A stretch of 64,000 nt of DNA from assembly GCA_021772775.1 (NCBI GenBank), contig JAJFLH010000004.1:1-64000 (forward strand). The letters run 5' to 3'. Positions 1 to 64,000 of the stretch are shown piece after piece. Origin of the DNA: Mariprofundus sp. (GTDB lineage: Bacteria; Pseudomonadota; Zetaproteobacteria; Mariprofundales; Mariprofundaceae). The notes beneath the pieces are model-generated. The model was not told where the DNA came from. It ran no database searches and worked only from the letters and a program-made list of their open reading frames with translations. The translations under genes and the position numbers were made by a program. Positions within the stretch are counted from its first letter, which is position 1. The number at the start of each line of letters is the position of its first letter.

Positions 1-69
1 AAGCTAAGCTCTTTTGCGCCGATGGTACTGTAGCATTCGCTACGGGAGAGTAGGACGATGCCAGGAATT
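1..69 (+). rRNA. 5S rRNA, 3' part (truncated by window edge)
   Basis: The first ~69 bases read as the 3' half of a bacterial 5S rRNA: the segment around the 'GCGCCGATGGTACTG' core, the 'GGGAGAGTAGG' loop and the final 'ATGCCAGG' strand that closes the molecule. The 5' half lies outside the window. A Rho-independent terminator follows directly, as expected at the end of a 16S-23S-5S operon. The rest of the operon should therefore lie immediately to the left. Confidence 0.9.
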
Positions 70-75
70 TAACCC

Positions 76-118
76 AAAGCCCCCTTGTTGAGAGAAATCT
101 CCAAGGGGGCTTTTTTTA
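76..118 (+). terminator. Rho-independent terminator of the rRNA operon
   Basis: A 10-bp stem (AGCCCCCTTG at 78-87 against CAAGGGGGCT at 102-111) with a ~14-nt loop is followed by a run of T to position 117. It sits just after the 5S end and fits termination of the rRNA operon. Confidence 0.92.
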
Positions 119-212
119 TGCTCGGAACTCAATGATTTGTAAGGGGTGAGCGTCTAATCCCCCCCCCGAACTCAGAATGTGATTCAGGGCTCCTGCCCTT
201 CACCTTTCAGGC

Positions 213-295
213 GAGCCTGTGGCGCGTCCCAATCTGCAATCGTGCAGAATGGTCATGGTGCGCGGATGGTGCTGTAGCATTCGCTGCGGGAGATC
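213..295 (+). pseudogene. Degenerate 5S rRNA-like fragment
   Basis: The stretch 261-293 repeats the 5S core seen at 19-50 with a few changes (GCGCGGATGGTGCTG versus GCGCCGATGGTACTG, then TAGCATTCGCTGCGGGAG versus TAGCATTCGCTACGGGAG). Upstream bases 225-260 align more loosely to the CCCATTCCGAACTCGG part of 5S, and the 3' closing strand is lost. This looks like a decayed second 5S copy downstream of the live one. The core match is seen directly. Extension to the whole 213-295 interval is inference. Confidence 0.6.
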
Positions 296-336
296 TAACG
301 GCTGATGATACGCTAGGATAGTTTAATAGATTGTTT

Positions 337-2358
337 CTACTCCGAACTAAGTACAACGCGGTTACGGCCTGAATTTTTGGCCTGATACAGTGCACGGTCT
401 GCAACAATGAGGAAATGATCAGCGGATTCGGCTTTTGTTTCTGGAATTGAAACAAGGCCGACGGAAATAGTCACTTTTATTGCTACAGATTCATCAATTT
501 TAATACTTAATATCTCTATAGCTGCACGTAAACGTTCTGCCAGAATAAAACCATTCGTACTGTTGGTTTGGGGGAGGATCAATACGAACTCTTCGCCACC
601 ATAGCGGGTAACGATGTCGGTTTCGCGGGAATGTTTTTTGAGTTCATTAGCCAGTTCTATAAGAACCTTATCGCCAGCCGGATGACCATGGATGTCATTC
701 ACATATTTAAAATGATCAATGTCGAGAATGATTAATGAGAGAGGGATATTGTATCGAATACTGCGACGGTATTCGGATTCAAGGCTGCGGTTGAGGTGAC
801 CACGGTTGTATAGGCCCGTTAAAACATCGGTAATCGCCATCTTCTCTAGCTCTTGCTGCATCTGTTTGTGTTCGGTGATATCTCGTACAATGCCTGTAAA
901 CATCCAGTGGTCACCATAGTTTTTGGCACCAACGCAAAGGCTTAATGGGAACAGAGAGCCATCTTTTCTGACCGCCTCAATCTCTTTCGGACAGTCAATA
1001 ATATGAGCTTCGCGGCTTTCTATATATTGTTGGATGTAATTGTCATGTGTGCCTTGATGTGGGGAGGGGGTCAGGATATTGATATCTTTTCCAATGATCT
1101 CTTCCTGCGCATAGCCGAAAATGGCAGTTGCTGCTGGATTAAACGATTCAATGATGCCTCTTTCATCCATGGTGATAATGCCATCAAAGGCGGAGTCGAC
1201 GATCTCTCTAATGCGTTGATCTTTTTGGCGAAGCTTTCTTTGTGCTTGTTCCCTGTGTACCTTTGCATTGGAGGAGATCAATGAATACATGCCCCAAATG
1301 ATTAAGAAAACTAATCCAATGATGATGATAGGTGTGCGTAATCGGGTGCTAATGTCCAGATAAGTCTGCGGTGGAATAAAGGAGACCAATTTCCAGCTAT
1401 AGTTTGATAGGTTTGCATCGCTTTCATCGGGTTTATAAACTTTGTATTGCCCAGAACTTGATTGCCAGCCATTAGCCAGTGGATTGATAGTTGTATAGCT
1501 AAATAGGCCTTGTTCAGTCAGTAGGCGGCCAGTTTTGTGTGTGGAGATCGTTTTCCATTCATTTGGGTAGCGGGATTGAAATGTTAGATTTTTTTTGTCA
1601 GGGAACATAAAGCCCCATTCATCGCGACTATCCAACCCTTTTACCCAATAACCATCCATATTCAGAATCAATGTCTTCCCTGTTGAGTTGATACTAATAT
1701 CTTCAAGTTCATTAAGCAGGTTATGGCCGAGGTAATTGAGAATGATCATTCCCGCTCTTGTTTCAAACTCGTCAAAAATAGGCATGGCAATGCGTAACAT
1801 CGGTTTATGTGGTTGTTCTATGACGCCGTTTTCAATGTTTAGATCAAAGGCGGAAATATATATATGGTTTTTCGCTAGAGTGATTGTCTTGGAGAAGTAA
1901 TAGCGGTCCGCTTTATTTTGTAATTTTTCTTCGGAAACTATTTTTGGATGGCCTTGATTGCGATCAATTCGGATAACCTCTTGACCTTGCATGTCGATAA
2001 ATCGGAGTTGATCGTAACTACCCTTGTGGTCAATGAATGAGCGAAACTCCTGAGTGATATTGTAGAAGTGTCTAATTTCATCGCCATCGGGATCATTAAG
2101 CATTTCGGTAAAATCGGCATGGCCTGATAATACGAGCAGATCTGCAATGATATTATTGAATAGGCGTGAAAAATGTTTTTCCTGTTGCTCTACCACCACT
2201 TTCTCTTCGTGAGTCAGAGTTTCAATAACGCTTATTCGGTCTCTGTCGTAAACAGTGTAAAGAATAATGATTACAAGAACAGCAACTGGAAGGAACAGCG
2301 AAGCTGCTTTTCGGGCGATTGCCCAGTTACTATTGGATTGTTCTAATGCTTGGCTCAT
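337..2358 (-). CDS. Membrane-bound PAS-GGDEF diguanylate cyclase
   Basis: This 673-aa protein probably makes c-di-GMP from two GTP. An N-terminal membrane segment (about 19-40) and a second near 342-362 flank a periplasmic sensor region of roughly 300 residues that looks Cache-like. A cytoplasmic PAS domain (about 380-510) and a GGDEF domain follow. The active-site motif is GGEEF at 587-591, a functional variant in the family. An RETD inhibitory-site motif (RxxD, 578-581) stands five residues upstream, so product feedback inhibition is likely. The gene runs alone, facing the 5S terminator. It is one of two GGDEF proteins in the window and a possible c-di-GMP source for the MshEN glycosyltransferase at 22334. 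The signal it senses cannot be read from the sequence. Confidence 0.9.
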   Translation of the reverse strand: MSQALEQSNSNWAIARKAASLFLPVAVLVIIILYTVYDRDRISVIETLTHEEKVVVEQQEKHFSRLFNNIIADLLVLSGHADFTEMLNDPDGDEIRHFYNITQEFRSFIDHKGSYDQLRFIDMQGQEVIRIDRNQGHPKIVSEEKLQNKADRYYFSKTITLAKNHIYISAFDLNIENGVIEQPHKPMLRIAMPIFDEFETRAGMIILNYLGHNLLNELEDISINSTGKTLILNMDGYWVKGLDSRDEWGFMFPDKKNLTFQSRYPNEWKTISTHKTGRLLTEQGLFSYTTINPLANGWQSSSGQYKVYKPDESDANLSNYSWKLVSFIPPQTYLDISTRLRTPIIIIGLVFLIIWGMYSLISSNAKVHREQAQRKLRQKDQRIREIVDSAFDGIITMDERGIIESFNPAATAIFGYAQEEIIGKDINILTPSPHQGTHDNYIQQYIESREAHIIDCPKEIEAVRKDGSLFPLSLCVGAKNYGDHWMFTGIVRDITEHKQMQQELEKMAITDVLTGLYNRGHLNRSLESEYRRSIRYNIPLSLIILDIDHFKYVNDIHGHPAGDKVLIELANELKKHSRETDIVTRYGGEEFVLILPQTNSTNGFILAERLRAAIEILSIKIDESVAIKVTISVGLVSIPETKAESADHFLIVADRALYQAKNSGRNRVVLSSE

Positions 2359-2801
2359 GGTGAATGCACCAAATGGCGAGCCATACTTATGACAGTAGAT
2401 ACAATAAGATCGTCATTTTTGTGATGATGCATGTTCATGATAAATGAATGTTTGCTTTTAGTTTATCGGCGAAATGCAGTTGATTTTGCAGCCTTACTGG
2501 GTAATGCAGGTAGATAGCAGTTGTGAAGGTTTCACATTGTTCATCTGTTTTTTTCATTTAAAGCTCTTTGTTGCCAGATCATTTGAATAACGCTTTGGCT
2601 TTAAGCGGATGCGATAGCATACAGAGCTATAGAAGACGTGAATTTTGGGATGATTGGACATATTGGAGTAACAAGCACATTTAGTGCCACTAAATTTTGA
2701 TCAGGATAAAAAAATTCTCCAATTTTGTGGCTCGATAAACACTATTGAAATTGCACGCAAAGGTTTAAACTTATCTGGTTACTGAAGTCGTGGAGGTTGT
2801 A
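2359..2801. other. Divergent intergenic region between the cyclase and ppsA
   Basis: This gap of about 440 bp lies between two divergent genes, so it should hold both promoters. I see no open reading frame of interest. The one clear structure is a palindrome, ATTTAGTG-C-CACTAAAT at 2679-2695, some 105 bp before the ppsA start, which could be an operator. A convincing -35/-10 pair was not identified. Confidence 0.5.
2679..2695. promoter_or_regulatory. Palindrome upstream of ppsA, possible operator
   Basis: Perfect 8-bp inverted repeat with a 1-nt centre (ATTTAGTG C CACTAAAT), AT-rich and without a T tract, so not a terminator. The position, ~105 bp upstream of the ppsA start in a divergent region, suits a dimeric regulator. 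The regulator is unknown. Confidence 0.35.
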
Positions 2802-5198
2802 ATGAAATATATACGCTTCTTTGAGGCACTTGGCCTGGGTGATGTGGGCTTGGTTGGTGGAAAAAACGCATCTCTTGGAGAGATGTACTGTAAGTTAACT
2901 GAGAAGGGCATCAAAATTCCCAACGGCTTTGCCACTACCTCCGATGCCTATTGGCATTATATAGAATATAACAATCTGACCGATGAAATTGCATCCATAC
3001 TTGCAGGCCTTGATACGAGTGATATGAAGATGCTGGAGCTGTGTGGACATCATTTGCGCTGTATTATTGCCCATGCCGAGATGCCGGATGACCTTGAAGC
3101 CGAAATCATCGATGCTTATGGGCAGTTGATGAAGCTGTATGATGAGCAGCCGTTGGCAGTCTCCGTACGTAGCTCTGCAACTGCTGAGGATCTGCCTGAA
3201 GCCTCATTTGCCGGTCAGCAGGAGAGTTATCTCAATGTGTGCGGCAGCTCCCACGTGGTTGAGCATGTCAAAAAGGTCTATGCCTCGCTGTTTACCAATC
3301 GTGCAATCTCATATCGTGTTGACAAGGGCTTCGATCATATGAAGGTGGCACTTTCAGCCGGTGTTCAGAAGATGGTTCGCAGTGATTTAGCTTCGGCAGG
3401 GGTGATGTTTTCCATTGATACGGAGAGCGGCTTTAAGGATGCTGTATTTATTACCGGTGCTTATGGTCTGGGTGAAAATGTAGTGCAGGGAACTGTTCGC
3501 CCGGATGAGGCTTATGTGTTCAAGCCATTGTTAAAAGAGGGATATAAGTCACTGCTTGGTCGTACGTTGGGTGAAAAAGCACAGAAGATGATCTATAGCG
3601 ATTCATTGAAGCAGAGTACTAAAAACGTCCATGTGCCGCTTGAAGAGCAGCGCGTATATTGCTTGAGTGAAGATGAACTGATTCAACTGGCAGAGTACGC
3701 GGTGACTATCGAAGAGCATTATTCACAGCTGGCCGGTTTTTTGCAGCCGATGGATATCGAATGGGCCAAAGATGGCATCAGTGGTGAACTGTTTATTGTA
3801 CAAGCCAGACCTGAGACGGTGCATTCGCAGCGTGACCGTAACCTGATTGAATTTTACAAGCTTGAGGATATTTCTCAAATCCTTGCTCAGGGCAAAAGTG
3901 TAGGAGGGAAGATCACCACCGGGCGCGCGCGCATTATCAAGGATGTTTCCGGTATTGGTGAACTCAAGCCCGATGAGGTCTTGATTACGGATATGACCGA
4001 CCCTGATTGGGAGCCGATCATGAAGAGTGCGGCTGCTATTGTGACCAATCGCGGTGGGCGTACTTGCCATGCCGCCATTATATCGCGTGAACTTGGTCTG
4101 CCTGCTGTGGTAGGGACTGGCAGTGCTACGGCATCAATTCGTGATGGGGATTGGGTTACCGTATCCTGTGCGGAAGGTGAGAGCGGCTATGTTTATGCCG
4201 GAGTACTAAAGTACCATGTTCATAAGCTTAATGTCGGTCACCTGCAACGTCCGAAAACCAAAATTATGATGAACGTGGCCAGTCCTGATCGAGCTTTTAG
4301 CTTCAGTGCGATTCCTAATGATGGTGTGGGCTTGGCGCGTCTGGAGTTTATTATCAACAGTAGTATCGGTGTTCATCCCAATGCTATTTTGGCGTTTGAT
4401 AAAATAGTCAGTGCTAAAGTGAAACGGGAGATTATTGAACGCTCTTCTGCTTATGATTCGCCAATCGATTTCTATGTGAAAAAACTGGCAGAGGGTGTTT
4501 CGACTATTGCGGCGGCTTTTTATCCCTCGAAAGTGATTTTTCGCATGTCTGATTTTAAATCAAATGAATATGCCAAGTTGCTCGGAGGTAAACCGTTTGA
4601 ACCGAAAGAGCGTAATCCGATGATCGGTTTTCGTGGTGCTTCTCGTTATTACTCAGATGCTTTTAGGGATGCATTCGCTCTGGAGTGTAAGGCTATGTCT
4701 ATGGTGCGCGAGCAGAAGGGGTTGAGGAACATCTGTCTGATGATTCCTTTTACACGTACGCCGGATGAAGGGCGACGGGTACTGGATCTGATGGCAGAGC
4801 ATGGTTTGAAACGTGGTGAAAATGGTTTGGAGATCTATGTGATGTGTGAAATTCCAGCCAATGTGATTGCAGCAGATGCTTTCCTGGATGTTTTCGATGG
4901 TTTTTCAATTGGCTCCAATGATTTAACCCAACTTACTTTGGGTGTAGATCGCGATTCAGCACTGGTTGCCCATGTTTTTGATGAACGTGATCCAGCGGTG
5001 TTGGAGATGCTTCAAATGGCTATCGTAGCTTGTAGGCGGCGAGGTAAATATATTGGCATCTGTGGGCAGGCCCCGTCGGACTATCCAGAAATTGCTGATT
5101 TTCTTGTGCGCCAAGGCATTGAATCGATGTCGTTGAATCCAGATAGTGTGCTGGAGGCTACCATCCGGATTCTTGAGGTTGAGAAGGAGAAACGTTGA
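2802..5198 (+). CDS. ppsA: Phosphoenolpyruvate synthase (pyruvate, water dikinase)
   Basis: Makes PEP, AMP and phosphate from pyruvate, ATP and water, feeding gluconeogenesis in an autotroph. The ATP-grasp domain is at the N-terminus (GGKNASLGEM near 20-30, SVRSSATAEDLPEASFAGQQE near 110-130). The swivelling phosphohistidine domain has GGRTCHAAI with His423. The C-terminal TIM barrel ends with GICGQAPSD and Cys754. These residues sit within three positions of the E. coli catalytic His and Cys, which supports the start. ATG 2802 is preferred over the in-frame GTG at 2790 because GGAG lies at 2792-2795, six bases before it. The 798-aa length is normal. The gene is monocistronic, with an inverted repeat downstream at 5267-5319. 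Confidence 0.95.
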   Translation: MKYIRFFEALGLGDVGLVGGKNASLGEMYCKLTEKGIKIPNGFATTSDAYWHYIEYNNLTDEIASILAGLDTSDMKMLELCGHHLRCIIAHAEMPDDLEAEIIDAYGQLMKLYDEQPLAVSVRSSATAEDLPEASFAGQQESYLNVCGSSHVVEHVKKVYASLFTNRAISYRVDKGFDHMKVALSAGVQKMVRSDLASAGVMFSIDTESGFKDAVFITGAYGLGENVVQGTVRPDEAYVFKPLLKEGYKSLLGRTLGEKAQKMIYSDSLKQSTKNVHVPLEEQRVYCLSEDELIQLAEYAVTIEEHYSQLAGFLQPMDIEWAKDGISGELFIVQARPETVHSQRDRNLIEFYKLEDISQILAQGKSVGGKITTGRARIIKDVSGIGELKPDEVLITDMTDPDWEPIMKSAAAIVTNRGGRTCHAAIISRELGLPAVVGTGSATASIRDGDWVTVSCAEGESGYVYAGVLKYHVHKLNVGHLQRPKTKIMMNVASPDRAFSFSAIPNDGVGLARLEFIINSSIGVHPNAILAFDKIVSAKVKREIIERSSAYDSPIDFYVKKLAEGVSTIAAAFYPSKVIFRMSDFKSNEYAKLLGGKPFEPKERNPMIGFRGASRYYSDAFRDAFALECKAMSMVREQKGLRNICLMIPFTRTPDEGRRVLDLMAEHGLKRGENGLEIYVMCEIPANVIAADAFLDVFDGFSIGSNDLTQLTLGVDRDSALVAHVFDERDPAVLEMLQMAIVACRRRGKYIGICGQAPSDYPEIADFLVRQGIESMSLNPDSVLEATIRILEVEKEKR

Positions 5199-5266
5199 TC
5201 CATACCGCTGCATTGATTGCAGATGAAGGAGCTATGCTTCAAGCTGCGCAAAATTAGAAAACAAGA

Positions 5267-5319
5267 GGGCTATTCTTGAAGTCGATTTCATTCACTTTGC
5301 CCATCTCTTTGAATAGCCC
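5267..5319. repeat. Inverted repeat downstream of ppsA
   Basis: GGGCTATTC (5267-5275) and GAATAGCCC (5311-5319) are exact inverted repeats separated by ~35 nt. No T tract follows, so this is not a classical terminator. It may act as an RNA 3'-end structure. Confidence 0.4.
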
Positions 5320-5367
5320 AATAGCATATAGCAATATAGCCTGTTTAATATCTCAGTGAGGATACAG

Positions 5368-5658
5368 ATGAAAAAAGTATTTAATTTAAGCCATCCGAAA
5401 AAGAAGTTCGCCAGACTTGTGGACTCTGTAAGGAGCGATGTTAAAAAGTACCTCAAAAGAGAACGCAATAAGGAACTACCTGAAGGTGTGGATTATTGGG
5501 ATTTCGACTGCAAGTTTGGGCCAAATGCTGAAGAGGCGAAGGTGGTTCATGTGTCTGGAATAGGCAAAGCTATTGATGAAGGCGAAAGACAAGAGTTGAC
5601 GTCGTTCTATGTAGAGATTCTGGCCAAACCAGGCCATAGATTGAATCAGTCAAACTGA
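5368..5658 (+). CDS. DUF6172-type small conserved protein
   Basis: A 96-residue basic cytosolic protein that fits, from memory, the DUF6172 family. It has a lysine-rich N-terminus (LSHPKKK), a central ELPEGVDYWDFDCKFG block and a C-terminal FYVEILAKPGHR block. Function is unknown. ATG 5368 is chosen over GTG 5356 because GAGG at 5358-5361 is a correctly spaced ribosome-binding site. No membrane segment or signal peptide is seen. It stands alone between ppsA and thiC, and the neighbours give no functional hint. Confidence 0.75.
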   Translation: MKKVFNLSHPKKKFARLVDSVRSDVKKYLKRERNKELPEGVDYWDFDCKFGPNAEEAKVVHVSGIGKAIDEGERQELTSFYVEILAKPGHRLNQSN

Positions 5659-5857
5659 TTGTAGGATAAACCGAATAGAGAAGGTATGGCTGTGAAAAGC
5701 TTATGCCTTTTTGTTGTTTTCTTTTGCGAGCATGTTTTTGAGCCCGTTACTTCGTTTGGAGATTGAACGAAGTCATTATTGAGCACAAGTTTTTAAGGGA
5801 TATTGGGTGATAGATAGATCTCCTATGCCCTACTGTCTTACTTGGTTATAGTTACGC

Positions 5858-7755
<1,898 letters not shown>

Positions 7756-7794
7756 TAAGCTGGATCACTAGCTGCTTTCCCGAGGGTTACGTTA

Positions 7795-7830
7795 ATAAAT
7801 GCTCACTTACAAAAGTAAGTGAGCATTTAT
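7795..7830. terminator. Long perfect hairpin after thiC
   Basis: A 16-bp perfect stem (ATAAATGCTCACTTAC at 7795-7810, complement at 7815-7830) closes on an AAAA loop. The following bases (GTTTCC) are only weakly T-rich, but the stem itself ends A/T-rich on both sides. It probably ends the thiC transcript or insulates the CBS gene. Confidence 0.65.
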
Positions 7831-7925
7831 GTTTCCGGTTTCGATAAAACCAATAACAAGAAGAGCAGGGAACGCAATAAATTAAACGATGAAACTTTGA
7901 GATATATTGAATTGATCATCATGGA

Positions 7926-7953
7926 TTTACGTGGCGATAATTTATTGTATAAT
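7926..7953 (+). promoter_or_regulatory. Candidate sigma-70 promoter of the CBS-tsaE pair
   Basis: TTTACG (7926-7931), a 16-nt spacer and a consensus TATAAT (7948-7953) lie ~58 bp upstream of the ATG at 8011. The -10 box is perfect and the -35 box matches 4 of 6. Fits a vegetative promoter. Confidence 0.55.
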
Positions 7954-8010
7954 AGATTGATAGTCGGCGATGCTTAATGTGTGCATTACCCACAACTCAG
8001 GAGGTCTCTT

Positions 8011-8481
8011 ATGTCGTATTCCAAGGTTTTTGCGCGTGATATTATGAATAGCTCACCACCCCATTGCCATATGGATATGTCGGTGGAAGAGGTAGCCAAG
8101 CGATTCGCTGAAGAAGATGTGACAGGAATGCTGGTAGTGGATGATGATCGTTTGCTTTTGGGGGTAATTACTGAAGGTGATTTGATTGATCAACAGCGTA
8201 ACTTACATGTGCCAACTGCGATTGCTCTGTTCGATATGGTGATTCCAGTAGGCGAAGCGAAATTTGAAGAAGAGCTTATGAATATGCAGGCCATGATAGT
8301 GGGTGATTTGGTACAAGCCGATGTCGTTTCAGTGACTACCGATGTCAATTTGAGTGAGATCTCCAGTATTATGAGTGATAATCATGTACACCATTTGCCT
8401 GTTCTGGATGTGGCTGGAGATACCGTGGTTGGAATGATCTGCAAACATGATGTGATTAAGGCGCTGGTTGCTCACCGATAA
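8011..8481 (+). CDS. CBS-domain pair protein
   Basis: A 156-aa stand-alone Bateman module. Two CBS motifs (about 5-60 and 90-150) show the usual 'ARDIMNSSPPHC...GMLVVDDD.LLGVITEGDLI' and 'VVSVTTDVNLSEISSIMSDNHVHHLPVLD..GMICKHDV' pattern. Such modules bind adenosine nucleotides and act as energy sensors, but the partner here is unknown. ATG 8011 is chosen because AGGAGGT lies just upstream; the longer reading from GTG 7981 lacks this. The gene overlaps tsaE by 14 bp, so the two are probably translationally coupled. Confidence 0.88.
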   Translation: MSYSKVFARDIMNSSPPHCHMDMSVEEVAKRFAEEDVTGMLVVDDDRLLLGVITEGDLIDQQRNLHVPTAIALFDMVIPVGEAKFEEELMNMQAMIVGDLVQADVVSVTTDVNLSEISSIMSDNHVHHLPVLDVAGDTVVGMICKHDVIKALVAHR

Positions 8482-8941
8482 TCCATTGAGGTTTTTATCC
8501 CGTAACGAAACAGAAACGATTGAAATTGCCAAAGACTTTGCTGCATCGCTCCGAGTGGGTGATGTAGTGGCCTTGTCGGGGGAGTTGGGAGCCGGTAAGA
8601 GTGTCTTTTGTCGTGCTGTTATGCGCGCTCTGGGGGTTGTTGATGAGGCGCTGCCTAGTCCAACATTCTCAATTATTCAAGAATATGATGCTGCCAATGG
8701 TATTGCAGGGGAGCATCGTCGGGTGACGCATATGGATTGGTACAGACTCGGTGATGCGGATGAAATTGAGATGCTCGGCATACGTGACTATTTTCAAGTC
8801 CCATGGATTTGTTTGATTGAATGGGCAGAGCGAGCCGATGGGCTGCTATCTGACGAGACAATACGTGTTCATATTAGTTGTGTCGCCAATGATATGGAAG
8901 CGCGTTTGGTAGAGATTACAGGCGAGAAACCTCAGAATTAA
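8468..8941 (+). CDS. tsaE: tRNA threonylcarbamoyladenosine biosynthesis ATPase TsaE
   Basis: P-loop ATPase that works with TsaB and TsaD to install t6A at position 37 of ANN-decoding tRNAs. Walker A is GELGAGKS at 38-45. The SPTFSIIQEY block, the HMDWYRL block and LIEWAER near 120 are all characteristic of TsaE. The 157-aa length is typical. The start appears to be TTG 8468, inside the CBS gene. Its stop lies in a TTAA palindrome shared with the convergent carbonic anhydrase gene. Confidence 0.93.
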   Translation: MLTDNPLRFLSRNETETIEIAKDFAASLRVGDVVALSGELGAGKSVFCRAVMRALGVVDEALPSPTFSIIQEYDAANGIAGEHRRVTHMDWYRLGDADEIEMLGIRDYFQVPWICLIEWAERADGLLSDETIRVHISCVANDMEARLVEITGEKPQN

Positions 8942-9573
8942 TCGGAGAAGGCCTCTCCATAACAGGCTTCCCACTCTTCCTGGCTTCGAAATTCGATGCC
9001 TAATTGTTTCAAGTGACCATCATGAATATCGAAAATCAGGCCGGTCACGCATACGTCCTGACCGCGTTTCCATGCTTCGCGTACAATGGTGTTGCGACAA
9101 ATATTGTGCACTTGGGCTTCAACATTGAGTTCAGCCAAACGATTGGCTCGACCTTCTTTCGGAAGCTTCTTTAGCTCTTTGGCATGCCGATTGAAAACAA
9201 AGCGCACCTGATCAAGCCATAAATCAACCGGTTGAATGCCACTGTGTTCGAGAGCAGCATGAATACCACCGCAACCATAATGACCACAAACGATAATATT
9301 GGGTACTTTAAGCACATCAATGGCATATTCGAGTACTGCCATTGAATTTAGATCATTGGTAGCAAAGATGTTGGCCACATTGCGATGTACAAATAACGAT
9401 CCCATCGGTAAACCACCAAGTTTATCTGGTCCGACACGAGCATCAGAACAGCCAATCCATAGCGTTTCAGGTGATTGGGCTCGTGCAATCGTTTTAAAGA
9501 AGTCAGGCTTATCTCGTGTGACCTCAGCGGCCCAAGAGTGATTGTAAGCAATCATTTTTTTGATGAATGGCAT
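8938..9573 (-). CDS. can: Beta-class carbonic anhydrase
   Basis: Zinc enzyme interconverting CO2 and bicarbonate, supplying carboxylases in the cytosol. Zinc ligands and the catalytic dyad are visible at Cys42 and Asp44 (IGCSDARV), His98 and Cys101 (CGHYGCGG). These numbers equal those I recall for E. coli Can, which supports the annotated start. The 211-aa length is typical. It converges on tsaE, sharing the TTAA at 8938-8941. A role in autotrophic carbon supply is inference. Confidence 0.95.
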   Translation of the reverse strand: MPFIKKMIAYNHSWAAEVTRDKPDFFKTIARAQSPETLWIGCSDARVGPDKLGGLPMGSLFVHRNVANIFATNDLNSMAVLEYAIDVLKVPNIIVCGHYGCGGIHAALEHSGIQPVDLWLDQVRFVFNRHAKELKKLPKEGRANRLAELNVEAQVHNICRNTIVREAWKRGQDVCVTGLIFDIHDGHLKQLGIEFRSQEEWEACYGEAFSD

Positions 9574-9647
9574 GCTGAAAGACTAGACGTCTGCCGCAAG
9601 GTGGGGAAGTGAAAACAGCATGGATTGAATCGTTAAGGCACACAAAG

Positions 9648-10784
9648 CTAAATAGACAATTCCAAACCACTATCTTTATTGCCGTTCTCTGCCTGCTTAT
9701 TGGGTGTGTTATCAATTGATTCTATCTTCATTTTGAGGCGCAGGTTATTGGCCGAATCGGCATTTCTGAGCGCTTCTACATCAGTGATCTTGCCGTCTTT
9801 CCATAATTCATACAGGGCTTGATCAAAGGTGCGCATGCCATATTGGCCGCTATCCTCCATTGTCTCTTTGATGGCGCTGACATCGCCTTTGAGAATCTGA
9901 TCGGACAGGCGTGGTGTGTTGATCATAATTTCGATGGCGGCGGCACGTTTACCATCAACTGTTTTGACCAGTCGCTGTGATAAAATAGCACGTAGATTGA
10001 GGGCCAGATTCATATATACCTGTGAATGCTGTTCCTCCGGGAAGAAGTTGATAATGCGCTCCAAGGCTTGATTGGCATTGTTAGCGTGCAGGGTGGCCAT
10101 GGCCAGATGCCCAGTTTCAGCAAAAGAGATGGCGTGTTCCATCGTTTCGCGTTCACGAATCTCCCCAAGAAGTATGACATCAGGTGCTTGTCTGAGGGTG
10201 TTTTTTAACGCTGCCCGGAATGAGGCCGTGTCGGAGCCCACTTCGCGTTGAGATACAAAACATTTTTTGTGGGTGTGCATGAATTCAACCGGGTCTTCAA
10301 TGGTGATGATATGGCCGGCTTGATTGCTATTGCGCCAGTCGACCAGTGCGGCCAGAGATGTGGATTTCCCCGACCCTGTCGCACCAACCATGAGTACTAA
10401 ACCACGCTTGCTCATAGCAATATCTTTGAAAATATCAGGCAGTTTTAAATCATTGAGCGAAGGTATTTCAGTGGTGATTTGGCGAATAACCATGCCAACG
10501 GAACCACGTTGGCGATATACATTGACACGAAAACGACCTAAACCAGTCACTGCGGCCGATAGGTTCATCTCCATTTCTGTGGCAAATTCGGTTTTTTGTT
10601 TCTCATTCATCAGCCCATTGGCTAACTTTTCGATGATGGCCGGGTTTATGGCATGTTCTCCTAAGCGAAGAATTACACCGTTGATGCGGTAACCCGGTGG
10701 TGCTCCAGCCATTAAATAGAGGTCAGATGCATCTTTATCTACCATTACCTGTAGTAATTGTTTGATTGAAATATCATCGTTCAT
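9648..10784 (-). CDS. pilU: Type IV pilus retraction ATPase PilU
   Basis: Hexameric PilT-family ATPase that assists retraction of type IV pili. Walker A GATGSGKST, an Asp box (IITIEDPVEF), Walker B (VILLGEIRERETM) and the His box (HLAMATLHANNANQALERI) are present. PilU-like features are the 'ADSANNLRL' C-terminus and the 'MTKRG'-like AMSKRGLVLM block. ATG 10784 is preferred over ATG 10796, because the GGAG overlapping the upstream codon is spaced for 10784. PilT itself is not in the window. A short C-terminal tail after ADSANNLRL is asparagine-rich and variable. Confidence 0.9.
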   Translation of the reverse strand: MNDDISIKQLLQVMVDKDASDLYLMAGAPPGYRINGVILRLGEHAINPAIIEKLANGLMNEKQKTEFATEMEMNLSAAVTGLGRFRVNVYRQRGSVGMVIRQITTEIPSLNDLKLPDIFKDIAMSKRGLVLMVGATGSGKSTSLAALVDWRNSNQAGHIITIEDPVEFMHTHKKCFVSQREVGSDTASFRAALKNTLRQAPDVILLGEIRERETMEHAISFAETGHLAMATLHANNANQALERIINFFPEEQHSQVYMNLALNLRAILSQRLVKTVDGKRAAAIEIMINTPRLSDQILKGDVSAIKETMEDSGQYGMRTFDQALYELWKDGKITDVEALRNADSANNLRLKMKIESIDNTPNKQAENGNKDSGLELSI

Positions 10785-10959
10785 CATCTGCTCCATTTAT
10801 CGCGTGGCAATGCAATGATGGGTAGCAAAACGTATACCAAAACGAGAAACGTTTTAAGGTGCCGGCTTGGAGTCGTGTAAATCCGCTAACTTACAGATTG
10901 TTATTGGGGCTGATGAAGCTTGTTTATTTGTGGCAGTGGCAGACGCTGTGGAGAGCCTG

Positions 10960-11223
10960 TTATAGCATCATCTTAACATCAGGGAGAGCATTCAAAGCTC
11001 TATAAAGTGTGTCAATTTGTGATTTGCTGATTGCTGTGATGGTGACAGTAACGGCAAGATATTTACCTGTACGACTTGGTTTTGACTTTACGGCTCCCTC
11101 GCCAAGCTTTGGATCATGTTCACGCGCAATCATTACGACTTCACTTTCAAACTCCGCATGATTGTTTCCCATGACTTTAATTGGAAACTGACATGGGAAT
11201 TTTAATAATGTCTCTTCGTCCAC
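10960..11223 (-). CDS. ybeD: YbeD/DUF493 family protein
   Basis: An 87-residue protein with the DUF493 pattern: an N-terminal 'LKFPCQFPIKVMG' strand, a middle 'SKPSRTGKYLAVTVTI' block and a terminal 'LYRALNALPDVKMML' helix-strand (often ending LxL in the family). The fold is ACT-like; a regulatory role is suspected for relatives but function is undefined. The gene is divergent from the amidase operon and 175 bp upstream of pilU. It is small and soluble, with no signal. Confidence 0.85.
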   Translation of the reverse strand: MDEETLLKFPCQFPIKVMGNNHAEFESEVVMIAREHDPKLGEGAVKSKPSRTGKYLAVTVTITAISKSQIDTLYRALNALPDVKMML

Positions 11224-11449
11224 AATGGCTCCTGTATGTTCAATGCTGCAGAGATATTCTGAGTATGCTGATAGCTGAAATATGATTCATTGTTCTAATC
11301 ATGCAATCGTAATAATTACAGGCTAAAGAATCAGTCGATCTGTTGGGCGAATGCTAGCTGCTAATGTAGTCAATTATAACACCAGCATTTTGTCGTTCCA
11401 TTAGCTTGAAAGGGACTGTTTTATTGACGCTCAGGCCTTAATCCTTGCA

Positions 11450-12712
11450 ATGATGACTCTCACCGTGAGTATTGGAGCAATGGCGACTCGAAATATGATA
11501 TTGACTTGTTGGTGTGCTCTCTTGTTGCTCATGTTCCCTGTGATGGCATCAACAGCGGAAAACACGGTTGTCCGTGATGTGCGTCTGTGGACGGCACCTG
11601 ACCATACTCGTTTAGTATTCGATCTGACCAATACAATGAATTATAAACTTTTCCGGCTGCATAATCCTGAACGTATTGTCATTGATATGGATAAGGTTAC
11701 CCTGAAGTCTGATCTGAAAAAACTACCTTTGCCTGATCCAGTAATTAAAGAAATTCGCCACGGCACTTCTGCCTCGAAAGTAATGCGTCTTGTTATCGAT
11801 GTGAAAGAGAAGGTTCAGCCACGCTCTTTTTTACTTAAACCGATGAAAGGAAAACCGCATAGGCTTGTGGTTGATTTGATGCGACCTGACAAAGTAAAGC
11901 CGAATGTAAAGAGTTCCCAACCACGAAATAGCAAACAAGATCTTATCATTGCAGTCGATGCAGGGCATGGCGGCGAAGATCCGGGTGCAAGTGGGCCGCA
12001 TAATGTGAGAGAAAAGAATATCACACTGGCTGTAGCCAAAAAGCTGGCGAAAAAAATAAATGCTTATCCCGGTTTAAAGGCTGTTTTAATTCGTAAAGGC
12101 GATTATTTCGTGTCGTTGAAAAACAGAGTGCTTGCAGCGCGTAAAATGCGGGCAGATTTGATGATCAGTATTCATGCCGATGCGATTGATGTGCGCTCGG
12201 TGAAAGGAGCCAGCGTGTATACCTTGTCGGAGCGGGGGGCGACACCAGATAGGGCTGCTAAAGCATTGGCTGAGAAGGAGAATGCCTCCGATGAAGTTGG
12301 TGGTGTGGTCTCTGGGCAGATTAGTGATCCACTGGTGAACCTTATTTTGGGGGATATGCTTCGACGCGCGAGCCTAAACAGCTCCCAGTTGATGGCAGAA
12401 GAGGTGTTGAATCGCTTGAAAAATGTTGGCCCAATCAAATACGATCAACCCAAGCATGCCCGTTTTTATGTCTTAAAAGCGATGGAGATCCCAAGTGTTT
12501 TGGTTGAATTGGACTTTATCTCTAATCCGCAGCGCGAAAAGAAGTTGACGAATTCCAGGCATCAACAACGTCTGGCAACGGCACTGTTTGATGCGAGTGT
12601 TGTTTTCTTTCGTAAAATGGGCCGTCTGAAACAAGCAAAATCAGAATATGCACAGCCACCTTACAGACCGATGGTAAGCACGATCAATCCTACTTCTAGC
12701 CCGAACTCTTAA
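11450..12712 (+). CDS. amiC: N-acetylmuramoyl-L-alanine amidase (AMIN + Amidase_3)
   Basis: Periplasmic zinc amidase that cuts the peptide stem from peptidoglycan during cell separation. A signal peptide (hydrophobic core near 15-33, cleavage around ASTA|EN) precedes an AMIN domain (about 38-145), which targets such enzymes to septal peptidoglycan. The Amidase_3 domain follows (about 165-395) with the zinc ligands in DAGHGGEDPGA and SIHADA, the REKNITL glutamate, and the catalytic VELDFISNP. The start is uncertain: ATG 11450 or ATG 11480. The stop overlaps the msbA start (TAATG), so translation is coupled. The choice among amiA/B/C names is approximate. Confidence 0.88.
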   Translation: MMTLTVSIGAMATRNMILTCWCALLLLMFPVMASTAENTVVRDVRLWTAPDHTRLVFDLTNTMNYKLFRLHNPERIVIDMDKVTLKSDLKKLPLPDPVIKEIRHGTSASKVMRLVIDVKEKVQPRSFLLKPMKGKPHRLVVDLMRPDKVKPNVKSSQPRNSKQDLIIAVDAGHGGEDPGASGPHNVREKNITLAVAKKLAKKINAYPGLKAVLIRKGDYFVSLKNRVLAARKMRADLMISIHADAIDVRSVKGASVYTLSERGATPDRAAKALAEKENASDEVGGVVSGQISDPLVNLILGDMLRRASLNSSQLMAEEVLNRLKNVGPIKYDQPKHARFYVLKAMEIPSVLVELDFISNPQREKKLTNSRHQQRLATALFDASVVFFRKMGRLKQAKSEYAQPPYRPMVSTINPTSSPNS

Positions 12713-14481
12713 TGACCTCTTCTACTGACCTTTATCGTCGTCTGTTAGGCTTTCTATTGCCTTATAAAGGACGTTTAAGTATTGCTGTATTTTGTATGGT
12801 CGTGTTGGCTGCCTGTACTGCAGCGATGGCCTATATGCTCAAGCCTGTATTGGATGAGGCACTTTCAGGCAAGAATGAAGATCTTATCTATATTATTCCA
12901 CTGTTGGTGATTGTGCTTTATCTTATCAAAGGGGCAGCCTATTTCGGGCAGGCTTATATTATGGGGTATATTGGGCAGAAGGTTATTTTTGATCTGCGCA
13001 ATCTGCTTTATGAGCGTTTAACCGCGCAATCTTTGGCTTTTTTCGCGCATCGTAAAACTGGAGAGTTGCTTGCTCGTCTCTCCTATGATGTGACGTTGGT
13101 ACAAGCTGCGGTAAGTACGGCGGTGACCGCATTGATGCGCGATGCTATCTCGATCATATTTTTGATTGGTGTGATTTTGGTTCAGGACTGGTTATTGGCA
13201 TTGATTGCGATGCTGGTTTTTCCAGCTGTGGTTTATCCGATTGCCCGTTTTGGCCGAAAAATGCGCCATGCAACACTCGATGGGCAAGCTGCTATGGGAG
13301 ATTTAACCTGTTTGTTAGAAGAGACCGTAGGTGGTATTCGGGTAGTTAAAGCATTTGGTATGGAAGAGTATGAGCGCGGTAGGTTTCGAAAGTTTACCGG
13401 TGACTTTATGTCGCATCAGCTGAAAATATTCCGTGTGAATGCGCTCTCATTTCCAATTATGGAGCTGTTAGCTGGTTTTGGTATTGCCGGTGTGTTGCTT
13501 TACGGTGGTATGCGCGTGGCCTCTGGGGAGACAACTGCGGGTACTCTGGTCTCCTTTCTGGCAGCGGTCATTATGCTATATGAGCCTGTGAAGCGCTTAT
13601 CCCGAGCTAATAATGAAATCCAGCAAGGTTTAGCAGCTGGTGAGCGGGTTTTTGAAGTGCTGGACGAGCCTGTTGCGGTGGAAGATGCAGCGCATGCACA
13701 TGTGATGCCGCCATTTTCTAATGCTATTCAGTTTGAACAATTGGAACTGAAATATGCTAGCACAGATAGAGCTGTACTGACTGATATCGACTTCTCGGTG
13801 GCAGCGGGACAGGTTGTAGCTTTGGTAGGGCGCAGTGGATCAGGAAAAACATCCTTGGTGAATCTAGTGCCACGTTTTATGGATACTACATCAGGGCGAG
13901 TACTGATTGATGGCCTGGATGTTCGTGATTTAAGCCAGGCTTCGCTGCGAAGTCAGATTGCTCTGGTGACACAGGAAATTATTCTGTTCAATGACACAAT
14001 ACTCAACAATATCGCCTACGGCCATGCCGATATTGATTTGGCTAAGGTGGAGGCTGTGGCAAAAGCGGCGAATGCTCATGAGTTCATTGAAAAGCTACCG
14101 TTGGGCTACGATACCGTTGTGGGTGAGCGTGGTGTGATGCTTTCTGGTGGTCAGCGTCAGCGTATCTCCATGGCCAGAGCTCTGTTGAAAGATGCTCCTA
14201 TCCTTATTTTGGATGAAGCAACCAGTGCTTTAGATACGGAATCTGAACGATTGGTGCAGCAGGCGATTGATCGATTGATGAGTGGACGCACAGTGATTGT
14301 GATCGCTCATCGTTTATCCACTATCAGGCATGCTGATCAAATCGTGGTGTTGGATGATGGCTATGTAGTTCAAAAAGGTGGGCATGACGAGTTGCTCAGA
14401 GAGGGTGGTTTGTACGCTGAACTCTATAATTTGCAGTTTGAATCTCATAAAACAGAACTCTTTCCTGGAGAGCAAGTGTAA
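12712..14481 (+). CDS. msbA: Lipid A flippase/exporter MsbA
   Basis: ABC half-transporter that flips lipid A-core across the inner membrane. Six membrane helices (about 15-310) are followed by a nucleotide-binding domain with Walker A GRSGSGKTS from residue 373, a Q-loop (VTQEIILFND), the signature LSGGQRQR, Walker B ILILDEATSALD and the switch His in IVIAHRLSTI. The 589-aa length fits MsbA. It starts on the last base of the amidase stop codon and is followed one base after its own stop by the DUF374 acyltransferase, so this is an envelope-assembly operon. Confidence 0.93.
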   Translation: MTSSTDLYRRLLGFLLPYKGRLSIAVFCMVVLAACTAAMAYMLKPVLDEALSGKNEDLIYIIPLLVIVLYLIKGAAYFGQAYIMGYIGQKVIFDLRNLLYERLTAQSLAFFAHRKTGELLARLSYDVTLVQAAVSTAVTALMRDAISIIFLIGVILVQDWLLALIAMLVFPAVVYPIARFGRKMRHATLDGQAAMGDLTCLLEETVGGIRVVKAFGMEEYERGRFRKFTGDFMSHQLKIFRVNALSFPIMELLAGFGIAGVLLYGGMRVASGETTAGTLVSFLAAVIMLYEPVKRLSRANNEIQQGLAAGERVFEVLDEPVAVEDAAHAHVMPPFSNAIQFEQLELKYASTDRAVLTDIDFSVAAGQVVALVGRSGSGKTSLVNLVPRFMDTTSGRVLIDGLDVRDLSQASLRSQIALVTQEIILFNDTILNNIAYGHADIDLAKVEAVAKAANAHEFIEKLPLGYDTVVGERGVMLSGGQRQRISMARALLKDAPILILDEATSALDTESERLVQQAIDRLMSGRTVIVIAHRLSTIRHADQIVVLDDGYVVQKGGHDELLREGGLYAELYNLQFESHKTELFPGEQV

Positions 14482-14482
14482 C

Positions 14483-15118
14483 GTGAAAGAGCGCTTTGTT
14501 GTTTGGTTAGTCCCCCGTCTGATAAAAATAATTTCCCTTTTCTTAGTGAATAGTATTCGTTGGCAGACGGTTGGAACCCCATTTGATGCATCTGATCCGC
14601 AGCGTAATGTCTATGCTTTTTGGCACGCCAGATTGCTCATGGTGCCGCACATATCGCGTCATGGTTGGTATGGTTATGTGTTGATCTCATCGCATAGGGA
14701 TGGTGGTTTTATTGCTGATGCTATGCGTCTGTTAGGTGTTGAAACGGTGCGTGGTTCGACAACACGTGGGGGCGCTCGGGCTATGCTGAAGATGCTGAGG
14801 GCTGTTAAAGAGGAGAGCCGGCATTTGGGTATTACGCCCGATGGGCCGAAGGGGCCCCGTGAGGTGGTTCAAAAAGGAACAGTTCAGATGGCGATGAAAG
14901 CTGGTTTGCCCATTATTCCTGTTTGTTATGCGACCAAACGGCATTGGCGTATTAATTCATGGGATAGGTTCTATATTCCTAAACCATTCACGCGCGGTGT
15001 GTTTGTGATGGGAGATCCGGTTTTAATCTCAAAGGATGATGGTCTTGATGATGCCATTGCACGTACGCAGAAGGGCATGGATGAAGCGCAACATAAAGCT
15101 GATACCTATTTTAGCTGA
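14483..15118 (+). CDS. DUF374 lysophospholipid acyltransferase family protein
   Basis: A 211-aa membrane-associated acyltransferase-like protein. An N-terminal hydrophobic helix (about 5-25) is followed by 'YAFWHARLLM' (the H-containing motif I equivalent), 'SSHRDGGFIADAMRLLG', 'RGSTTRGG' and 'GITPDGPKGPREVVQKG', all diagnostic of DUF374. Relatives lie in lipopolysaccharide loci next to msbA and waaA, so a role in lipid A or Kdo-lipid acylation is likely but unproven. The GTG at 14483 is the likely start, one base after the msbA stop; longer readings would lie inside msbA. Confidence 0.85.
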   Translation: MKERFVVWLVPRLIKIISLFLVNSIRWQTVGTPFDASDPQRNVYAFWHARLLMVPHISRHGWYGYVLISSHRDGGFIADAMRLLGVETVRGSTTRGGARAMLKMLRAVKEESRHLGITPDGPKGPREVVQKGTVQMAMKAGLPIIPVCYATKRHWRINSWDRFYIPKPFTRGVFVMGDPVLISKDDGLDDAIARTQKGMDEAQHKADTYFS

Positions 15119-15134
15119 TAAGCGTATCAGTTTA

Positions 15135-15941
15135 TTAATTGAACAGGCGTGAAAACAGGCCGCGTTTAGTCTGGGCTGCTTCTTTAGTTCGAATGAGAAT
15201 GATGGAGATATTGTCAGGACCACCTGCATCGTTGGCCATTTGAATGAGTTGTATTGCCGTTTTTTCGAGATTGTTTTTGTAGTCTATAAGTGTTTGACAG
15301 ATATCTTCATCTGAAACGACATCAGTCAAACCATCTGAGCACATCAGATACAGATCTCCGTCAACAGCGATATCCTCAACCAGATCGGCTTCTACATCAG
15401 GATCACTACCTAGAGCACGGGTAACCAGGTTTTTGATCATCGAGTGGCGAGCATCATCAGCGGTGACTAGGCCACGTTGAACCTGTTCGTGAATCAGCGA
15501 ATGATCTTCAGTGACATGGGTGAGCTTTTTGTTGCGTAACCGGTACATGCGTGAGTCACCGACATGAGCAGCGGTAATATGGTTGCCATAAAACAGTGCT
15601 GCTAACACTGTTGTCCCCATGCCTGCACATTCAGACCTTGTCTGTGCAGTATGGTATATGGCTTCATTAGAGGCTTTTATCGCTTGTCTGAGCAGCATGG
15701 ATTCGCCAGTGAAGCCTGTGTCTTTATCAATTTCAGCTTGAGGAATATCGAGAATTTTATTTTGGAGTGATGTGGTGATGATATCAACGGCCATTTCACT
15801 GGCTACTTCACCGGCGTTGTAGCCCCCCATGCCGTCGGCTAGTACCGCTATGCCATGAGAGGGGGTGACTTGAACACAATCTTCGTTGTGATCTCTTCTG
15901 ATGCCAACATCGGTCATGGCAAACATCTCTACTGTGGTCAC
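15135..15941 (-). CDS. PP2C-type Ser/Thr protein phosphatase
   Basis: Metal-dependent phosphatase expected to reverse phosphorylation by the kinase encoded upstream. Motifs: DVGIRRDHNEDC at the N-terminus, VLADGMGGYNAGEVAS (metal-binding Asp-Gly), HVGDSRMYRL, LVTRALGSDPDVEAD, LMCSDGLTDVV and GGPDNISIILI. The 268-aa length matches the short bacterial PppA/PstP class without a membrane anchor. It overlaps the kinase gene by 4 bp, so the two form a coupled operon. Confidence 0.93.
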   Translation of the reverse strand: MTTVEMFAMTDVGIRRDHNEDCVQVTPSHGIAVLADGMGGYNAGEVASEMAVDIITTSLQNKILDIPQAEIDKDTGFTGESMLLRQAIKASNEAIYHTAQTRSECAGMGTTVLAALFYGNHITAAHVGDSRMYRLRNKKLTHVTEDHSLIHEQVQRGLVTADDARHSMIKNLVTRALGSDPDVEADLVEDIAVDGDLYLMCSDGLTDVVSDEDICQTLIDYKNNLEKTAIQLIQMANDAGGPDNISIILIRTKEAAQTKRGLFSRLFN

Positions 15942-18331
15942 TGGCTTTCTCCGTTGCTATTTAGATCACGTAAACAAAGGGATACTTTTCCCAGTAGATC
16001 GTTGGCAGTGTTGATGCGCTGATCGGCTTGTTTGGTGAGTAATTCATCAATGAGAAGGCGAATACAATCAGGCACTTCAGTATTATGTTCGCGGATGTCG
16101 ACATGCGGTTGCTTAGCAATTTTATACATAAGCTTTGATAGAGATTCGGCCCTAAATGGGCGAATGCCACTGGTTAGCTCGTATAGCATGACACCGAGTG
16201 AAAATAGATCAGAGCGGCCATCTAGTTTTTTGCCAGATAGCTGTTCTGGTGACATATAAGATGGGGTGCCTAGCACAATGCCGGCTTTTGTTTTACTCGA
16301 ATCAATGATGTGGGCAATTCCAAAGTCAGTTACTTTTACGGTTTTATTTTTTAAAATCATAATATTAGCTGGTTTTATGTCGCGGTGTATTACGTCGTGT
16401 TCATGGGCATATTGTAGTGCTTCAGCAACTTTTCCGACGATCTTCAAAGTGGTGGAAAAGGGTAGCAATCGGCCTTTTCTGGTGTAAGGTGAAAGGTCTA
16501 TGCCATCAAGGAACTCCATAGCAATATAAGCCAGATTTTGTTCGTCACCGGCATCAAAGATAGTGACTATGTTTGGGTGATTGAGCATGCCGGCGATTTC
16601 AGCCTCATGAAAAAACTTGCTTTTCACCTCTTCGACTTCATCGGGTTCAAAGTCCTCTGACAGTGCCATGGTCTTGATTGCAACTTTGCGGTTTATTTTT
16701 GGATCTTTGCCCAGATAGACGGTGCCCATTGCGCCTTTGCCCAATTCGCTGATGATTTCATAGCGTCCAAGCGTACGCTTGTTTTCAGCAGGGATAAGAG
16801 TGGTGGATAATGTTGAGTTGTTGATATGTGAGCTTTCGCCTTCGCTTTTTGCACTGCTGATGCGTGCTTGAATGTTCGGATAGTTTGGTTTGTTTCTGGC
16901 GATATGCTCATACACTGCGGTGGCCAGCGTAAATTGTTGTTTGCGCTCTAAAGCAAGCGCTAGCTTGTCAAATGTAGATAACATATCGTCATTGACGGGG
17001 CAGGCCTGAAATTTTTCAAAAGCTTGTTCAAGCATGCCTTGGTTTTGAAACGAAATGCCCAGTTTTTTGTTGGTTTCATCCATGTTTTTGATGGATTTCT
17101 TTTTGCTTCCTTCACATATATAGGTTTGCTTACAGATTAAAAACAGATGGCCGATGAGCAGCAGTATGGCCGCAGTAATGGTTTGCAGCCATGTGGAATA
17201 ATATAAAAGTGCGAGAAAATCGACACTGATCAATGCGATGAATATCAGGCTGGAAAAGGCGATGCCCACACGAGTTGTGAATTGAGGTAGTGCATAGGCT
17301 AGGTAAAAGCCGATGATGAGTAATAAAACAAGTTCGATGCTATGGGTCCAGGCGGGGCGCTGAAATGCCTGGCTGTGAAGTATGTTTTGTAAGACATGAG
17401 CGCTGAACTCAATGCGAGTCATGGCGTGCTTGCCGGGGGTTTGAAATGTCTGATCGGGATAGGCTTCAATGAGAATGATTTTGTCTTCTAAAGCAGTAGC
17501 TGGAATTTTTCCTTCATATAGCTGATTGAACGAATAGGTTTGAAAGTACGTGTCATTCTCTGCTTGAGGGAGTGAAGGGTATAGGTGGGTTTGTCTGTCT
17601 GTGCCGATTGTTAACGATCCTAACTCAATCTCTTTTCCGGCATGAACTCGAATGTCATTTAGGGGAATATTTAATATTTTAGAGGCAAGTAACAGTGAGA
17701 ATGATGGGAGGTACTCATTGCCATAAGCTATTGTCAGTGCTTCAGACCTGACTATGTCGTCATGGTCTTTGAGGAAACTCATGTGGCCCAGGCCAGCAGC
17801 GACTTCTGTAAACTGTTGGTCGGGATGCGATGTAAGGGTGGCAATACTGCTTTGATGGGGCGAGCTTGTGTTGACGTGCTGTAGCGCCATGGGCTTTAGC
17901 TGTTTTGGCAATCTCGTGCCAGATTGCTGCATGCTTGTGTCGATATCGAAATATACGGGTAGCAGCGTATTACCACTTTTGTAAATGATGTCGACAAGAG
18001 CTCTGTCGGCAGGCGCTTGAGCTATCTCTTTGTTGTTACGGAACCTGCTATCAATTGCAATGAACGATGCATTAGCATCTGTAAGTTTTTCGACCGCTGA
18101 TGTGATCGCTTGCTTGGAGCTAAGGCCAGTTGAAGGGAGGGACTCTGGATTGATGTTGAGAATGATGATTTTTTTGTCACCAGTCTGTGAAGTGCTGGTT
18201 ACGGAGCTATCATAGACTATGTTTTCTATACTTTTTAGTAGGGTGAGTTCCTGTTGAAATGCAATGACAAATAGCAGGGTCAGCGCGGAGCCGATAAACC
18301 AGTCTGATTTCCAGATTGCATGAAGATTCAA
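15938..18331 (-). CDS. CHASE2-domain Ser/Thr protein kinase
   Basis: A 797-aa transmembrane eukaryotic-like kinase. One N-terminal membrane helix (about 11-30) precedes an extracytoplasmic CHASE2 sensor (about 35-325), three closely spaced helices (about 328-400) and a TPR-like linker (about 415-495). The kinase domain begins near 520 and shows GKGAMGTVYLG (P-loop), VAIKTM (Lys), HRDIKPANIM (catalytic loop), TDFGIAH (DFG) and GTPSYMSPEQL (activation segment), so it should be active. The partner PP2C phosphatase overlaps its end. The CHASE2 ligand is unknown. Substrates are not indicated by the context. Confidence 0.93.
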   Translation of the reverse strand: MNLHAIWKSDWFIGSALTLLFVIAFQQELTLLKSIENIVYDSSVTSTSQTGDKKIIILNINPESLPSTGLSSKQAITSAVEKLTDANASFIAIDSRFRNNKEIAQAPADRALVDIIYKSGNTLLPVYFDIDTSMQQSGTRLPKQLKPMALQHVNTSSPHQSSIATLTSHPDQQFTEVAAGLGHMSFLKDHDDIVRSEALTIAYGNEYLPSFSLLLASKILNIPLNDIRVHAGKEIELGSLTIGTDRQTHLYPSLPQAENDTYFQTYSFNQLYEGKIPATALEDKIILIEAYPDQTFQTPGKHAMTRIEFSAHVLQNILHSQAFQRPAWTHSIELVLLLIIGFYLAYALPQFTTRVGIAFSSLIFIALISVDFLALLYYSTWLQTITAAILLLIGHLFLICKQTYICEGSKKKSIKNMDETNKKLGISFQNQGMLEQAFEKFQACPVNDDMLSTFDKLALALERKQQFTLATAVYEHIARNKPNYPNIQARISSAKSEGESSHINNSTLSTTLIPAENKRTLGRYEIISELGKGAMGTVYLGKDPKINRKVAIKTMALSEDFEPDEVEEVKSKFFHEAEIAGMLNHPNIVTIFDAGDEQNLAYIAMEFLDGIDLSPYTRKGRLLPFSTTLKIVGKVAEALQYAHEHDVIHRDIKPANIMILKNKTVKVTDFGIAHIIDSSKTKAGIVLGTPSYMSPEQLSGKKLDGRSDLFSLGVMLYELTSGIRPFRAESLSKLMYKIAKQPHVDIREHNTEVPDCIRLLIDELLTKQADQRINTANDLLGKVSLCLRDLNSNGESQ

Positions 18332-18554
18332 AAAGAGCTCCTCCCTTCTGTTGGAAAAGGTTGAATACTATTGTGTTAGTGCTCTTGAAGTGAAAATAGT
18401 AACGTTGAGCAGGGGGTGTCTGGAGCGAACACAATAGTGAAATACGCATGTATATTGGCAACTATAGATGCTCTGTGCAACTGTCCATTCGGTTTGATCA
18501 GGCTAAGGATGATTAATGGTGAGATAGACAATCTCATGGCTGAATAAATTCGTG

Positions 18555-18583
18555 TTGACAGCTGGCTGGCTGCTCCGTACGGT
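18555..18583 (+). promoter_or_regulatory. Promoter of tRNA-Asn
   Basis: A perfect TTGACA (18555-18560), a 17-nt spacer and TACGGT (18578-18583) lie 16 bp before the mature tRNA 5' end. The bases after the -10 box (TCGCGCTCC) are GC-rich, as in stringently controlled stable-RNA promoters. Confidence 0.7.
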
Positions 18584-18598
18584 TCGCGCTCCAAATTT

Positions 18599-18674
18599 TC
18601 CCCGATAGTTCAGTTGGTAGAACGGTGGACTGTTAATCCATATGTCGCAGGTTCGAGTCCTGCTCGGGGAGCCA
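18599..18674 (+). tRNA. tRNA-Asn (GTT), CCA encoded
   Basis: A full cloverleaf is readable: acceptor stem TCCCCGA (18599-18605) pairs with TCGGGGA (18664-18670), the D-arm is AGTTCAGTTGGTAGAAC, the anticodon loop is CTGTTAA with GTT at 18632-18634, the T-loop is GGTTCGAGTCC, the discriminator is G18671, and CCA is at 18672-18674. It has its own promoter and terminator. Confidence 0.97.
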
Positions 18675-18680
18675 TTTTAA

Positions 18681-18710
18681 GGGGCCGGTTTATACCGGCC
18701 CCTTTTTTTT
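18681..18710 (+). terminator. Terminator of tRNA-Asn
   Basis: GGGGCCGGT (18681-18689) pairs perfectly with ACCGGCCCC (18694-18702) across a 4-nt loop, followed by eight T. A textbook intrinsic terminator directly after the tRNA. Confidence 0.95.
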
Positions 18711-18780
18711 GTCTGCTTCGGAGTATTATGACGGAGTCATTCTTCGTAAGATTTGGTGTGAAACTACGTATTGGGCTGAG

Positions 18781-19608
18781 ATGATAGTGATGTTGAGATT
18801 GAAAATATGTTCATTGCTTTGTGTCTTGATGCTGTGTTCATGTGGTGTGGTAAAAGTACCTTTAAAGCCTCAACTTGTGCACGATGTGAGAAGTATTGAA
18901 GTTGCCAGGATTGAGGTGGGCAACTCCTTGTTGATTCGTCGTATGAATCCACTATTTTTTATTATGGGCTCCTCTGGCCTCGTGGCTGATGCTGTTGTGG
19001 CTGCTTCTAACGCCTCAAAATATGAGCAGCAAGCAGGCCCGGTGCATCAAATGTGTGTGGAGCGATTTGAGGAAATATTGATGCAATCATTGTCGCGTCA
19101 AGGTTTTCAGGTTCATTCATCAGGTAAAAGGTTTTGGGATTATTTTAAGGCTAGTCAAAAACCTTTGCGTGAAAGAACAGATGGGCTTCTTCATATTCGC
19201 TTAAGTCAAATGGGGTTTTGGTCAAAAGGTGTTCGTTATGGCTATTATCCGGCGGTGCTGGTTAGTGCTGAATTGATTGACCCAGTGAGTCGAGAGGTTT
19301 TGTTTAGCAATCGTTTTTCGATGGGGATCGATGTTGCCTCGATGAAAGTAATGGCGTTGGCGCATGGGGAAATTAATGTTCAGTTTGAGAATCAGCGTGG
19401 TGCCGCTTATCAGGACTTTGAGTCGTTGTTGAATCAACCAAAGAAAAGTCGTGATGATTTGTTAAGGGTGATGGCTGGCGCTGCCCAGCAGATTAGTGAG
19501 GGGTTGCGGCGGCCAAAAACATCGGTGATGCCGATGTCTGGTTCTGGTTTGATTAAATATATGCCGGGTATGCCTTTGTCAGATCAGGAAGAGGGGCGTT
19601 TTTTTTAA
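18781..19608 (+). CDS. Putative outer-membrane lipoprotein, function unknown
   Basis: I do not recognise the family. From ATG 18781 the ~275-aa product has a lipoprotein signal peptide with the lipobox LCSC (Cys near residue 21), followed by a mature part with a hydrophobic glycine/alanine-rich stretch (FFIMGSSGLVADAVVAASNA, about 59-78) and a globular region rich in beta-strand patterns (VLVSAELIDPVSREVLFSNRF). The upstream in-frame start at 18709 would fall in the tRNA terminator, so it is rejected; ATG 18790 is an alternative. The gene lies between tRNA-Asn and the exopolysaccharide cluster. A link to that cluster is possible but the 263-bp gap argues for a separate transcript. Confidence 0.7.
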   Translation: MIVMLRLKICSLLCVLMLCSCGVVKVPLKPQLVHDVRSIEVARIEVGNSLLIRRMNPLFFIMGSSGLVADAVVAASNASKYEQQAGPVHQMCVERFEEILMQSLSRQGFQVHSSGKRFWDYFKASQKPLRERTDGLLHIRLSQMGFWSKGVRYGYYPAVLVSAELIDPVSREVLFSNRFSMGIDVASMKVMALAHGEINVQFENQRGAAYQDFESLLNQPKKSRDDLLRVMAGAAQQISEGLRRPKTSVMPMSGSGLIKYMPGMPLSDQEEGRFF

Positions 19609-19871
19609 TAGTGTAATTTCCTGGCTTGTAAAAGATGAATAAAGACATCCTTAATGTCATCTTTTGAAGAGCTTCTATTGCGCAACGTTAAAGTTGTCTG
19701 GATGGCGTGGATGGGCTCTCCAATAGTTCGTTTTTTTGTTGAAAAACAATGATATTACAACTCCTATGATGTGTTGTTTCCTTGATTAAATATTTGCAAA
19801 GTTTATGCTCCGGCTTATCTAAAAGTTTATTTTCAGTCGATGAAAAAACTGAGTTAATTGGGGTGGATGGC

Positions 19872-22325
19872 ATGGAGTCTTATGTTCTTGTGTTGAGGCG
19901 TGTGAAGCAGGTTTTGCTTTTGGTGAGTTTGTCTTTGATAGTCGGGATGACAGGTGTCCGTGCTGCTCATGCTGGTGTAGGTGATCGTCTGCAGGTTTCT
20001 GAGGCTGGCGCTGTATTGTATTCAAATCCATCGACCTCGGCTTCGAAGCTCATGAATGTGAATGCTGGCGCTAAAATGGTTGAGATGGTCAGACAAGGTT
20101 CGTGGGTGCTTGTGTCGTTAACCAGTACAGGGACGCAGGGCTGGATGAAGAAAACAGCAGTTCAAAAGGCTACGCGTGGAGCTGCTGCGCCGGTCAAGGC
20201 GATAAAAGAGGCTGTTCAAAAGGTTTCTAGTCTGCCTCCGATGGCGGATACTCCTGTCATGAGCCCTGCGGACTTGATAAGAGTTCCAGAGCCGTTATCT
20301 GGTTCTCCATATACAGCCAGAAGACTTTCCCTGAAAGATATTGGCTTGACCAAGGGGCTCTTGTTTGAGGGGGCGAATGGTGTCCATTCGCAAACATTTT
20401 ATTTTCCTGCTCCGCTTGACTCATTGATTACTCATGGCTCGTTTCGCCTGTTGTTTCGGAGTTCGCCAAATTTGTTGCCTTTAGCGAATGTTCGTGTCGC
20501 CATCAATGATGTGCCTTATAAGCAAATTAACCTGCCTGCAGATGGTGCAATGCATGCCTTGGATGTGCGTTTACCTGCTTCTGCCTTTGATGGTCATTTG
20601 GTGAAAGTGACAGTAGCAGCTATCTTGCCGGTGTCTGAGAATCGCTGTTTCGATGGCCGCTTGAGTGATATCTTTTTACATGTCTTTCCAGAAAGTACGA
20701 TGTCCATCTCCTATCAGGCGGTTGAAAAGTCGATTCGTGATGCATGGCGTATGTTGCCTCAGGAGGTGACGATCAGTCTTTCTGCGGGTCAGTTGGGCAA
20801 GGAACAGTTTGCTTCGGCCCTGGCTCTGATGGCGCTACTGGTGGATGATGGTAAGAAAGTGAAAATTGTGAGGCTGCCTGAGATTGGGGATATTATTGTT
20901 GCTCCCAGAGCATCTGTTGAGCCGCTTGTTGGTCAAGGCGTGTTGAAGGAAAGGCTGGATAAGGAGAGCAACTTAATGTTGGTTCACCTTTCGAACCGGT
21001 CTGCTATTGCACTATTGGATCCATTTGATGTTCAGCCGATGTATCTGTTGGATAATACGTGGAAAATGATTGCTGCTGCTGAACAATATCGCGTATTTAG
21101 GCCTGATAATATACATTCTCGTGTGGAGATGCTGGGTACCGAGGGTGATTCGGGTTACTTCTCCTTGCCTCTATCTAAGCTGGGTATGGATATTGGAACG
21201 AAAGCGTTAAGTCGAGAAGTAAACTGGCATACTGTCGTAAACCCATTTGCTTTGCCTATGGGGACTCAGCCTGAGCTGTTGCATCTTAATATTGTTGCCC
21301 CAGTTCGCTGGACAGATGACCCAACCTATGAGTTATATGTGTTTCTTAATGACATCTTGGTGAAGTCAGCCCGCTTGGATAACAGCGGCATGAAACAGCG
21401 TTTTACGATCAATCTTCCGGTTGAATATCAGAGACAGTTTAACGATATCCGAATCGTTGTTCAGCATGATATAGTGGAGGGGAACTGCGAAGGTACGATG
21501 CCATATGATTATATTCAGGTTACGCCGGACAGTGCTCTGATTGTCAAGTCTACTACAATAGATACGCCGAAAATATTTGCTGATTTAGCGAAGTACTTTT
21601 TGCCTGGCTTTGATACCTATATAGAAGATCTCTATTTGGATGAGCCTGAGCAGATCTTGCATTTAATGGCGCGTTTAGCAGCTGATTTCCCTCTGGTTAT
21701 TGATCATACGCGATTGCATTTCATGGATAGTACTGAATTGCTGCAGCCTGAGGGGCCGTTTGTAGCTGTAGGTCACTTTACACTTAGCGATGATATTAGT
21801 GCCCCGGTCCGTTTTGATAAGGGCCGGGTGAAAATTACGGCGCCAAATGGTGAGGCCTATTTTGATGTGGATCAGCTCTCAAAGGTGACGATCGCACAAA
21901 TTGCCAATGCAACTACGGCATATGGCTTGTGGATTGCGCCATCTGATTCAGAAGACCTTTCTAATATCGAGCGCCTGGAGCTGTCAGAAGATGACGTGGC
22001 ATTTATTGATCTGCATGGTGTAGCTAAAACCCTGGACTCATCTGAGCCGACATTGGCTGAAGTATATTATCCAGATGCTGAAGATTGGTTTGATGTGCTG
22101 GGTAAATACAAATTTTGGTTAATGGTATTGCTGTGGTTCTTGCTGACGATGGTTGTGGTTTATCTCTATCGCATGTCCAGAATGAATAAACTGGCGCGTG
22201 AAGAAGATGATGCCATGTATCAGGCCGATGAAAACCGCATGCAGGGTGAACAGGCCGCGCATATGCATGAAGATCATACGATTCATCCGGGCGGAGAGCT
22301 GGATCACCTTGATGAGAAGCGGTAA
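19872..22325 (+). CDS. BcsB-like periplasmic exopolysaccharide synthase subunit with SH3 domain (sfz1-like)
   Basis: An ~817-aa membrane-anchored periplasmic protein. A signal peptide (to about AHA|GVG) is followed by a bacterial SH3-like domain (about 30-95) and then a long BcsB-like region: 'LLFEGANGVHSQTFYFPAP', 'SFRLLFRSSPNLLPLANVRVAINDVP' and a later repeat 'LLHLNIVAPVRWTDDPTYELYVFLND'. It ends with a single C-terminal helix (KFWLMVLLWFLLTMVVVYLY) and a charged cytosolic tail. BcsB guides the nascent glucan through the periplasm next to the synthase. Here the partner would be the GT2 gene 8 bp downstream. The N-terminal SH3 is not part of classical BcsB. ATG 19872 gives the cleanest signal peptide; an upstream TTG at 19782 is possible. 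Correspondence to 'sfz1' is my inference from the published six-gene description. Confidence 0.82.
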   Translation: MESYVLVLRRVKQVLLLVSLSLIVGMTGVRAAHAGVGDRLQVSEAGAVLYSNPSTSASKLMNVNAGAKMVEMVRQGSWVLVSLTSTGTQGWMKKTAVQKATRGAAAPVKAIKEAVQKVSSLPPMADTPVMSPADLIRVPEPLSGSPYTARRLSLKDIGLTKGLLFEGANGVHSQTFYFPAPLDSLITHGSFRLLFRSSPNLLPLANVRVAINDVPYKQINLPADGAMHALDVRLPASAFDGHLVKVTVAAILPVSENRCFDGRLSDIFLHVFPESTMSISYQAVEKSIRDAWRMLPQEVTISLSAGQLGKEQFASALALMALLVDDGKKVKIVRLPEIGDIIVAPRASVEPLVGQGVLKERLDKESNLMLVHLSNRSAIALLDPFDVQPMYLLDNTWKMIAAAEQYRVFRPDNIHSRVEMLGTEGDSGYFSLPLSKLGMDIGTKALSREVNWHTVVNPFALPMGTQPELLHLNIVAPVRWTDDPTYELYVFLNDILVKSARLDNSGMKQRFTINLPVEYQRQFNDIRIVVQHDIVEGNCEGTMPYDYIQVTPDSALIVKSTTIDTPKIFADLAKYFLPGFDTYIEDLYLDEPEQILHLMARLAADFPLVIDHTRLHFMDSTELLQPEGPFVAVGHFTLSDDISAPVRFDKGRVKITAPNGEAYFDVDQLSKVTIAQIANATTAYGLWIAPSDSEDLSNIERLELSEDDVAFIDLHGVAKTLDSSEPTLAEVYYPDAEDWFDVLGKYKFWLMVLLWFLLTMVVVYLYRMSRMNKLAREEDDAMYQADENRMQGEQAAHMHEDHTIHPGGELDHLDEKR

Positions 22326-22333
22326 TTGCTGTT

Positions 22334-24394
22334 ATGAGCAAAACGCAAGGAGCGGTTAAGGGAAAAATTGGTGAAATGCTGCTGAATGCTGGGCTCATTA
22401 CTCAGCAGCAGCTCGATGAGGCGCTGGCCCAGCAGAGTAGTCAGGGAGGGCGTCTAGGCGACATTATTCTGAGCAAGGGCTGGATGAAAACAACTGAGTT
22501 TTATTCAGTATTGTCTGATCACTTTCGGCGCGGGCGTATTGGTGACTTGCTGCTATCACAAGACTTAATCACCGAAGAGCAGATGGCTGAGGTGCTTGAT
22601 CTTCAGCATATGTGGGGTGACCGTATCGGTGATATCATTCTCTCCAAAGGGTGGCTGTCATCATTTCAGATGGCGGAAGCGCTGGCAGAGCACTTTGATA
22701 AACCGATTGTGAACCTGCTCAAAGATAAGCCGAATTCAAAAATATTGAATCGTGATGATCTCTCCACCTACTCTGAAAATCTTTTTGTCCCTTGGAAACG
22801 TGAAAACGGCCTGTTGAAGGTTGCTCTTGTTGATGTGAATCCAGAGCTTCTTGAGTTAGTGGATAGCGTTGTCAAAGAGCCTTTTGATTTTGTTCTTACT
22901 GCCAAATTTGATGTGATTTGGTATTTGCAAGAGGTTGGCAATATGTTTTACAGTGAAAAAGCTGTGCATGAGTTGGCCAATGTTCAGCCGGAATACTCTG
23001 CGAGTGAGGTTGTTACACCAAAACAGCTGCGCTTTTTGTTTGTCGTTATGACCATAGGCATGGTGTTTTTTGGCTTCTGGCCTGTAACTACTTTTATTGT
23101 GATTATTTTGGCGATTTCAGCATTTTTGATGGTGAATTTTGTGTTACGAATGGTTCTGACTTGGGTTGGGGGGGATCCGCAATTTGATAATACGGTAACA
23201 GATGAAGAGGTGGCAGCGCTGGATGATAAAGACCTGCCGGTATATACGATCATGCTACCGATGTATCATGAAGCATCGACCCTGCCTGCTATCGCTCAGG
23301 CTCTGCGCCAGATCGATTACCCACTCTCTAAACTCGATATTAAGCTTATCCTCGAACAGGATGATGATGAGACGATTGATTGCGCTAAAGAGCTGGGGTT
23401 GGAAGCTATCTTTGAAATCCTGCGTGTGCCGGACTGTTTGCCCAAGACCAAGCCTAAAGCTTGTAACTATGCTATGCACTTCAGTCGTGGTGAATTTGCA
23501 ACAATTTATGATGGAGAGGACGCCCCCGAGGTTGATCAGCTGAAGAAGGCCTTTGTTGCTTTTACGAAAGGCGGAAGAAAAATCGCCGTGATTCAGGCGC
23601 GTTTAAACTATTTTAATGGTAAGGAGAACTGGTTAACGCGTATGTTTACCATGGAGTACTCCTTATGGTTTGACTTTTATCTACCTGCATTGGATGCCTT
23701 GAATATTCCAATTCCTCTTGGTGGGACATCCAATCACTTCCGGATGGATGTGTTGCGTGAGATGGATGGTTGGGATCCCTACAATGTAACAGAGGATTGT
23801 GACCTCGGTGTGCGTTTGGTGCAGTCGGGTTACCGTGTAGGGGTGCTAAACTCCACAACCTATGAAGAAGCCAATAACTCCATTCCAAACTGGATCAGGC
23901 AGCGCTCACGCTGGCTGAAAGGTTATATGCAGTCCTATCTGGTGCACATGCGCACTCCCATTGTTTTTTATCATAAACTTGGGGCTGTTGGCTTCTGGGG
24001 TTTTCAGTTCTTTATTGGTGGAACAATTTTTAGTGCCCTATCGATGCCAATTATGGCGGCGTTTTATATCGTTTGGTTGCTTACACAGACGGCCCTTTTT
24101 GATCCATTTTTCCCTTCAGTCGTACTTTATGTGACACTGTTTAATCTTTCGATCGCCAATGGATTCCTTATTTATCTGTTTATGCTCAGTGGTTTTAAGC
24201 GTAAATATTTTGATCTGATCCCATGGGCGATTACGGTGCCATTCTACTGGATACTGCAGTCATGGGCCTGTTATAAAGGACTGTGGCAGCTGGTGAATAA
24301 TCCCTTTTATTGGGAAAAGACCCATCATGGTCTTACTACATTTGAAGTGGATCATGAGACCGGTGAGGTGTCGGATACTGGTGGGGCGCATTAA
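22334..24394 (+). CDS. c-di-GMP-responsive GT2 polysaccharide synthase with N-terminal MshEN repeats (sfz2-like)
   Basis: A 686-aa inner-membrane processive glycosyltransferase candidate. Residues about 9-120 hold four tandem MshEN-type motifs of the form (R/K)(L/I)G..L...G......L, starting KIGEMLLNAG, RLGDIILSKG, RIGDLLLSQD and RIGDIILSKG. Motifs of this class bind c-di-GMP in pairs. Helices near 233-278 precede the catalytic domain with DGED (393-396), TED (487-488 Glu-Asp) and QRSRW (523-527), the D,D,D,QxxRW signature of cellulose/hyaluronan-type synthases. Several C-terminal helices follow (about 550-660). There is no PilZ domain, unlike BcsA. The domain set resembles E. coli NfrB, but there the MshEN region is C-terminal as I recall. 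The stop codon overlaps the next start. Confidence 0.9.
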   Translation: MSKTQGAVKGKIGEMLLNAGLITQQQLDEALAQQSSQGGRLGDIILSKGWMKTTEFYSVLSDHFRRGRIGDLLLSQDLITEEQMAEVLDLQHMWGDRIGDIILSKGWLSSFQMAEALAEHFDKPIVNLLKDKPNSKILNRDDLSTYSENLFVPWKRENGLLKVALVDVNPELLELVDSVVKEPFDFVLTAKFDVIWYLQEVGNMFYSEKAVHELANVQPEYSASEVVTPKQLRFLFVVMTIGMVFFGFWPVTTFIVIILAISAFLMVNFVLRMVLTWVGGDPQFDNTVTDEEVAALDDKDLPVYTIMLPMYHEASTLPAIAQALRQIDYPLSKLDIKLILEQDDDETIDCAKELGLEAIFEILRVPDCLPKTKPKACNYAMHFSRGEFATIYDGEDAPEVDQLKKAFVAFTKGGRKIAVIQARLNYFNGKENWLTRMFTMEYSLWFDFYLPALDALNIPIPLGGTSNHFRMDVLREMDGWDPYNVTEDCDLGVRLVQSGYRVGVLNSTTYEEANNSIPNWIRQRSRWLKGYMQSYLVHMRTPIVFYHKLGAVGFWGFQFFIGGTIFSALSMPIMAAFYIVWLLTQTALFDPFFPSVVLYVTLFNLSIANGFLIYLFMLSGFKRKYFDLIPWAITVPFYWILQSWACYKGLWQLVNNPFYWEKTHHGLTTFEVDHETGEVSDTGGAH

Positions 24395-25929
24395 TGTCTG
24401 AAGTGAACCTGGCAACACGCCTGCACAAAGAGGATTGGGACTTTTCTCATCATCAGGGCACTTGGCTACTGGTTATACTTACAATGTTGATGATCGGTCT
24501 GGCGATCTGGGTATTATCGAACGGTTTTTTTCTGGAAAGTGCGCTGCAAAGTTGGGCTATTGTGATTTCGGCACTGGGCTCCGATGAAGTGTTGCTTGAA
24601 AATCTGACCATGTTAACACCGCACTTTCCACTGTATCTGCTGATCCCGTTTTATTACATCCCTGGTTTGGATACAGGTGCCGCACCCTATCTGGTCTCCA
24701 TCCTGGCAACGACTACACTGTTATGGTTATGGGCCAGGAACTTACGAGACGTGGATATTACCCAGATGAGGTTGGCGATTGTTGCGTTGCTGATCGTGCT
24801 ACATCCGGCTTTTTTATGGGCAGCAACCTCGGGTGGACATATCTCACTCACCATGATTACATTTTATCTGCTGTATCGTGCGGCGCAGCATATTATTTCG
24901 GATCATGACATTCACTCTTATATTTCGATGGCTGTTGTCTTTGTTGTTTTCTTCTTTATTGATGGTACGGCTATTTATATTTTTGTGGCTTTGATCCCAT
25001 TGATTGTTTTGATCGCTCCAATTCGGGCTATCATGGTGTCACCTTTGAGTCTGTATCTGATTGTGGGTACCCCCTTTGCGTTTGCAATTGGTACATGGGG
25101 TTATATGAACTGGATTTTTGAAGGCAGTTTCTTGTTTTTTATCACCGACTCGGAATCTACCTTTTTGGGCGGCATGCTTGCTATTGATCAATACCCCTGG
25201 TTGCAGAACAATGGAGGTCAATTTTTTAAGCCGTTCCTGATTGCAACGGGTTATTTGTTGATCGCTTACCCGGTATCTATTTATTTGCTCCTGGATACCG
25301 TGGATGATAACCATCGCTTTCGGGCCACATTTGTATTGATGTTGCACCCATTGATTGCGATTGCGCTGGCGACAAGTCAGAACTATCTCACTCATCCATT
25401 TGAAATTTTAGCTCTTGTGAGTGCGGGTTTGATGGCCGAATTGACCTATGTGAAAATGCAAACACAACGTGAGTTCGTGCTGTTGGCTGTTTTTTTGCTG
25501 GTGAGTATTGTGGGTGGCTGGTGGCTGTTTATTGAAACAGCAAGTCCTCCGATGCTGCGTTGGGTGAACGCTATACAAGGTGTGGATACAACGACCCCTG
25601 TGGCCAAAGATGGTGACTATCAATTGGGCAGATGGTTAAATGCCAATCGTCTACCCACCATCATCCATGAACGCAGTGCTTATCGTGTGATTGCAGCCAG
25701 AGGCGATTCAGAGGGGCTCTTGTTGTCCTATTCGCATGGCTTTAAGTCGGCCATGCGTCGACGCATTCCCACAACAGAACAGATTGCTGTTTCTAAACCA
25801 GATACGCTGATGGGTAGACGGGATCTTATGAATATTCGCCATCCGCATCTCTATTCTCATGGTTTGGAAGGTTATAAACGGGTTTATGATAAGTTGGGAT
25901 GGCGTGTTTATCGGCGGAAAGATGCATAA
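24394..25929 (+). CDS. Polytopic membrane protein of the exopolysaccharide cluster (sfz3-like)
   Basis: I do not recognise a named family. The 511-aa protein has about ten hydrophobic helices between residues 25 and 385, a layout reminiscent of GT-C (ArnT/PMT-like) membrane glycosyltransferases. An early extracytoplasmic loop 'LENLTMLTPHFPLYLL' could carry the acidic site, but no diagnostic Asp motif is clear. A C-terminal soluble domain of ~115 residues follows, likely periplasmic. The gene overlaps its upstream neighbour by 1 bp (TAATG) and the downstream lipoprotein by 8 bp, so it is a fixed part of the operon. It might transfer a modifying sugar or form part of the export path. Confidence 0.75.
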   Translation: MSEVNLATRLHKEDWDFSHHQGTWLLVILTMLMIGLAIWVLSNGFFLESALQSWAIVISALGSDEVLLENLTMLTPHFPLYLLIPFYYIPGLDTGAAPYLVSILATTTLLWLWARNLRDVDITQMRLAIVALLIVLHPAFLWAATSGGHISLTMITFYLLYRAAQHIISDHDIHSYISMAVVFVVFFFIDGTAIYIFVALIPLIVLIAPIRAIMVSPLSLYLIVGTPFAFAIGTWGYMNWIFEGSFLFFITDSESTFLGGMLAIDQYPWLQNNGGQFFKPFLIATGYLLIAYPVSIYLLLDTVDDNHRFRATFVLMLHPLIAIALATSQNYLTHPFEILALVSAGLMAELTYVKMQTQREFVLLAVFLLVSIVGGWWLFIETASPPMLRWVNAIQGVDTTTPVAKDGDYQLGRWLNANRLPTIIHERSAYRVIAARGDSEGLLLSYSHGFKSAMRRRIPTTEQIAVSKPDTLMGRRDLMNIRHPHLYSHGLEGYKRVYDKLGWRVYRRKDA

Positions 25930-26929
25930 ATTTACTATTATTTTGTTTGTGATATCCATGACTGCTTTGATGTCAGGCTGTGCGACGGTGGGCGAGTTGA
26001 AAAATCAATCCATGTTGCGAGGCTTTAATGTGATGCAGCATGAGAATATGGGGTGGACTGAGCCTGAGGCCAGGCGTTCAATCAAGCGCATGGTTCGGCT
26101 TGGCACGAATGCGGCCGTACTCATTAGTTTTCTCGAGCAGGATTCGTTTTCATCACTGAAAGTGAGACACTCTGATGCTGTAACCTTTGAGCAGTTAAAG
26201 AGTGCGATACAATATGCCCATGAATTTGATCTTGAGATCATTCTGAAGCCGCAAATTCTAGTGCATAATGCTTGGGCAAGTGCGATTTCTCATAAGCGGC
26301 AGCGCGATTGGAATCTATGGTTTGAAAGCTATTCAAAACATATTGTGGAATATGCTGAGTTTGCCGCCAGACATAAGGTACAGACTTTTGTTATTGGTAC
26401 GGAGTTATCCAAGGCTTCAGGACATGTTGATTGGCCAAAGTTAATTCGTAAAGTGCGCGCTGTTTTTCCAGGCAAGATTACCTATGCAGCGCATAATGTT
26501 GAAGGCATGCAGGCATTTCAATATTGGCAAGAGCTGGATGCTGTCTCTTTGACACTGTACCCAAGATTAGGGAAGACAGGTCACTATAATGAAATTCAGT
26601 CGTATGTTCAGCAAGAAGTGAGTAAATTACAGCGTGCAGCGCAGTCGATCGATTTGCCTCTCTGGGTTTTAGAGATCGGCATGCCTTCTGCTTATGGAGC
26701 ATCTGCCAAACCGTGGGAGTGGCAGAGTTTAAAACACGCACGCGTTGACCTGAAGGTTCAGCAAGATGCGATTGATGTTTGGTTAAGAGCGTTGGATCAA
26801 TCGTGGGTGGATGGTGTCTTTATCTGGGCTTGGTATAGTGATGTCGCATCTGGTGGGGCAAATGATACGGATTACACACCTCAGAACAAACCAACGGAAA
26901 AGATTATTCGACGTTATTGGAAATTCTAG
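25922..26929 (+). CDS. GH113-like lipoprotein glycoside hydrolase (sfz4-like)
   Basis: A 335-aa lipoprotein. The start ATG 25922 gives MHKFTIILFVISMTALMSGC, with lipobox LMSGC; longer readings lose the signal. The mature part reads as a TIM-barrel hydrolase: 'RGFNVMQHENMGW' at the first strand, 'LGTNAAVLISF', 'DLEIILKPQI', 'FVIGTELSK' with Glu161 as likely acid/base, 'AHNVEGMQAFQYWQELDAVSLTLYP', 'WVLEIGMPS' with Glu251 as likely nucleophile, and 'VFIWAWYSD'. This pattern fits GH113, whose known members are beta-mannanases. A periplasmic or outer-membrane glycan-trimming role like that of BcsZ in cellulose operons is inferred. It overlaps its upstream neighbour by 8 bp. Confidence 0.8.
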   Translation: MHKFTIILFVISMTALMSGCATVGELKNQSMLRGFNVMQHENMGWTEPEARRSIKRMVRLGTNAAVLISFLEQDSFSSLKVRHSDAVTFEQLKSAIQYAHEFDLEIILKPQILVHNAWASAISHKRQRDWNLWFESYSKHIVEYAEFAARHKVQTFVIGTELSKASGHVDWPKLIRKVRAVFPGKITYAAHNVEGMQAFQYWQELDAVSLTLYPRLGKTGHYNEIQSYVQQEVSKLQRAAQSIDLPLWVLEIGMPSAYGASAKPWEWQSLKHARVDLKVQQDAIDVWLRALDQSWVDGVFIWAWYSDVASGGANDTDYTPQNKPTEKIIRRYWKF

Positions 26930-26938
26930 AGGATGAAT

Positions 26939-27874
26939 ATGAGCAAAGTTACTTTACTTCAGTTATGGCGGCGTCTGGCTGCAACTTTAGTGTTGCTTGC
27001 AGGTTTCATCATTGCGCCTTCAGCCTATGCTGGAGTTGGTATGCTTGGTGGCGGAGAATCACTCTATAACTCCGATCTGGGGATTTCAGGTGGTAATACC
27101 ATTTGGGACGGAACTCGCCAGAGAAACCTGTCGGCCTGTAAACGCCGGAATGCCAATTTAATTCAAGGTTATGAGTATGGTTACTCCTATTTTTACACCC
27201 TTTTTGCCAGTGCAACGATCGCTTATCGTAAATGTGGTGAGATTACTCGCTCCAAGCGTGTTAATCGTGTAACGGGTAATATAACGCCTGCTCAGTCCAC
27301 CCTTGGTGGCAGGTCTCAAGGTCTCGGAGATGTGAGTATCGGCATGAGGGCTCGTTTGAATCATGCAAATACAGCGGCTTGGGAAGTCTCTATGATTATT
27401 CCTACCGGCTATGATGGTAACAGTCCTGCAAGTTTGGGACGCGGAGCTTTGGGGATGTCGCTTGGCATAAAATTCGCGTCTGATGGGAAAGTAAATAAAA
27501 AGAGTTCATGGGCCTGGAATTTAGGCTCAAAATTCAACTTTTTCTTTGCCAGTAAGGGGAACTCTATTGCTTCTTTTGTATCGCTTAGTTATGCCTTTAC
27601 TGAAACAAACTTTGAACAGACTGGTAACTTTTTATCGTTACGCATTAGCAATAGTGTTGCTCTGGCCAGAAATGGAGTGCAGCAGCAACTGTTCTATAAC
27701 CAGGTACCATCGAGTTTAACCAGCAGTGATATTACTGCGCTTACCTTGGGTTATAGCCATGCTTTTCCAGATGGCTGGTCAACGAATCTCCGAGTAGGCA
27801 AGGGGCTCTTTGGTCGAAGCTCTCCCATTGATTATAATGCTGGCTGGGGGGTCAGTTACCGTTGGGAAGATTAA
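26939..27874 (+). CDS. Small outer-membrane beta-barrel protein of the exopolysaccharide cluster (sfz5-like)
   Basis: The ~311-aa product has a signal peptide (hydrophobic to 'IIAPSAYA|GVG') and a mature part with alternating strands such as 'AAWEVSMIIPTGYDG', 'GMSLGIKFASDG', 'IASFVSLSYAFTETNF' and 'NFLSLRISNSVAL'. It ends in an aromatic strand (WGVSYRWED), though not a classical terminal Phe. It looks like a transporter-type outer-membrane barrel (MetA-pathway/'transporter' OMP class) and could be the glycan exit pore, since no BcsC or PgaA homologue is present. ATG 26939 is preferred to ATG 26933 for its AGAGGA ribosome-binding site. Two cysteines (in SACKRR and YRKCGE) may form a disulfide. 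The stop lies 13 bp inside the next gene. Confidence 0.72.
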   Translation: MSKVTLLQLWRRLAATLVLLAGFIIAPSAYAGVGMLGGGESLYNSDLGISGGNTIWDGTRQRNLSACKRRNANLIQGYEYGYSYFYTLFASATIAYRKCGEITRSKRVNRVTGNITPAQSTLGGRSQGLGDVSIGMRARLNHANTAAWEVSMIIPTGYDGNSPASLGRGALGMSLGIKFASDGKVNKKSSWAWNLGSKFNFFFASKGNSIASFVSLSYAFTETNFEQTGNFLSLRISNSVALARNGVQQQLFYNQVPSSLTSSDITALTLGYSHAFPDGWSTNLRVGKGLFGRSSPIDYNAGWGVSYRWED

Positions 27875-30800
27875 ATAATAAGTGGTATCGCTTAGGGGGG
27901 AAGCTGCTTGCATTGTTAGGTTTAGCAATGGCTACTGCTCCAGCATATGCTGCCGAAGGTGATATCTATACTCTGCAGAAAGACTCTAGCCTGCGGCAGG
28001 GCCCGGATAGTTATTATGCTCCAACGAGCAGTGCTAGAAAAGGTGGGCAGGCTATTGAATTGAATAGTTCGGGTGAATGGAAGAAAGTCCGTATATTTGT
28101 TAGCGGTGATGTCGGCTGGGTTTATGCAAATTATCTAGTGCCTGTTGCAGTTGATCCGAAGCAAACTAAAGTCGCTCAGGCCTTCCCTGCTACCACTAAT
28201 GTGAAGGAAAATAGCCTAGATAAGTCAGCTCGGGCGGGAGAAGCAGCTGTTGCGTTAACTGAGTTCGCAAGCCTTCGCTCCGATGCTGTTGTGAAACAGC
28301 CTGAGACATTGGCCGTTCAGGTAGAGCCTGTGGTGCAGAGCATGGCTCCATCGAAAGAGAGTGTAGAGGGAGATTCCGTACCTCCACTGTTTGAGGATGG
28401 AGCGGTATCTCAGGAACCCGTAGAAGTAGAACAATTTAATAATAAGCTAGCCAGCAACTTTTTGGGCAGTAGCAAACCCGCAGCTATCGAGACGAATACA
28501 ATTCAACAGCCTTTAAAGGGAGCAAAGGGCAATGCGACTGGATTTGAACAGTTCCCTGTAGAGTTTTCGACGAGTCAAGCAGGACAGAATAAAGAAGCCC
28601 AAAAGACAATAGAAAAATCGCCAGCTGTAAGTCGTACGACCGATAAATCGCATGCCGTTGGTGTGAAACAATTTTCTGTTCAATTTGCGCAGAGCCCTTC
28701 AGCTGAGGCCGTTTCGCAGTCACCAACAGCAGCAACGAAGCCGAAGTCAATCCCTGCTGATATGAAGAGCAGACCAACGCCAGCTGTAGAGATGACAGCT
28801 TATCCAGTTAAAGCGAAAGAGGTTGCGGAAGATGTGAAACCTGCCGCTGCAGTTGTGATTGATAATAACGAAAGTGGCAATGTCTTAACATCTCAACCAT
28901 TAAGTGATGGTTCACAGCTCGTGAAACAAACTTCAGTGATCAGGGTTGGCCCCAGTGCTTTATCCGAAGTGTTGGGTTGGGCCGGAACAGGTGCAGAGGT
29001 TCAAACTATTCATCAACAGGGTAAATGGATGAAGGTCCGCTTGTTGGATAGTGGCAGAATAGGTTGGGTTGAATCGACCTCACTTGATCTAAGTGGTGCG
29101 ACTACCAGCGTACCGCTGGTGAGGAAGCAGCAGAACACTCCAATAGAGAAAAAACAGCCACAATTAGAAGTGGTAAATATTCTGACTAAACAAGCTCCGA
29201 CGCGACGCAGTGAAGATGTCGGGGGGCTTGAGGATACAGCTGAGCCTGTGACAAAGCGGCCTGCCATATCAAATGAGACAATAACGCCACAGTGGGAAGT
29301 GAAAAATGTAGTGGCAACACCGAAAAAGGCACTAGATAAGCTGGAAAGCAAACCTGATGTTGTAGCTGCTGCAATGATAAAACAGGAAAATCAACCGATT
29401 GAAACGGCGGCATTGCAGGCGGAAGTAACAAATATAGTGGCGGAACCAAAAAAGGCGTTAGAGAAGCTAGAGGGCAAATCTGCGGTTGTAATTGAGCCAG
29501 AAAACAAACCGATTGAGACGGCGCAATTACAACCGGAAGTGAAAAATGTAGTGGCAAAACCAGTAACGGAACTAGATAAACTGGTGAGCCAGCCTGCGGC
29601 TACTGTTGCACTGGTTGAAACGGCAAAACAGCAAAATAGTTTATTGGAGCAAGCGGCGTCACAGACACAAGCAGCAACGGCCATAGCTAAACAATCTCCA
29701 AGTCTGGAGACGGTTATACTTGCACCTGATGCGACGATGGCTAGTGAGAGTCAGTCTGTCCAGAATAATGCGGTTGAATCGGAAAGCGCTGAAAAAGGTT
29801 TGTATAAATTCAATAGAAAAGCCAAGTTGAGATCTGGCCCGAATGTTAGTTTCGATACAGTTTCCTGGGCTGGTGAAGGTTCGAAAGCGACAGAACTTGA
29901 TCGCAATGGTGACTGGGTTCGTATTCAGATGCAGGTCAGTAAGCGCATTGGCTGGGTATATGACCGCTCATTGGATATTGTCAGCCTTGGTGTCTCTGCA
30001 GCAGGGGCAAGCGTAGCTGCTGCAGGAGTAGCTTCTACTCCAATGGTGATGCCTATTAAGATCGGGGGGCCATTTACTCAAGAGTCAGTAGCACTGTCGG
30101 AAGAAACGAAGGCAGAAGCTGATCAAGTGGAGGCACTGGCGGAAATCGCTCAAGTCGAAGCAAAGGTAGAAACTGATCAGGCTGTCGTGGGTAATGCAAC
30201 GGTTTCTACAGCAAGAAATCTGTACCGTTTTAATGAAAAAACGAATTTGCGAGAAGGCGCTGGTGAGCAGTATGACGTTGTTTCATGGGCGGGCCATGAA
30301 GCTTATGCAACTGAGTTGGCGAGAAAAGATGATTGGGTGCAAGTCCAGCTGCAGGCTGGTAAACGCATTGGTTGGGTTCTTCATAGTTCTATGGCGCTGG
30401 TGAACACAGCTGTGAACAGTTCGGCTGAGGGGAGCAAAAGTGCTGAGTCGGAGCTTAAAAAACTAGCCGAGGAGGCAGGGCCTAAACTATATTTCTTTAA
30501 ACGCACAAGTAATTTACGAAAAGGGCCCGGCAAGGAGTATGATCGTATAGCATGGGGCGGTAGAAATGAGGCTGCTGAAGAGATCGAGCGGCAGGGTGAT
30601 TGGCAACATGTTCGCATGACGTTGAATGGGCAAGTTGGTTGGGTGTTCAACGAATATATGCAACGTGCAGTACATCCAGGACACCTTATGGGAGCACCAG
30701 CTCTGCCTGTTGCTGCCGAACCAGTACAACAAGTGGTTGAGAAGCTAGAGCCTGAGAAGCCCGAGCTTGAGGAAGCTAAAGCTGAGGAAGTAGCCGAGGA

Positions 30801-33039
30801 TACAGGCTCTAAACTGTATTTCTTTAAACGCACAAGTAATTTGCGAGCAGGCCCGAGCAAAGATCATGCCCGCATAGCTTGGGGTGGAAGAAACGAAGCG
30901 GCTGAGGAGATCGAGCGAAAGGGTGACTGGCAACATGTTCGTATGAGTTTGAATGGACAAGTTGGTTGGGTCTTTAATGAGTATCTGGTGCGTGCTGTGC
31001 ATCCGGGACATCTCATGGGAGTGCCAGATTTGGTCCTTTCAACACCTGCCAAGAAGGCACAGCAACAAAAGTCAGGGCAGATGTATGAGGTTATGCGGAC
31101 AGAGCCGCTACGGGCTGATGCAGGTGATTTTTCTGAATTAATTGGTTCAGTGCAAAAAGGCGATATTGTGGCATGGCTGGAAGGGCGCAATGGCTGGGCA
31201 CGCGTGAATCCTCAGATTGATGGGAGCAAGGTCGGTTGGATTCAGACGAGCCTTTTGAAGCAAAAGAAACAGGCTAAAGTTGAGCAAACACAGGCGGTGA
31301 TCAGTAATACAAATATCATGGAGTATGCGGATAGAATCTCAAAAGGTGAGACTTTTAATTTCTCATATGCGGCTCTTGAAGAAGCTCTATACAGGGTACC
31401 TGTTGAGGAAATTCATATTCGTCTTCGAAAAACCGATATGGATGCGATTTTCTTAAAGCGCCAGTTCGATCAGTCATCTTTTGATATTCGCTTGACAGCG
31501 GGACGACATAGACTCAAGGGAACCCTGAAGGTGTTGGGTAGTTCGACGCGTATCTTTAAGAAGAAATCGATTATGATTAAATTGGATAAGCAGAGTGCGC
31601 GCTGGTACGGGCACCGAAGGCTGGCATTGCGATCAATGGCATCAGATAAAGCTTTGATGCGAGAGTGGATGGCATGGAAAATGATGGCTGCATTGGGTAT
31701 GAAAGTACCTGAAGTACACTTCACCCGGGTAACCTTCAATAAAGGTGAAAAAACCGCGCTCTATCTATCGGTTGAATGGATGGGCCGAGAGTTCTTGGAG
31801 GGTAATAATTTAGATACACGCGGTGAATTTTATCAGCCGAACGATGGAGCTCATTGTGGTGATTTGTATACTCCGGATACGATGGAGTTGTGCTTTGATA
31901 AGATTACGCCACAGGATGGGGATTACTCTAGCCTTATGGCGATGGCCAAGGCTGTGAATGAAGCAACGAATGAAAATATAGATCAGACTCTGGCTAAATA
32001 TTTTGAGGATGAATCGATTATTAACTGGATCGCTGTCAATGGGCTGGTTACCAATGGTGATACCTACAACAAAAACTATTGGCTCTATTACCATCCCACA
32101 GAAAAGAAATGGACGGTTGTTCCCTGGGATTATAATCTGACCTATGGTCGTACATACGATCAATATTCCACTAAAGCATTTCGAATTTTTAATGATAATT
32201 TCCAGTATTATTATCCGCCAGATGTGGGGGCAGGTAATCCGGTTAAGGATAAGGCATTACGAAACCCTAAACTTCGAACCCGGCTGGAAAATAAAATTAA
32301 ACATTTGATTGGCATGGAGCCTAATGGCTCGGAGCGAACCTTTGGCTGGTTCTCACCAACGGTGATGGAGGCGCGTATTGGAAACCTTGCATCGGTAGTT
32401 GGCAAAGAGGTTTATAAAGACACATTCCTCTCATATGGCGAGGCTGACTTTACCAAGACATATGAATCATTGATACATTATGTCACGGCTCATGATCACT
32501 TCCTTAAGGTGAAGCTATTTGGTGATTTTCCGTGGGAACCGGAGCCACCGAATATGCCATTTATGTTTATGCCAATGCCAGAAGTTTTAACTGGAGAGGG
32601 GCAGATTGATGCTGGTGCTGAATCATTGCATCTGGTTGATCGTGGTTGGGGCTATTTTGTGGGGCGTTTGAATTTGACGGAGCCTTTAAAATCGAAGGTG
32701 GATTTCAAAGTACAAATTGAAGGCGGCATTAAACCAAAATATATACCGGCTTCTCAATCATGGATGCGGTGCATTGAACGATCATGGCTGCTGAGTACGA
32801 AAACAGAGAATGTTTCCGTATCAGGTGATTTTATGGTTGAATATGTTCAGGAAAACTCACGACGTTCTGAGGTTCCACCACAAGTTCATGAAGAGTTGTT
32901 GGAGTTGTGGATGCTGGATGGCAATCGCTGGAAGCCTCTGCAGACAGAAGTGAATGAATACTCCAATACATTGACGGCGAAAAATATAGATGTGAAATCA
33001 GGGCATACATATCGATTTGTAGCTTGTAGTCCATTCTAA
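27862..33039 (+). CDS. Giant secreted multi-SH3 protein with CotH-kinase-like domain (sfz6-like)
   Basis: A 1725-aa exported protein. A signal peptide (to about AYA|AEG, residue 31) is followed by seven bacterial SH3-like domains, near 33-94, 345-410, 645-705, 785-845, 874-935, 980-1040 and 1070-1135, separated by long low-complexity spacers rich in Ala, Glu, Lys, Pro and Val (95-345 and 410-640). From about 1184 to 1560 comes a CotH-kinase-like domain: 'ALRSMASDKALMREWMAWKMM', 'TNGDTYNKNYWLYYHP' near 1394 and 'VVPWDYNLTYG' near 1420, the Asp/Asn and WDxN metal-site pattern of CotH. The C-terminal ~160 residues have a beta-rich look. CotH proteins phosphorylate extracellular proteins in spore formers. 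SH3 domains usually bind cell wall. The start is TTG 27862, within the upstream gene; no ATG alternative keeps the signal peptide. Confidence 0.85.
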   Translation: MGRLNNKWYRLGGKLLALLGLAMATAPAYAAEGDIYTLQKDSSLRQGPDSYYAPTSSARKGGQAIELNSSGEWKKVRIFVSGDVGWVYANYLVPVAVDPKQTKVAQAFPATTNVKENSLDKSARAGEAAVALTEFASLRSDAVVKQPETLAVQVEPVVQSMAPSKESVEGDSVPPLFEDGAVSQEPVEVEQFNNKLASNFLGSSKPAAIETNTIQQPLKGAKGNATGFEQFPVEFSTSQAGQNKEAQKTIEKSPAVSRTTDKSHAVGVKQFSVQFAQSPSAEAVSQSPTAATKPKSIPADMKSRPTPAVEMTAYPVKAKEVAEDVKPAAAVVIDNNESGNVLTSQPLSDGSQLVKQTSVIRVGPSALSEVLGWAGTGAEVQTIHQQGKWMKVRLLDSGRIGWVESTSLDLSGATTSVPLVRKQQNTPIEKKQPQLEVVNILTKQAPTRRSEDVGGLEDTAEPVTKRPAISNETITPQWEVKNVVATPKKALDKLESKPDVVAAAMIKQENQPIETAALQAEVTNIVAEPKKALEKLEGKSAVVIEPENKPIETAQLQPEVKNVVAKPVTELDKLVSQPAATVALVETAKQQNSLLEQAASQTQAATAIAKQSPSLETVILAPDATMASESQSVQNNAVESESAEKGLYKFNRKAKLRSGPNVSFDTVSWAGEGSKATELDRNGDWVRIQMQVSKRIGWVYDRSLDIVSLGVSAAGASVAAAGVASTPMVMPIKIGGPFTQESVALSEETKAEADQVEALAEIAQVEAKVETDQAVVGNATVSTARNLYRFNEKTNLREGAGEQYDVVSWAGHEAYATELARKDDWVQVQLQAGKRIGWVLHSSMALVNTAVNSSAEGSKSAESELKKLAEEAGPKLYFFKRTSNLRKGPGKEYDRIAWGGRNEAAEEIERQGDWQHVRMTLNGQVGWVFNEYMQRAVHPGHLMGAPALPVAAEPVQQVVEKLEPEKPELEEAKAEEVAEDTGSKLYFFKRTSNLRAGPSKDHARIAWGGRNEAAEEIERKGDWQHVRMSLNGQVGWVFNEYLVRAVHPGHLMGVPDLVLSTPAKKAQQQKSGQMYEVMRTEPLRADAGDFSELIGSVQKGDIVAWLEGRNGWARVNPQIDGSKVGWIQTSLLKQKKQAKVEQTQAVISNTNIMEYADRISKGETFNFSYAALEEALYRVPVEEIHIRLRKTDMDAIFLKRQFDQSSFDIRLTAGRHRLKGTLKVLGSSTRIFKKKSIMIKLDKQSARWYGHRRLALRSMASDKALMREWMAWKMMAALGMKVPEVHFTRVTFNKGEKTALYLSVEWMGREFLEGNNLDTRGEFYQPNDGAHCGDLYTPDTMELCFDKITPQDGDYSSLMAMAKAVNEATNENIDQTLAKYFEDESIINWIAVNGLVTNGDTYNKNYWLYYHPTEKKWTVVPWDYNLTYGRTYDQYSTKAFRIFNDNFQYYYPPDVGAGNPVKDKALRNPKLRTRLENKIKHLIGMEPNGSERTFGWFSPTVMEARIGNLASVVGKEVYKDTFLSYGEADFTKTYESLIHYVTAHDHFLKVKLFGDFPWEPEPPNMPFMFMPMPEVLTGEGQIDAGAESLHLVDRGWGYFVGRLNLTEPLKSKVDFKVQIEGGIKPKYIPASQSWMRCIERSWLLSTKTENVSVSGDFMVEYVQENSRRSEVPPQVHEELLELWMLDGNRWKPLQTEVNEYSNTLTAKNIDVKSGHTYRFVACSPF
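30480..31030 (+). repeat. Intragenic tandem SH3 duplication
   Basis: SH3 domains five and six of the giant protein are a recent duplication at DNA level: about 30487-30705 and 30814-31032 align with long exact stretches such as TTTCTTTAAACGCACAAGTAA in both copies and the shared protein end 'AVHPGHLMG'. The spacer between them is Glu/Lys/Pro-rich. This implies slippage- or recombination-driven change in repeat number. Confidence 0.8.
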
Positions 33040-33103
33040 AACGTCAATCTGCTGGCACTGTGATAAAGAGAAATAAGCATAGAATAATGGGAATACTATC
33101 GAA

Positions 33104-34381
33104 ATGAAATTGAATCTTATTGCACAAAATATATGGGAAGATATGAAGAGCGTGGAAGGGCAGGCTACTTTTCGCTTTGCTATTCGACTGTTCCTTATTT
33201 TACTTGCCTATTACCTGATGAAACCTGTCCGGGAAGAGTTGATCCTCGATGGTGGTAGTGCTGAACTGAGGAGTTATGCCCTTGCGGGTCAGGCCGCCTT
33301 ACTACTATTTCTGGTACCGTTCTACAGCCATATCATAAAACATCTGCATGGTGATAAATTATTCCTTATCGTTACCCTCTTTTTGTCGGCCAATATTGGT
33401 GTCTTTTATCTGCTGGGGTCAGCTGGTATGGATATCGGTGTGGCATTCTTTGTCTGGTTGGGGATTTTCTCGGTGGTGCAGATTTCTCAATTTTGGACAA
33501 TGGTTAGTGATTATCACTGTGTTGAAAAGGGCACCAGACTGACTTCCTATATTGCAATCGGTGGTTCGCTCGGTGCAATGATTGGCGCGATGGTTGCCAA
33601 AACACTCTACTTAGAATTGGGTGCCTATGGCCTGATGTTAGTGGCAATTGCGATGCTTATTGTGGCGGTTATTGTTCCAGGTGCCAAGGATGAACTGCGC
33701 AAGGATCATAACGATGATACCGATGATGAGTCGATGAAACATCTTCTGGGCGGCTTGAAGCGCGTGCTGGATGTGCCTTATCTACGCTGGATTGCCGCAT
33801 CGGTTGTATTGCTAAATCTGATTAACTCTACAGGTGAATTTATTCTGGCTGATTTTGTTACTGCAGAATACAGTGGTAAAGATATCGGAGCTTTTTATTC
33901 AACGTTTTATCTCTATGTGAATATCGCGACACTTGTGTTGCAAGCTTTTGTTGTGCGGCCACTGTATCAGGCGATAGGTGTTGGCGGAGCTTTGATGAGT
34001 TTGGCTGTATTTAACCTGATGATGTATATCTCGGTATTGGCATTCCCTGTTCTGGCATGGTTTGCAATCGTGAAAATGGCAGATAATAGTATTGATTACT
34101 CTGTTGCCAATACCACGAAACAGATTCTATTTTTACCATTGGATCGTTTTACACGTTATGAAGGGATGCTGGCAATCAATACATTCTTTACACGTTTTGG
34201 CGACTTGATTCAGGGCGGTATTATTTTCTTGGTGATATCTGTTTTAGCCTTGCCAACCATGATGCTGGTAGGTACAAATATTGTATTGTGTCTGCTTTGG
34301 TTGTTTGTGACGTATAATGTTAGTCAACAGTTCAAAAAACATAGTAAACCATCAAATGAAGTGGAATCAGCTAAGCTTTGA
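33104..34381 (+). CDS. ATP/ADP-translocase-like major facilitator transporter
   Basis: A 425-aa protein with about 12 membrane helices, similar in pattern to the COG3202 nucleotide-translocase/MFS group: 'RLFLILLAYYLMKPVREELIL' at the first helix, 'VQISQFWTMVSDYHCVEKGTRL', 'YIAIGGSLGAMIGAMVAK' in the middle, and 'YSVANTTKQILFLPLDRFTRYEGM' in the C-half. Free-living bacteria carry such distant relatives and their substrate is unknown, so nucleotide exchange should not be assumed. It lies 65 bp after the giant SH3-CotH gene and 85 bp before manC, with no terminator seen on either side, so it may be co-transcribed with the polysaccharide cluster. Confidence 0.75.
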   Translation: MKLNLIAQNIWEDMKSVEGQATFRFAIRLFLILLAYYLMKPVREELILDGGSAELRSYALAGQAALLLFLVPFYSHIIKHLHGDKLFLIVTLFLSANIGVFYLLGSAGMDIGVAFFVWLGIFSVVQISQFWTMVSDYHCVEKGTRLTSYIAIGGSLGAMIGAMVAKTLYLELGAYGLMLVAIAMLIVAVIVPGAKDELRKDHNDDTDDESMKHLLGGLKRVLDVPYLRWIAASVVLLNLINSTGEFILADFVTAEYSGKDIGAFYSTFYLYVNIATLVLQAFVVRPLYQAIGVGGALMSLAVFNLMMYISVLAFPVLAWFAIVKMADNSIDYSVANTTKQILFLPLDRFTRYEGMLAINTFFTRFGDLIQGGIIFLVISVLALPTMMLVGTNIVLCLLWLFVTYNVSQQFKKHSKPSNEVESAKL

Positions 34382-34466
34382 ATCTAGGTCATGGGTTTGA
34401 TGTACATTTAGGTCATTTTTTATACAATTGATGTCTGTTTGATAGGGGAAACAAAGGGGTGTGGGT

Positions 34467-35879
34467 ATGAGTGATGTGTTAAGAGCCGTTGTGTTGGCTG
34501 GAGGATCGGGGAGTCGTTTGTGGCCGTTGTCGCGTCAGCAACTTCCTAAGCAGTTCCTTAATTTAAGTGGTACCGATAGCATGTTAGGTGGCACCATTAA
34601 ACGTTTGACTCCGTTAATCAGTAAAAATGATGTGTGGGTTGTGACCGGTGAGAAACATGCAACAGGTGAGGCATTTTCTGAGCTTGATGGATTAAATCAG
34701 ATATTAGAACCCTGTGGTCGCAACACTGCCCCTGCGGTGGCTCTTAGTGCCGCACTTATGCAGGATTTGAGTGGTGGTGAAGATCCTATCATGGTTGTAT
34801 TACCTGCGGATCATCTGGTATCCAAGCAGGATGCATTTCAAGATTGCCTGAGACAAGCGGTTGTGGCTGCAAATTCCGGTCAGTTGGTTACCTTCGGTAT
34901 TGTGCCTGATCAGCCTGAAACAGGTTTTGGTTATGTTCAGACAGAGCCTGAAGAGCAGGGTGTTCATCGCGTACTTCGTTTTGTTGAGAAACCAGACAGA
35001 GAGACAGCACAAAAGATGCTTGATGATGGTAACTATTACTGGAACTCCGGCATGTTTGTCTGGAAGGCTTCAGTTATTCTGGCTGAAATAGAGAAGTATT
35101 TGCCGGAAGTCTGGTCCTTGTTGCAAGAAATGCGCCATGCCTGGAATAACGGCAAGAGTTGGCAGGAAGTCGTCAGAATCAATTTCGAGAAAATGCCTGA
35201 TATTTCCATTGATTATGGTGTTATGGAACGGTCTGAGAGTGTCTCTCTGGTCGCTGCTGATATTGGCTGGTCTGATGTTGGTAGCTGGGATGCTGTGCAT
35301 GAAATAGCCAACCATGATGCCAATGGCAATGAGATTAGTGGTAATGTCTTGGCCATTGATTGTCAAAACTCTCTGTTTAGAAGTGAATCGCGTCTGATTG
35401 CTGCCGTTGGCTTGGATGATATGATCGTGGTGGAAACACCCGATGCCATTTTATTGGCTAAAGCCGGTGAGAGTCAGCGTGTACGTGAGCTGGTTGATTC
35501 ATTGAAGAAGGGTAGTGATAAGTATCATATCGAACATGTAACTGTGCGTCGTCCATGGGGTAGTTATACCGTTTTGGGAGAAGCAGGAGATGGCTATCAA
35601 CTCAAGCGTATTGATGTGAATCCTGGGGCCAAGCTAAGCCTGCAAGCGCATCAACACCGCTCTGAGCATTGGGTTGTAGTGGCTGGTACTGCGACGGTCA
35701 CATGTGGTGATTTGATCAAAGTGGTTGCCAGAAATGGCAGTGCATATATTCCGATTGGCGAAGTTCATCGTCTGGAGAATCGCGGTAAAGTTCCTGTTCA
35801 GTTGATTGAAGTACAGGTGGGTGATTATCTGGAAGAGGATGACATTCAGCGCTTTGAAGACTCTTATGGTAGATGTTAA
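34467..35879 (+). CDS. manC: Mannose-1-phosphate guanylyltransferase / mannose-6-phosphate isomerase
   Basis: A 470-aa bifunctional enzyme. The N-terminal nucleotidyltransferase has VVLAGGSGSRLWPLSR, the 'LPKQFL' lysine motif and 'EPCGRNTAPAVALSA'. The C-terminal cupin domain (type II PMI, about 345-465) has RPWGSY, 'LKRIDVNPGAKLSLQAHQHRSEHWVVV' with metal His residues, and 'PIGEVHRLENRG'. It makes GDP-mannose from mannose-1-P and GTP and interconverts fructose-6-P and mannose-6-P. ATG 34467 is preferred over GTG 34461, which lies too close to the GGGG ribosome site. Its place after an exopolysaccharide cluster suggests a mannose-containing product. A terminator follows. Confidence 0.95.
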   Translation: MSDVLRAVVLAGGSGSRLWPLSRQQLPKQFLNLSGTDSMLGGTIKRLTPLISKNDVWVVTGEKHATGEAFSELDGLNQILEPCGRNTAPAVALSAALMQDLSGGEDPIMVVLPADHLVSKQDAFQDCLRQAVVAANSGQLVTFGIVPDQPETGFGYVQTEPEEQGVHRVLRFVEKPDRETAQKMLDDGNYYWNSGMFVWKASVILAEIEKYLPEVWSLLQEMRHAWNNGKSWQEVVRINFEKMPDISIDYGVMERSESVSLVAADIGWSDVGSWDAVHEIANHDANGNEISGNVLAIDCQNSLFRSESRLIAAVGLDDMIVVETPDAILLAKAGESQRVRELVDSLKKGSDKYHIEHVTVRRPWGSYTVLGEAGDGYQLKRIDVNPGAKLSLQAHQHRSEHWVVVAGTATVTCGDLIKVVARNGSAYIPIGEVHRLENRGKVPVQLIEVQVGDYLEEDDIQRFEDSYGRC

Positions 35880-35914
35880 CCGCTAAACTGGCTTCATAGA
35901 TCTTGGCTATGAAC

Positions 35915-35949
35915 AATGGTGGCAATGGAAACATTGTCGCCATTTTTTT
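35915..35949 (+). terminator. Terminator after manC
   Basis: AATGGTGGCAATG (35915-35927) pairs with CATTGTCGCCATT (35932-35944) over 13 bp, including two G-U pairs, with a GAAA loop and a T run to 35949. It closes the transcript that may include the exopolysaccharide cluster. Confidence 0.9.
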
Positions 35950-36226
35950 ATTGGTCACAGATCGTTAGTTAAATCAATGTTGTTGGTGCAATGCCTTGGC
36001 AGCTATAAATCAACGTCACTCCAGCTTGCTTTTAGCCGGAATCTAGCGAACTGAAAGCGGCATTTACCTTGCCTGAGAAAACCACTCAAGAAGAAGGTGA
36101 ATGCCGGTCAGGTGACAGTGAAGCCAGGGAGCCCCCCCTGTGAGGGAAGGCAGAGAAGCATACCCTGGGGGCTGACGAATAATCGACCTTCCAGTATGTT
36201 GATGTAAATTCGAAAATAAAGGCAAT
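35950..36226. other. Gene-free stretch with GC-rich nested hairpins
   Basis: No protein-coding gene is supported here. At 36124-36173 complementary segments nest: CCAGGG (36124-36129) with CCCTGG (36163-36168), or alternatively AGCCCCC (36130-36136) with GGGGGCT (36167-36173), around an inner CCCT-GTG-AGGG hairpin. This could be a small structured RNA or a relic of one, but I could not match it to a known RNA family (not SRP, 6S, RNase P or a recognisable riboswitch). Confidence 0.4.
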
Positions 36227-36227
36227 A

Positions 36228-36261
36228 AAAAAGCCTGCAAACATAAGTTTGCAGGCTTTTT
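36228..36261 (-). terminator. Terminator of tRNA-Leu (bidirectional)
   Basis: A 15-bp perfect stem (AAAAAGCCTGCAAAC at 36228-36242 with its complement at 36247-36261) and ATAA loop. Read on the minus strand it lies a few bases after the tRNA-Leu CCA end and is followed by T residues. It can work on both strands. Confidence 0.9.
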
Positions 36262-36266
36262 ATGTA

Positions 36267-36353
36267 TGGTACCGAGAGCCGGAGTCGAACCGGCACGGCC
36301 GCAAAGCCACTGGATTTTGAATCCAGCGTGTCTACCAGTTCCACCATCCCGGC
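36267..36353 (-). tRNA. tRNA-Leu (CAA), CCA encoded
   Basis: On the minus strand the gene begins GCCGGGATGGTGGAACTGG, with anticodon loop TTCAAAA (anticodon CAA at 36317-36319), a long class-II variable arm, a T-loop GGTTCGACTCC, an acceptor 3' strand and terminal A-CCA (CCA at 36267-36269). The long variable arm and the sequence identify a leucine tRNA for UUG codons. Confidence 0.96.
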
Positions 36354-36551
36354 AAGCACCTATCAGTCTACCACTACACTATCTAGGGAGACTTAAATCA
36401 GCCAATATGATCGTTGTAGAAACAAGATCATGTCGGAAGACGCCGCGAAGCATTGTCATCTGACTGTTAACTGTCAAGTCGTTGATGTAATCTTAAAATA
36501 AATAGCCTCGAAGCTCTTGCATTCTAGGTCGAATCGACAAGCATGTAGCGT

Positions 36552-37820
36552 ATGAAAAATGGCTCTAAAACAGACTTTGATGTGGTGATTGTTGGTGGTG
36601 GTGCAGTTGGTGCTACGCTGGCCTTGGCCTTGCAGCGAATGGATTACCAAGTTGCTGTGATTGAATTACGCTCTCCATCGTTTGCCTCGAGCGATCCTGA
36701 ACGGGTCGTAGCCCTGAATTATGGTTCACGCTGTTTTCTTGAATCATTGGATCTTTGGCAGGGTGTTGAAGCGGTTGGTGTAGGGGATATTCGTCACATT
36801 GTAGTGACTGAGCCGGGCAATGCTGGGCGCGTTGATCTGGATGCTAGCGATGCTCAACATTACGCCAGTGATATGCATGAATTGGGTTATGTTGTTGAAA
36901 TGGGACATCTGCTTGAGCCGATGTACCGAGCTTTGCAGGCGTCATCGGTTGAATTGATTACACCTGCTTGTGTGGAATCTTTTGATCTGCAGGCGGATAG
37001 GGTCAATATTCAGTTGTGCCGTGGTGATGAGCTGTCGACGATTTCAGCGGCATTGATGGTTGGTGCCGATGGTACTTTTAGTCAGATCCGTTCTATGTCT
37101 GGCATAGGTACTTATGGTTGGGATTATAATCGTTTCGGCTTGGTGGCATCGGTCACAACCGAGCTGGGGCACAACGATACAGCGCATGAATGTTTTCGTT
37201 CATCTGGTCCATTGGCCTTTTTACCTCTGGCTGATGGGCGCTTCTCTATTGTTTGGGCTGCCACACCGGGCGAAGCCGCACAGTTATTGGCCATGGATGA
37301 TGATGCGTTTATCTATGCGCTACAAAAAGCCGCCGGTGCAGCTACGATCTCCCAAATTGGTAACATTACCGATGTTTCAAAACGGGCCAGTTATCCGCTT
37401 GAATTGACCGTAGCCAAATCATTTAGCCAAGGTCGTATCGCGCTGGTGGGCAATGCCGCTCATACCATCCACCCAGTAGCTGGGCAGGGTATGAATCTGG
37501 GCTTTCGGGATGTGCAGACTTTGATTGAAGTGCTGACGCGTGCCATGGAACAACAGAAATCGAGCTGCTGTGACCCTGGTCAATCGATTCTTATGCAATC
37601 CTATTCCGAGCAACGCCGTGTTGACGTGATGGCTGTGGCAGGTTTCACTGAATCGATGTCACACCTGTTTGGCAGCACTGTTCCGGGTATGAAATGGTTA
37701 CGTGCTATGGGCCTGAAGAATCTCTCAGGCATACCGGCTCTAGCCGATATGTTGTTGAAACACGCATCAGGTATTGCTCAGATGAAAAATCAGAAGCATC
37801 AGGAGACTCCAAATGAGTGA
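36552..37820 (+). CDS. UbiH/UbiF-family FAD monooxygenase (first of a pair)
   Basis: A 422-aa aromatic-ring hydroxylase of the ubiquinone pathway type. FAD-binding elements: N-terminal VVIVGGGAVGATLALAL (GxGxxG), the middle 'VGADGTFSQIRS' (DG motif), and 'RIALVGNAAHTIHPVAGQGMNLGFRD' (GD-like motif, here with Asn replacing the usual Asp: GNAAH). These enzymes hydroxylate the quinone ring on the way to ubiquinone. It overlaps the next, paralogous gene by 8 bp. Which ring position each acts on cannot be told, so no UbiH, UbiF or UbiI symbol is given. Confidence 0.88.
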   Translation: MKNGSKTDFDVVIVGGGAVGATLALALQRMDYQVAVIELRSPSFASSDPERVVALNYGSRCFLESLDLWQGVEAVGVGDIRHIVVTEPGNAGRVDLDASDAQHYASDMHELGYVVEMGHLLEPMYRALQASSVELITPACVESFDLQADRVNIQLCRGDELSTISAALMVGADGTFSQIRSMSGIGTYGWDYNRFGLVASVTTELGHNDTAHECFRSSGPLAFLPLADGRFSIVWAATPGEAAQLLAMDDDAFIYALQKAAGAATISQIGNITDVSKRASYPLELTVAKSFSQGRIALVGNAAHTIHPVAGQGMNLGFRDVQTLIEVLTRAMEQQKSSCCDPGQSILMQSYSEQRRVDVMAVAGFTESMSHLFGSTVPGMKWLRAMGLKNLSGIPALADMLLKHASGIAQMKNQKHQETPNE

Positions 37821-39024
37821 TTATGCTGATGTAATTATTGTCGGAGGCGGCATGGTGGGTCTGGCGCTTGCCTGTGCGCTCAGACATACCGGTTTGCGTA
37901 TCGTCATCATCGAACGTGGTGAACCTCCAGTTCGTCTGTCACTGGGCCGGGATTGTCGTGTATCAGCTATTGTGATGGGTAATGTGCGCATTCTTCAGGG
38001 CTTGGGGGTGTGGGAGCATCTCAAAGATGATGCCGGCCCTATGTGTATGATGAAGATATGGGATAATCAGGAGCAGGGCGGTATCCGTTTTGATGCGTCT
38101 GAGATTGAAGAAGAAGCTTTAGGTTATCTGATCGAGAACTCCTGTACTCAAGCTGCGATGCATAAAGCACTCATGGACAGCGATGATGTCGAGTTCTGTT
38201 CACCGGCTGAAATCAGCGCTATTGATTGGTATGGCAAAGATGGCAAACAAGCGACAGTAACGTTAGCTGATGGACGTGTGTTGACAACGCCACTGATAAT
38301 CGGTGCTGATGGTGGTCGTTCATGGGTACGCGAGCAGGCTGGTATTAACTGCTGGCAGCGTGATTATGAACAAAAAGGTGTTGTGGTGAATGTGCGCACT
38401 GAACTGCCGCATCGTGGCATTGCATTTCAACGTTTTCTACCGACGGGCCCGTTAGCGTTCCTACCCTTGACCGATAATATCTGTTCCATCGTCTGGAGTG
38501 CTGAAAACACTGAAGCAGATCGTCTGCTGGCGATGTCCGACGATGAATTTTTAAATGCTTTGAATCTCACCTTTGGCCCTGTGCTGGGGCGTGTTACTGA
38601 AGCTGGAGATCGTGCTGCTTTTCCACTCAAAGGGCAGCTTGCCAAACATATGGTGCGTGAACGTGTGGCGCTGGTTGGCGATGCAGCGCATTGCATTCAT
38701 CCTTTGGCAGGCTTGGGCGTGAATTTAGGATTGAGAGATGCAATGGTGCTGGCGCAGGAAATTGCCGATGCCAAACGTTTTGATGAAGATTGGGGTGAGT
38801 TGTCTGTATTGGATCGTTATATGAAACAGCGCATGCCCGATGTGTTATCTGTAATGGGTTCAATGGAAGGGCTGCATCGCATATTCACTACCAATATTCC
38901 TGGTTTGAAAGAGATGCGTGGTTTAGGTATGCGCTTAGTGGGTAATTCAGGAGCGATTAAACATCTGCTGATGCGCAATTCGACCGGTCTCTCTCTACCT
39001 GTCCCAAAACAGATTCGAAAGTAA
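37813..39024 (+). CDS. UbiH/UbiF-family FAD monooxygenase (second of a pair)
   Basis: A 403-aa paralogue of the preceding protein. It has VIIVGGGMVGLALACAL at the N-terminus, 'IGADGGRSWVREQAGI' in the middle and the canonical 'RVALVGDAAHCIHPLAGLGVNLGLRDA' with the GD motif intact. It is co-translated with the first gene (8-bp overlap), which suggests two consecutive hydroxylations in ubiquinone synthesis. A 140-bp inverted-repeat-bounded segment follows. Confidence 0.9.
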   Translation: MSDYADVIIVGGGMVGLALACALRHTGLRIVIIERGEPPVRLSLGRDCRVSAIVMGNVRILQGLGVWEHLKDDAGPMCMMKIWDNQEQGGIRFDASEIEEEALGYLIENSCTQAAMHKALMDSDDVEFCSPAEISAIDWYGKDGKQATVTLADGRVLTTPLIIGADGGRSWVREQAGINCWQRDYEQKGVVVNVRTELPHRGIAFQRFLPTGPLAFLPLTDNICSIVWSAENTEADRLLAMSDDEFLNALNLTFGPVLGRVTEAGDRAAFPLKGQLAKHMVRERVALVGDAAHCIHPLAGLGVNLGLRDAMVLAQEIADAKRFDEDWGELSVLDRYMKQRMPDVLSVMGSMEGLHRIFTTNIPGLKEMRGLGMRLVGNSGAIKHLLMRNSTGLSLPVPKQIRK

Positions 39025-39036
39025 CTATCCAGATCA

Positions 39037-39177
39037 CCTCTGATTTTCCTGATTACAGCGTAAAAAAAATGCTCACCTATGCCGAACAGGGCGTTTAAAT
39101 GCCGCGTAGCACAGGAAGTGCGAGAACGGCTAGGAGTAAGCTCCGCTTTTTTGCCTTGTCCTCAGAAAAATCAGAGG
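39037..39177. repeat. Small element bounded by inverted repeats
   Basis: CCTCTGATTTT (39037-39047) and AAAATCAGAGG (39167-39177) are exact inverted repeats around ~120 bp that hold short hairpins (GCAC-AGGAA-GTGC near 39112) and a GGAG-TAAG-CTCC stem followed by GCTTTTTT near 39141-39152, which may end the hydroxylase transcript. A miniature mobile element is possible. Only one copy is in the window, so this cannot be tested here. Confidence 0.4.
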
Positions 39178-39221
39178 CAATCTAAGCTGTTACTGATTTA
39201 TATAACTAGTAGTGAATAACT

Positions 39222-39953
39222 ATGGATGATCTACAAAGCTGGCAATATATTGCTACAGGGTTGATTTTTGTCTGGACCGGCTTTGTGCGCTCGGGTCTTG
39301 GATTTGGTGGCGCAGCGCTTGGATTGCCTCTGTTACTGTTGGTGATTGATGATGCGCTGATCTGGCTGCCGTTGATCGGTATACATCTGCTCTTCTTCTC
39401 ATCGATTACAGTCAGTTCGCGTATTCACCATATTGATTGGGCTTATCTCAAAAAGGCGCTGCTCATTATGATGATCCCGATGCTGGTTGGGGTATTTGGT
39501 CTGCTAACATTGCCACCAGCGTGGGTGGTGGCGTTTATTTATCTCACCACGCTCTTTTATGCCAGCTGTTATCTCTTCAAGTGGCAAATCCGCAGCAATA
39601 ACCGCTGGGCAGACCATCTGCTGCTAATCAGTGGTGCTTATGCCGCCGGTGTGTCGTTGATTGGTGCTCCATTAATTGTGGCAGTGTTCACACATCACGT
39701 GGTCAAAGAGATGTTACGCAACACATTGTTTGTTATGTGGTTTATTCTGGTGGTGATCAAACTCTCCGTATTATGGTCAGTCGATGTGAATTTCTGGTGG
39801 TTTCATCATCTCTGGCTGTTACCTTGCGCGGCTCTGGGGCATGTCGTCGGTCTGAAAATGCATGATCGTCTGATGGCAGGTGATGCGGAGAGCTTTAAAC
39901 AGGTTATTGGTGGTGTGCTGGTGGTGATCTGTATTGTTGCTCTACTGGTTTAA
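39222..39953 (+). CDS. TauE/SafE family permease
   Basis: A 243-aa inner-membrane protein with about eight hydrophobic helices, matching the TauE/SafE (DUF81) type of anion exporter. The opening 'GFVRSGLGFGGAALGLPLLLLV' is the conserved glycine-rich first repeat, mirrored by 'GAYAAGVSLIGAPLIVAVFTHH' in the second half. Relatives move sulfite, sulfoacetate or other organic anions; the substrate here is unknown. The next gene begins 18 bp downstream, so the two are likely in one operon. Confidence 0.85.
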   Translation: MDDLQSWQYIATGLIFVWTGFVRSGLGFGGAALGLPLLLLVIDDALIWLPLIGIHLLFFSSITVSSRIHHIDWAYLKKALLIMMIPMLVGVFGLLTLPPAWVVAFIYLTTLFYASCYLFKWQIRSNNRWADHLLLISGAYAAGVSLIGAPLIVAVFTHHVVKEMLRNTLFVMWFILVVIKLSVLWSVDVNFWWFHHLWLLPCAALGHVVGLKMHDRLMAGDAESFKQVIGGVLVVICIVALLV

Positions 39954-39971
39954 ATAAGAGGAATGGTGTGA

Positions 39972-40238
39972 ATGAATATTGATGCATGGCAAATGATGGG
40001 CACTGTGGCTGCGTTGTCATTTACGGTGGGGTTTGTGGATCAGCTTCGACTTACCTATAAAACAAAAAATGTGGATGGCTTGTCACTTTTGCAGTGGGCT
40101 GTATTTGCGGCGGCATCAGGCATGTTTGCTGCTTATTATGTGCATCTGGAGCAATGGATGATGGTTGCGGTATCTATTTTTGGCACATGTTGCTGTCTGG
40201 CTATATTTGCCATGATTATGCGGTTTCGGAAATCGTAA
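39972..40238 (+). CDS. SemiSWEET-type small transporter
   Basis: An 88-aa protein with three membrane helices and the MtN3/SWEET half-repeat pattern: 'VGFVDQLRLTYKTKNVDGLSLLQWAVFAAASGMFAAYYV'. The PQ-loop proline is replaced (DQ instead of PQ). SemiSWEETs dimerise to transport sugars or other small solutes. The stop overlaps the ppiC start codon at 40238 (TAATG). Confidence 0.85.
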   Translation: MNIDAWQMMGTVAALSFTVGFVDQLRLTYKTKNVDGLSLLQWAVFAAASGMFAAYYVHLEQWMMVAVSIFGTCCCLAIFAMIMRFRKS

Positions 40239-40516
40239 TGCGCAGTGCAATGGCCAAACATATTCTGGTGAAAAGCAAACAGGAAGCTGAAGATCTGAAA
40301 CAACGCCTCGCCAAAGGTGAGAACTTTGCCAAATTAGCCAAAAAATATTCGACCTGCCCCAGCAGAAAACGCGAAGGCGATCTGGGTGAGATATACCCGG
40401 GTCAATTGGTGAAATCGGTTGAGCAAGTGATTTTCAATAAACCACTATTGAAAGTGCACGGCCCGGTGAAAAGTAAATTCGGTTTCCATCTCATCGTGGT
40501 CTACTTCAGAAACTAA
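40238..40516 (+). CDS. ppiC: Parvulin-type peptidyl-prolyl isomerase PpiC
   Basis: A single-domain parvulin of 88-92 aa: 'AKHILVKSKQEAEDLKQRLAKGENFAKLAKKYSTCPSRKREGDLGE', then 'GQLVKSVEQVIF' and a terminal 'VKSKFGFHLIVVYFRN'. The active-site His8-type residue (KHILVK), Cys (STCPS) and terminal His are in place, and the length equals E. coli PpiC. It is cytosolic, with no signal. The start is either ATG 40238, overlapping the SemiSWEET stop, or ATG 40250 (MAKHILV). A terminator follows at 40536. Confidence 0.92.
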   Translation: MRSAMAKHILVKSKQEAEDLKQRLAKGENFAKLAKKYSTCPSRKREGDLGEIYPGQLVKSVEQVIFNKPLLKVHGPVKSKFGFHLIVVYFRN

Positions 40517-40535
40517 CAACTAGATTAGTGAGAGT

Positions 40536-40561
40536 AGGTGGGCATGTCCTGCCTGTTTTTT
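40536..40561 (+). terminator. Probable terminator after ppiC
   Basis: AGGTGGG (40536-40542) pairs with CCTGCCT (40548-40554), including two G-U pairs, with a 5-nt loop and then GTTTTTT. A modest intrinsic terminator 20 bp after the ppiC stop. Confidence 0.6.
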
Positions 40562-40652
40562 CGAACCTTGGGGCGGGCAAGAAGACTGGTGCTTTTAAGG
40601 AAAACGCCCCACTGTTTATTAATCCCGCATCCGAGATGCGCAGGAGTATTAT

Positions 40653-41192
40653 TTAAGTTCTCGGAGGTCGTTTGGCCAGTTTGCGTTGCAGGGTGCGGCG
40701 ATGCATGCCGAGTTTACGGGCGGCGGCGGAGATATTGTTGTCACACTCCACTAACACTTTCTGAATGTGTTCCCACTCTAGGCGGCGCGTCGACATTGGT
40801 TGTTCGGTTACATCAGTCATGGTGTCACCTGAGGCACGGCCAAGCGCTGCTACCACTTCATCGGCATCGGCCGGTTTGGCCAGATAATGGGTTGCACCCA
40901 GTTTGATTGCTTCAACCGCCGTCGCGATGCTGGCATAGCCGGTTAATACGACGGTGCGGGTATAGATATCGAGTTGATGCAGCTTATCCACCAGCACCAG
41001 ACCTGAGTCACCCGGCATATTCAGGTCAATGACGGCATATTCAGGCGCTACATCACCAATCAGCTGTAAGGCTTGAGCCACATCGTGAGCAACCAGTACG
41101 CTAAAGCCGCGTTTATGCAGAGCGCCGGACAACACCTGACAATAAACTTTATCATCATCAACAAGTAACAGGGTAGGGAGTTGTTCGCTCAT
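40653..41192 (-). CDS. regA: Redox response regulator RegA/PrrA/ActR
   Basis: A 179-aa two-domain regulator. The receiver has the acidic pocket (LVDDDK) and phospho-acceptor Asp56 (YAVIDLNMPGDSG), then 'VVLTGYAS' and 'YLAKPAD'. A short linker leads to a Fis-type helix-turn-helix, 'NISAAARKLGMHRRTLQRKLAKRP', which is the RegA signature. In alphaproteobacteria RegA controls respiration, carbon and nitrogen fixation in response to quinone redox state. Cotranscribed with regB (1-bp gap). Confidence 0.94.
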   Translation of the reverse strand: MSEQLPTLLLVDDDKVYCQVLSGALHKRGFSVLVAHDVAQALQLIGDVAPEYAVIDLNMPGDSGLVLVDKLHQLDIYTRTVVLTGYASIATAVEAIKLGATHYLAKPADADEVVAALGRASGDTMTDVTEQPMSTRRLEWEHIQKVLVECDNNISAAARKLGMHRRTLQRKLAKRPPRT

Positions 41193-41193
41193 A

Positions 41194-42462
41194 TCAGTTG
41201 CTTACCTTCAAATCATGCAGCGGAAGTATGGTGGTAATGCAGGCTCCACCTCCAGGGTGATTGGCTATTTCAATATGGCCACCAAGCCTTGAGAATACGG
41301 CTTGCGCCAGATAAAACCCCAGTCCATGGCCATGCTTTTTGGTGGTGAAAAATGCTTTGCCCATCTCTTGCATGGCGGTATCACTAAAACCGGCACCAAA
41401 ATCGCGGATGCTTACGCATAACTCATCCATCGACCATGTAGCTTTGACGGAAATCTTTTCAGGTGAGGCTTCAGCTGCGTTGTTTAATAAATTCATAAAT
41501 GCCTGTTTCAGTGTTTCATCTACAACGATCATGGGAGCAGGGGCGTTACCGTTTAAGTGGGCTGATAGGCTTGTTTCAGGATGCATCTCCTGCCATTGGC
41601 TAAGGATATTCTGCATATAGGGCTCGATCTCTTCACTTTGTCCACTCACGGCACGCAATTGACCTGCACTGGCGCTAAGCTGCCCCAGAGTAACTTTACA
41701 GCGATCAACCTGTGAACGCAGGATTTCAATTTGAGTCAGCAGTGCAGGTTGATCTCTATACTCCTGCTGCATCTCTTTCGTCAGTACTGCGATTGTTCCT
41801 AAGGGGGTGCCCAGTTCATGACCTGCACCGGCTGCCATTGTACCGAGCGCAATGACATGTTCGTCACGCAGATATTTCTCGCGTGCTTCGGCCAGTTTTT
41901 TATCACGTTGCCTAAGTGCTTCGGCCATGGTGGCGACGAAAAACAGGATTACACCAACGCCGAGCAGAAAGCTAAACCACATACCCAGTACATGCAGTCC
42001 GAAACCGGAAGCCGACTGAGTCGCATGCTGATGTTGCATCTCTACACCGTTGTGTAGTGGCACATACATCACCATTAGGATTGAGTAACAGGCCAGTGCA
42101 ATAAGGGCCATCGCCCAGACATAGCGTCGGGGCAGTATGGTGGCGACAATAACCAGAGGTAATAAAAACAGCGATACAAAGGGATTTGTGGAGCCGCCGG
42201 AAAAGTAAAATAGTACGGCCAGCATCAACACATCGAGACTAAGATGCAGGAAAAATTCCATTTTGGAGGCTGAGAGTTTCTGATGCAGACGTAACCATGC
42301 GATCAGATGAAAACCTGCATAGATGCCAATCATGAGCACGATTTCCAGCACAGGTAGCTGCACATCGAGTGCGTATACCGCTAAGGTCAGCACAAGTAGT
42401 TCGACTGCAATTACAGCACTTCTGAATAAAAGCAGTCGCCGAAAATGATATGTCTCTAACAT
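41194..42462 (-). CDS. regB: Redox sensor histidine kinase RegB/PrrB
   Basis: A 422-aa sensor kinase with about six N-terminal helices (to about 180). The quinone-binding-type motif GGSTNPF is at 89-95, matching the RegB GGxxNPF signature. The H-box is AGHELGTPLGTI with His215. A cysteine at 255 (QVDRCKVTL) sits where RegB carries its redox-active Cys. The N, G1 and G2 boxes (NLLNNAAEAS, DFGAGF, HGHGLGFYLA) are intact. It phosphorylates RegA, encoded immediately downstream. The upstream divergent region has two RegA-box-like sites and a strong hairpin. Confidence 0.93.
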   Translation of the reverse strand: MLETYHFRRLLLFRSAVIAVELLVLTLAVYALDVQLPVLEIVLMIGIYAGFHLIAWLRLHQKLSASKMEFFLHLSLDVLMLAVLFYFSGGSTNPFVSLFLLPLVIVATILPRRYVWAMALIALACYSILMVMYVPLHNGVEMQHQHATQSASGFGLHVLGMWFSFLLGVGVILFFVATMAEALRQRDKKLAEAREKYLRDEHVIALGTMAAGAGHELGTPLGTIAVLTKEMQQEYRDQPALLTQIEILRSQVDRCKVTLGQLSASAGQLRAVSGQSEEIEPYMQNILSQWQEMHPETSLSAHLNGNAPAPMIVVDETLKQAFMNLLNNAAEASPEKISVKATWSMDELCVSIRDFGAGFSDTAMQEMGKAFFTTKKHGHGLGFYLAQAVFSRLGGHIEIANHPGGGACITTILPLHDLKVSN

Positions 42463-42586
42463 CAGCTCATCTCCATTTTAAAACATTTCCACCTTCAGCT
42501 TGCACAGTGCATGGATGTGATCATGGCGTCCATAGAGAGGTTGCCAATCAATGCTTTGTATCATACGAATTACCATCTGGCGCACT

Positions 42587-42616
42587 AAAAAAGCCCGGTC
42601 AACAGACCGGGCTTTT
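42587..42616 (-). terminator. Minus-strand terminator upstream of regB
   Basis: AAAAGCCCGGTC (42589-42600) pairs perfectly with GACCGGGCTTTT (42605-42616), loop AACA. On the minus strand the stem is followed by six T (42587-42592 read as A on plus). It lies upstream of regB, so it must end either a separate minus-strand RNA starting in the divergent region or act as an attenuator in the regB leader. Confidence 0.75.
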
Positions 42617-42646
42617 GCGGTATAAAACAAGCACGAAAAATACCGC
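42617..42646 (-). ncRNA. Candidate small RNA or regB leader hairpin
   Basis: GCGGTAT (42617-42623) and ATACCGC (42640-42646) form a stem directly abutting the terminator, so a minus-strand transcript would fold into two adjacent hairpins and stop. This is the shape of a small RNA or of a leader with attenuation. Only the 3' end is defined, and no family is recognised. Confidence 0.35.
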
Positions 42647-42730
42647 ATAGGGATGATTCAAACACGGGGCGATGCTTTGCACCCATGTCCTGTGGTTCGA
42701 AAGTTTATTGCAATAGCCTGAGTCGACAAT

Positions 42731-42745
42731 GTGACAAATTGTCGC
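42731..42745 (-). promoter_or_regulatory. RegA/RegR-box-like site 1
   Basis: On the minus strand this reads GCGACAATTTGTCAC, matching 13 of 15 positions of the RegR/RegA-type consensus GNGRCRTTNNGNCGC as I remember it. It also sits in an inverted repeat CGACAAT/ATTGTCG (42724-42744). Mirror image of site 2. Confidence 0.5.
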
Positions 42746-42837
42746 AGTCAAACGGACATCGCAGGAAAAACATGCAATCACTTCATGCCTTTGAGCGTTG
42801 GCTATAACCTTTATCAATAACTGTTGTTATTTTACAT

Positions 42838-42852
42838 GCGACAATTTGCCAC
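42838..42852 (+). promoter_or_regulatory. RegA/RegR-box-like site 2
   Basis: On the plus strand this reads GCGACAATTTGCCAC, identical to site 1 except for one base, and lies 60 bp upstream of the TonB-receptor start. The two oppositely oriented sites, ~107 bp apart between regB and the receptor, suggest binding by RegA itself. Confidence 0.5.
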
Positions 42853-42911
42853 ATTTTTGAGGTCATAGATCGGCCGTAGAGTGCACCCTAATAGCGATTG
42901 AGGAGAGTATT

Positions 42912-45119
42912 TTGCGTATTCTAGAAAACTTTTTTTCCAACAACGTCATAGTCAGTGGCTCCGGTTTTGTCCTGATTAGCAGCATGCTCGCGAGCAGTGT
43001 GGCGATAGCAGCAGAAGAAGTGCCTGTCATCAAAGTGCAGGCTGCAGCGATTGAGAGTGCTAGCAGTGTTACCATTTCACCTGCCGATCAGGATTATATT
43101 CCATCAGATGTAGCTGATGTGTTGAAATCGGTGCCCGGTGCCAATGTAAATAAGAACGGGCCACTTACCGGTATCGCTCAGTATCGTGGTATGTTCGGCT
43201 CGCGTGTGAATGTACAGCTGGATGGTTTGAATGTTGCACCAGCAGGGCCGAACTGGATGGATCCACCCTTAAGTCATATTGCTCCCTCTCAATTGGATAG
43301 TATTACTGTTATTCGTGGCGTATCCCCTGTTAGTGCAGGTGCTGAAAGCATCGGCGGTAGCATCAATGCAAAAACAGCCCATCTGCCTTATTCTGATAAT
43401 GGTGAAGTTGCTCCACACGGTAGTCTCAATACAGGCTATGACGGTAATAATAAAGCCTTCACGACAGGTGGTCAGCTTGGTGTGAGTAGTGAGCGTGATC
43501 GGCTTCAGCTCAACGGAAGTTTTGATAAAGGGCTGGATATGCAGGCTGGCAACGGCAAGGATATTTTACCTACACAATATAAGAGGCGCAACCTCGGTGT
43601 GGATTATGGGCACAGCTTCAGTGCTGGAGAATTTAAGCTCGGTTATAGCAATGAGCGCGTAGATAATTCAGGCTCTCCAGCGCTGCCGATGGATATTATT
43701 TATGTTAAAGGTAATGCGTTTACTGCTGGTTTTCAAAATCATGCAGATAGCTCTGGCATCAAATGGCTGGCTGATGTCCACTACATGAATACAGATCACA
43801 ATATGGACAACTACACCATGCGTAGCGCTCCAGTGATGCTTGGCGCTGCAGGAACGCCTTTGATGACACGCTATGCTTTGACCAATGCAAAGGACTTCGG
43901 CTATAAACTGCATGCCTCTATGCCTGTAGGCAATGGTGATCTCACGTTGGGAACAGACGGCTGGATGGCAAAACATCAGGCTGATGTTTATAACCCGAAT
44001 AGTGCAGCGTTTAGCCTGCAAAACTATAATGGTGTGAAGCGTGACCGTTTTGGTCTGTTTGCTGAGTGGAAATCAGCATTAACGAGCAGTTTGGAGATTC
44101 AGACAGGTGTGCGCTACAGCCGCGTTAATATGAACTCGGGCACAGTGAGTGCCAGTGGTTTTGCCGGCATGATGGCGACGCAAATCAATACATTGGCGAG
44201 TAACTTTAATGCCAGTCAGCTTAGTCAAAATGATAACTTGATTGATATCTCGGTGCTGTTGACGCAAACGGTGAATGATAATCTGAAACTCAAACTTGGG
44301 GCGGCCAGAAAGCAGCGAGCACCCTCGTATCAGGAACGTTATTTATGGTCACCTTTGGAGTCGACTGCCGGTTTGGCTGATAAACGCACATATGTCGGTG
44401 ATGTGAACCTGCGTCCAGAGACGGCATACAATGTCGATGCCGGTTTTGACTGGCAGTCAGAAGGTATCTACTTCACACCACGTCTGTTTTTTAAACGGGT
44501 AAATAATTACATCCAGGGCACATCGCAGACCAATGGAACGGCTTATAACTTTCGCGTGATGCAAGGCAATATGCTTAAAGGTGGTGGTTTCTGCACGGCC
44601 AACCCGCTTGATCCATTTTGTGTACCGCTGCAGTTCTCCAATGTTGATGCAGAGTTCTATGGTATTGATGCCGGTTTTGGTGCCAATATAACCGATCATA
44701 TCGCGCTCGATGGCACCATCAGTTATGTGCGTGGCAAACGCAAAGATATCACTGATAATCTGTATCGGATTGCACCGCTCAACAGTATAGCCAGCTTAAG
44801 TTATTACGGTGATGCAGGCTGGTCACTGAGTGCCGAAGGTAATTTCTTTGGCAAGCAGGATAAGGTGTCACAAACCAATGCAGAGCAAAAAACCGGCGGT
44901 TACAGCCTGTTTAATGTGAGTGGTCGTTATGCCATCAGTCGGGATGTTGAGTTGACGGCCGGTGTTAATAATTTGCTGGATCGTTTTTATCAGGATCATC
45001 TCGCAGGCTATAATCGCATCGGCACAGATGCCGCAGGTCAGACTTCAGCCGTAGCTACCGGAGATCGTCTACCCGGTGAAGGACGAAATTTCTTTTTGCA
45101 GGCCCGTGCCAGTTTTTAA
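42912..45119 (+). CDS. TonB-dependent outer-membrane receptor
   Basis: A 735-aa receptor with a signal peptide (about 1-33, cleavage near AIA|AEE), a plug domain (about 50-165) with 'PSDVADVLKSVPGANVNKNGPL' and 'IAPSQLDSITVIRGVSPVSAGAESIGGSINAKT', and a 22-strand-type barrel to a terminal aromatic strand (FFLQARASF). It recalls the copper-receptor (OprC-like) subgroup by the 'NWMDPPLSHIAPS' plug motif, but the ligand is not certain. It starts at TTG 42912 behind GAGGAGAG. The TonB-like protein encoded 35 bp downstream should energise it. It is divergent from regB, with RegA-like boxes between. Confidence 0.88.
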   Translation: MRILENFFSNNVIVSGSGFVLISSMLASSVAIAAEEVPVIKVQAAAIESASSVTISPADQDYIPSDVADVLKSVPGANVNKNGPLTGIAQYRGMFGSRVNVQLDGLNVAPAGPNWMDPPLSHIAPSQLDSITVIRGVSPVSAGAESIGGSINAKTAHLPYSDNGEVAPHGSLNTGYDGNNKAFTTGGQLGVSSERDRLQLNGSFDKGLDMQAGNGKDILPTQYKRRNLGVDYGHSFSAGEFKLGYSNERVDNSGSPALPMDIIYVKGNAFTAGFQNHADSSGIKWLADVHYMNTDHNMDNYTMRSAPVMLGAAGTPLMTRYALTNAKDFGYKLHASMPVGNGDLTLGTDGWMAKHQADVYNPNSAAFSLQNYNGVKRDRFGLFAEWKSALTSSLEIQTGVRYSRVNMNSGTVSASGFAGMMATQINTLASNFNASQLSQNDNLIDISVLLTQTVNDNLKLKLGAARKQRAPSYQERYLWSPLESTAGLADKRTYVGDVNLRPETAYNVDAGFDWQSEGIYFTPRLFFKRVNNYIQGTSQTNGTAYNFRVMQGNMLKGGGFCTANPLDPFCVPLQFSNVDAEFYGIDAGFGANITDHIALDGTISYVRGKRKDITDNLYRIAPLNSIASLSYYGDAGWSLSAEGNFFGKQDKVSQTNAEQKTGGYSLFNVSGRYAISRDVELTAGVNNLLDRFYQDHLAGYNRIGTDAAGQTSAVATGDRLPGEGRNFFLQARASF

Positions 45120-45154
45120 TGTGACAGGCGTCACTATGCTAATATCATATTGAT

Positions 45155-46009
45155 GTGAACAGGCTCATTAATACGGAGCAGTATGCGCAACTCTGTTTTG
45201 CGCAGCAGGCGCGTGAATGTGAAGAGAAGAAAAATGCGTGGTTGAAGCTAGCTGCGTTGGCTGTGGCTGGACTTATTCATGTCGTCATATTGATACAATT
45301 TGGTAATGATTTAAAACCCGCTGCGGCGAAACCGCAGCGGGTCTCACTGTTGGAAGTTGAATTGGTGGCGACAGCTGTTGCCAGCGAAATGCCGAAAAAA
45401 ATAGTACAGGAGCCCATTTCTCCAAAAGTGGAGCCAGTACCAGAGCCTCTGCCAGAACCACTGCCTGAGCCAGAGAAAGCAGAACCAGAATCGCTTCCAC
45501 AGTTAAAGAAACCCGAGCCAGAAGTGGTAAAAAAGCGACCTGCAAAAAAAATAAAAAGCAAACGCCATAAAGTGGTTCAGCCAAAAGCCGTGGCTGTAAA
45601 AAAGGAAATAATCGACACCAAGCCTGTAGAGCCACGTCCACCTCTCCACAGGCCAATTGCCCTGACGCAAGTTGTTCAAGCCGCCACTGATACTCAGACA
45701 ATGGCAGATAAAGAGCGACGTATAAAGCTGCGTCAGCAATACCTTGTCCGCATCATGGCGCTGGTTGAGGCACATAAAAGCTATCCATTGTCGGCGCGTC
45801 GGCGGCATATTGAGGGTGAAATCCAGCTCTCGTTTCAGGTGAATGCAGAGGGGTATGTCAGTGATATTCAAATCACAGGAAAATCATCTGTTCTACGCCG
45901 TGCCAGTATGGATGCTCTACAAAATTCCCTGCCTTTGCCACCACCACCGAAAGAGATATTGGAAGCAAGTCATTCACGTTTCATCATGCAATATCAGCTT
46001 GAACGTTGA
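45155..46009 (+). CDS. tonB: TonB-family energy transducer
   Basis: A 284-aa protein with one N-terminal membrane anchor (about 31-48), a long periplasmic Pro/Glu then Pro/Lys-rich spacer (about 90-160; 'PEPLPEPLPEPEKAEPE' and similar) and a C-terminal TonB domain (about 205-280) with 'YPLSARRRHIEGEIQLSFQVNAEGYVSDIQI'. The usual YP and SS/GG elements fit. It transmits proton-motive energy to receptors such as its upstream neighbour. ExbB and ExbD are not in this window. The start is GTG 45155, with no strong ribosome site, so coupling to the receptor gene is plausible. It converges on, and overlaps by 16 bp, the NMT1-GGDEF-EAL gene. Confidence 0.88.
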   Translation: MNRLINTEQYAQLCFAQQARECEEKKNAWLKLAALAVAGLIHVVILIQFGNDLKPAAAKPQRVSLLEVELVATAVASEMPKKIVQEPISPKVEPVPEPLPEPLPEPEKAEPESLPQLKKPEPEVVKKRPAKKIKSKRHKVVQPKAVAVKKEIIDTKPVEPRPPLHRPIALTQVVQAATDTQTMADKERRIKLRQQYLVRIMALVEAHKSYPLSARRRHIEGEIQLSFQVNAEGYVSDIQITGKSSVLRRASMDALQNSLPLPPPPKEILEASHSRFIMQYQLER

Positions 46010-49000
46010 GGTCGCTCCTCTGTCAGTAGTGCTTCGAACTGTTCAATCGGAAGCGGCTTGCCGAAGATGTATCCCTGATAGTGCGTGCAGCAGCTATTTT
46101 TGAGGGACTGAAGTTGCTCTTCAGTTTCCACCCCCTCAGCAATAACGTCTAGGCCCAAATTGTGCGCCATGGCAATAATGGTTCCCACAATCGCTTTGTC
46201 ACTGCTGTCTGTGGCAATGTCGCGAACGAAAGAGCGGTCAATTTTAAGCTGATCTAGTGGCAAACGCTTGAGATATTGCAGCGATGAATAGCCAGTTCCG
46301 AAGTCATCCAGGGAGAATTGAATGCCGATTTTTTTCAAGGCATTCATGTTTGTAATGGTCTCTTCGATGTCACTCTGCAACATGCTTTCGGTCAATTCCA
46401 GCTTGAGCCGTTTGGGGTTAATGCCATGGCGTTGTACAGTTGTATTTATTTGATCTAAAAAGTCAGCTTGATGGAACTGTTTGGCACTCACATTCACCGC
46501 CAGATTGAGATTACATGTGAGGCTGTTTTGCTCCCATGCTTTTATCTGGGCACAAGCTGTATCCAACACCCACTGACCAATACTCAAGATCAAGCCTGTC
46601 TCTTCTGCCATAGGGATAAATTGTATGGGAGATACCACCCCACGCTCAGGATGTACCCAGCGAATCAGTGCCTCGGCTCCACCTGGACGATGCGCACTAT
46701 CGACTTGGATTTGGTAGTACAGCTGGAACTGCTGCTTCTCAAGTGCATTACGTAACTCATTTTCCAGCTCTGCACGGTCATTGACTACTTCCTGCATTTC
46801 AGGATCGAAAAATCGCAGTGTGTTACGGCCACTTTTTTTGGCCTGATACATGGCGATGTCGGCTTGTTTAAGCAGTTCACTGGTATCGGGATTACAGCTA
46901 AACAGGGCCGCGCCAATACTGGGAGTGCTCAGGCACTCATGCGAGGCAAGCAGATAGGGCTGGCCCAAAGTAGCAATAATTTTCTCGCCAATAGCTTCCG
47001 TCTGCGCAGCTGCTTTGATGGATTGATTACTCAGCTCTTCCAACAACACCACGAATTCGTCACCACCCAAGCGGGCGACGCTGTCGCCTTTGCGCACGCA
47101 GGATTTTAGACGTCTGCCAACGTGCTGTAGCAGTAGATCGCCAATGTCATGCCCTAAGGTGTCGTTAAGCGCTTTGAAGTTGTCCAAATCAATGAACAAC
47201 AGTGCACCTTCCCGCTGGCTGCGCGCACTGGCAACCAATGCCTGCCTGAGGCGGTCAAGCAGCAGTCGACGATTGGGGAGATCAGTGAGAGGGTCAAAAA
47301 ATGCCAAATGCTCAATCTCTTCTTCTGCGGCTTTGCGTTCGGTAATGTCGATGTGTGAGCCGACATAGTGGGTGACTTTCCTATTACGTCCCTTTACGGC
47401 TGATATACTGAGCCATTTGGGGTATATCTCACCATCTTTACGGCGATCCCAGACTTCACCCTGCCATGATCCAGTGCGATGAATGGTTGCCCACATCCTG
47501 GCGTAAAAGGCCGCATCATGTCTGCCTGAATTGAGTATCTTGGGTGTCTGGCCGACGGCTTCCTCGGCCGAAAAACCTGAGGTGTTGGTAAATGCTTGGT
47601 TAACACGTAAAATCACACCATTGGCATCGGTAATCATCAAGCTATCTTGTGACGCGAAGGCTGTAGCGGCGATGCGAAGATTGGTCTCGGTTTGTTTACG
47701 CTCAGTGATATCACTAAATGTGACAACGGCTCCGGTAAGTTGTTCTTCTTCATATATCGGCGTACTGGTGTACTCGACAGCAAAGCTTGAACCATCTTTG
47801 CGCCATAAGACTTCGTCAGCCACTGTATGGACTTTGCCATCGGTAAATGCTGCATACATGGGGCACTGCTCTCGTGGATAGGCTGACCCATCGGCGTGGC
47901 TGTGATGAACCAGATGATGCATCGGTTTGCCTGTAAGTTCATAAGTAGAGTAACCAAGCATCGCGGCGGCAGCGTTGTTCACAAAGGTGGTACTACCCTG
48001 GGTATCGAGGCCGTAGATACCTTCCCCAGCTGAATTCAGGATCAAGTTCTGCTGGTGACGACTACGTTCCAGCTCTTCTGTGATATGTTTGCGTTCGGTT
48101 ATATCGCGACCAACGGATATGAGGTATTTAACATCGCCTGATTCATCATCAATAGCGGAGACTTGATACTCGGTAGGCACTTTGTGTCCATCCTTACAAA
48201 TGAGCTCCAATTCAATTATCCCGACTCCTTCCTGCATCGCTTTCTGAACTGTTGCAGAGGCCCGTTTTAAATCATCGGGACTATAATAGGAGGCCGGTGC
48301 CGGCATTCTTTCGATTTCCGCATCTGTATATCCTGAAATGCGACTAAAAGCATGATTCCAGCGTATCGCTTTGCCTGTCGCGGGCTCAAAGAGGAAGAAT
48401 GTATCGGCTTGAGTATTTAGCGCTGTATCAATAAAGGTTTGAGTCTGTCTCAAGCCTTCTTCATTTTCTTCAAGCTCTTCAGTTCTGCTTTTAACAGCTC
48501 TGCGCAAGCTTATAGTGTGTAATATAAGTAGAAGAATGATAGTGATCAGTGCAGTTATGCCAAAGCTCCAACCGTGTTCTTTCATCATCTCTAAAGCACT
48601 TTCCTCAGGCTGATAAATTGCTTCCGTAACAGTGAAGTTGGCAGGCAACAGGCCTTGGGCGATGTAAGTATCAGCGATGTCCGACCAGCGTTTCTTGCGC
48701 ATATAACCGACCTGAACGACATCGTTCTCAATCATCTTTTTTGTATTTCTCGCTTCAAATTGAAGTTGTTCCAGCGATAGCTTCTGTGCATTGAATTTCG
48801 TTTGAATGATCTTAATCGTCTCATCAATATGCCCAAGCGCATATTGCCAACCTTGTATAGAGGCTTGAGTAAATGCTCTTACCTTTTCAGACTGTTCCTT
48901 AATGCGGTCTTCAGTGGTAACCAACAGATCACCATAGAAGTCGATACCCTGCTCCTGCGGCTGGATAATTCGATAAGCAATGCCCATCAATTTTAGTTGA

Positions 49001-49554
49001 TGCGGTTGATCTGTGACATAACCTGCAAAAGCATCCGTTTTACCGTTGACCAAATCACGGATGTCGAAACTTGTCTCCTGTCTGATGAAATCATCTGAAG
49101 AAATACCCGCAGCCCCCAAAGCCGCATCAATATCGGCATTCAGGCCGGGGACCAGCATGATTCGTTTACCGCGGAGGTCTGAAAAGCTTCTAATGCCTGA
49201 GTTGTCTCTGACAATCAGGGCAAGTGGGGAGTGTTGAAAAATTGCCGCCAGTACTTTGATAGGAGCGCCCTTGGCACGGGCCAGCAAGACTCCAGGGTCT
49301 GCCACGATGTAATCGGCATGACCTCCGAGCAGTTCATCAACAGCGCTTTTGCCGACCTCGCCAGCACGAATCTCAACATCGAAGCCTGCATCGCGATAAA
49401 AGCCTTTCTCGGCCGCCATATAAAAGCCGGCAAATTGAAACTGGTGTTTCCATTTCAGTTGAAGGGTAACCGGCTCAGCTGCTGCGGTTGATATGAAAGA
49501 GAGTAAGCCGATGATAATCATCCAGAGAAAGTTTCTGGTCGTGTTTTTAGCCAT
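45994..49554 (-). CDS. NMT1-type ligand sensor with PAS-PAS-PAS-GGDEF-EAL
   Basis: A 1186-aa membrane protein fusing a periplasmic NMT1/THI5-like substrate-binding domain (about 27-320; 'LQLKWKHQFQFAGFYMAAEKGFYRDAGFDVEI') to a single helix (about 336-355), three PAS domains (about 375-495, 500-625, 630-750), a GGDEF domain (GGDEF at 830-834 with inhibitory RKGD 821-824) and an EAL domain (EAL at 961-963, LELTES, LDDFGTGYSSL, LKIDRSF, AEGVET). Both output domains keep their catalytic residues, so it can probably make and break c-di-GMP. NMT1 domains bind thiamine-pyrimidine precursors or sulfonates in known relatives. The ligand here is unknown. It shares 16 bp with the convergent tonB end. 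Confidence 0.92.
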   Translation of the reverse strand: MAKNTTRNFLWMIIIGLLSFISTAAAEPVTLQLKWKHQFQFAGFYMAAEKGFYRDAGFDVEIRAGEVGKSAVDELLGGHADYIVADPGVLLARAKGAPIKVLAAIFQHSPLALIVRDNSGIRSFSDLRGKRIMLVPGLNADIDAALGAAGISSDDFIRQETSFDIRDLVNGKTDAFAGYVTDQPHQLKLMGIAYRIIQPQEQGIDFYGDLLVTTEDRIKEQSEKVRAFTQASIQGWQYALGHIDETIKIIQTKFNAQKLSLEQLQFEARNTKKMIENDVVQVGYMRKKRWSDIADTYIAQGLLPANFTVTEAIYQPEESALEMMKEHGWSFGITALITIILLLILHTISLRRAVKSRTEELEENEEGLRQTQTFIDTALNTQADTFFLFEPATGKAIRWNHAFSRISGYTDAEIERMPAPASYYSPDDLKRASATVQKAMQEGVGIIELELICKDGHKVPTEYQVSAIDDESGDVKYLISVGRDITERKHITEELERSRHQQNLILNSAGEGIYGLDTQGSTTFVNNAAAAMLGYSTYELTGKPMHHLVHHSHADGSAYPREQCPMYAAFTDGKVHTVADEVLWRKDGSSFAVEYTSTPIYEEEQLTGAVVTFSDITERKQTETNLRIAATAFASQDSLMITDANGVILRVNQAFTNTSGFSAEEAVGQTPKILNSGRHDAAFYARMWATIHRTGSWQGEVWDRRKDGEIYPKWLSISAVKGRNRKVTHYVGSHIDITERKAAEEEIEHLAFFDPLTDLPNRRLLLDRLRQALVASARSQREGALLFIDLDNFKALNDTLGHDIGDLLLQHVGRRLKSCVRKGDSVARLGGDEFVVLLEELSNQSIKAAAQTEAIGEKIIATLGQPYLLASHECLSTPSIGAALFSCNPDTSELLKQADIAMYQAKKSGRNTLRFFDPEMQEVVNDRAELENELRNALEKQQFQLYYQIQVDSAHRPGGAEALIRWVHPERGVVSPIQFIPMAEETGLILSIGQWVLDTACAQIKAWEQNSLTCNLNLAVNVSAKQFHQADFLDQINTTVQRHGINPKRLKLELTESMLQSDIEETITNMNALKKIGIQFSLDDFGTGYSSLQYLKRLPLDQLKIDRSFVRDIATDSSDKAIVGTIIAMAHNLGLDVIAEGVETEEQLQSLKNSCCTHYQGYIFGKPLPIEQFEALLTEERPQRSS

Positions 49555-49902
49555 TAAGCTGCTTTCCTGTAGGAGTCATCAACATAACATTTACTAGCAA
49601 TTAAGTGGCCAATATGCTGCTTTATCGACGTTACGTTAGAATGGATGCTGGTGAAGGGCTAAGGATCGCTTGCAGCTAGTTGCTTTAGCTCTGATTCTGA
49701 GCGCTATGAAACACGCTGTTAGTGAAGGCGGCTGGTTTTTAGCCCCATTCCGAGATGCATGGCTGTCGTTTCCCATGCTGATTCATGGGAACAGCTCTGT
49801 AAGGGCTAAACTGTTGTTTCTTTGGGGTGGTGTTTTACGTGTTTTTTACTCAGGTTTCTGGAGTGTCTAAAAAGAGAGGTTTTATAGCTGTGGTAAAACA
49901 TC
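49555..49902. other. Intergenic region upstream of mutL
   Basis: This gap of ~350 bp is divergent between the NMT1 sensor and mutL. A 66-aa open frame (49670-49870) exists but starts with a non-ATG codon, lacks a ribosome site and shows no family motif, so I do not call it. I see no hairpin terminator or clear promoter. Confidence 0.5.
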
Positions 49903-51774
49903 ATGAATGATTCTGTAGTTCATATTCTCTCTTCGCAGGTAGCCAATCAGATTGCTGCCGGTGAAGTGGTTGAACGTCCCGCGTCAGCAGTCAAAGAGCT
50001 GATGGAAAATGCGCTAGATGCAGGGGCAACTCAGGTCACAGTGCGTATCACTGGAGCTGGTAAAAAAGGCATCGTTATTGAAGATAATGGTTGTGGCATG
50101 TCGCCACACGATGCGGAGCTCTCTCTGCAGCGCCACGCGACCAGTAAAATAGAGACTTCTGATGATCTGCATCGCATCGCCAGCCATGGCTTTCGTGGAG
50201 AAGCTTTGCCATCAATTGCATCTGTATCTCGATTCCGTATGCAGACCGGGTTGGCAGGTAGTAAGGAGGCCATTGAAGTTCGTGTGGATGGCGGCGCTGA
50301 GACCGAAACGCGGCCTGCGGCTCCGCGCACTGGTACGCGTATTGAGGTGCTCGATCTGTTTTTGAATACACCGGCGCGATTAAACTTTATGCGTACGGAT
50401 AAAACTGAAGAAGCAGCGATAGTTGAAGCCTTTCGTTCCCTGGCCCTGGCAAATCCCGCTGTGGGTATGCTGTTGGAGCTCGATGGTAGAAAGCGTCTGG
50501 CATTCTCCAGTCAGGATGCGGCATCTCGTGCTGTGGCTATTTTGGGTGATGCTTTTGCCGAGAATAGTATTGAGCTGTCGATTGAGCATGAAGGGATGCA
50601 AATTTCAGCCCATTTGGGTTTGCCAACATTCCACCATCGTGATTCCACTAAAATGATGTTTCTGGTCAATGGACGGGTGATTCGCGATAAGCAGTTGATT
50701 GCGGCCATGCGGGCGGGTTATCGCGATGTGATGTTTCATGATCGTTATCCGGTTGGTTTGATTCGTTTGGAGCTTGATCCGGCCGATGTGGATGTGAATG
50801 TGCATCCGGCCAAACTGGAAGTGCGTTTTAAGTCACCGCAGACAGTAAGGGCGGGCGTGGTTGCCTCTATTCGTATTGCGATTGAACGCATGGGGCAACT
50901 GGTAGCATCGACCACAACAGATCAGGCGATGAGTGCGATGCAGGGGAGTATGCCGAGTGCTTCTGCATCTTCAGGCTCGAGCTATTCAGCTGGACGACCC
51001 GGTGGAAGTTTGGGGGGCGCTTCGACGCCTAACTTTTCTTCCGGTGATTTTAGGCCGCCAGCGCGTCCGACGTCGGGGGGTGTACCGGCTGATTTGCAGC
51101 GTATCCTGTTCTCTTCTCCATCTGCACACGAAGCTGAAGGGAACTATCAACTGGATGGTGAGCAGGGCTCTAACGAGCTGCATCTGGGGCACCCATTGGC
51201 GCAGATTCATCGCTGTTATATTTTGGCACAGACAGCTTCCGGTGTGATCTTGGTCGATCAGCATGCTGCTCATGAGCGTATGACCTATGAGAAGCTGAAG
51301 AAACAGCTGCTTGGAAAAAGTATCGCGACACAGATGTTGTTGGAGCCGGTTTCATTGTCGCTGCATGGTGAGGCGGCGGCCTGGTTGCATGACAACAGCG
51401 AATCATTAGTGGCTTTTGGTGTTGAACTTGATTTGGCGGGCGAAGAGTCCTTTCGCATACGCAGTGTGCCGGCCATGTTGTCAGCTGAGCCAGTGGCTGA
51501 TCTGGTGGCTGAATTGATTGAGGCATGTCGCTTGCTTGGCTCGGAAGCAGAAGCCGGTTCCAGTGGACAGGCACGTGTGCTGGAGCGTTGGTTGGGCAAT
51601 CGAGCATGTAAAGGCTCGATCAAGTCCGGACGTTTATTGTCGCATGAGGAGCAGGAGTCCTTACTGAGGAAAATGGAAAAAACACCGAACATAGCTCAGT
51701 GTAATCATGGACGCCCAACCTATGTGTCACTGTCGTTGAATGATCTTGATCGATTGTTTGGACGCAAGGAGTGA
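49903..51774 (+). CDS. mutL: DNA mismatch repair protein MutL (endonuclease type)
   Basis: A 623-aa GHKL ATPase dimer: 'IAAGEVVERPASAVKELMENALDAGA' (ATP site Glu/Asn), 'IEDNGCGM', 'HATSKIETSDDLHRIASHGFRGEALPSIASVS' and 'DVNVHPAKLEVRF'. The linker (about 345-420) is Ser/Gly/Pro-rich. The C-terminal part carries DQHAAHERMTYE from residue 452, the DQHA(X)2E(X)4E metal motif of nicking MutL proteins, and 'CNHGRPTYV' near the end. It therefore probably nicks DNA itself and does not rely on MutH. Confidence 0.95.
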   Translation: MNDSVVHILSSQVANQIAAGEVVERPASAVKELMENALDAGATQVTVRITGAGKKGIVIEDNGCGMSPHDAELSLQRHATSKIETSDDLHRIASHGFRGEALPSIASVSRFRMQTGLAGSKEAIEVRVDGGAETETRPAAPRTGTRIEVLDLFLNTPARLNFMRTDKTEEAAIVEAFRSLALANPAVGMLLELDGRKRLAFSSQDAASRAVAILGDAFAENSIELSIEHEGMQISAHLGLPTFHHRDSTKMMFLVNGRVIRDKQLIAAMRAGYRDVMFHDRYPVGLIRLELDPADVDVNVHPAKLEVRFKSPQTVRAGVVASIRIAIERMGQLVASTTTDQAMSAMQGSMPSASASSGSSYSAGRPGGSLGGASTPNFSSGDFRPPARPTSGGVPADLQRILFSSPSAHEAEGNYQLDGEQGSNELHLGHPLAQIHRCYILAQTASGVILVDQHAAHERMTYEKLKKQLLGKSIATQMLLEPVSLSLHGEAAAWLHDNSESLVAFGVELDLAGEESFRIRSVPAMLSAEPVADLVAELIEACRLLGSEAEAGSSGQARVLERWLGNRACKGSIKSGRLLSHEEQESLLRKMEKTPNIAQCNHGRPTYVSLSLNDLDRLFGRKE

Positions 51775-51881
51775 AAGTGCTTTGCTCGTTTATGGCATTG
51801 TCACTCCTGCGCTTGCGTGCCTTGGAGAAACTCCCTGCCAGATATGCTGAAGCACAAAACTCATTGTGGACGGAGGACTAA

Positions 51882-53072
51882 ATGCATCTCGATCCAGTGA
51901 TTCTGGTGATAACCATCGTACTGTTTTCCGCCATGTTGATGGCATATCTCGCCATGCGCGTGAAACTACCCATTGTGGTGGCTTATATTCTTACCGGCAT
52001 TTTGCTGGGGCCATCGGCTTTGGGGGTGATTGAAGATCATGATCTGGTAACGCGCATTGGTGAAATCGGTGTGATCATGCTGCTCTTTTTTGTTGGTATG
52101 GAAGTGTCGATCCCGCGCTTGGTTGACGGCTGGAAAGTCGCATTCATAGGTACCAATATTCAGATTATGATCAGCGTTGCTGTCTGTGTGACACTGGCTT
52201 TGCTGTTTGATATGAGCTGGCAGCAAGGTGTGCTCTACGGCTTTATTATCAGCCTTTCCAGCACCGCCGTGGTTTTGAAAATGTTGCAGGACTCCGGCGA
52301 GCTTGAGTTGCCTTTGGGGCAGAATGCGTTGGGTGTGCTGCTGGTGCAGGATATGGCCATCATCCCGATGATGGTGATTTTGGGCATGTTGGGTGGCGGT
52401 GATGATGTTACGGTATCAACACTGGTTATTCAGGTTTTGGGCGGCCTTGGCGTGATAGGTTTTGTTATTTGGTTGATGCGTACCGGGCATTTTCATATAC
52501 CGGACTCATTGCTAGGTAGTGATGACCACCGTGTCATGCTTGGTCTGTTACTCTGTCTGGGTTCAGCCTCGCTGACGGGCTGGTTGGGGCTCTCTCCTGC
52601 TCTAGGAGCATTCTTGGCCGGTGTATTACTCGCTTCATCTGATCAGGCTGAGTGGGTGCATGATCACTTGGGGCCAGTGCATATTATTTTTATGGCGCTG
52701 TTTTTTATGTCGATAGGCATGCTGGTAGACCTCGACTATCTGCTTGCTAATGCTGGTGTTGTCATTGGTGCCACATTGTTGGTGTTTTTGTTTAATGCCG
52801 GCACCAATGTGTTTGTTTTGCGAGCATTGGGTGAAGATTGGGAGTCCTCACTTTTGACTGCCGGGCTGCTCAGTCAGATCGGTGAGTTTTCATTCCTGCT
52901 GGCAGCGATTGGTTTGCACCTGGCTCTGATAGATGAGTCGCTGCACAGTATGACCGTGTTGGTGATTGCTTTAACGCTGATGCTCAGTCCTTTGTGGATG
53001 GCTTTAACCAAGCGTTTTGCCCGCGTGCACGGTGTTTCTGCTGAATCTCAAACAACGGGGAGCCAATCATGA
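51882..53072 (+). CDS. Kef/CPA2-type cation:proton antiporter
   Basis: A 396-aa integral membrane protein with about 12 helices. The CPA2 pattern is visible: 'VVAYILTGILLGPSALGVIED', 'IGEIGVIMLLFFVGMEVSIPRL', 'FIISLSSTAVVLKMLQDSGEL' and 'LSPALGAFLAGVLLASSDQ'. The C-terminal RCK/TrkA-N domain of KefB/KefC is absent; the protein stops after the membrane part, so it may lack ligand gating or use a separate subunit. The next gene starts 4 bp inside its end, coupling it to miaA. Na+ or K+ specificity is unknown. Confidence 0.87.
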   Translation: MHLDPVILVITIVLFSAMLMAYLAMRVKLPIVVAYILTGILLGPSALGVIEDHDLVTRIGEIGVIMLLFFVGMEVSIPRLVDGWKVAFIGTNIQIMISVAVCVTLALLFDMSWQQGVLYGFIISLSSTAVVLKMLQDSGELELPLGQNALGVLLVQDMAIIPMMVILGMLGGGDDVTVSTLVIQVLGGLGVIGFVIWLMRTGHFHIPDSLLGSDDHRVMLGLLLCLGSASLTGWLGLSPALGAFLAGVLLASSDQAEWVHDHLGPVHIIFMALFFMSIGMLVDLDYLLANAGVVIGATLLVFLFNAGTNVFVLRALGEDWESSLLTAGLLSQIGEFSFLLAAIGLHLALIDESLHSMTVLVIALTLMLSPLWMALTKRFARVHGVSAESQTTGSQS

Positions 53073-53989
53073 GCACAGCACTCAAAGCAGTTGCGCTGAT
53101 GGGGGCAACAGGAACAGGTAAGTCGGCACTGGCGATGAGAGTGGCGAAGGCTGTGGGTAGCAGCATCATATGCTGTGATTCCATGCAGCTGTATCGTATG
53201 TTGGATATTGGTACGGCGAAACCTACGCCGGCTGAACGGCAGCAGGTAGAGCATTTTTTAGTCGATTGTTGTGATCTGCCTGATATCTATTCGGCAGCGC
53301 GCTGGGCCAATGAAGCACGTCTGCATATACGGCAGCAAAATGAACTGGGGCGTACGCCAATCATTGTGGGGGGCACAGGGCTCTATTTGAAAGCTTTAAC
53401 CGAAGGTTTTGCCGAGATTCCAGAAGTAAAAGCGGAAATTCGTACACGACTGGAAGCTTTGCATAGTGTGATAGGCACAGCTGAACTGCACAAAATGCTG
53501 CAAGAGAAAGATCCTGAGATGGCCTGTCGTTTGAAAGAGAATGATACGCAACGCATCCTGCGTGCGCTCTCTGTGTTTGAGAGCTCTGGGAAAGCTTTGA
53601 GTCTGTGGCAAAAACAGGCGGCGGATATACCTGCTATAGATTGTCCTGTATTTGTACTCGATGTGGCACGTGATCTGCTGCGTCAACGATTGGAAGATCG
53701 ATTTGATGTGATGTTAGCGGCTGGTTGGCTGGATGAAACAAGATGGCTGAATGCACAGCAGCTGCCTGATACACATCCAACCATGCGAGCAGTGGGTTAT
53801 CGTCAGTTATTGGATCATTTACATGGCGATATGAGTTTGGAGAAGGCCGTGGCTGACGGTATCACTGCGACTCGCCGTTATGCTAAACGACAGGTGACAT
53901 GGTTTAATCATCAAACTAAAAGTGCGACACATGGTGATAGCGAACGATTAGAGGCTGCTGTTATAGAGGCTTTAACCGAACAAGCTTGA
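53069..53989 (+). CDS. miaA: tRNA dimethylallyltransferase
   Basis: Adds the isopentenyl group to A37 of tRNAs reading UNN codons. P-loop GATGTGKSAL (residues about 12-21), 'CCDSMQLYRMLDIGTAKPT' and 'VGGTGLYLKAL' are family motifs, and 'NDTQRILRALSVFE' and 'TRRYAKRQVTWFN' complete the core. The 306-aa length is usual. Overlaps the antiporter gene by 4 bp. A repeat element begins at its stop codon. Confidence 0.95.
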   Translation: MSTALKAVALMGATGTGKSALAMRVAKAVGSSIICCDSMQLYRMLDIGTAKPTPAERQQVEHFLVDCCDLPDIYSAARWANEARLHIRQQNELGRTPIIVGGTGLYLKALTEGFAEIPEVKAEIRTRLEALHSVIGTAELHKMLQEKDPEMACRLKENDTQRILRALSVFESSGKALSLWQKQAADIPAIDCPVFVLDVARDLLRQRLEDRFDVMLAAGWLDETRWLNAQQLPDTHPTMRAVGYRQLLDHLHGDMSLEKAVADGITATRRYAKRQVTWFNHQTKSATHGDSERLEAAVIEALTEQA

Positions 53990-54163
53990 ACCGCAGAGTA
54001 CGCAAAGTTACGCAGAGGCGGGTAGTCAGAAGAATCAGGGTGCAGGTGCTGGCTTTCTGTTCAGACGTATGTATCACAAAAAAGGCGGGAGATAATCCCT
54101 GATCTCTCCCCCCCTTTATGATGTTATGTTTTATACTTTGTGTACCTTTGCGACCTTAGCGGT
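53990..54163. repeat. Palindromic repeat element between miaA and hflX
   Basis: The left end ACCGCAGAGTACGCAAAG (53990-54007) and the right end, whose complement reads ACCGCTAAGGTCGCAAAG (54146-54163), form imperfect terminal inverted repeats. A second partial unit (TTACGCAGAGGCG) adjoins the left arm. The interior has a GGGAGAT...ATCTCTCCC stem with T residues that may end the miaA transcript. Units of this ACCGCAGAG...CGCAAAG type are dispersed in many bacterial genomes, so this is likely a MITE- or REP-like element. It begins at the base after the miaA stop. Confidence 0.65.
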
Positions 54164-54195
54164 AAAAATAGTAATGTAACTGGAGAGTATGATGT

Positions 54196-55497
54196 ATGGC
54201 TGAGACATATGATGTCGCATTAGAAAAGGACATTGTCATCAGTGTCCATCCTGAGTTTCCCACCCAGCAGCTTGGTGCTTATGCCTGGAAAGCTCGCGCA
54301 GACGAGTTTGATCTATTGGTTGAGGCCAGTAATTGTGAGCTGGTCGAATCGGTGCGTGTGAATGTGCGGCGCATTATGTCGGGCACGCTGTTTGGCTCGG
54401 GTAAGGTGGAAGACATCAGGCTGCGAGTTGAGGCGCATGAAGCTAAAGTGGTGTTTGTTGATCATCCTTTAACACCGGCTCAACAGAGTAATCTGGAGGA
54501 GACCTGGGCAGCGAAAGTAGTGGATCGGACGGGGCTTATTTTGGAGATTTTTGCATCTCGTGCTCGCACCCGTGAGGGTATTTTACAAGTTGAGTTAGCA
54601 AGTTTGAATTATCAGATGGGGCGATTGGTTCATAGTTGGACCCATTTGGAGCGTCAGCGTGGTGGTGTGGGGCTTATGGGTGGGCCGGGTGAACGCCAGA
54701 TTGAGCTCGATCGTCGTATGATTCGCGATAAAATCATCTCACTCGAAAAAGATCTGGAAAAAATAAAACGTATGCGAGCAACCCAAAGGGCTGGTCGGCA
54801 AAAGAAAGATATGCCGACTGTTGCGCTGGTGGGTTATACCAATGCAGGTAAATCAACACTGTTTAATCGTCTGACTGATTCAGGTGTCTATGTGGCCGAT
54901 CAGTTGTTTGCGACGCTTGATCCAACGCTACGCTTGCTAGAAATCGGGGATAGTTTGCGTCTGATGCTCTCTGATACGGTGGGTTTTGTGCAGGAGCTGC
55001 CGCATGAGCTGGTTAATGCGTTTAAAGCTACGCTGGAAGAGGTGATTGAGGCGGATTTGATTCTGCATGTACGTGATGCTTCTGATCCTATGTTAGCGGA
55101 GCAAGCTAAAGTGGTGAACGAAACATTGGAGCAGCTGGGGCTGGTTGGTGATTTTGCACCACCGATTGTTGAAGTGATGAATAAAAAGGATATGGCACCT
55201 GAGCTGGAGAGTTATCGGGCCGAGACCATTGACGGTAGTCGCGTCGCAATTTCAGCCCTTACTGGTGAGGGGATGGATGAACTACTGGAGCTGCTGAAAG
55301 ATTGGCTCTGTCAGAACATGCATGAGTTGCACCTCAGACTGGATATCTCTGATGGAAAGTCGTTGGCTTTCTGTTATCAGCATGGTGCGGTGCTGCGTAA
55401 GGATATTGAAGATCATGTGATGAATGTCGTGGTACGCATGAATCCATTGGAAGCAGCTCGATTTAGTGAAGAAGGTGAGTTTCATCGCTTGCACTGA
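54196..55497 (+). CDS. hflX: Ribosome-associated GTPase HflX
   Basis: A 433-aa GTPase that splits stalled ribosomes under stress. The N-terminal HflX domain (about 20-200) ends in the signature GGVGLMGGPGERQIELDRR. A coiled coil (about 175-200) precedes the G domain with GYTNAGKSTLF (G1), the switch 'DTVGFVQELPHELVNAFKATLEEV' (G3) and 'NKKD' (G4). Length is typical. A repeat element lies upstream and ppk1 follows, 54 bp on. The pairing hfq-hflX seen in many bacteria is not present here. Confidence 0.95.
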   Translation: MAETYDVALEKDIVISVHPEFPTQQLGAYAWKARADEFDLLVEASNCELVESVRVNVRRIMSGTLFGSGKVEDIRLRVEAHEAKVVFVDHPLTPAQQSNLEETWAAKVVDRTGLILEIFASRARTREGILQVELASLNYQMGRLVHSWTHLERQRGGVGLMGGPGERQIELDRRMIRDKIISLEKDLEKIKRMRATQRAGRQKKDMPTVALVGYTNAGKSTLFNRLTDSGVYVADQLFATLDPTLRLLEIGDSLRLMLSDTVGFVQELPHELVNAFKATLEEVIEADLILHVRDASDPMLAEQAKVVNETLEQLGLVGDFAPPIVEVMNKKDMAPELESYRAETIDGSRVAISALTGEGMDELLELLKDWLCQNMHELHLRLDISDGKSLAFCYQHGAVLRKDIEDHVMNVVVRMNPLEAARFSEEGEFHRLH

Positions 55498-55551
55498 TGA
55501 TGTTTCATCGAATTGTAAATTTTAAATGAAGTAAGAGATTAAGGAGTACAG

Positions 55552-57660
55552 ATGCCACAGGAAATAGCCGAACAAGAGAGCCCATGTCTACCGCTTGATC
55601 ATCGGGATCTCTACTTAAACCGTGATTTAAGCATGCTTGAGTTTAATCGCCGAGTGTTTGAGATGGCTTGTGATGAGTCTGTTCCTTTGCTTGAGCGTTT
55701 ACGTTTTCTGTGCATTAGCAGTACGAATATGGATGAGTTCTTTGAGGTGCGTGTGGCGGTGCAGAAGCATCGGCTGGCGCTGGGTTCATTGCATACCGCA
55801 GCCGATGGATTGACGGCCGGGGATATTCTGTCTCGTGTGCGTGAACGGGTGGATGTACTGGTTGAAGATCAGTACCGATTATTGAATGAAAACCTGCTTC
55901 CAGCTCTGCATGATGAAGGGATTCAATTTATACGCAGAGATGATTGGACTGAAGCGCAAGCTGAGTGGATTCGGAAATTTTTCAAACACTCCTTGTTACC
56001 GGTGTTGACGCCGATTGGACTGGATATGTCGCATCCATTTCCACGCCTGTTGAATAAAATTCTTAATTTTATCGTGGCGCTGGAAGGCAAAGATGCCTTT
56101 GGACGTGAAGCCAAATATGCCATTGTACAGGCGCCGCGCTCTTTATCGCGGGTAATTCGATTGCCTGCCGAGATTGCTGACTCAGAGCACTGTTATGTGT
56201 TCCTCTCTTCGATTATTCATGCCCATGTGGGCGACTTTTTCCCCGGTATGAAAGCCAAATCTTGTCATCAGTTCCGTGTTTCTCGTAATAGTGAGTTGAT
56301 GGTTGATGAAGAAGATGTGGTTGATTTAAAAAAAGCGGTGGCAGGTGAGTTACTGGAACGACGTTTTGGTGTACCAGTTCGTTTGGAAGTATCGAATAAA
56401 TGTCCGGAAAAACTGTACCGATTTTTGTTAGAACAGTTTGAATTAGAAAAGTCTGATCTTTATCAGGTTAAAGGGCCGGTTAATCTTTATCGTATGGCAG
56501 CAGTATATGATGATGTTGATCGTCCTGATCTGAAATTCCCTCCATTTGAGCCGGGTATTCCTGCCCGTCTGAAGGTCGAAGATCAGGATATGTTCACTAT
56601 TATCCGGGAAGGGGATCTGCTGTTGCACCATCCTTATCAGAGCTTTAAGCCAGTGGTGGAGTTGATCAAACAGGCTGCTGCTGATCCAGATGTGCTGGTG
56701 ATCAAACAGACGATGTATCGAGTTGTGCCAGACTCTCCGATTGTTGATGCATTGATTCGTGCCGCGCGCGCCAATAAAGAAGTGGTAGCTGTGATTGAGT
56801 TGATGGCGCGCTTCAATGAAGAGGAAAATATAAACATGGCCAATCGCCTGAGTGCTGCCGGGGTACAGGTGGTCTATGGCGTCATGGGCTTCAAAACACA
56901 TGGTAAGATGGTGATGATTGTGCGGCGTGAAGGTAAACATCTGCGCCGTTATGTGCATCTGGGTACGGGCAATTATCATACTGAGACCAGCCGCTATTAT
57001 ACTGATTTCGGGCTATTGAGTTGTGATCCGGAATTGAGTGAGGATGTGCATAAGCTATTCCAGCAAATGACCGGTTTGGGTAGAGCAATGCGCTTGAAAA
57101 CGATGTTATCTGGCCCCTTTACCTTGCATAAAGGTCTGATTGAACGCATTGATCGTGAAGCAGAGTTTGCGCGCAGTGGTAAAGATGCAAAAATTCGTGC
57201 TAAGATGAATGGTTTAGAGGAGCCGGGGATTATTCAGGCTCTATATAGGGCTTCACAGGCCGGCGTGAAAATTGATCTGGTGGTGCGTGGTATCTGTTGT
57301 TTGCGGCCTGGAATCTCTGGCGTGTCGGACAATATTCGTGTTCGATCGGTGTTGGGTCGTTTCCTTGAACATTCACGGATTTTTTACTTTCACAATGATG
57401 GCGAGGCGGATCTGTTTTGTGCCAGTGCTGACTGGATGGGACGTAATCTATTGCGTCGTGTAGAGACATGTTTTCCTATTCGTAATGATGGTTTGCGCCG
57501 TGATGTGATTGCGCAGGGGCTGTCCCCCTATTTAGCGGACAATACAGGCACTTGGCATTTGCAGTCTGATGGTGTGTATCGACGTCTGATCGCGCGTGGT
57601 CAGGAGAAGAGTGCGCAGATCACCCTGATGCAAAAACTGGGCACACTGCTGGATGAATGA
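55552..57660 (+). CDS. ppk1: Polyphosphate kinase 1
   Basis: A 702-aa enzyme reversibly polymerising ATP gamma-phosphate into polyphosphate. The N-terminal 'YLNRDLSMLEFNRRVFE' block, the two catalytic histidine regions 'GFKTHGKMVMIVRREG' (about 445) and 'RIFYFHNDGEADLFCASADWMGRNLLRR' (about 610), and the phospholipase-D-like fold marks are present. Preceded by AAGGAG for ATG 55552. The Ppk-HflX neighbourhood suggests a stress and phosphate-storage context. No ppx is seen next to it. Confidence 0.95.
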   Translation: MPQEIAEQESPCLPLDHRDLYLNRDLSMLEFNRRVFEMACDESVPLLERLRFLCISSTNMDEFFEVRVAVQKHRLALGSLHTAADGLTAGDILSRVRERVDVLVEDQYRLLNENLLPALHDEGIQFIRRDDWTEAQAEWIRKFFKHSLLPVLTPIGLDMSHPFPRLLNKILNFIVALEGKDAFGREAKYAIVQAPRSLSRVIRLPAEIADSEHCYVFLSSIIHAHVGDFFPGMKAKSCHQFRVSRNSELMVDEEDVVDLKKAVAGELLERRFGVPVRLEVSNKCPEKLYRFLLEQFELEKSDLYQVKGPVNLYRMAAVYDDVDRPDLKFPPFEPGIPARLKVEDQDMFTIIREGDLLLHHPYQSFKPVVELIKQAAADPDVLVIKQTMYRVVPDSPIVDALIRAARANKEVVAVIELMARFNEEENINMANRLSAAGVQVVYGVMGFKTHGKMVMIVRREGKHLRRYVHLGTGNYHTETSRYYTDFGLLSCDPELSEDVHKLFQQMTGLGRAMRLKTMLSGPFTLHKGLIERIDREAEFARSGKDAKIRAKMNGLEEPGIIQALYRASQAGVKIDLVVRGICCLRPGISGVSDNIRVRSVLGRFLEHSRIFYFHNDGEADLFCASADWMGRNLLRRVETCFPIRNDGLRRDVIAQGLSPYLADNTGTWHLQSDGVYRRLIARGQEKSAQITLMQKLGTLLDE

Positions 57661-57690
57661 TCTTGTATAGCTATAACGAGAGAGTGTGAT

Positions 57691-57987
57691 ATGAATTCAA
57701 TCACTTCGAAACTGCTATCGATACTTGAAAACCGTGCATTTGGTTCGGATGAAGTGGATGATGCTCAAGCCGTGAAAGCGGTTCTGGATGAGGTTATGGG
57801 GACAGATTTAGAGCTGATTTGCTGTAATCTGTTTAATTTCACATCGGATGCCGATATTCGAATGAAAGATCGCCAATATCGCAGATTCCAGGAAAATGAA
57901 TTGGATACACTCATCAAACTATTAAAAGCCGATGATCTGCAAGATGCTAAAGCCATTTCATTTCTCAGTGGTGCCTTTGGATATTAG
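57691..57987 (+). CDS. Small conserved-looking protein of unknown function
   Basis: A 98-aa acidic cytosolic protein, not recognised. It starts at ATG 57691 behind GAGAGAG, and the sequence is mostly predicted helical with Asp/Glu-rich segments ('FGSDEVDDAQAVKAVLDEVMGTDLELICC', 'ENELDTLIKLLKADDLQDAKAI'). It has two adjacent cysteines (residues ~48-49). It lies 30 bp after ppk1, so the two may be co-transcribed. Confidence 0.55.
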   Translation: MNSITSKLLSILENRAFGSDEVDDAQAVKAVLDEVMGTDLELICCNLFNFTSDADIRMKDRQYRRFQENELDTLIKLLKADDLQDAKAISFLSGAFGY

Positions 57988-58089
57988 GGATACTTAAATG
58001 GCAGCTTAATTGCTTGTGGTAGCAATATACCAATCATACTGATACTGAGTTGATGGGGCGCAACAGATAACAGTAGTTCCAGGTGACCT

Positions 58090-59112
58090 ATGAGAGATAG
58101 AAGCAAGATAAAGCAAAGTAAATGTGATCTGTTCCGAACTCTTTCGGTGTATCATCTATGGGCTAAACTTATCTCTCTGTCTGCTCTATTGCTCATCTTT
58201 TCTAGCTCAGTAGAGGCGGCGAAATGCCTTTACATCTCCTCATATCATGCAGGATATGAGTGGAACGATGGCATTGAACGCGGTATGGAAGAGGTGCTGA
58301 AGGGAAAGTGTGAACTCGATAAGTTTTATATGGATACCAAGCGCAACAAGAGTGAATCATATGGCAAGAAAGTGGCTTTGCAGGCCAAGGCCTATATTGA
58401 AACGAGCAGACCGGATATCCTGATTGCAGCTGATGACAATGCTTCGCGCTATTTGATCCAGCCCTATTATAAAGATGTTGCTCTGCCTGTCGTATTCTGT
58501 GGCATTAACCATACGGTCAAGCCATATGGTTATCCCTATACAAATGCCACCGGCATGATTGAAATTTCACCTGTGCGGCCTCTATTAAAATATGTAAAAA
58601 GCAGTATATCACACATCAAACATGGTGTTTATCTTGCCTCGGATGTGATCTCTCAACATAAAGAGTTTGAGTTGAACCGAGAGGTTTATGCGACACAGGG
58701 AATCGAGTTGACTCCAGTGTTTGTGAAAAACATGTCTGAATGGATGCTCGCCTATCGTAGAGCACAAGGGCAAGCTGATTTTTTAATCTTGGGCAACAAT
58801 GGTGGCATTGGAGATTGGGATGATGGGAAAGCCACCGGCCACGTATTGCAGGAGGGAAAACTACTTTCAGTGACCAATTATGATTGGATGAATCGTTATG
58901 CAATCCTCGCTGTTTCAAAGCTTGCTGAAGAGCAGGGGGAGTGGGCAGCCAAGGTCGCGCTGGCAGTTGTATTAGATGGGGAAAAAATCGGCAATATTCC
59001 TATTATTGTAAATCGACGCTGGAATGTTTTTATTAACACGACGTTGCTGGAAGCGAGTGGCATCAAACTTTCCCAGAAGATCATGATTCAGGCAAAACGA
59101 GTCTCTTTGTAA
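58090..59112 (+). CDS. Periplasmic ABC_sub_bind-type substrate-binding protein
   Basis: A 340-aa secreted binding protein. After a signal peptide (hydrophobic 26-42, cleavage near VEA|AKC) the fold reads as a two-lobed periplasmic-binding domain of the ABC_sub_bind (PF04392) kind: 'CLYISSYHAGYEWNDGIERGMEEVL', 'RPDILIAADDNASRYLIQPYYKDVALPVVFCGIN', 'LLKYVKSSISHIKHGVYLASD', 'DFLILGNNGG'. Its stop is followed at once by a CHASE-domain kinase start (TAA then ATG, zero gap), so it probably detects a ligand for that kinase, with no ABC permease alongside. Confidence 0.85.
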   Translation: MRDRSKIKQSKCDLFRTLSVYHLWAKLISLSALLLIFSSSVEAAKCLYISSYHAGYEWNDGIERGMEEVLKGKCELDKFYMDTKRNKSESYGKKVALQAKAYIETSRPDILIAADDNASRYLIQPYYKDVALPVVFCGINHTVKPYGYPYTNATGMIEISPVRPLLKYVKSSISHIKHGVYLASDVISQHKEFELNREVYATQGIELTPVFVKNMSEWMLAYRRAQGQADFLILGNNGGIGDWDDGKATGHVLQEGKLLSVTNYDWMNRYAILAVSKLAEEQGEWAAKVALAVVLDGEKIGNIPIIVNRRWNVFINTTLLEASGIKLSQKIMIQAKRVSL

Positions 59113-62100
59113 ATGAGCCTGTTGAAGGATACTCGAATAGTCTATTTCGCAATTTCAGGCGGTCTGTTTCTCACCGTTTTACTGTTTTCTCTTGCCTATA
59201 ATAAGCTGGCCAGCAATGAAGAGGTACTTTTCCTTGAAGAGTATTCACAGCTTAAAGAGCAGATTCTTTTGAAGGCTCGTAAAGGTGAAGAGATCTCAGG
59301 CAATATATCTTCGATCTTCAGGGCTGCAGATTATGTGGAACCCAGCGAATTCCAAATTGTGGCGGAAGAGCAGTTGGCGCGATATCCATATATCTATTCG
59401 ATAGCCTTTCTTCCCCGTGTACTCAGGCCTGATGTTGATGCTTTTGAACATGATATGCAGGAATCGGGTTTTGTAACCTATGCAATTCGCAGCAAGGCAG
59501 AGACAGCAAGTAACAGTTATTTCCCCGTAAAGTATATCGAGCCTTTGACGCCAATAAATGCCTCTCTGTTGGGTATGGATTTGATGAGTATTAATGATTA
59601 CAGCCCGCATATTAAACAGGCTGTGAACACAGGGAAAATTGCGTCCGGCAACGTAGAGGTGTTAAAAGCTGGAAACAAAGGCTTTATAGCTTTTAAAGCA
59701 CTCTATCCCGGAGGTGGTTCGAATAAGAGTGTTGTGTCAGGTGATAGGGCCAATGCGATATTAGCCATTAAAATTGATATTACAAAGCTGATGGAAAGTA
59801 TCATGCCGCCTGAAAATATCTCACTAACATTGAGTTTGTTGGATGAGCTTCATCCATCGAGATCACAGGGGATGTTATTGTTTGAGGAGTCTGGCAGAGA
59901 GCCGAACCAGCAACTCCTTTTTCAGAGCTTGAAAACTGAACGAACTCTGGGTTTTGGTGGCATCAGTCTCTCTTTGACGGCTGAGAAATATGTCTATTGG
60001 CGCAATATTGAATATTTCTATCTGAGTGCTGCCATTCTTATGGGACTGTTATTAACCATGCTTCTGGTTTTTGCAGCTCGAACCATTCAACTCAGGGATA
60101 AAGAGCTTCGTGAACGCAATGTTGAGATTGAGAGACAGGTCGAAGGAAAAACCCATGACCTGAAAAATAGTGAATCACGATTCAGAAGTGTTGTAGAAAA
60201 TGCTTCAGACTGGATATGGGAGGTCGATGCGAATGGCGTTTACACCCACTGCTCCTCCAAAGTAGAAGTATTACTGGGTTATCGGCACGATGAAATCATT
60301 GGCAAGACACCGTTTGATTTCATGGTTCCAGAGGATGTGGAACGGATTGGAGCAGAGTTTGTAGCAATTATTGCAGCTAAAAAACAGTTCCGTGATCTGG
60401 TAAACTGGAACTTGAGTAAAGATGGACGAAGGGTGTGCTTGCTGACCAGCGGGACTCCTATGCTATCCGATGATGGTGAACTATTGGGTTATCGGGGTGT
60501 AGATACGAATATCACTGAGCGTAAAAAGTCCGAACTGTTTATTCAGAACACCTCTGAGGTGCTGGAGATGATTGCTGAAGGAAGATCTGCCCGCACTATC
60601 TATGATGCAATCGCATTGATGTATGAGGCGCGTCATTCAGGTCTGCGCTGCTCAATGCTTGAATTAAAAGGTAATAAGCTGATGCATGGCGGAGCTCCGA
60701 GTCTGCCTAAAATATATTGTGATGCAGTCAATGGCCTGGAATATGGCCCCAGCGTGGGCTCCTGTGGAACATCCACTTTTACTGGCAAGCGTGTGCTGGT
60801 AGAGAATATTGAGACTGATCCCAAATGGGACAAAATCAAACATGTTGCCATGCCTCACGGCATGCGCTGTTGTTGGTCTGAACCTATCATCAACAGTAAA
60901 GGTGTCGTGCTGGGTGCATTTGGTATGTATTACAATCATCCTGCTTTGCCGAATGCAGAAGAACTCTCAGATCTGGAATCAGCAGGAAGGTTGGCTGGCA
61001 TTGTGATGGAGCGGGAACATCGAGAAATCACGCTGCGTCAAAGTGAGAATAAATACAGGACATTGGTTGAGAATCTACCTCAGCGTTTTTATCTGAAAGA
61101 TAATAACTCTCTGTTTATCTCCTGCAGTAAAAACCTTGCAGAAGATCTGGGTATTAAGCCTGAGCAGATTGTTGGTACAACTGATTTTGATTATTTTCCG
61201 CAAGAGATAGCTGATCGCCATCAGCAGAATGATCAAAGGGTTATACTGGATAAGGTCGCTGAAGAGACAGAAGAAAGTATCATTGTTGATGGCGAAGAGA
61301 GGGTCATCCAAACCATCAAATCACCGGTTCTGGATGAGGATGGTAATATTGACGGTATCATTGGCGTCTTCTGGGATATCACCGAACAAAAATTACTCAA
61401 AGAGCAATTTCATCAATCGCAGAAAATGGAATCAGTGGGAACCCTGGTAGGAGGTGTTGCCCATGAGTTTAACAATACCTTGGCGGGGATTACTGGAAGG
61501 CTCTATTTAGCGAAAAATAGTGCTGATAACCCTGAAGTGATCAGGCATATTGATAAAATTTCAACCTTAAGCTTCAGGGCTGCTGAAATGATTCAGCAGC
61601 TGCTGGCCTTTTCCAGAAAGAGCCCGGTGCAGATGAATACCTTTGATCTCTCCAGCTTTATCAAAGAAACCTACAAGCTGCATCGGTTTAGTATTCCGGA
61701 AAATATTAATATGGTGACAAAGTACAGCCATGACCTATTGCCCGTTCATGGTGATACAACTCAGTTTCAGCAAATACTTGTCAATCTTCTGCATAACGCC
61801 CGCGATGCCGTTGAGGGTGTCAGTAAACCGAAAATATCACTGAGCCTGGAACTGTTCGAAGCAGATAGTCAGTTTATGCAGGTACATTCGAAACAGACGG
61901 AGAAACAATTTGCCCATTTAATGGTTGAGGACAATGGCTGTGGGATTTCTGACAAGGATAAAGAGAGTATTTTTGACCCCTTTTTTACAACGAAAGAAGT
62001 AGGTAAGGGTACTGGTCTGGGGCTTTCGATGATTTATGGGGCTATACAAACTCATAAGGGTATCATTGATGTGGATTCGGAAGTGGGTAAAGGCACCCGA

Positions 62101-62538
62101 ATGGATATTTATATTCCTCTTTCACTTGCTGAGACTGTAGATATTCAAGCGCAGGATTTACTGGTTGTTCAGGGCAATGGGGAGAGCATTCTTCTTGTTG
62201 ATGATGAAGCAGAACTGCGTGAAATCGGCAAGGAAGTACTGGAATCCTTAGGTTATAGCGTTCTTGTGGCCAGCAATGGCTCTGAAGCCATCGCAACATA
62301 TCTTAGCAATGAGAGTGTTCGATTGATTCTTATGGATGTTGTGATGCCTGAAATGGGTGGTGTTGAGGCTGCCTTGGCGATTAAATCATTCGATAGTGAT
62401 GCAAAGATCATCTTCTGCACCGGTTATGATAAAGAAGATGTGCTCAATGAGATTGATAAAAGTCATGCTTTGGCAATTACGAAACCATACGATATTAACG
62501 AGCTAAGCCGCACAATAAGAGAAGTCTTGCTTCATTAA
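59113..62538 (+). CDS. CHASE-PAS-GAF-PAS hybrid sensor histidine kinase
   Basis: A 1141-aa membrane kinase. An N-terminal helix (about 10-28), an extracytoplasmic CHASE domain (about 45-300) and a second helix (about 303-325) lead to PAS (about 355-470), GAF (about 475-640), PAS (about 645-765), HisKA with [13 protein letters not shown] (His784), an HATPase domain with NLLHNARDA (N-box), DNGCGI and [13 protein letters not shown], and a C-terminal receiver ('[10 protein letters not shown]', phospho-acceptor Asp1075 in [13 protein letters not shown]). All key catalytic residues appear intact. It starts directly after the stop of the upstream binding-protein gene, so the two form a two-gene sensory unit. 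A downstream output regulator is not evident. Confidence 0.93.
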
Positions 62539-62761
62539 TTTTCTGTGATCGCTTATTTTTAGATTGGGATACAGTTTTCTGACGAAGGAACGTTCGATGA
62601 GTAAGTTTTAGATAGTTTATTGTTGAGTCTGTAAGGCTGATTCCAATCCTGTGTAGAGCCAGTTCTCTATATATGGCTTACTACTTGCTAGTCCAATATA
62701 ATGAAGACCCGTTATTTCAGTGCCCCTTTCGCTCTCCAATATTGATGATGGAGGCTGTTGT

Positions 62762-64000
62762 GTGGGCGTAAAAAAGAGCAATCTGGTATCCATTAAAAGC
62801 AGGGTAATAGTTATTGTGTCTGCTCTGGTTGCGATTATTTCTGTGCTTGCAGGTGGTATCATCTACCAAAAATGGAATGAACTCTCGGCTAACAGGAAAT
62901 CTCAAGATGCCTTTGAAATCATTCGCGAGATGCATAATCTGGTCTACGAGCTGCAGAAGGAGCGTGGTCTTAGTGCTGGGCGTCTTGGTAGCAAGGGGAA
63001 AAAACTACAATCAGAGGTGGCGGCTCAACGTCAGCATACTGATCTGCAAGTGAAAACAGTTGCCGGTCTATTTATTCAGTTTAGGCAAAAATGGGAGAAC
63101 AGATCACTGTTAATAAATTTGCAAAAGGTCGATGGTGGGATTAAAGGAATAGCACTGTTACGGCATCGTGTTGATGACAACGATTCTGCTTTTCATCTGT
63201 TTGATAGCTATTCAGCTCTGATGTCTCTGCTTATCAATAATGGTAGGGAAATAGGTGCAGCAACAATAGCTGCCGAATTAATCAACGAATTTAATTCATA
63301 TCTCCATCTTATATGGTTATTGGAACGCTCTGGACAGGAGCGTGGGGCAGTCAACGGCATTCTTGGGCAAGGCTCATTTAATGTTCCAGTTCTACTCAAG
63401 GTAAATGGTTATATTTCCCAGCAGGAAAAACTGCTGAATGATTTTAATAATTCCGCACAAACGGCACATATCACCATGCTCAATGAGAGTTTAAATAATC
63501 CGATTTCAATGCATGTACTGTATTTGCGTCGTGTGGTTATTCAGCAGGCAGAGTTGAATGATCTGCTAAATAAACTGCACTCCTTTATCGGTTACGGAGG
63601 CCTGATTCACTCCTTTAAGAATTATGTCATCAGAGGGGATGCGCTTTATGAGCAGAGGTTCCATATCATGCTGGAACAATTCAAACAGCTTGCACATGAA
63701 ATAGAGCGGTTGTCCGGATTAGGAGAAGAGTCACATGCCAGTCTGTTAATGATTGAGGAGACTATGGAGCGCTATCACGGTTATATTGATACGGTCCAGG
63801 AGATGCGCAGCCAAGGGAAGGGGGTTGTCGATATTGACAGAGTTGTGAAGGTGGATGATGGACCTGCATTTGCAGCTATCGAATTTCTACGGCAAAACAT
63901 CACCCAAATTAATCAGGATGATTGGTGGCAGAGTGCGACCAAGCGTATGGATAAGGTTAACGAAGTCGTTGCGGTGGTAGAGCAAAATTTGAGTGCAGAC
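62762..64000 (+). CDS. NIT-domain sensor protein, N-terminal part (cut by window edge)
   Basis: An open frame from GTG 62762 (behind GGAGG at 62750-62754) runs without a stop to the window end (413 codons). An N-terminal helix (about 8-30) is followed by a NIT-type nitrate/nitrite-sensing region: 'MHNLVYELQKERGLSAGRL' near residue 58, 'FDSYSALMSLLINNGREIGAATIAAELINEFNSYLHLIWLLERSGQERGAV' and 'IGYGGLIHSFKNYVIRG'. The latter IHxFKNYxxRG pattern recurs in sensory MCP, kinase and cyclase proteins. The output domain is beyond the edge, so its type cannot be told. Start is supported by the ribosome site. Confidence 0.82.
   Translation, partial: MGVKKSNLVSIKSRVIVIVSALVAIISVLAGGIIYQKWNELSANRKSQDAFEIIREMHNLVYELQKERGLSAGRLGSKGKKLQSEVAAQRQHTDLQVKTVAGLFIQFRQKWENRSLLINLQKVDGGIKGIALLRHRVDDNDSAFHLFDSYSALMSLLINNGREIGAATIAAELINEFNSYLHLIWLLERSGQERGAVNGILGQGSFNVPVLLKVNGYISQQEKLLNDFNNSAQTAHITMLNESLNNPISMHVLYLRRVVIQQAELNDLLNKLHSFIGYGGLIHSFKNYVIRGDALYEQRFHIMLEQFKQLAHEIERLSGLGEESHASLLMIEETMERYHGYIDTVQEMRSQGKGVVDIDRVVKVDDGPAFAAIEFLRQNITQINQDDWWQSATKRMDKVNEVVAVVEQNLSAD

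Follow-up and report, generated by a model that had tools for sequence, protein, structure and literature searches.

Twisted stalks are biosignatures of iron-oxidising bacteria. The genes sfz1–sfz6 have been proposed as the Zetaproteobacterial cluster for twisted-stalk formation (Koeksoy et al., 2021; PMC8250860), and in that work the N-terminus of Sfz2 was read as an EpsE-like domain of a type II secretion system (T2SS), a role in translocation was discussed, and two c-di-GMP motifs were listed for the protein, RxxD at residues 97–100 and RxxxR at residues 522–526. MshEN is not named in the stalk-cluster papers (PMC8250860; PMC4643136), nor is it mentioned in the accessible parts of later work in which sfz serves as a marker, and no sfz2 mutant was found reported in the stalk-cluster literature. 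The stalk role of the cluster is a genomic correlation, and its polymer, with the place of that polymer in stalks, is at the stage of a proposal.

Three described systems are close to Sfz2. Specifically, these are; 1) NfrB of E. coli, a c-di-GMP-activated fusion of a family 2 glycosyltransferase (GT2) with MshEN that binds c-di-GMP with a Kd of about 1 uM and works with NfrA (PMC8669469); 2) BcsA, which is gated by a C-terminal PilZ domain and is paired with BcsB; and, 3) Thermus PilF, with three GSPII domains, and other multi-MshEN ATPases, which carry tandem GSPII/MshEN domains in one chain. The c-di-GMP site of MshE has a 24-5-24 layout (PMC5013675). Here we compare these systems with Sfz2 of a Mariprofundus sp. 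and propose that its N-terminus is a doubled c-di-GMP sensor.

The DNA analysed, referred to as the window, is a stretch of 64,000 nucleotides from an iron-oxidising marine Mariprofundus sp., and the nearest named genomes are also Mariprofundus. The open reading frame at 22334–24394, on the forward strand like the rest of the cluster, encodes a protein of 686 amino acids. Judged by profile matches and synteny it is sfz2 of the published stalk-formation cluster, the same gene as Sfz2/Sfb2 of the sfz/sfb cluster (PMC8250860) and as the xagB-like CDS10 (Kato, 2015; PMC4643136), with the sfz1–6 order and the flanks as described there. The product is 79% identical to its homolog in Mariprofundus sp. 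EBB-1, where sfz1–6 are also syntenic, and the gene order from sfz1 to sfz6 (19782–33039) is identical in L006 and L007, the latter being EBB-1. Directly upstream lies sfz1 (19782–22325, start codon uncertain), encoding a BcsB-like periplasmic subunit (PF03170, 1.9e-18), and downstream follow sfz3 (24394–25929), assigned by synteny, which encodes a protein with multiple membrane spans; sfz4 (25859–26929, true start probably further in), a glycoside hydrolase of family GH113; sfz5 (26933–27874), placed by synteny and matching no known family in the profile search; and sfz6 (27862–33039), with SH3 repeats (PF08239, seven stretches) and a CotH kinase domain (PF08757). The match of Sfz4 to GH113 (PF22612, 5.3e-45) differs from the GH10 of the published annotation. 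The published flanking genes, an amidase, an ABC exporter, DUF374, an ADP/ATP carrier and a phosphomannose isomerase-type ManC, are also present.

Just upstream of the sfz genes, on the opposite strand, a CHASE2-Ser/Thr kinase and PP2C phosphatase pair (15135–18331) is retained in L006 and L007. The window also encodes a Cache-PAS-GGDEF protein (337–2358) and an NMT1-PAS-GGDEF-EAL protein (45994–49554), each a possible source or sink of c-di-GMP. Because the genome holds 26 GGDEF matches, it very probably makes c-di-GMP.

The earlier note on this DNA had placed four tandem MshEN motifs at about residues 9–120, probably forming two domains, and four motifs are indeed present there. The motifs are each 24 residues long and are separated by spacers of 5, 4 and 5 residues: motif 1 at residues 11–34 (KIGEMLLNAGLITQQQLDEALAQQ; 22364–22435), motif 2 at 40–63 (RLGDIILSKGWMKTTEFYSVLSDH; 22451–22522), motif 3 at 68–91 (RIGDLLLSQDLITEEQMAEVLDLQ; 22535–22606) and motif 4 at 97–120 (RIGDIILSKGWLSSFQMAEALAEH; 22622–22693). 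From the spacers, motif 1 belongs with motif 2 and motif 3 with motif 4, so that the 24-5-24 layout occurs twice, in module 1 (residues 11–63; 22364–22522) and in module 2 (residues 68–120; 22535–22693). A pairing of motifs 2 and 3 was also considered and is ruled out by the spacers, by the alternation of Gln and His described below and by the single-module relatives, which align in register with motifs 3+4. Both modules match NF053729, the NCBIfam model for the MshE-related c-di-GMP motif, in a whole-genome search, module 1 at 65.5 bits (E 1.2e-17) and module 2 at 58.7 bits (E 1.6e-15), and on this profile evidence a chance origin of the four motifs is excluded; NfrB, a proven binder, scores alike at 66.4 bits. 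An MshEN_C half (residues 122–201; 22697–22936), matched by PF05157 and having an alpha/beta fold in the model, follows the motifs and was not part of the earlier note, so the sensor domain extends to about 22936.

Modelling agrees with this assignment. A model of residues 1–209 (mean pLDDT 87.6, pTM 0.82) contains two groups of four helices each, followed by the alpha/beta half, and superimposes on MshE with bound c-di-GMP (5htl_A) with a TM-score of 0.83 by target length and an rmsd of 2.4, which bears out the comparison with the MshE N-domain that the earlier note had suggested. All 18 solved matches at E values up to 0.001 are MshEN or GSPII domains; they include PilF GSPIIB with c-di-GMP, and the model matches PilF GSPIIA as well. 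Thus, from sequence and predicted fold together, the reading of the N-terminus of Sfz2 as a c-di-GMP receptor is well supported.

Behind the sensor region the domain order is completed by membrane helices, GT2 and further membrane helices. The putative N-terminal helices (residues 229–277; 23018–23164) lie in a low-confidence region of the model that holds a hydropathy peak at residues 253–271, and the N-terminus ahead of them is expected to be cytoplasmic. The GT2 region (residues 304–583; 23243–24082; PF13641 at 304–529 and PF13632 at 390–583) contains TED at 486–488 (23789–23797) and QxxRW at 523–527 (23900–23914), and these, together with DxD, are invariant among 19 homologs, in keeping with the earlier description of MshEN motifs ahead of a processive-type GT2. 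BcsA structures are the best fold matches of the GT2 part; these come from a full-length model (19 alignment rows, pLDDT 61 overall) that is poor in the GT2 and membrane parts and was used for a rough match only. Sfz2 falls far under the cut-offs of the cellulose synthase models. It shares the BcsB-like partner with BcsA but, as the earlier note had supposed, matches no PilZ domain in the profile search. With NfrB it shares the fusion of GT2 and MshEN: the MshEN parts align (NfrB 469–673 with Sfz2 49–244, E 2e-9), whereas the likeness between the GT domains is weak (E 8e-4). NfrB has a single module at its C-terminus, with motifs at residues 489 and 517 of 745 (PMC8669469), the position given in the earlier note, whereas Sfz2 has two at its N-terminus and the BcsB-like Sfz1 in place of NfrA. 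PilF and the other multi-MshEN proteins are pilus ATPases, whereas Sfz2 is a glycosyltransferase.

The residues expected to contact c-di-GMP are largely in place. The Arg site is occupied by K11, R40, R68 and R97, and a Lys at the first Arg site is also found in PilF GSPIIB; position 2 is Ile or Leu, position 3 is Gly, position 17 is Leu, Phe or Met and position 21 is Leu. Across 19 homologs the position-3 Gly of all four motifs, Leu 27, 31 and 60, Q34, Q91 and R97 are invariant. The alignment of Arg, Leu and Gln contacts proposed in the earlier note therefore holds for Arg/Lys, Leu and Gly, but Gln stands at position 24 in motifs 1 and 3 only. Motifs 2 and 4 have His there, a feature that the earlier note did not record (17 of 19 homologs in motif 2, with one Gln and one Ser, and 19 of 19 in motif 4), so that one half of each module carries Gln. 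His is not among the position-24 residues of the relaxed MshEN motif of Wang et al. (PMC5013675). However, the change need not abolish binding, because NfrB binds c-di-GMP with Gln in one half only (its first motif has Arg at position 24 and Pro at the Arg site), and the PilF GSPIIB mutants Q190E and Q218E are described in their PDB entry titles as c-di-GMP-bound. In the alignment of the 19 homologs no part of the sensor region is as well conserved as the contact columns: mean column entropy over residues 11–120 is 0.46 for contacts, 0.69 for core hydrophobic positions and 1.15 for all non-contact positions. None of 20000 random position sets of equal size reached as low an entropy as the contact columns, although this permutation ignores fold constraints and relatedness, and comparison with the core hydrophobic columns is fairer.

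Sfz2 was found in 19 of 23 Mariprofundus genomes searched, one of the 19 being cut at a contig end, and in none of 14 other genomes of the family. Two genomes, G019 and G020, carry two copies each, one about 72% and the other about 62% identical to that of the window, and the identity of the second copies resembles that of the copies in probable dread-former genomes. Elsewhere in the order one of four genomes (L040, from another family) has Sfz2, with three modules and six motifs. In a betaproteobacterial order the MshEN-GT2 fusion occurs in 2 of 399 genomes, both from one family, probably Gallionellaceae, in which 7 of 150 genomes have it, with one module each except for one genome with two. 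One-module versions, often beside BcsB, occur in Ferriphaselus-like, alphaproteobacterial and Geobacillus genomes; two modules are found in Mariprofundus and one Gallionella-like genome, and three in the zetaproteobacterium L040. A Hyphomicrobiales plasmid carries a one-module version with homologs of Sfz1, Sfz3 and Sfz4, and in Geobacillus stearothermophilus plasmid pEF60063-1 (L109) BcsB, a one-module MshEN-GT2 with both Gln and a GT39-annotated protein stand in a row, the last in the position of sfz3.

These searches, at the level of phylum, order, family and plasmid, reject the idea that the N-terminal fusion is unique to Mariprofundus. Of the different gating arrangement that the earlier note had envisaged, the opposite order to NfrB and the lack of PilZ stand, but the arrangement recurs in Gallionellaceae-like, alphaproteobacterial and Geobacillus genomes. 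As far as these genomes reveal, the fusion is widespread, and what stands out is the repetition of the module. Tandem modules are present in two genomes that are probably those of the dread-formers M. aestuarium CP-5 (G012) and M. ferrinatatus CP-8 (G008) and are therefore not specific to stalks. When a tree is built from the GT2 part only, sequences whose modules were scored as intact group together (support 96, by a quick method). Beyond that group, related synthases in the phylum often retain PF05157 in place with the contact residues usually lost, and alphaproteobacteria often have a decayed MshEN. The group does not strictly take in every intact module, since two further sequences pass NF053729: L070, which lies outside it and was missed by the motif rule, with a single module at 42.5 bits, and L080 at 41.3 bits.

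Other MshEN-like proteins were noted in passing. A GspE/PilB-type ATPase of 816 amino acids (L112:2047–4497; G000:C28, minus strand) has about six MshEN-like half-motifs before its ATPase domain, and the genus has further ORFs of 800–820 amino acids that match similarly. A protein of 124 amino acids (L113:942–1316; G000:C29, minus strand) consists almost only of MshEN-like motifs and has no effector domain.

That the N-terminus is an EpsE-like motor piece helping polymer translocation was put forward, with doubt, in PMC8250860, and IPR007831 does also cover the N-domains of secretion ATPases. However, profile and motif searches find neither the T2SS ATPase domain PF00437 nor a Walker A motif in Sfz2, where the N-domain alone is present, and an EpsE-like ATPase is refuted on sequence; we regard this reading as highly improbable. 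The c-di-GMP motifs published with it also take on another meaning here, as residues 97–100 are RIGD, the start of MshEN motif 4, and residues 522–526 are RQRSR, overlapping the catalytic QxxRW. RxxD and RxxxR are short, chance-prone motifs and weak assignments: in Sfz1, where hydropathy suggests membrane spans at about residues 35–62 and 778–796, three of four RxxD and both RxxxR matches would fall within the part expected to be periplasmic.

An MshEN domain in Sfz2 is not by itself proof of sensing, because related alphaproteobacteria-like synthases keep the domain in place with the motif lost. The modules might then be a scaffold for docking or folding, for example for a partner protein, with which the His at position 24 of two motifs and the PilB N-domain bound to a PilZ protein (PDB 7lko) would agree. 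Yet relatives with decayed domains have lost the contact glycines, whereas in Sfz2 the contact columns are conserved beyond both core hydrophobic and other non-contact positions, and we consider a scaffold without c-di-GMP sensing unlikely. Within the sensor reading itself it is conceivable, though we do not favour it, that only the membrane-proximal module (3+4) senses and that the outer one is spare or a spacer; the lone module of one-module relatives lines up in register with module 2, and module number varies from one to three among synthases with the synthase retained. Against this, NF053729 is matched better by module 1, which also keeps its invariant Gly, Leu and Gln contacts. The protein may have two c-di-GMP sites, as the earlier note had suggested.

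We therefore return to the sensor reading and hypothesise that Sfz2 is a c-di-GMP-gated exopolysaccharide synthase and a mirror image of NfrB. By analogy, and from sequence and model, we think this likely, with binding, occupancy of two sites and activation all being what we infer. Sfz2 would be the synthase of the exopolysaccharide proposed as the organic matrix of twisted stalks. Rising c-di-GMP would bind one or both MshEN modules, and the loaded sensor head would repack against the GT2 domain, releasing it for polymer synthesis; chain synthesis and extrusion towards Sfz1 would then start, and Sfz1 would guide the chain across the periplasm. The N-terminal MshEN would thus play the role of the C-terminal PilZ in BcsA and of the C-terminal MshEN in NfrB. 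More speculatively, stacked modules may give two-site gating (three-site in one relative) with a steeper response or a threshold above that of the single-site NfrB, and iron-oxidiser lineages may have tuned the number of modules as part of their switch to the building of stalks or dreads.

This analysis corrects and sharpens the way in which the candidate stalk synthase has been described, in that its N-terminus is read as a doubled c-di-GMP sensor and not as a piece resembling a secretion ATPase. A plausible c-di-GMP receptor within the synthase replaces the weak RxxD and RxxxR assignments, and it makes c-di-GMP control of stalk making directly testable with a soluble domain of 204 residues. 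The pairing of BcsB with an N-terminal MshEN-GT2 is a widespread type of synthase beside BcsA and NfrB, and the occurrence of one, two or three sensor modules on one enzyme family provides a natural series for asking what repeated MshEN does. For the iron oxidisers themselves, the sensor reading offers an explanation, open to test, of how c-di-GMP may switch stalk making on.

Follow-up and report, generated by a model that had tools for sequence, protein, structure and literature searches.

The two 15-nt sites that lie between regB and a divergent TonB-dependent receptor gene in Mariprofundus sp., an iron-oxidising bacterium whose related loci belong to Mariprofundus and other Mariprofundaceae (Zetaproteobacteria), are very probably class II operators for RegA, through which regBA would activate its own expression and the receptor and tonB would come under redox control, with copper uptake as the most likely outcome. 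This proposal for the window, by which we mean the whole 64,000-nucleotide stretch that was analysed, draws on the conserved boxes, their constant distance from a -10-like element, the signature residues of RegB and RegA and the likeness of the receptor to OprC. The regB and regA genes and the TonB receptor flank the sites where the initial annotation had placed them:

40653-41192, minus strand: regA, response regulator of the RegA/PrrA/ActR type with a Fis-type HTH (NF033791, E 8.6e-61; MHRRTLQRKL)
41194-42462, minus strand: regB, redox sensor kinase of the RegB/PrrB/ActS type (NF033792, E 2.8e-69, and motifs)
42731-42745, minus strand: putative RegA box 1 in the regB promoter, GCGACAATTTGTCAC (box conserved 5' of regB)
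42838-42852, plus strand: putative RegA box 2 in the receptor promoter, GCGACAATTTGCCAC (aligned homologous promoters)
42912-45119, plus strand: OprC-like TonB-dependent receptor, a probable copper receptor (TIGR01778, E 5.7e-57; OprC, E 5.5e-31)
45155-46009, plus strand: tonB, probably in the same operon as the receptor (PF03544)

The protein encoded by regB shows the quinone motif GGxxNPF as GGSTNPF at residue 89, the H-box HELGTPL as GHELGTPLGT, and the redox-box cysteine as Cys255 in RSQVDRCK. NCBIfam NF033792 is by far its best match, with 234 bits under a cut-off of 350, and because of this lower score RegB is named here by its residues and not as an equivalog. RegA is formed by a receiver domain and an HTH_8 domain with the MHRRTLQR recognition helix; it matches the structure 3RQI and the PrrA domain 1UMQ, and reaches 205 bits against NCBIfam NF033791, below the cut-off of 250.

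The initial annotation had described two 15-mers, one base apart, each agreeing at 13 of 15 positions with a RegA/RegR consensus, and a scan found both again at the same coordinates and strands. The consensus is indeed the published RegR box, GNGRCRTTNNGNCGC, as quoted in PMC5506826; four of its positions are N, so the agreement of each site amounts to 9 of the 11 informative positions, in the half-site arrangement GNGRC-N5-GNCGC. Full half-sites on both arms are present in the copies at C20:2095 and C20:2701 (contig C20). Both window sites are instances of a single palindromic box, GYGRCA-NNN-TGYCRC, with the extended form ATGYGRCANNNTGYCRCAT. They had also been called oppositely oriented, and they do lie on opposite strands; however, the site is nearly palindromic and box 1 is matched on both strands in the motif scan of the window, so their orientation is uninformative and a meaning for it was rejected. 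Just 5' of box 2, at 42816-42831, there is an inverted repeat, AATAAC-TGTT-GTTATT, which is absent from the aligned relatives and may be bound by another regulator.

The 3.12-Mb genome has exactly three copies of the 15-mer with Y at position 12, against about 0.01 copies expected for random sequence. With up to one mismatch there are five places, namely box 1, box 2, C20:31040 and C20:2095, which precede a cytochrome c gene and a pair of cytochrome c genes, respectively, and one intragenic place on contig C29; C20:2701 and 2716 form a tandem pair, with two mismatches, upstream of exbB-exbD-tonB-receptor. The regulon counts come from pattern searches, in which the 23 genus genomes gave 30 places for the strict box GYGRCAANTTGYCRC (6 for its reversal) and 53 for GYGRCAWWWTGYCRC (14 for its reversal), each palindromic place being counted once and the totals summed by hand from the rows. 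A chance resemblance to the RegR consensus would fit the window-wide count with three mismatches allowed, which does not exceed the chance level, but the exact and combined-pattern counts, the promoter bias and the phylogenetic footprint all speak against it, and on the genome, genus and reversed-pattern counts we rule it out with near certainty. Random copies free of promoter bias, which the initial annotation had named as evidence against its own reading, are the opposite of what was found: the motif is rare, biased to promoters and enriched over the reversed control.

At L012:904-6791 (contig C20:904-6791) a second TonB system, exbB-exbD-tonB-receptor, is divergent from the cytochrome c pair, the former with the tandem boxes 2701/2716 and the latter with its own box 2095. 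The locus L013:4073-8698 (contig C20:30072-34697) encodes an MMPL transporter, a DUF1302 protein and a cytochrome c with cytochrome c and c' domains, and a candidate RegA box lies immediately 5' of this cytochrome gene, likewise in G011 and G006. At L015:1874-5795 (contig C23), a 1012-aa protein that looks like Cas9 adjoins a Cas1-like protein.

Comparison of promoters at a fixed offset from the box led to a predicted -10 element for each direction:

42702-42707, minus strand: predicted -10 TAAACT of the regB promoter, 24 nt after box 1
42877-42882, plus strand: predicted -10 TAGAGT of the receptor promoter, 25 nt after box 2

A TANNNT hexamer begins 24 or 25 nt beyond the final base of the box in all of the regB promoters (16/16) and all of the receptor promoters (18/18) compared, whereas shuffled controls reach a maximum of 6 at any offset pair. 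A sigma-70 scan by itself had yielded nothing usable as a promoter in the gap; it was the fixed-offset comparison that found one. Transcription would start at about 42695 (minus) for regB and about 42889 (plus) for the receptor. No good -35 element was found at 16-18 bp spacing in the compared regB and receptor promoters, and in none of the 34 does the box lie over the -10 or the predicted start. If TANNNT is the -10, the centre of the box falls at about -43, the position of a class II activator. The sequence between the box and TANNNT varies among promoters, which argues for selection on the spacing.

Every genus genome with an intact regB carries the box upstream of it (16/16). In the case of the receptor, the exact GYGRCANNNTGYCRC is found within 400 bp upstream in 17 of the 33 receptor-homologue loci, three from Sedimenticola and four from Halieaceae-type genomes among them, and the reversed motif in 0/33; the exact box is absent from L051, L052 and L059, where the receptor does not adjoin regBA, and from the majority of the Halieaceae-type homologues. 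Receptors distant from regBA retain the box (L058, L065 and L069, for example), as do regB genes without a neighbouring receptor, and because each retains it without the other, regB and the receptor represent two separate targets. The receptor is absent in G003 and G010, where tonB itself is divergent from regB. In the window and in G002 each direction has its own box; in G003, G004, G009, G010, G011, G017 and G034 a single box is flanked by a -10 on either side, and can thus serve both divergent promoters. In the 23 genus genomes the combined pattern of box and -10 was found 42 times and its reversed control 3 times; 51 other genomes of the family gave 33 and 5, respectively (summed by hand). 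These counts ignore kinship, the genomes of one genus not being independent. Five of the six genus genomes without a RegA match are also without a match to this pattern, a co-occurrence that is suggestive only, because the RegA-less genomes are mostly incomplete and the count includes the regB promoter itself.

The regB side of the window has a further peculiarity, located between the promoter and the gene:

42587-42616, minus strand: intrinsic terminator lying 3' of the regB promoter and 5' of the gene, called by the terminator scan and folding into a long perfect stem
42583-42695, minus strand: possible short RNA or attenuated regB leader

The region 42583-42701 folds far better than its shuffles (z = -4.67), and between the predicted start and regB the minus strand (42583-42695) holds two further hairpins besides the terminator, all absent in relatives. 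With a terminator in this place, the RegA-driven transcript may be an RNA of about 110 nt or an attenuated leader. Box 1 might even drive mainly such a structured product, ending at 42587-42616, with regB transcribed from a start downstream. The strong terminator some 80-110 nt past the predicted start 42695 and before regB, together with the fold, would agree with this; however, the genus offers no homologue of the region upstream of regB, except for the box itself, no such terminator separates box and regB in the relatives' leaders inspected, and read-through is possible. We consider it a lesser, though serious, possibility, and one that is compatible with control of box 1 by RegA. Since all Rfam matches were sub-threshold (the best, Leu_leader, with 29.6 bits against 50), no known RNA family is claimed. 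A small frame, MGAKHRPVF..., across the terminator hairpin was taken as a coincidence.

Analyzing the receptor against TIGR01778 (TonB-copper), the score is 194 bits under a cut-off of 472. The HxM motif of OprC is present as His296-Asn-Met298 and the position of OprC Met147 is kept as Met116, but the CxxxM motif is lost, Gly112 replacing OprC Cys143 in this protein and in close relatives. As the Cys ligand is a glycine, the receptor is not to be filed as OprC. The transported metal is more likely to be copper than iron, judging from the OprC likeness and from the NosL and DUF2946 genes among the distant targets. The literature on copper receptors serving heme-copper oxidases also favours copper (PMC12914433), as does the fact that RegA binds copper and that its genes accompany senC in other bacteria (PMC9147068). 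At 45994-49554 on the minus strand, a 1186-aa protein looks from its translation like an ABC-type substrate-binding domain joined in one chain to PAS, GGDEF and EAL domains.

Beyond the family, the rest of the sampled phylum shows little overall excess of the combined pattern of box and -10 (about 90 against about 70 for the control, by hand count), while G359, G119, G363 and G287 individually stand above the background. Twenty distant loci were taken on the strength of their box sequence, with their genes inspected only afterwards, and are a selection, not a random sample; they include ten TonB receptors according to family models, the regB promoters of G119, G363 and G359, and one operon of two NosL-type genes. 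Two of the receptors exceed the TonB-copper cut-off (L244 with 775 bits and L247 with 714 bits), and TonB-copper is the best match in four more. The promoter layout of the window thus recurs in front of regB and of TonB receptors in distant Proteobacteria. G363 has the divergent arrangement of regBA and copper receptor seen in the window, and G276 has receptor, regB and regA in a row. RegA is encoded in 15/15 of the box-bearing distant genomes checked. We advance as a tentative generalisation, with the arguments close to balanced, that RegBA directly activates OprC-type copper receptors in several proteobacterial lineages by a fixed class II design, often from a single palindromic box shared with the divergent regBA promoter, and thereby couples a redox sensor to the import of copper for heme-copper oxidases, a design of which the present arrangement would be a variant with two boxes and a regB transcript interrupted by a terminator as a short RNA or attenuator.

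In the mechanism that we propose, each site, at about -43 and overlapping the position of the absent -35, would be an operator bound by a RegA dimer and work as a class II activator site. RegB would sense redox state through the quinone pool or its cytoplasmic cysteine and phosphorylate RegA, and phosphorylated RegA would raise both promoters together, box 1 providing positive autoregulation of regBA and box 2 acting on the divergent receptor and tonB, so that outer-membrane metal uptake would track the respiratory redox state. The metal taken up would most likely be copper, destined for heme-copper oxidases. Autoregulation and redox control of metal uptake had been judged plausible in the initial annotation, and both gain support, at the level of sequence, from the rarity of the box, its promoter bias, its conservation at regB and the receptor and its fixed spacing to the -10.

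RegA binding to the boxes is itself a prediction, and a different protein, for instance a metal-responsive or another Fis-type regulator, might control regBA and the receptor from them. The metal theme common to the targets would suit such a protein, as would a box sharper than the published RegA sites, which are degenerate (PMC5506826). Nevertheless, published RegR/RegA boxes have the same arms, GYGRC...GYCRC, the box accompanies regB throughout the genus wherever regB is intact, the distant box-bearing genomes that were checked all encode RegA, and the -43 position without a -35 fits an activator and not a repressor, which makes another regulator improbable. It is likewise improbable that RegA binds and represses one or both promoters. 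Regulators of the RegA/PrrA family can repress as well as activate, but a constant 24-25 nt between box and -10, with the box clear of both the -10 and the predicted start throughout the promoters compared, argues for direct activation by RegA, the reading that we prefer.

A sharp, palindromic and position-fixed box would allow the RegA regulon to be predicted from sequence in Mariprofundaceae and in some other groups. Its value lies in the fact that RegA sites have been deemed degenerate and dissimilar, and that motif searches failed in another iron oxidiser, none being found in Acidithiobacillus ferrooxidans (PMC5506826). It would also tie the sensing of respiratory redox state, in a concrete way, to the uptake of metal across the outer membrane. 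Our literature search gave no paper joining Zetaproteobacteria with RegA and RegB, and a direct link at the level of the box between RegA and a TonB receptor appears to be new within the searchable literature.

The RegR box of Bradyrhizobium japonicum (GNGRCRTTNNGNCGC) and the RegA/PrrA sites of Rhodobacter have the same GNGRC / GNCGC half-sites with 5-nt spacing, and their regulators belong to the same family and carry the same recognition helix as RegA of the window. In contrast to those sites, the window box is sharper, with A and T flanking a 3-nt centre, fully palindromic arms and an AT..AT extension, and it stands at one fixed distance from the -10. The receptor resembles OprC, TIGR01778 and CrtA (PMC12914433) in sequence, with the Met147 and HxM positions kept, but departs from OprC in the exchange of Cys143 for Gly112 and scores under the TIGR01778 cut-off; the paper on the copper receptor CrtA makes no mention of RegBA (PMC12914433). 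The regB-senC-regA loci of alphaproteobacteria (PMC9147068) likewise have a copper-supply gene adjoining the redox regulator, although there it is senC, a copper chaperone for the cbb3 oxidase, and here an OprC-like outer-membrane receptor with tonB. A further likeness is found in the iron uptake that RegB/RegA controls in Methylomonas sp. DH-1, where a TonB receptor and a tonB-exbBD operon depend on regA, its loss lowering them to 3-23%, along with feo (PMC13274454). In that organism ChIP located RegA only at feo and not at the receptor or tonB promoters, and the TonB genes were called indirect targets (PMC13274454), whereas in Mariprofundus the boxes lie directly at the receptor and exbB promoters.
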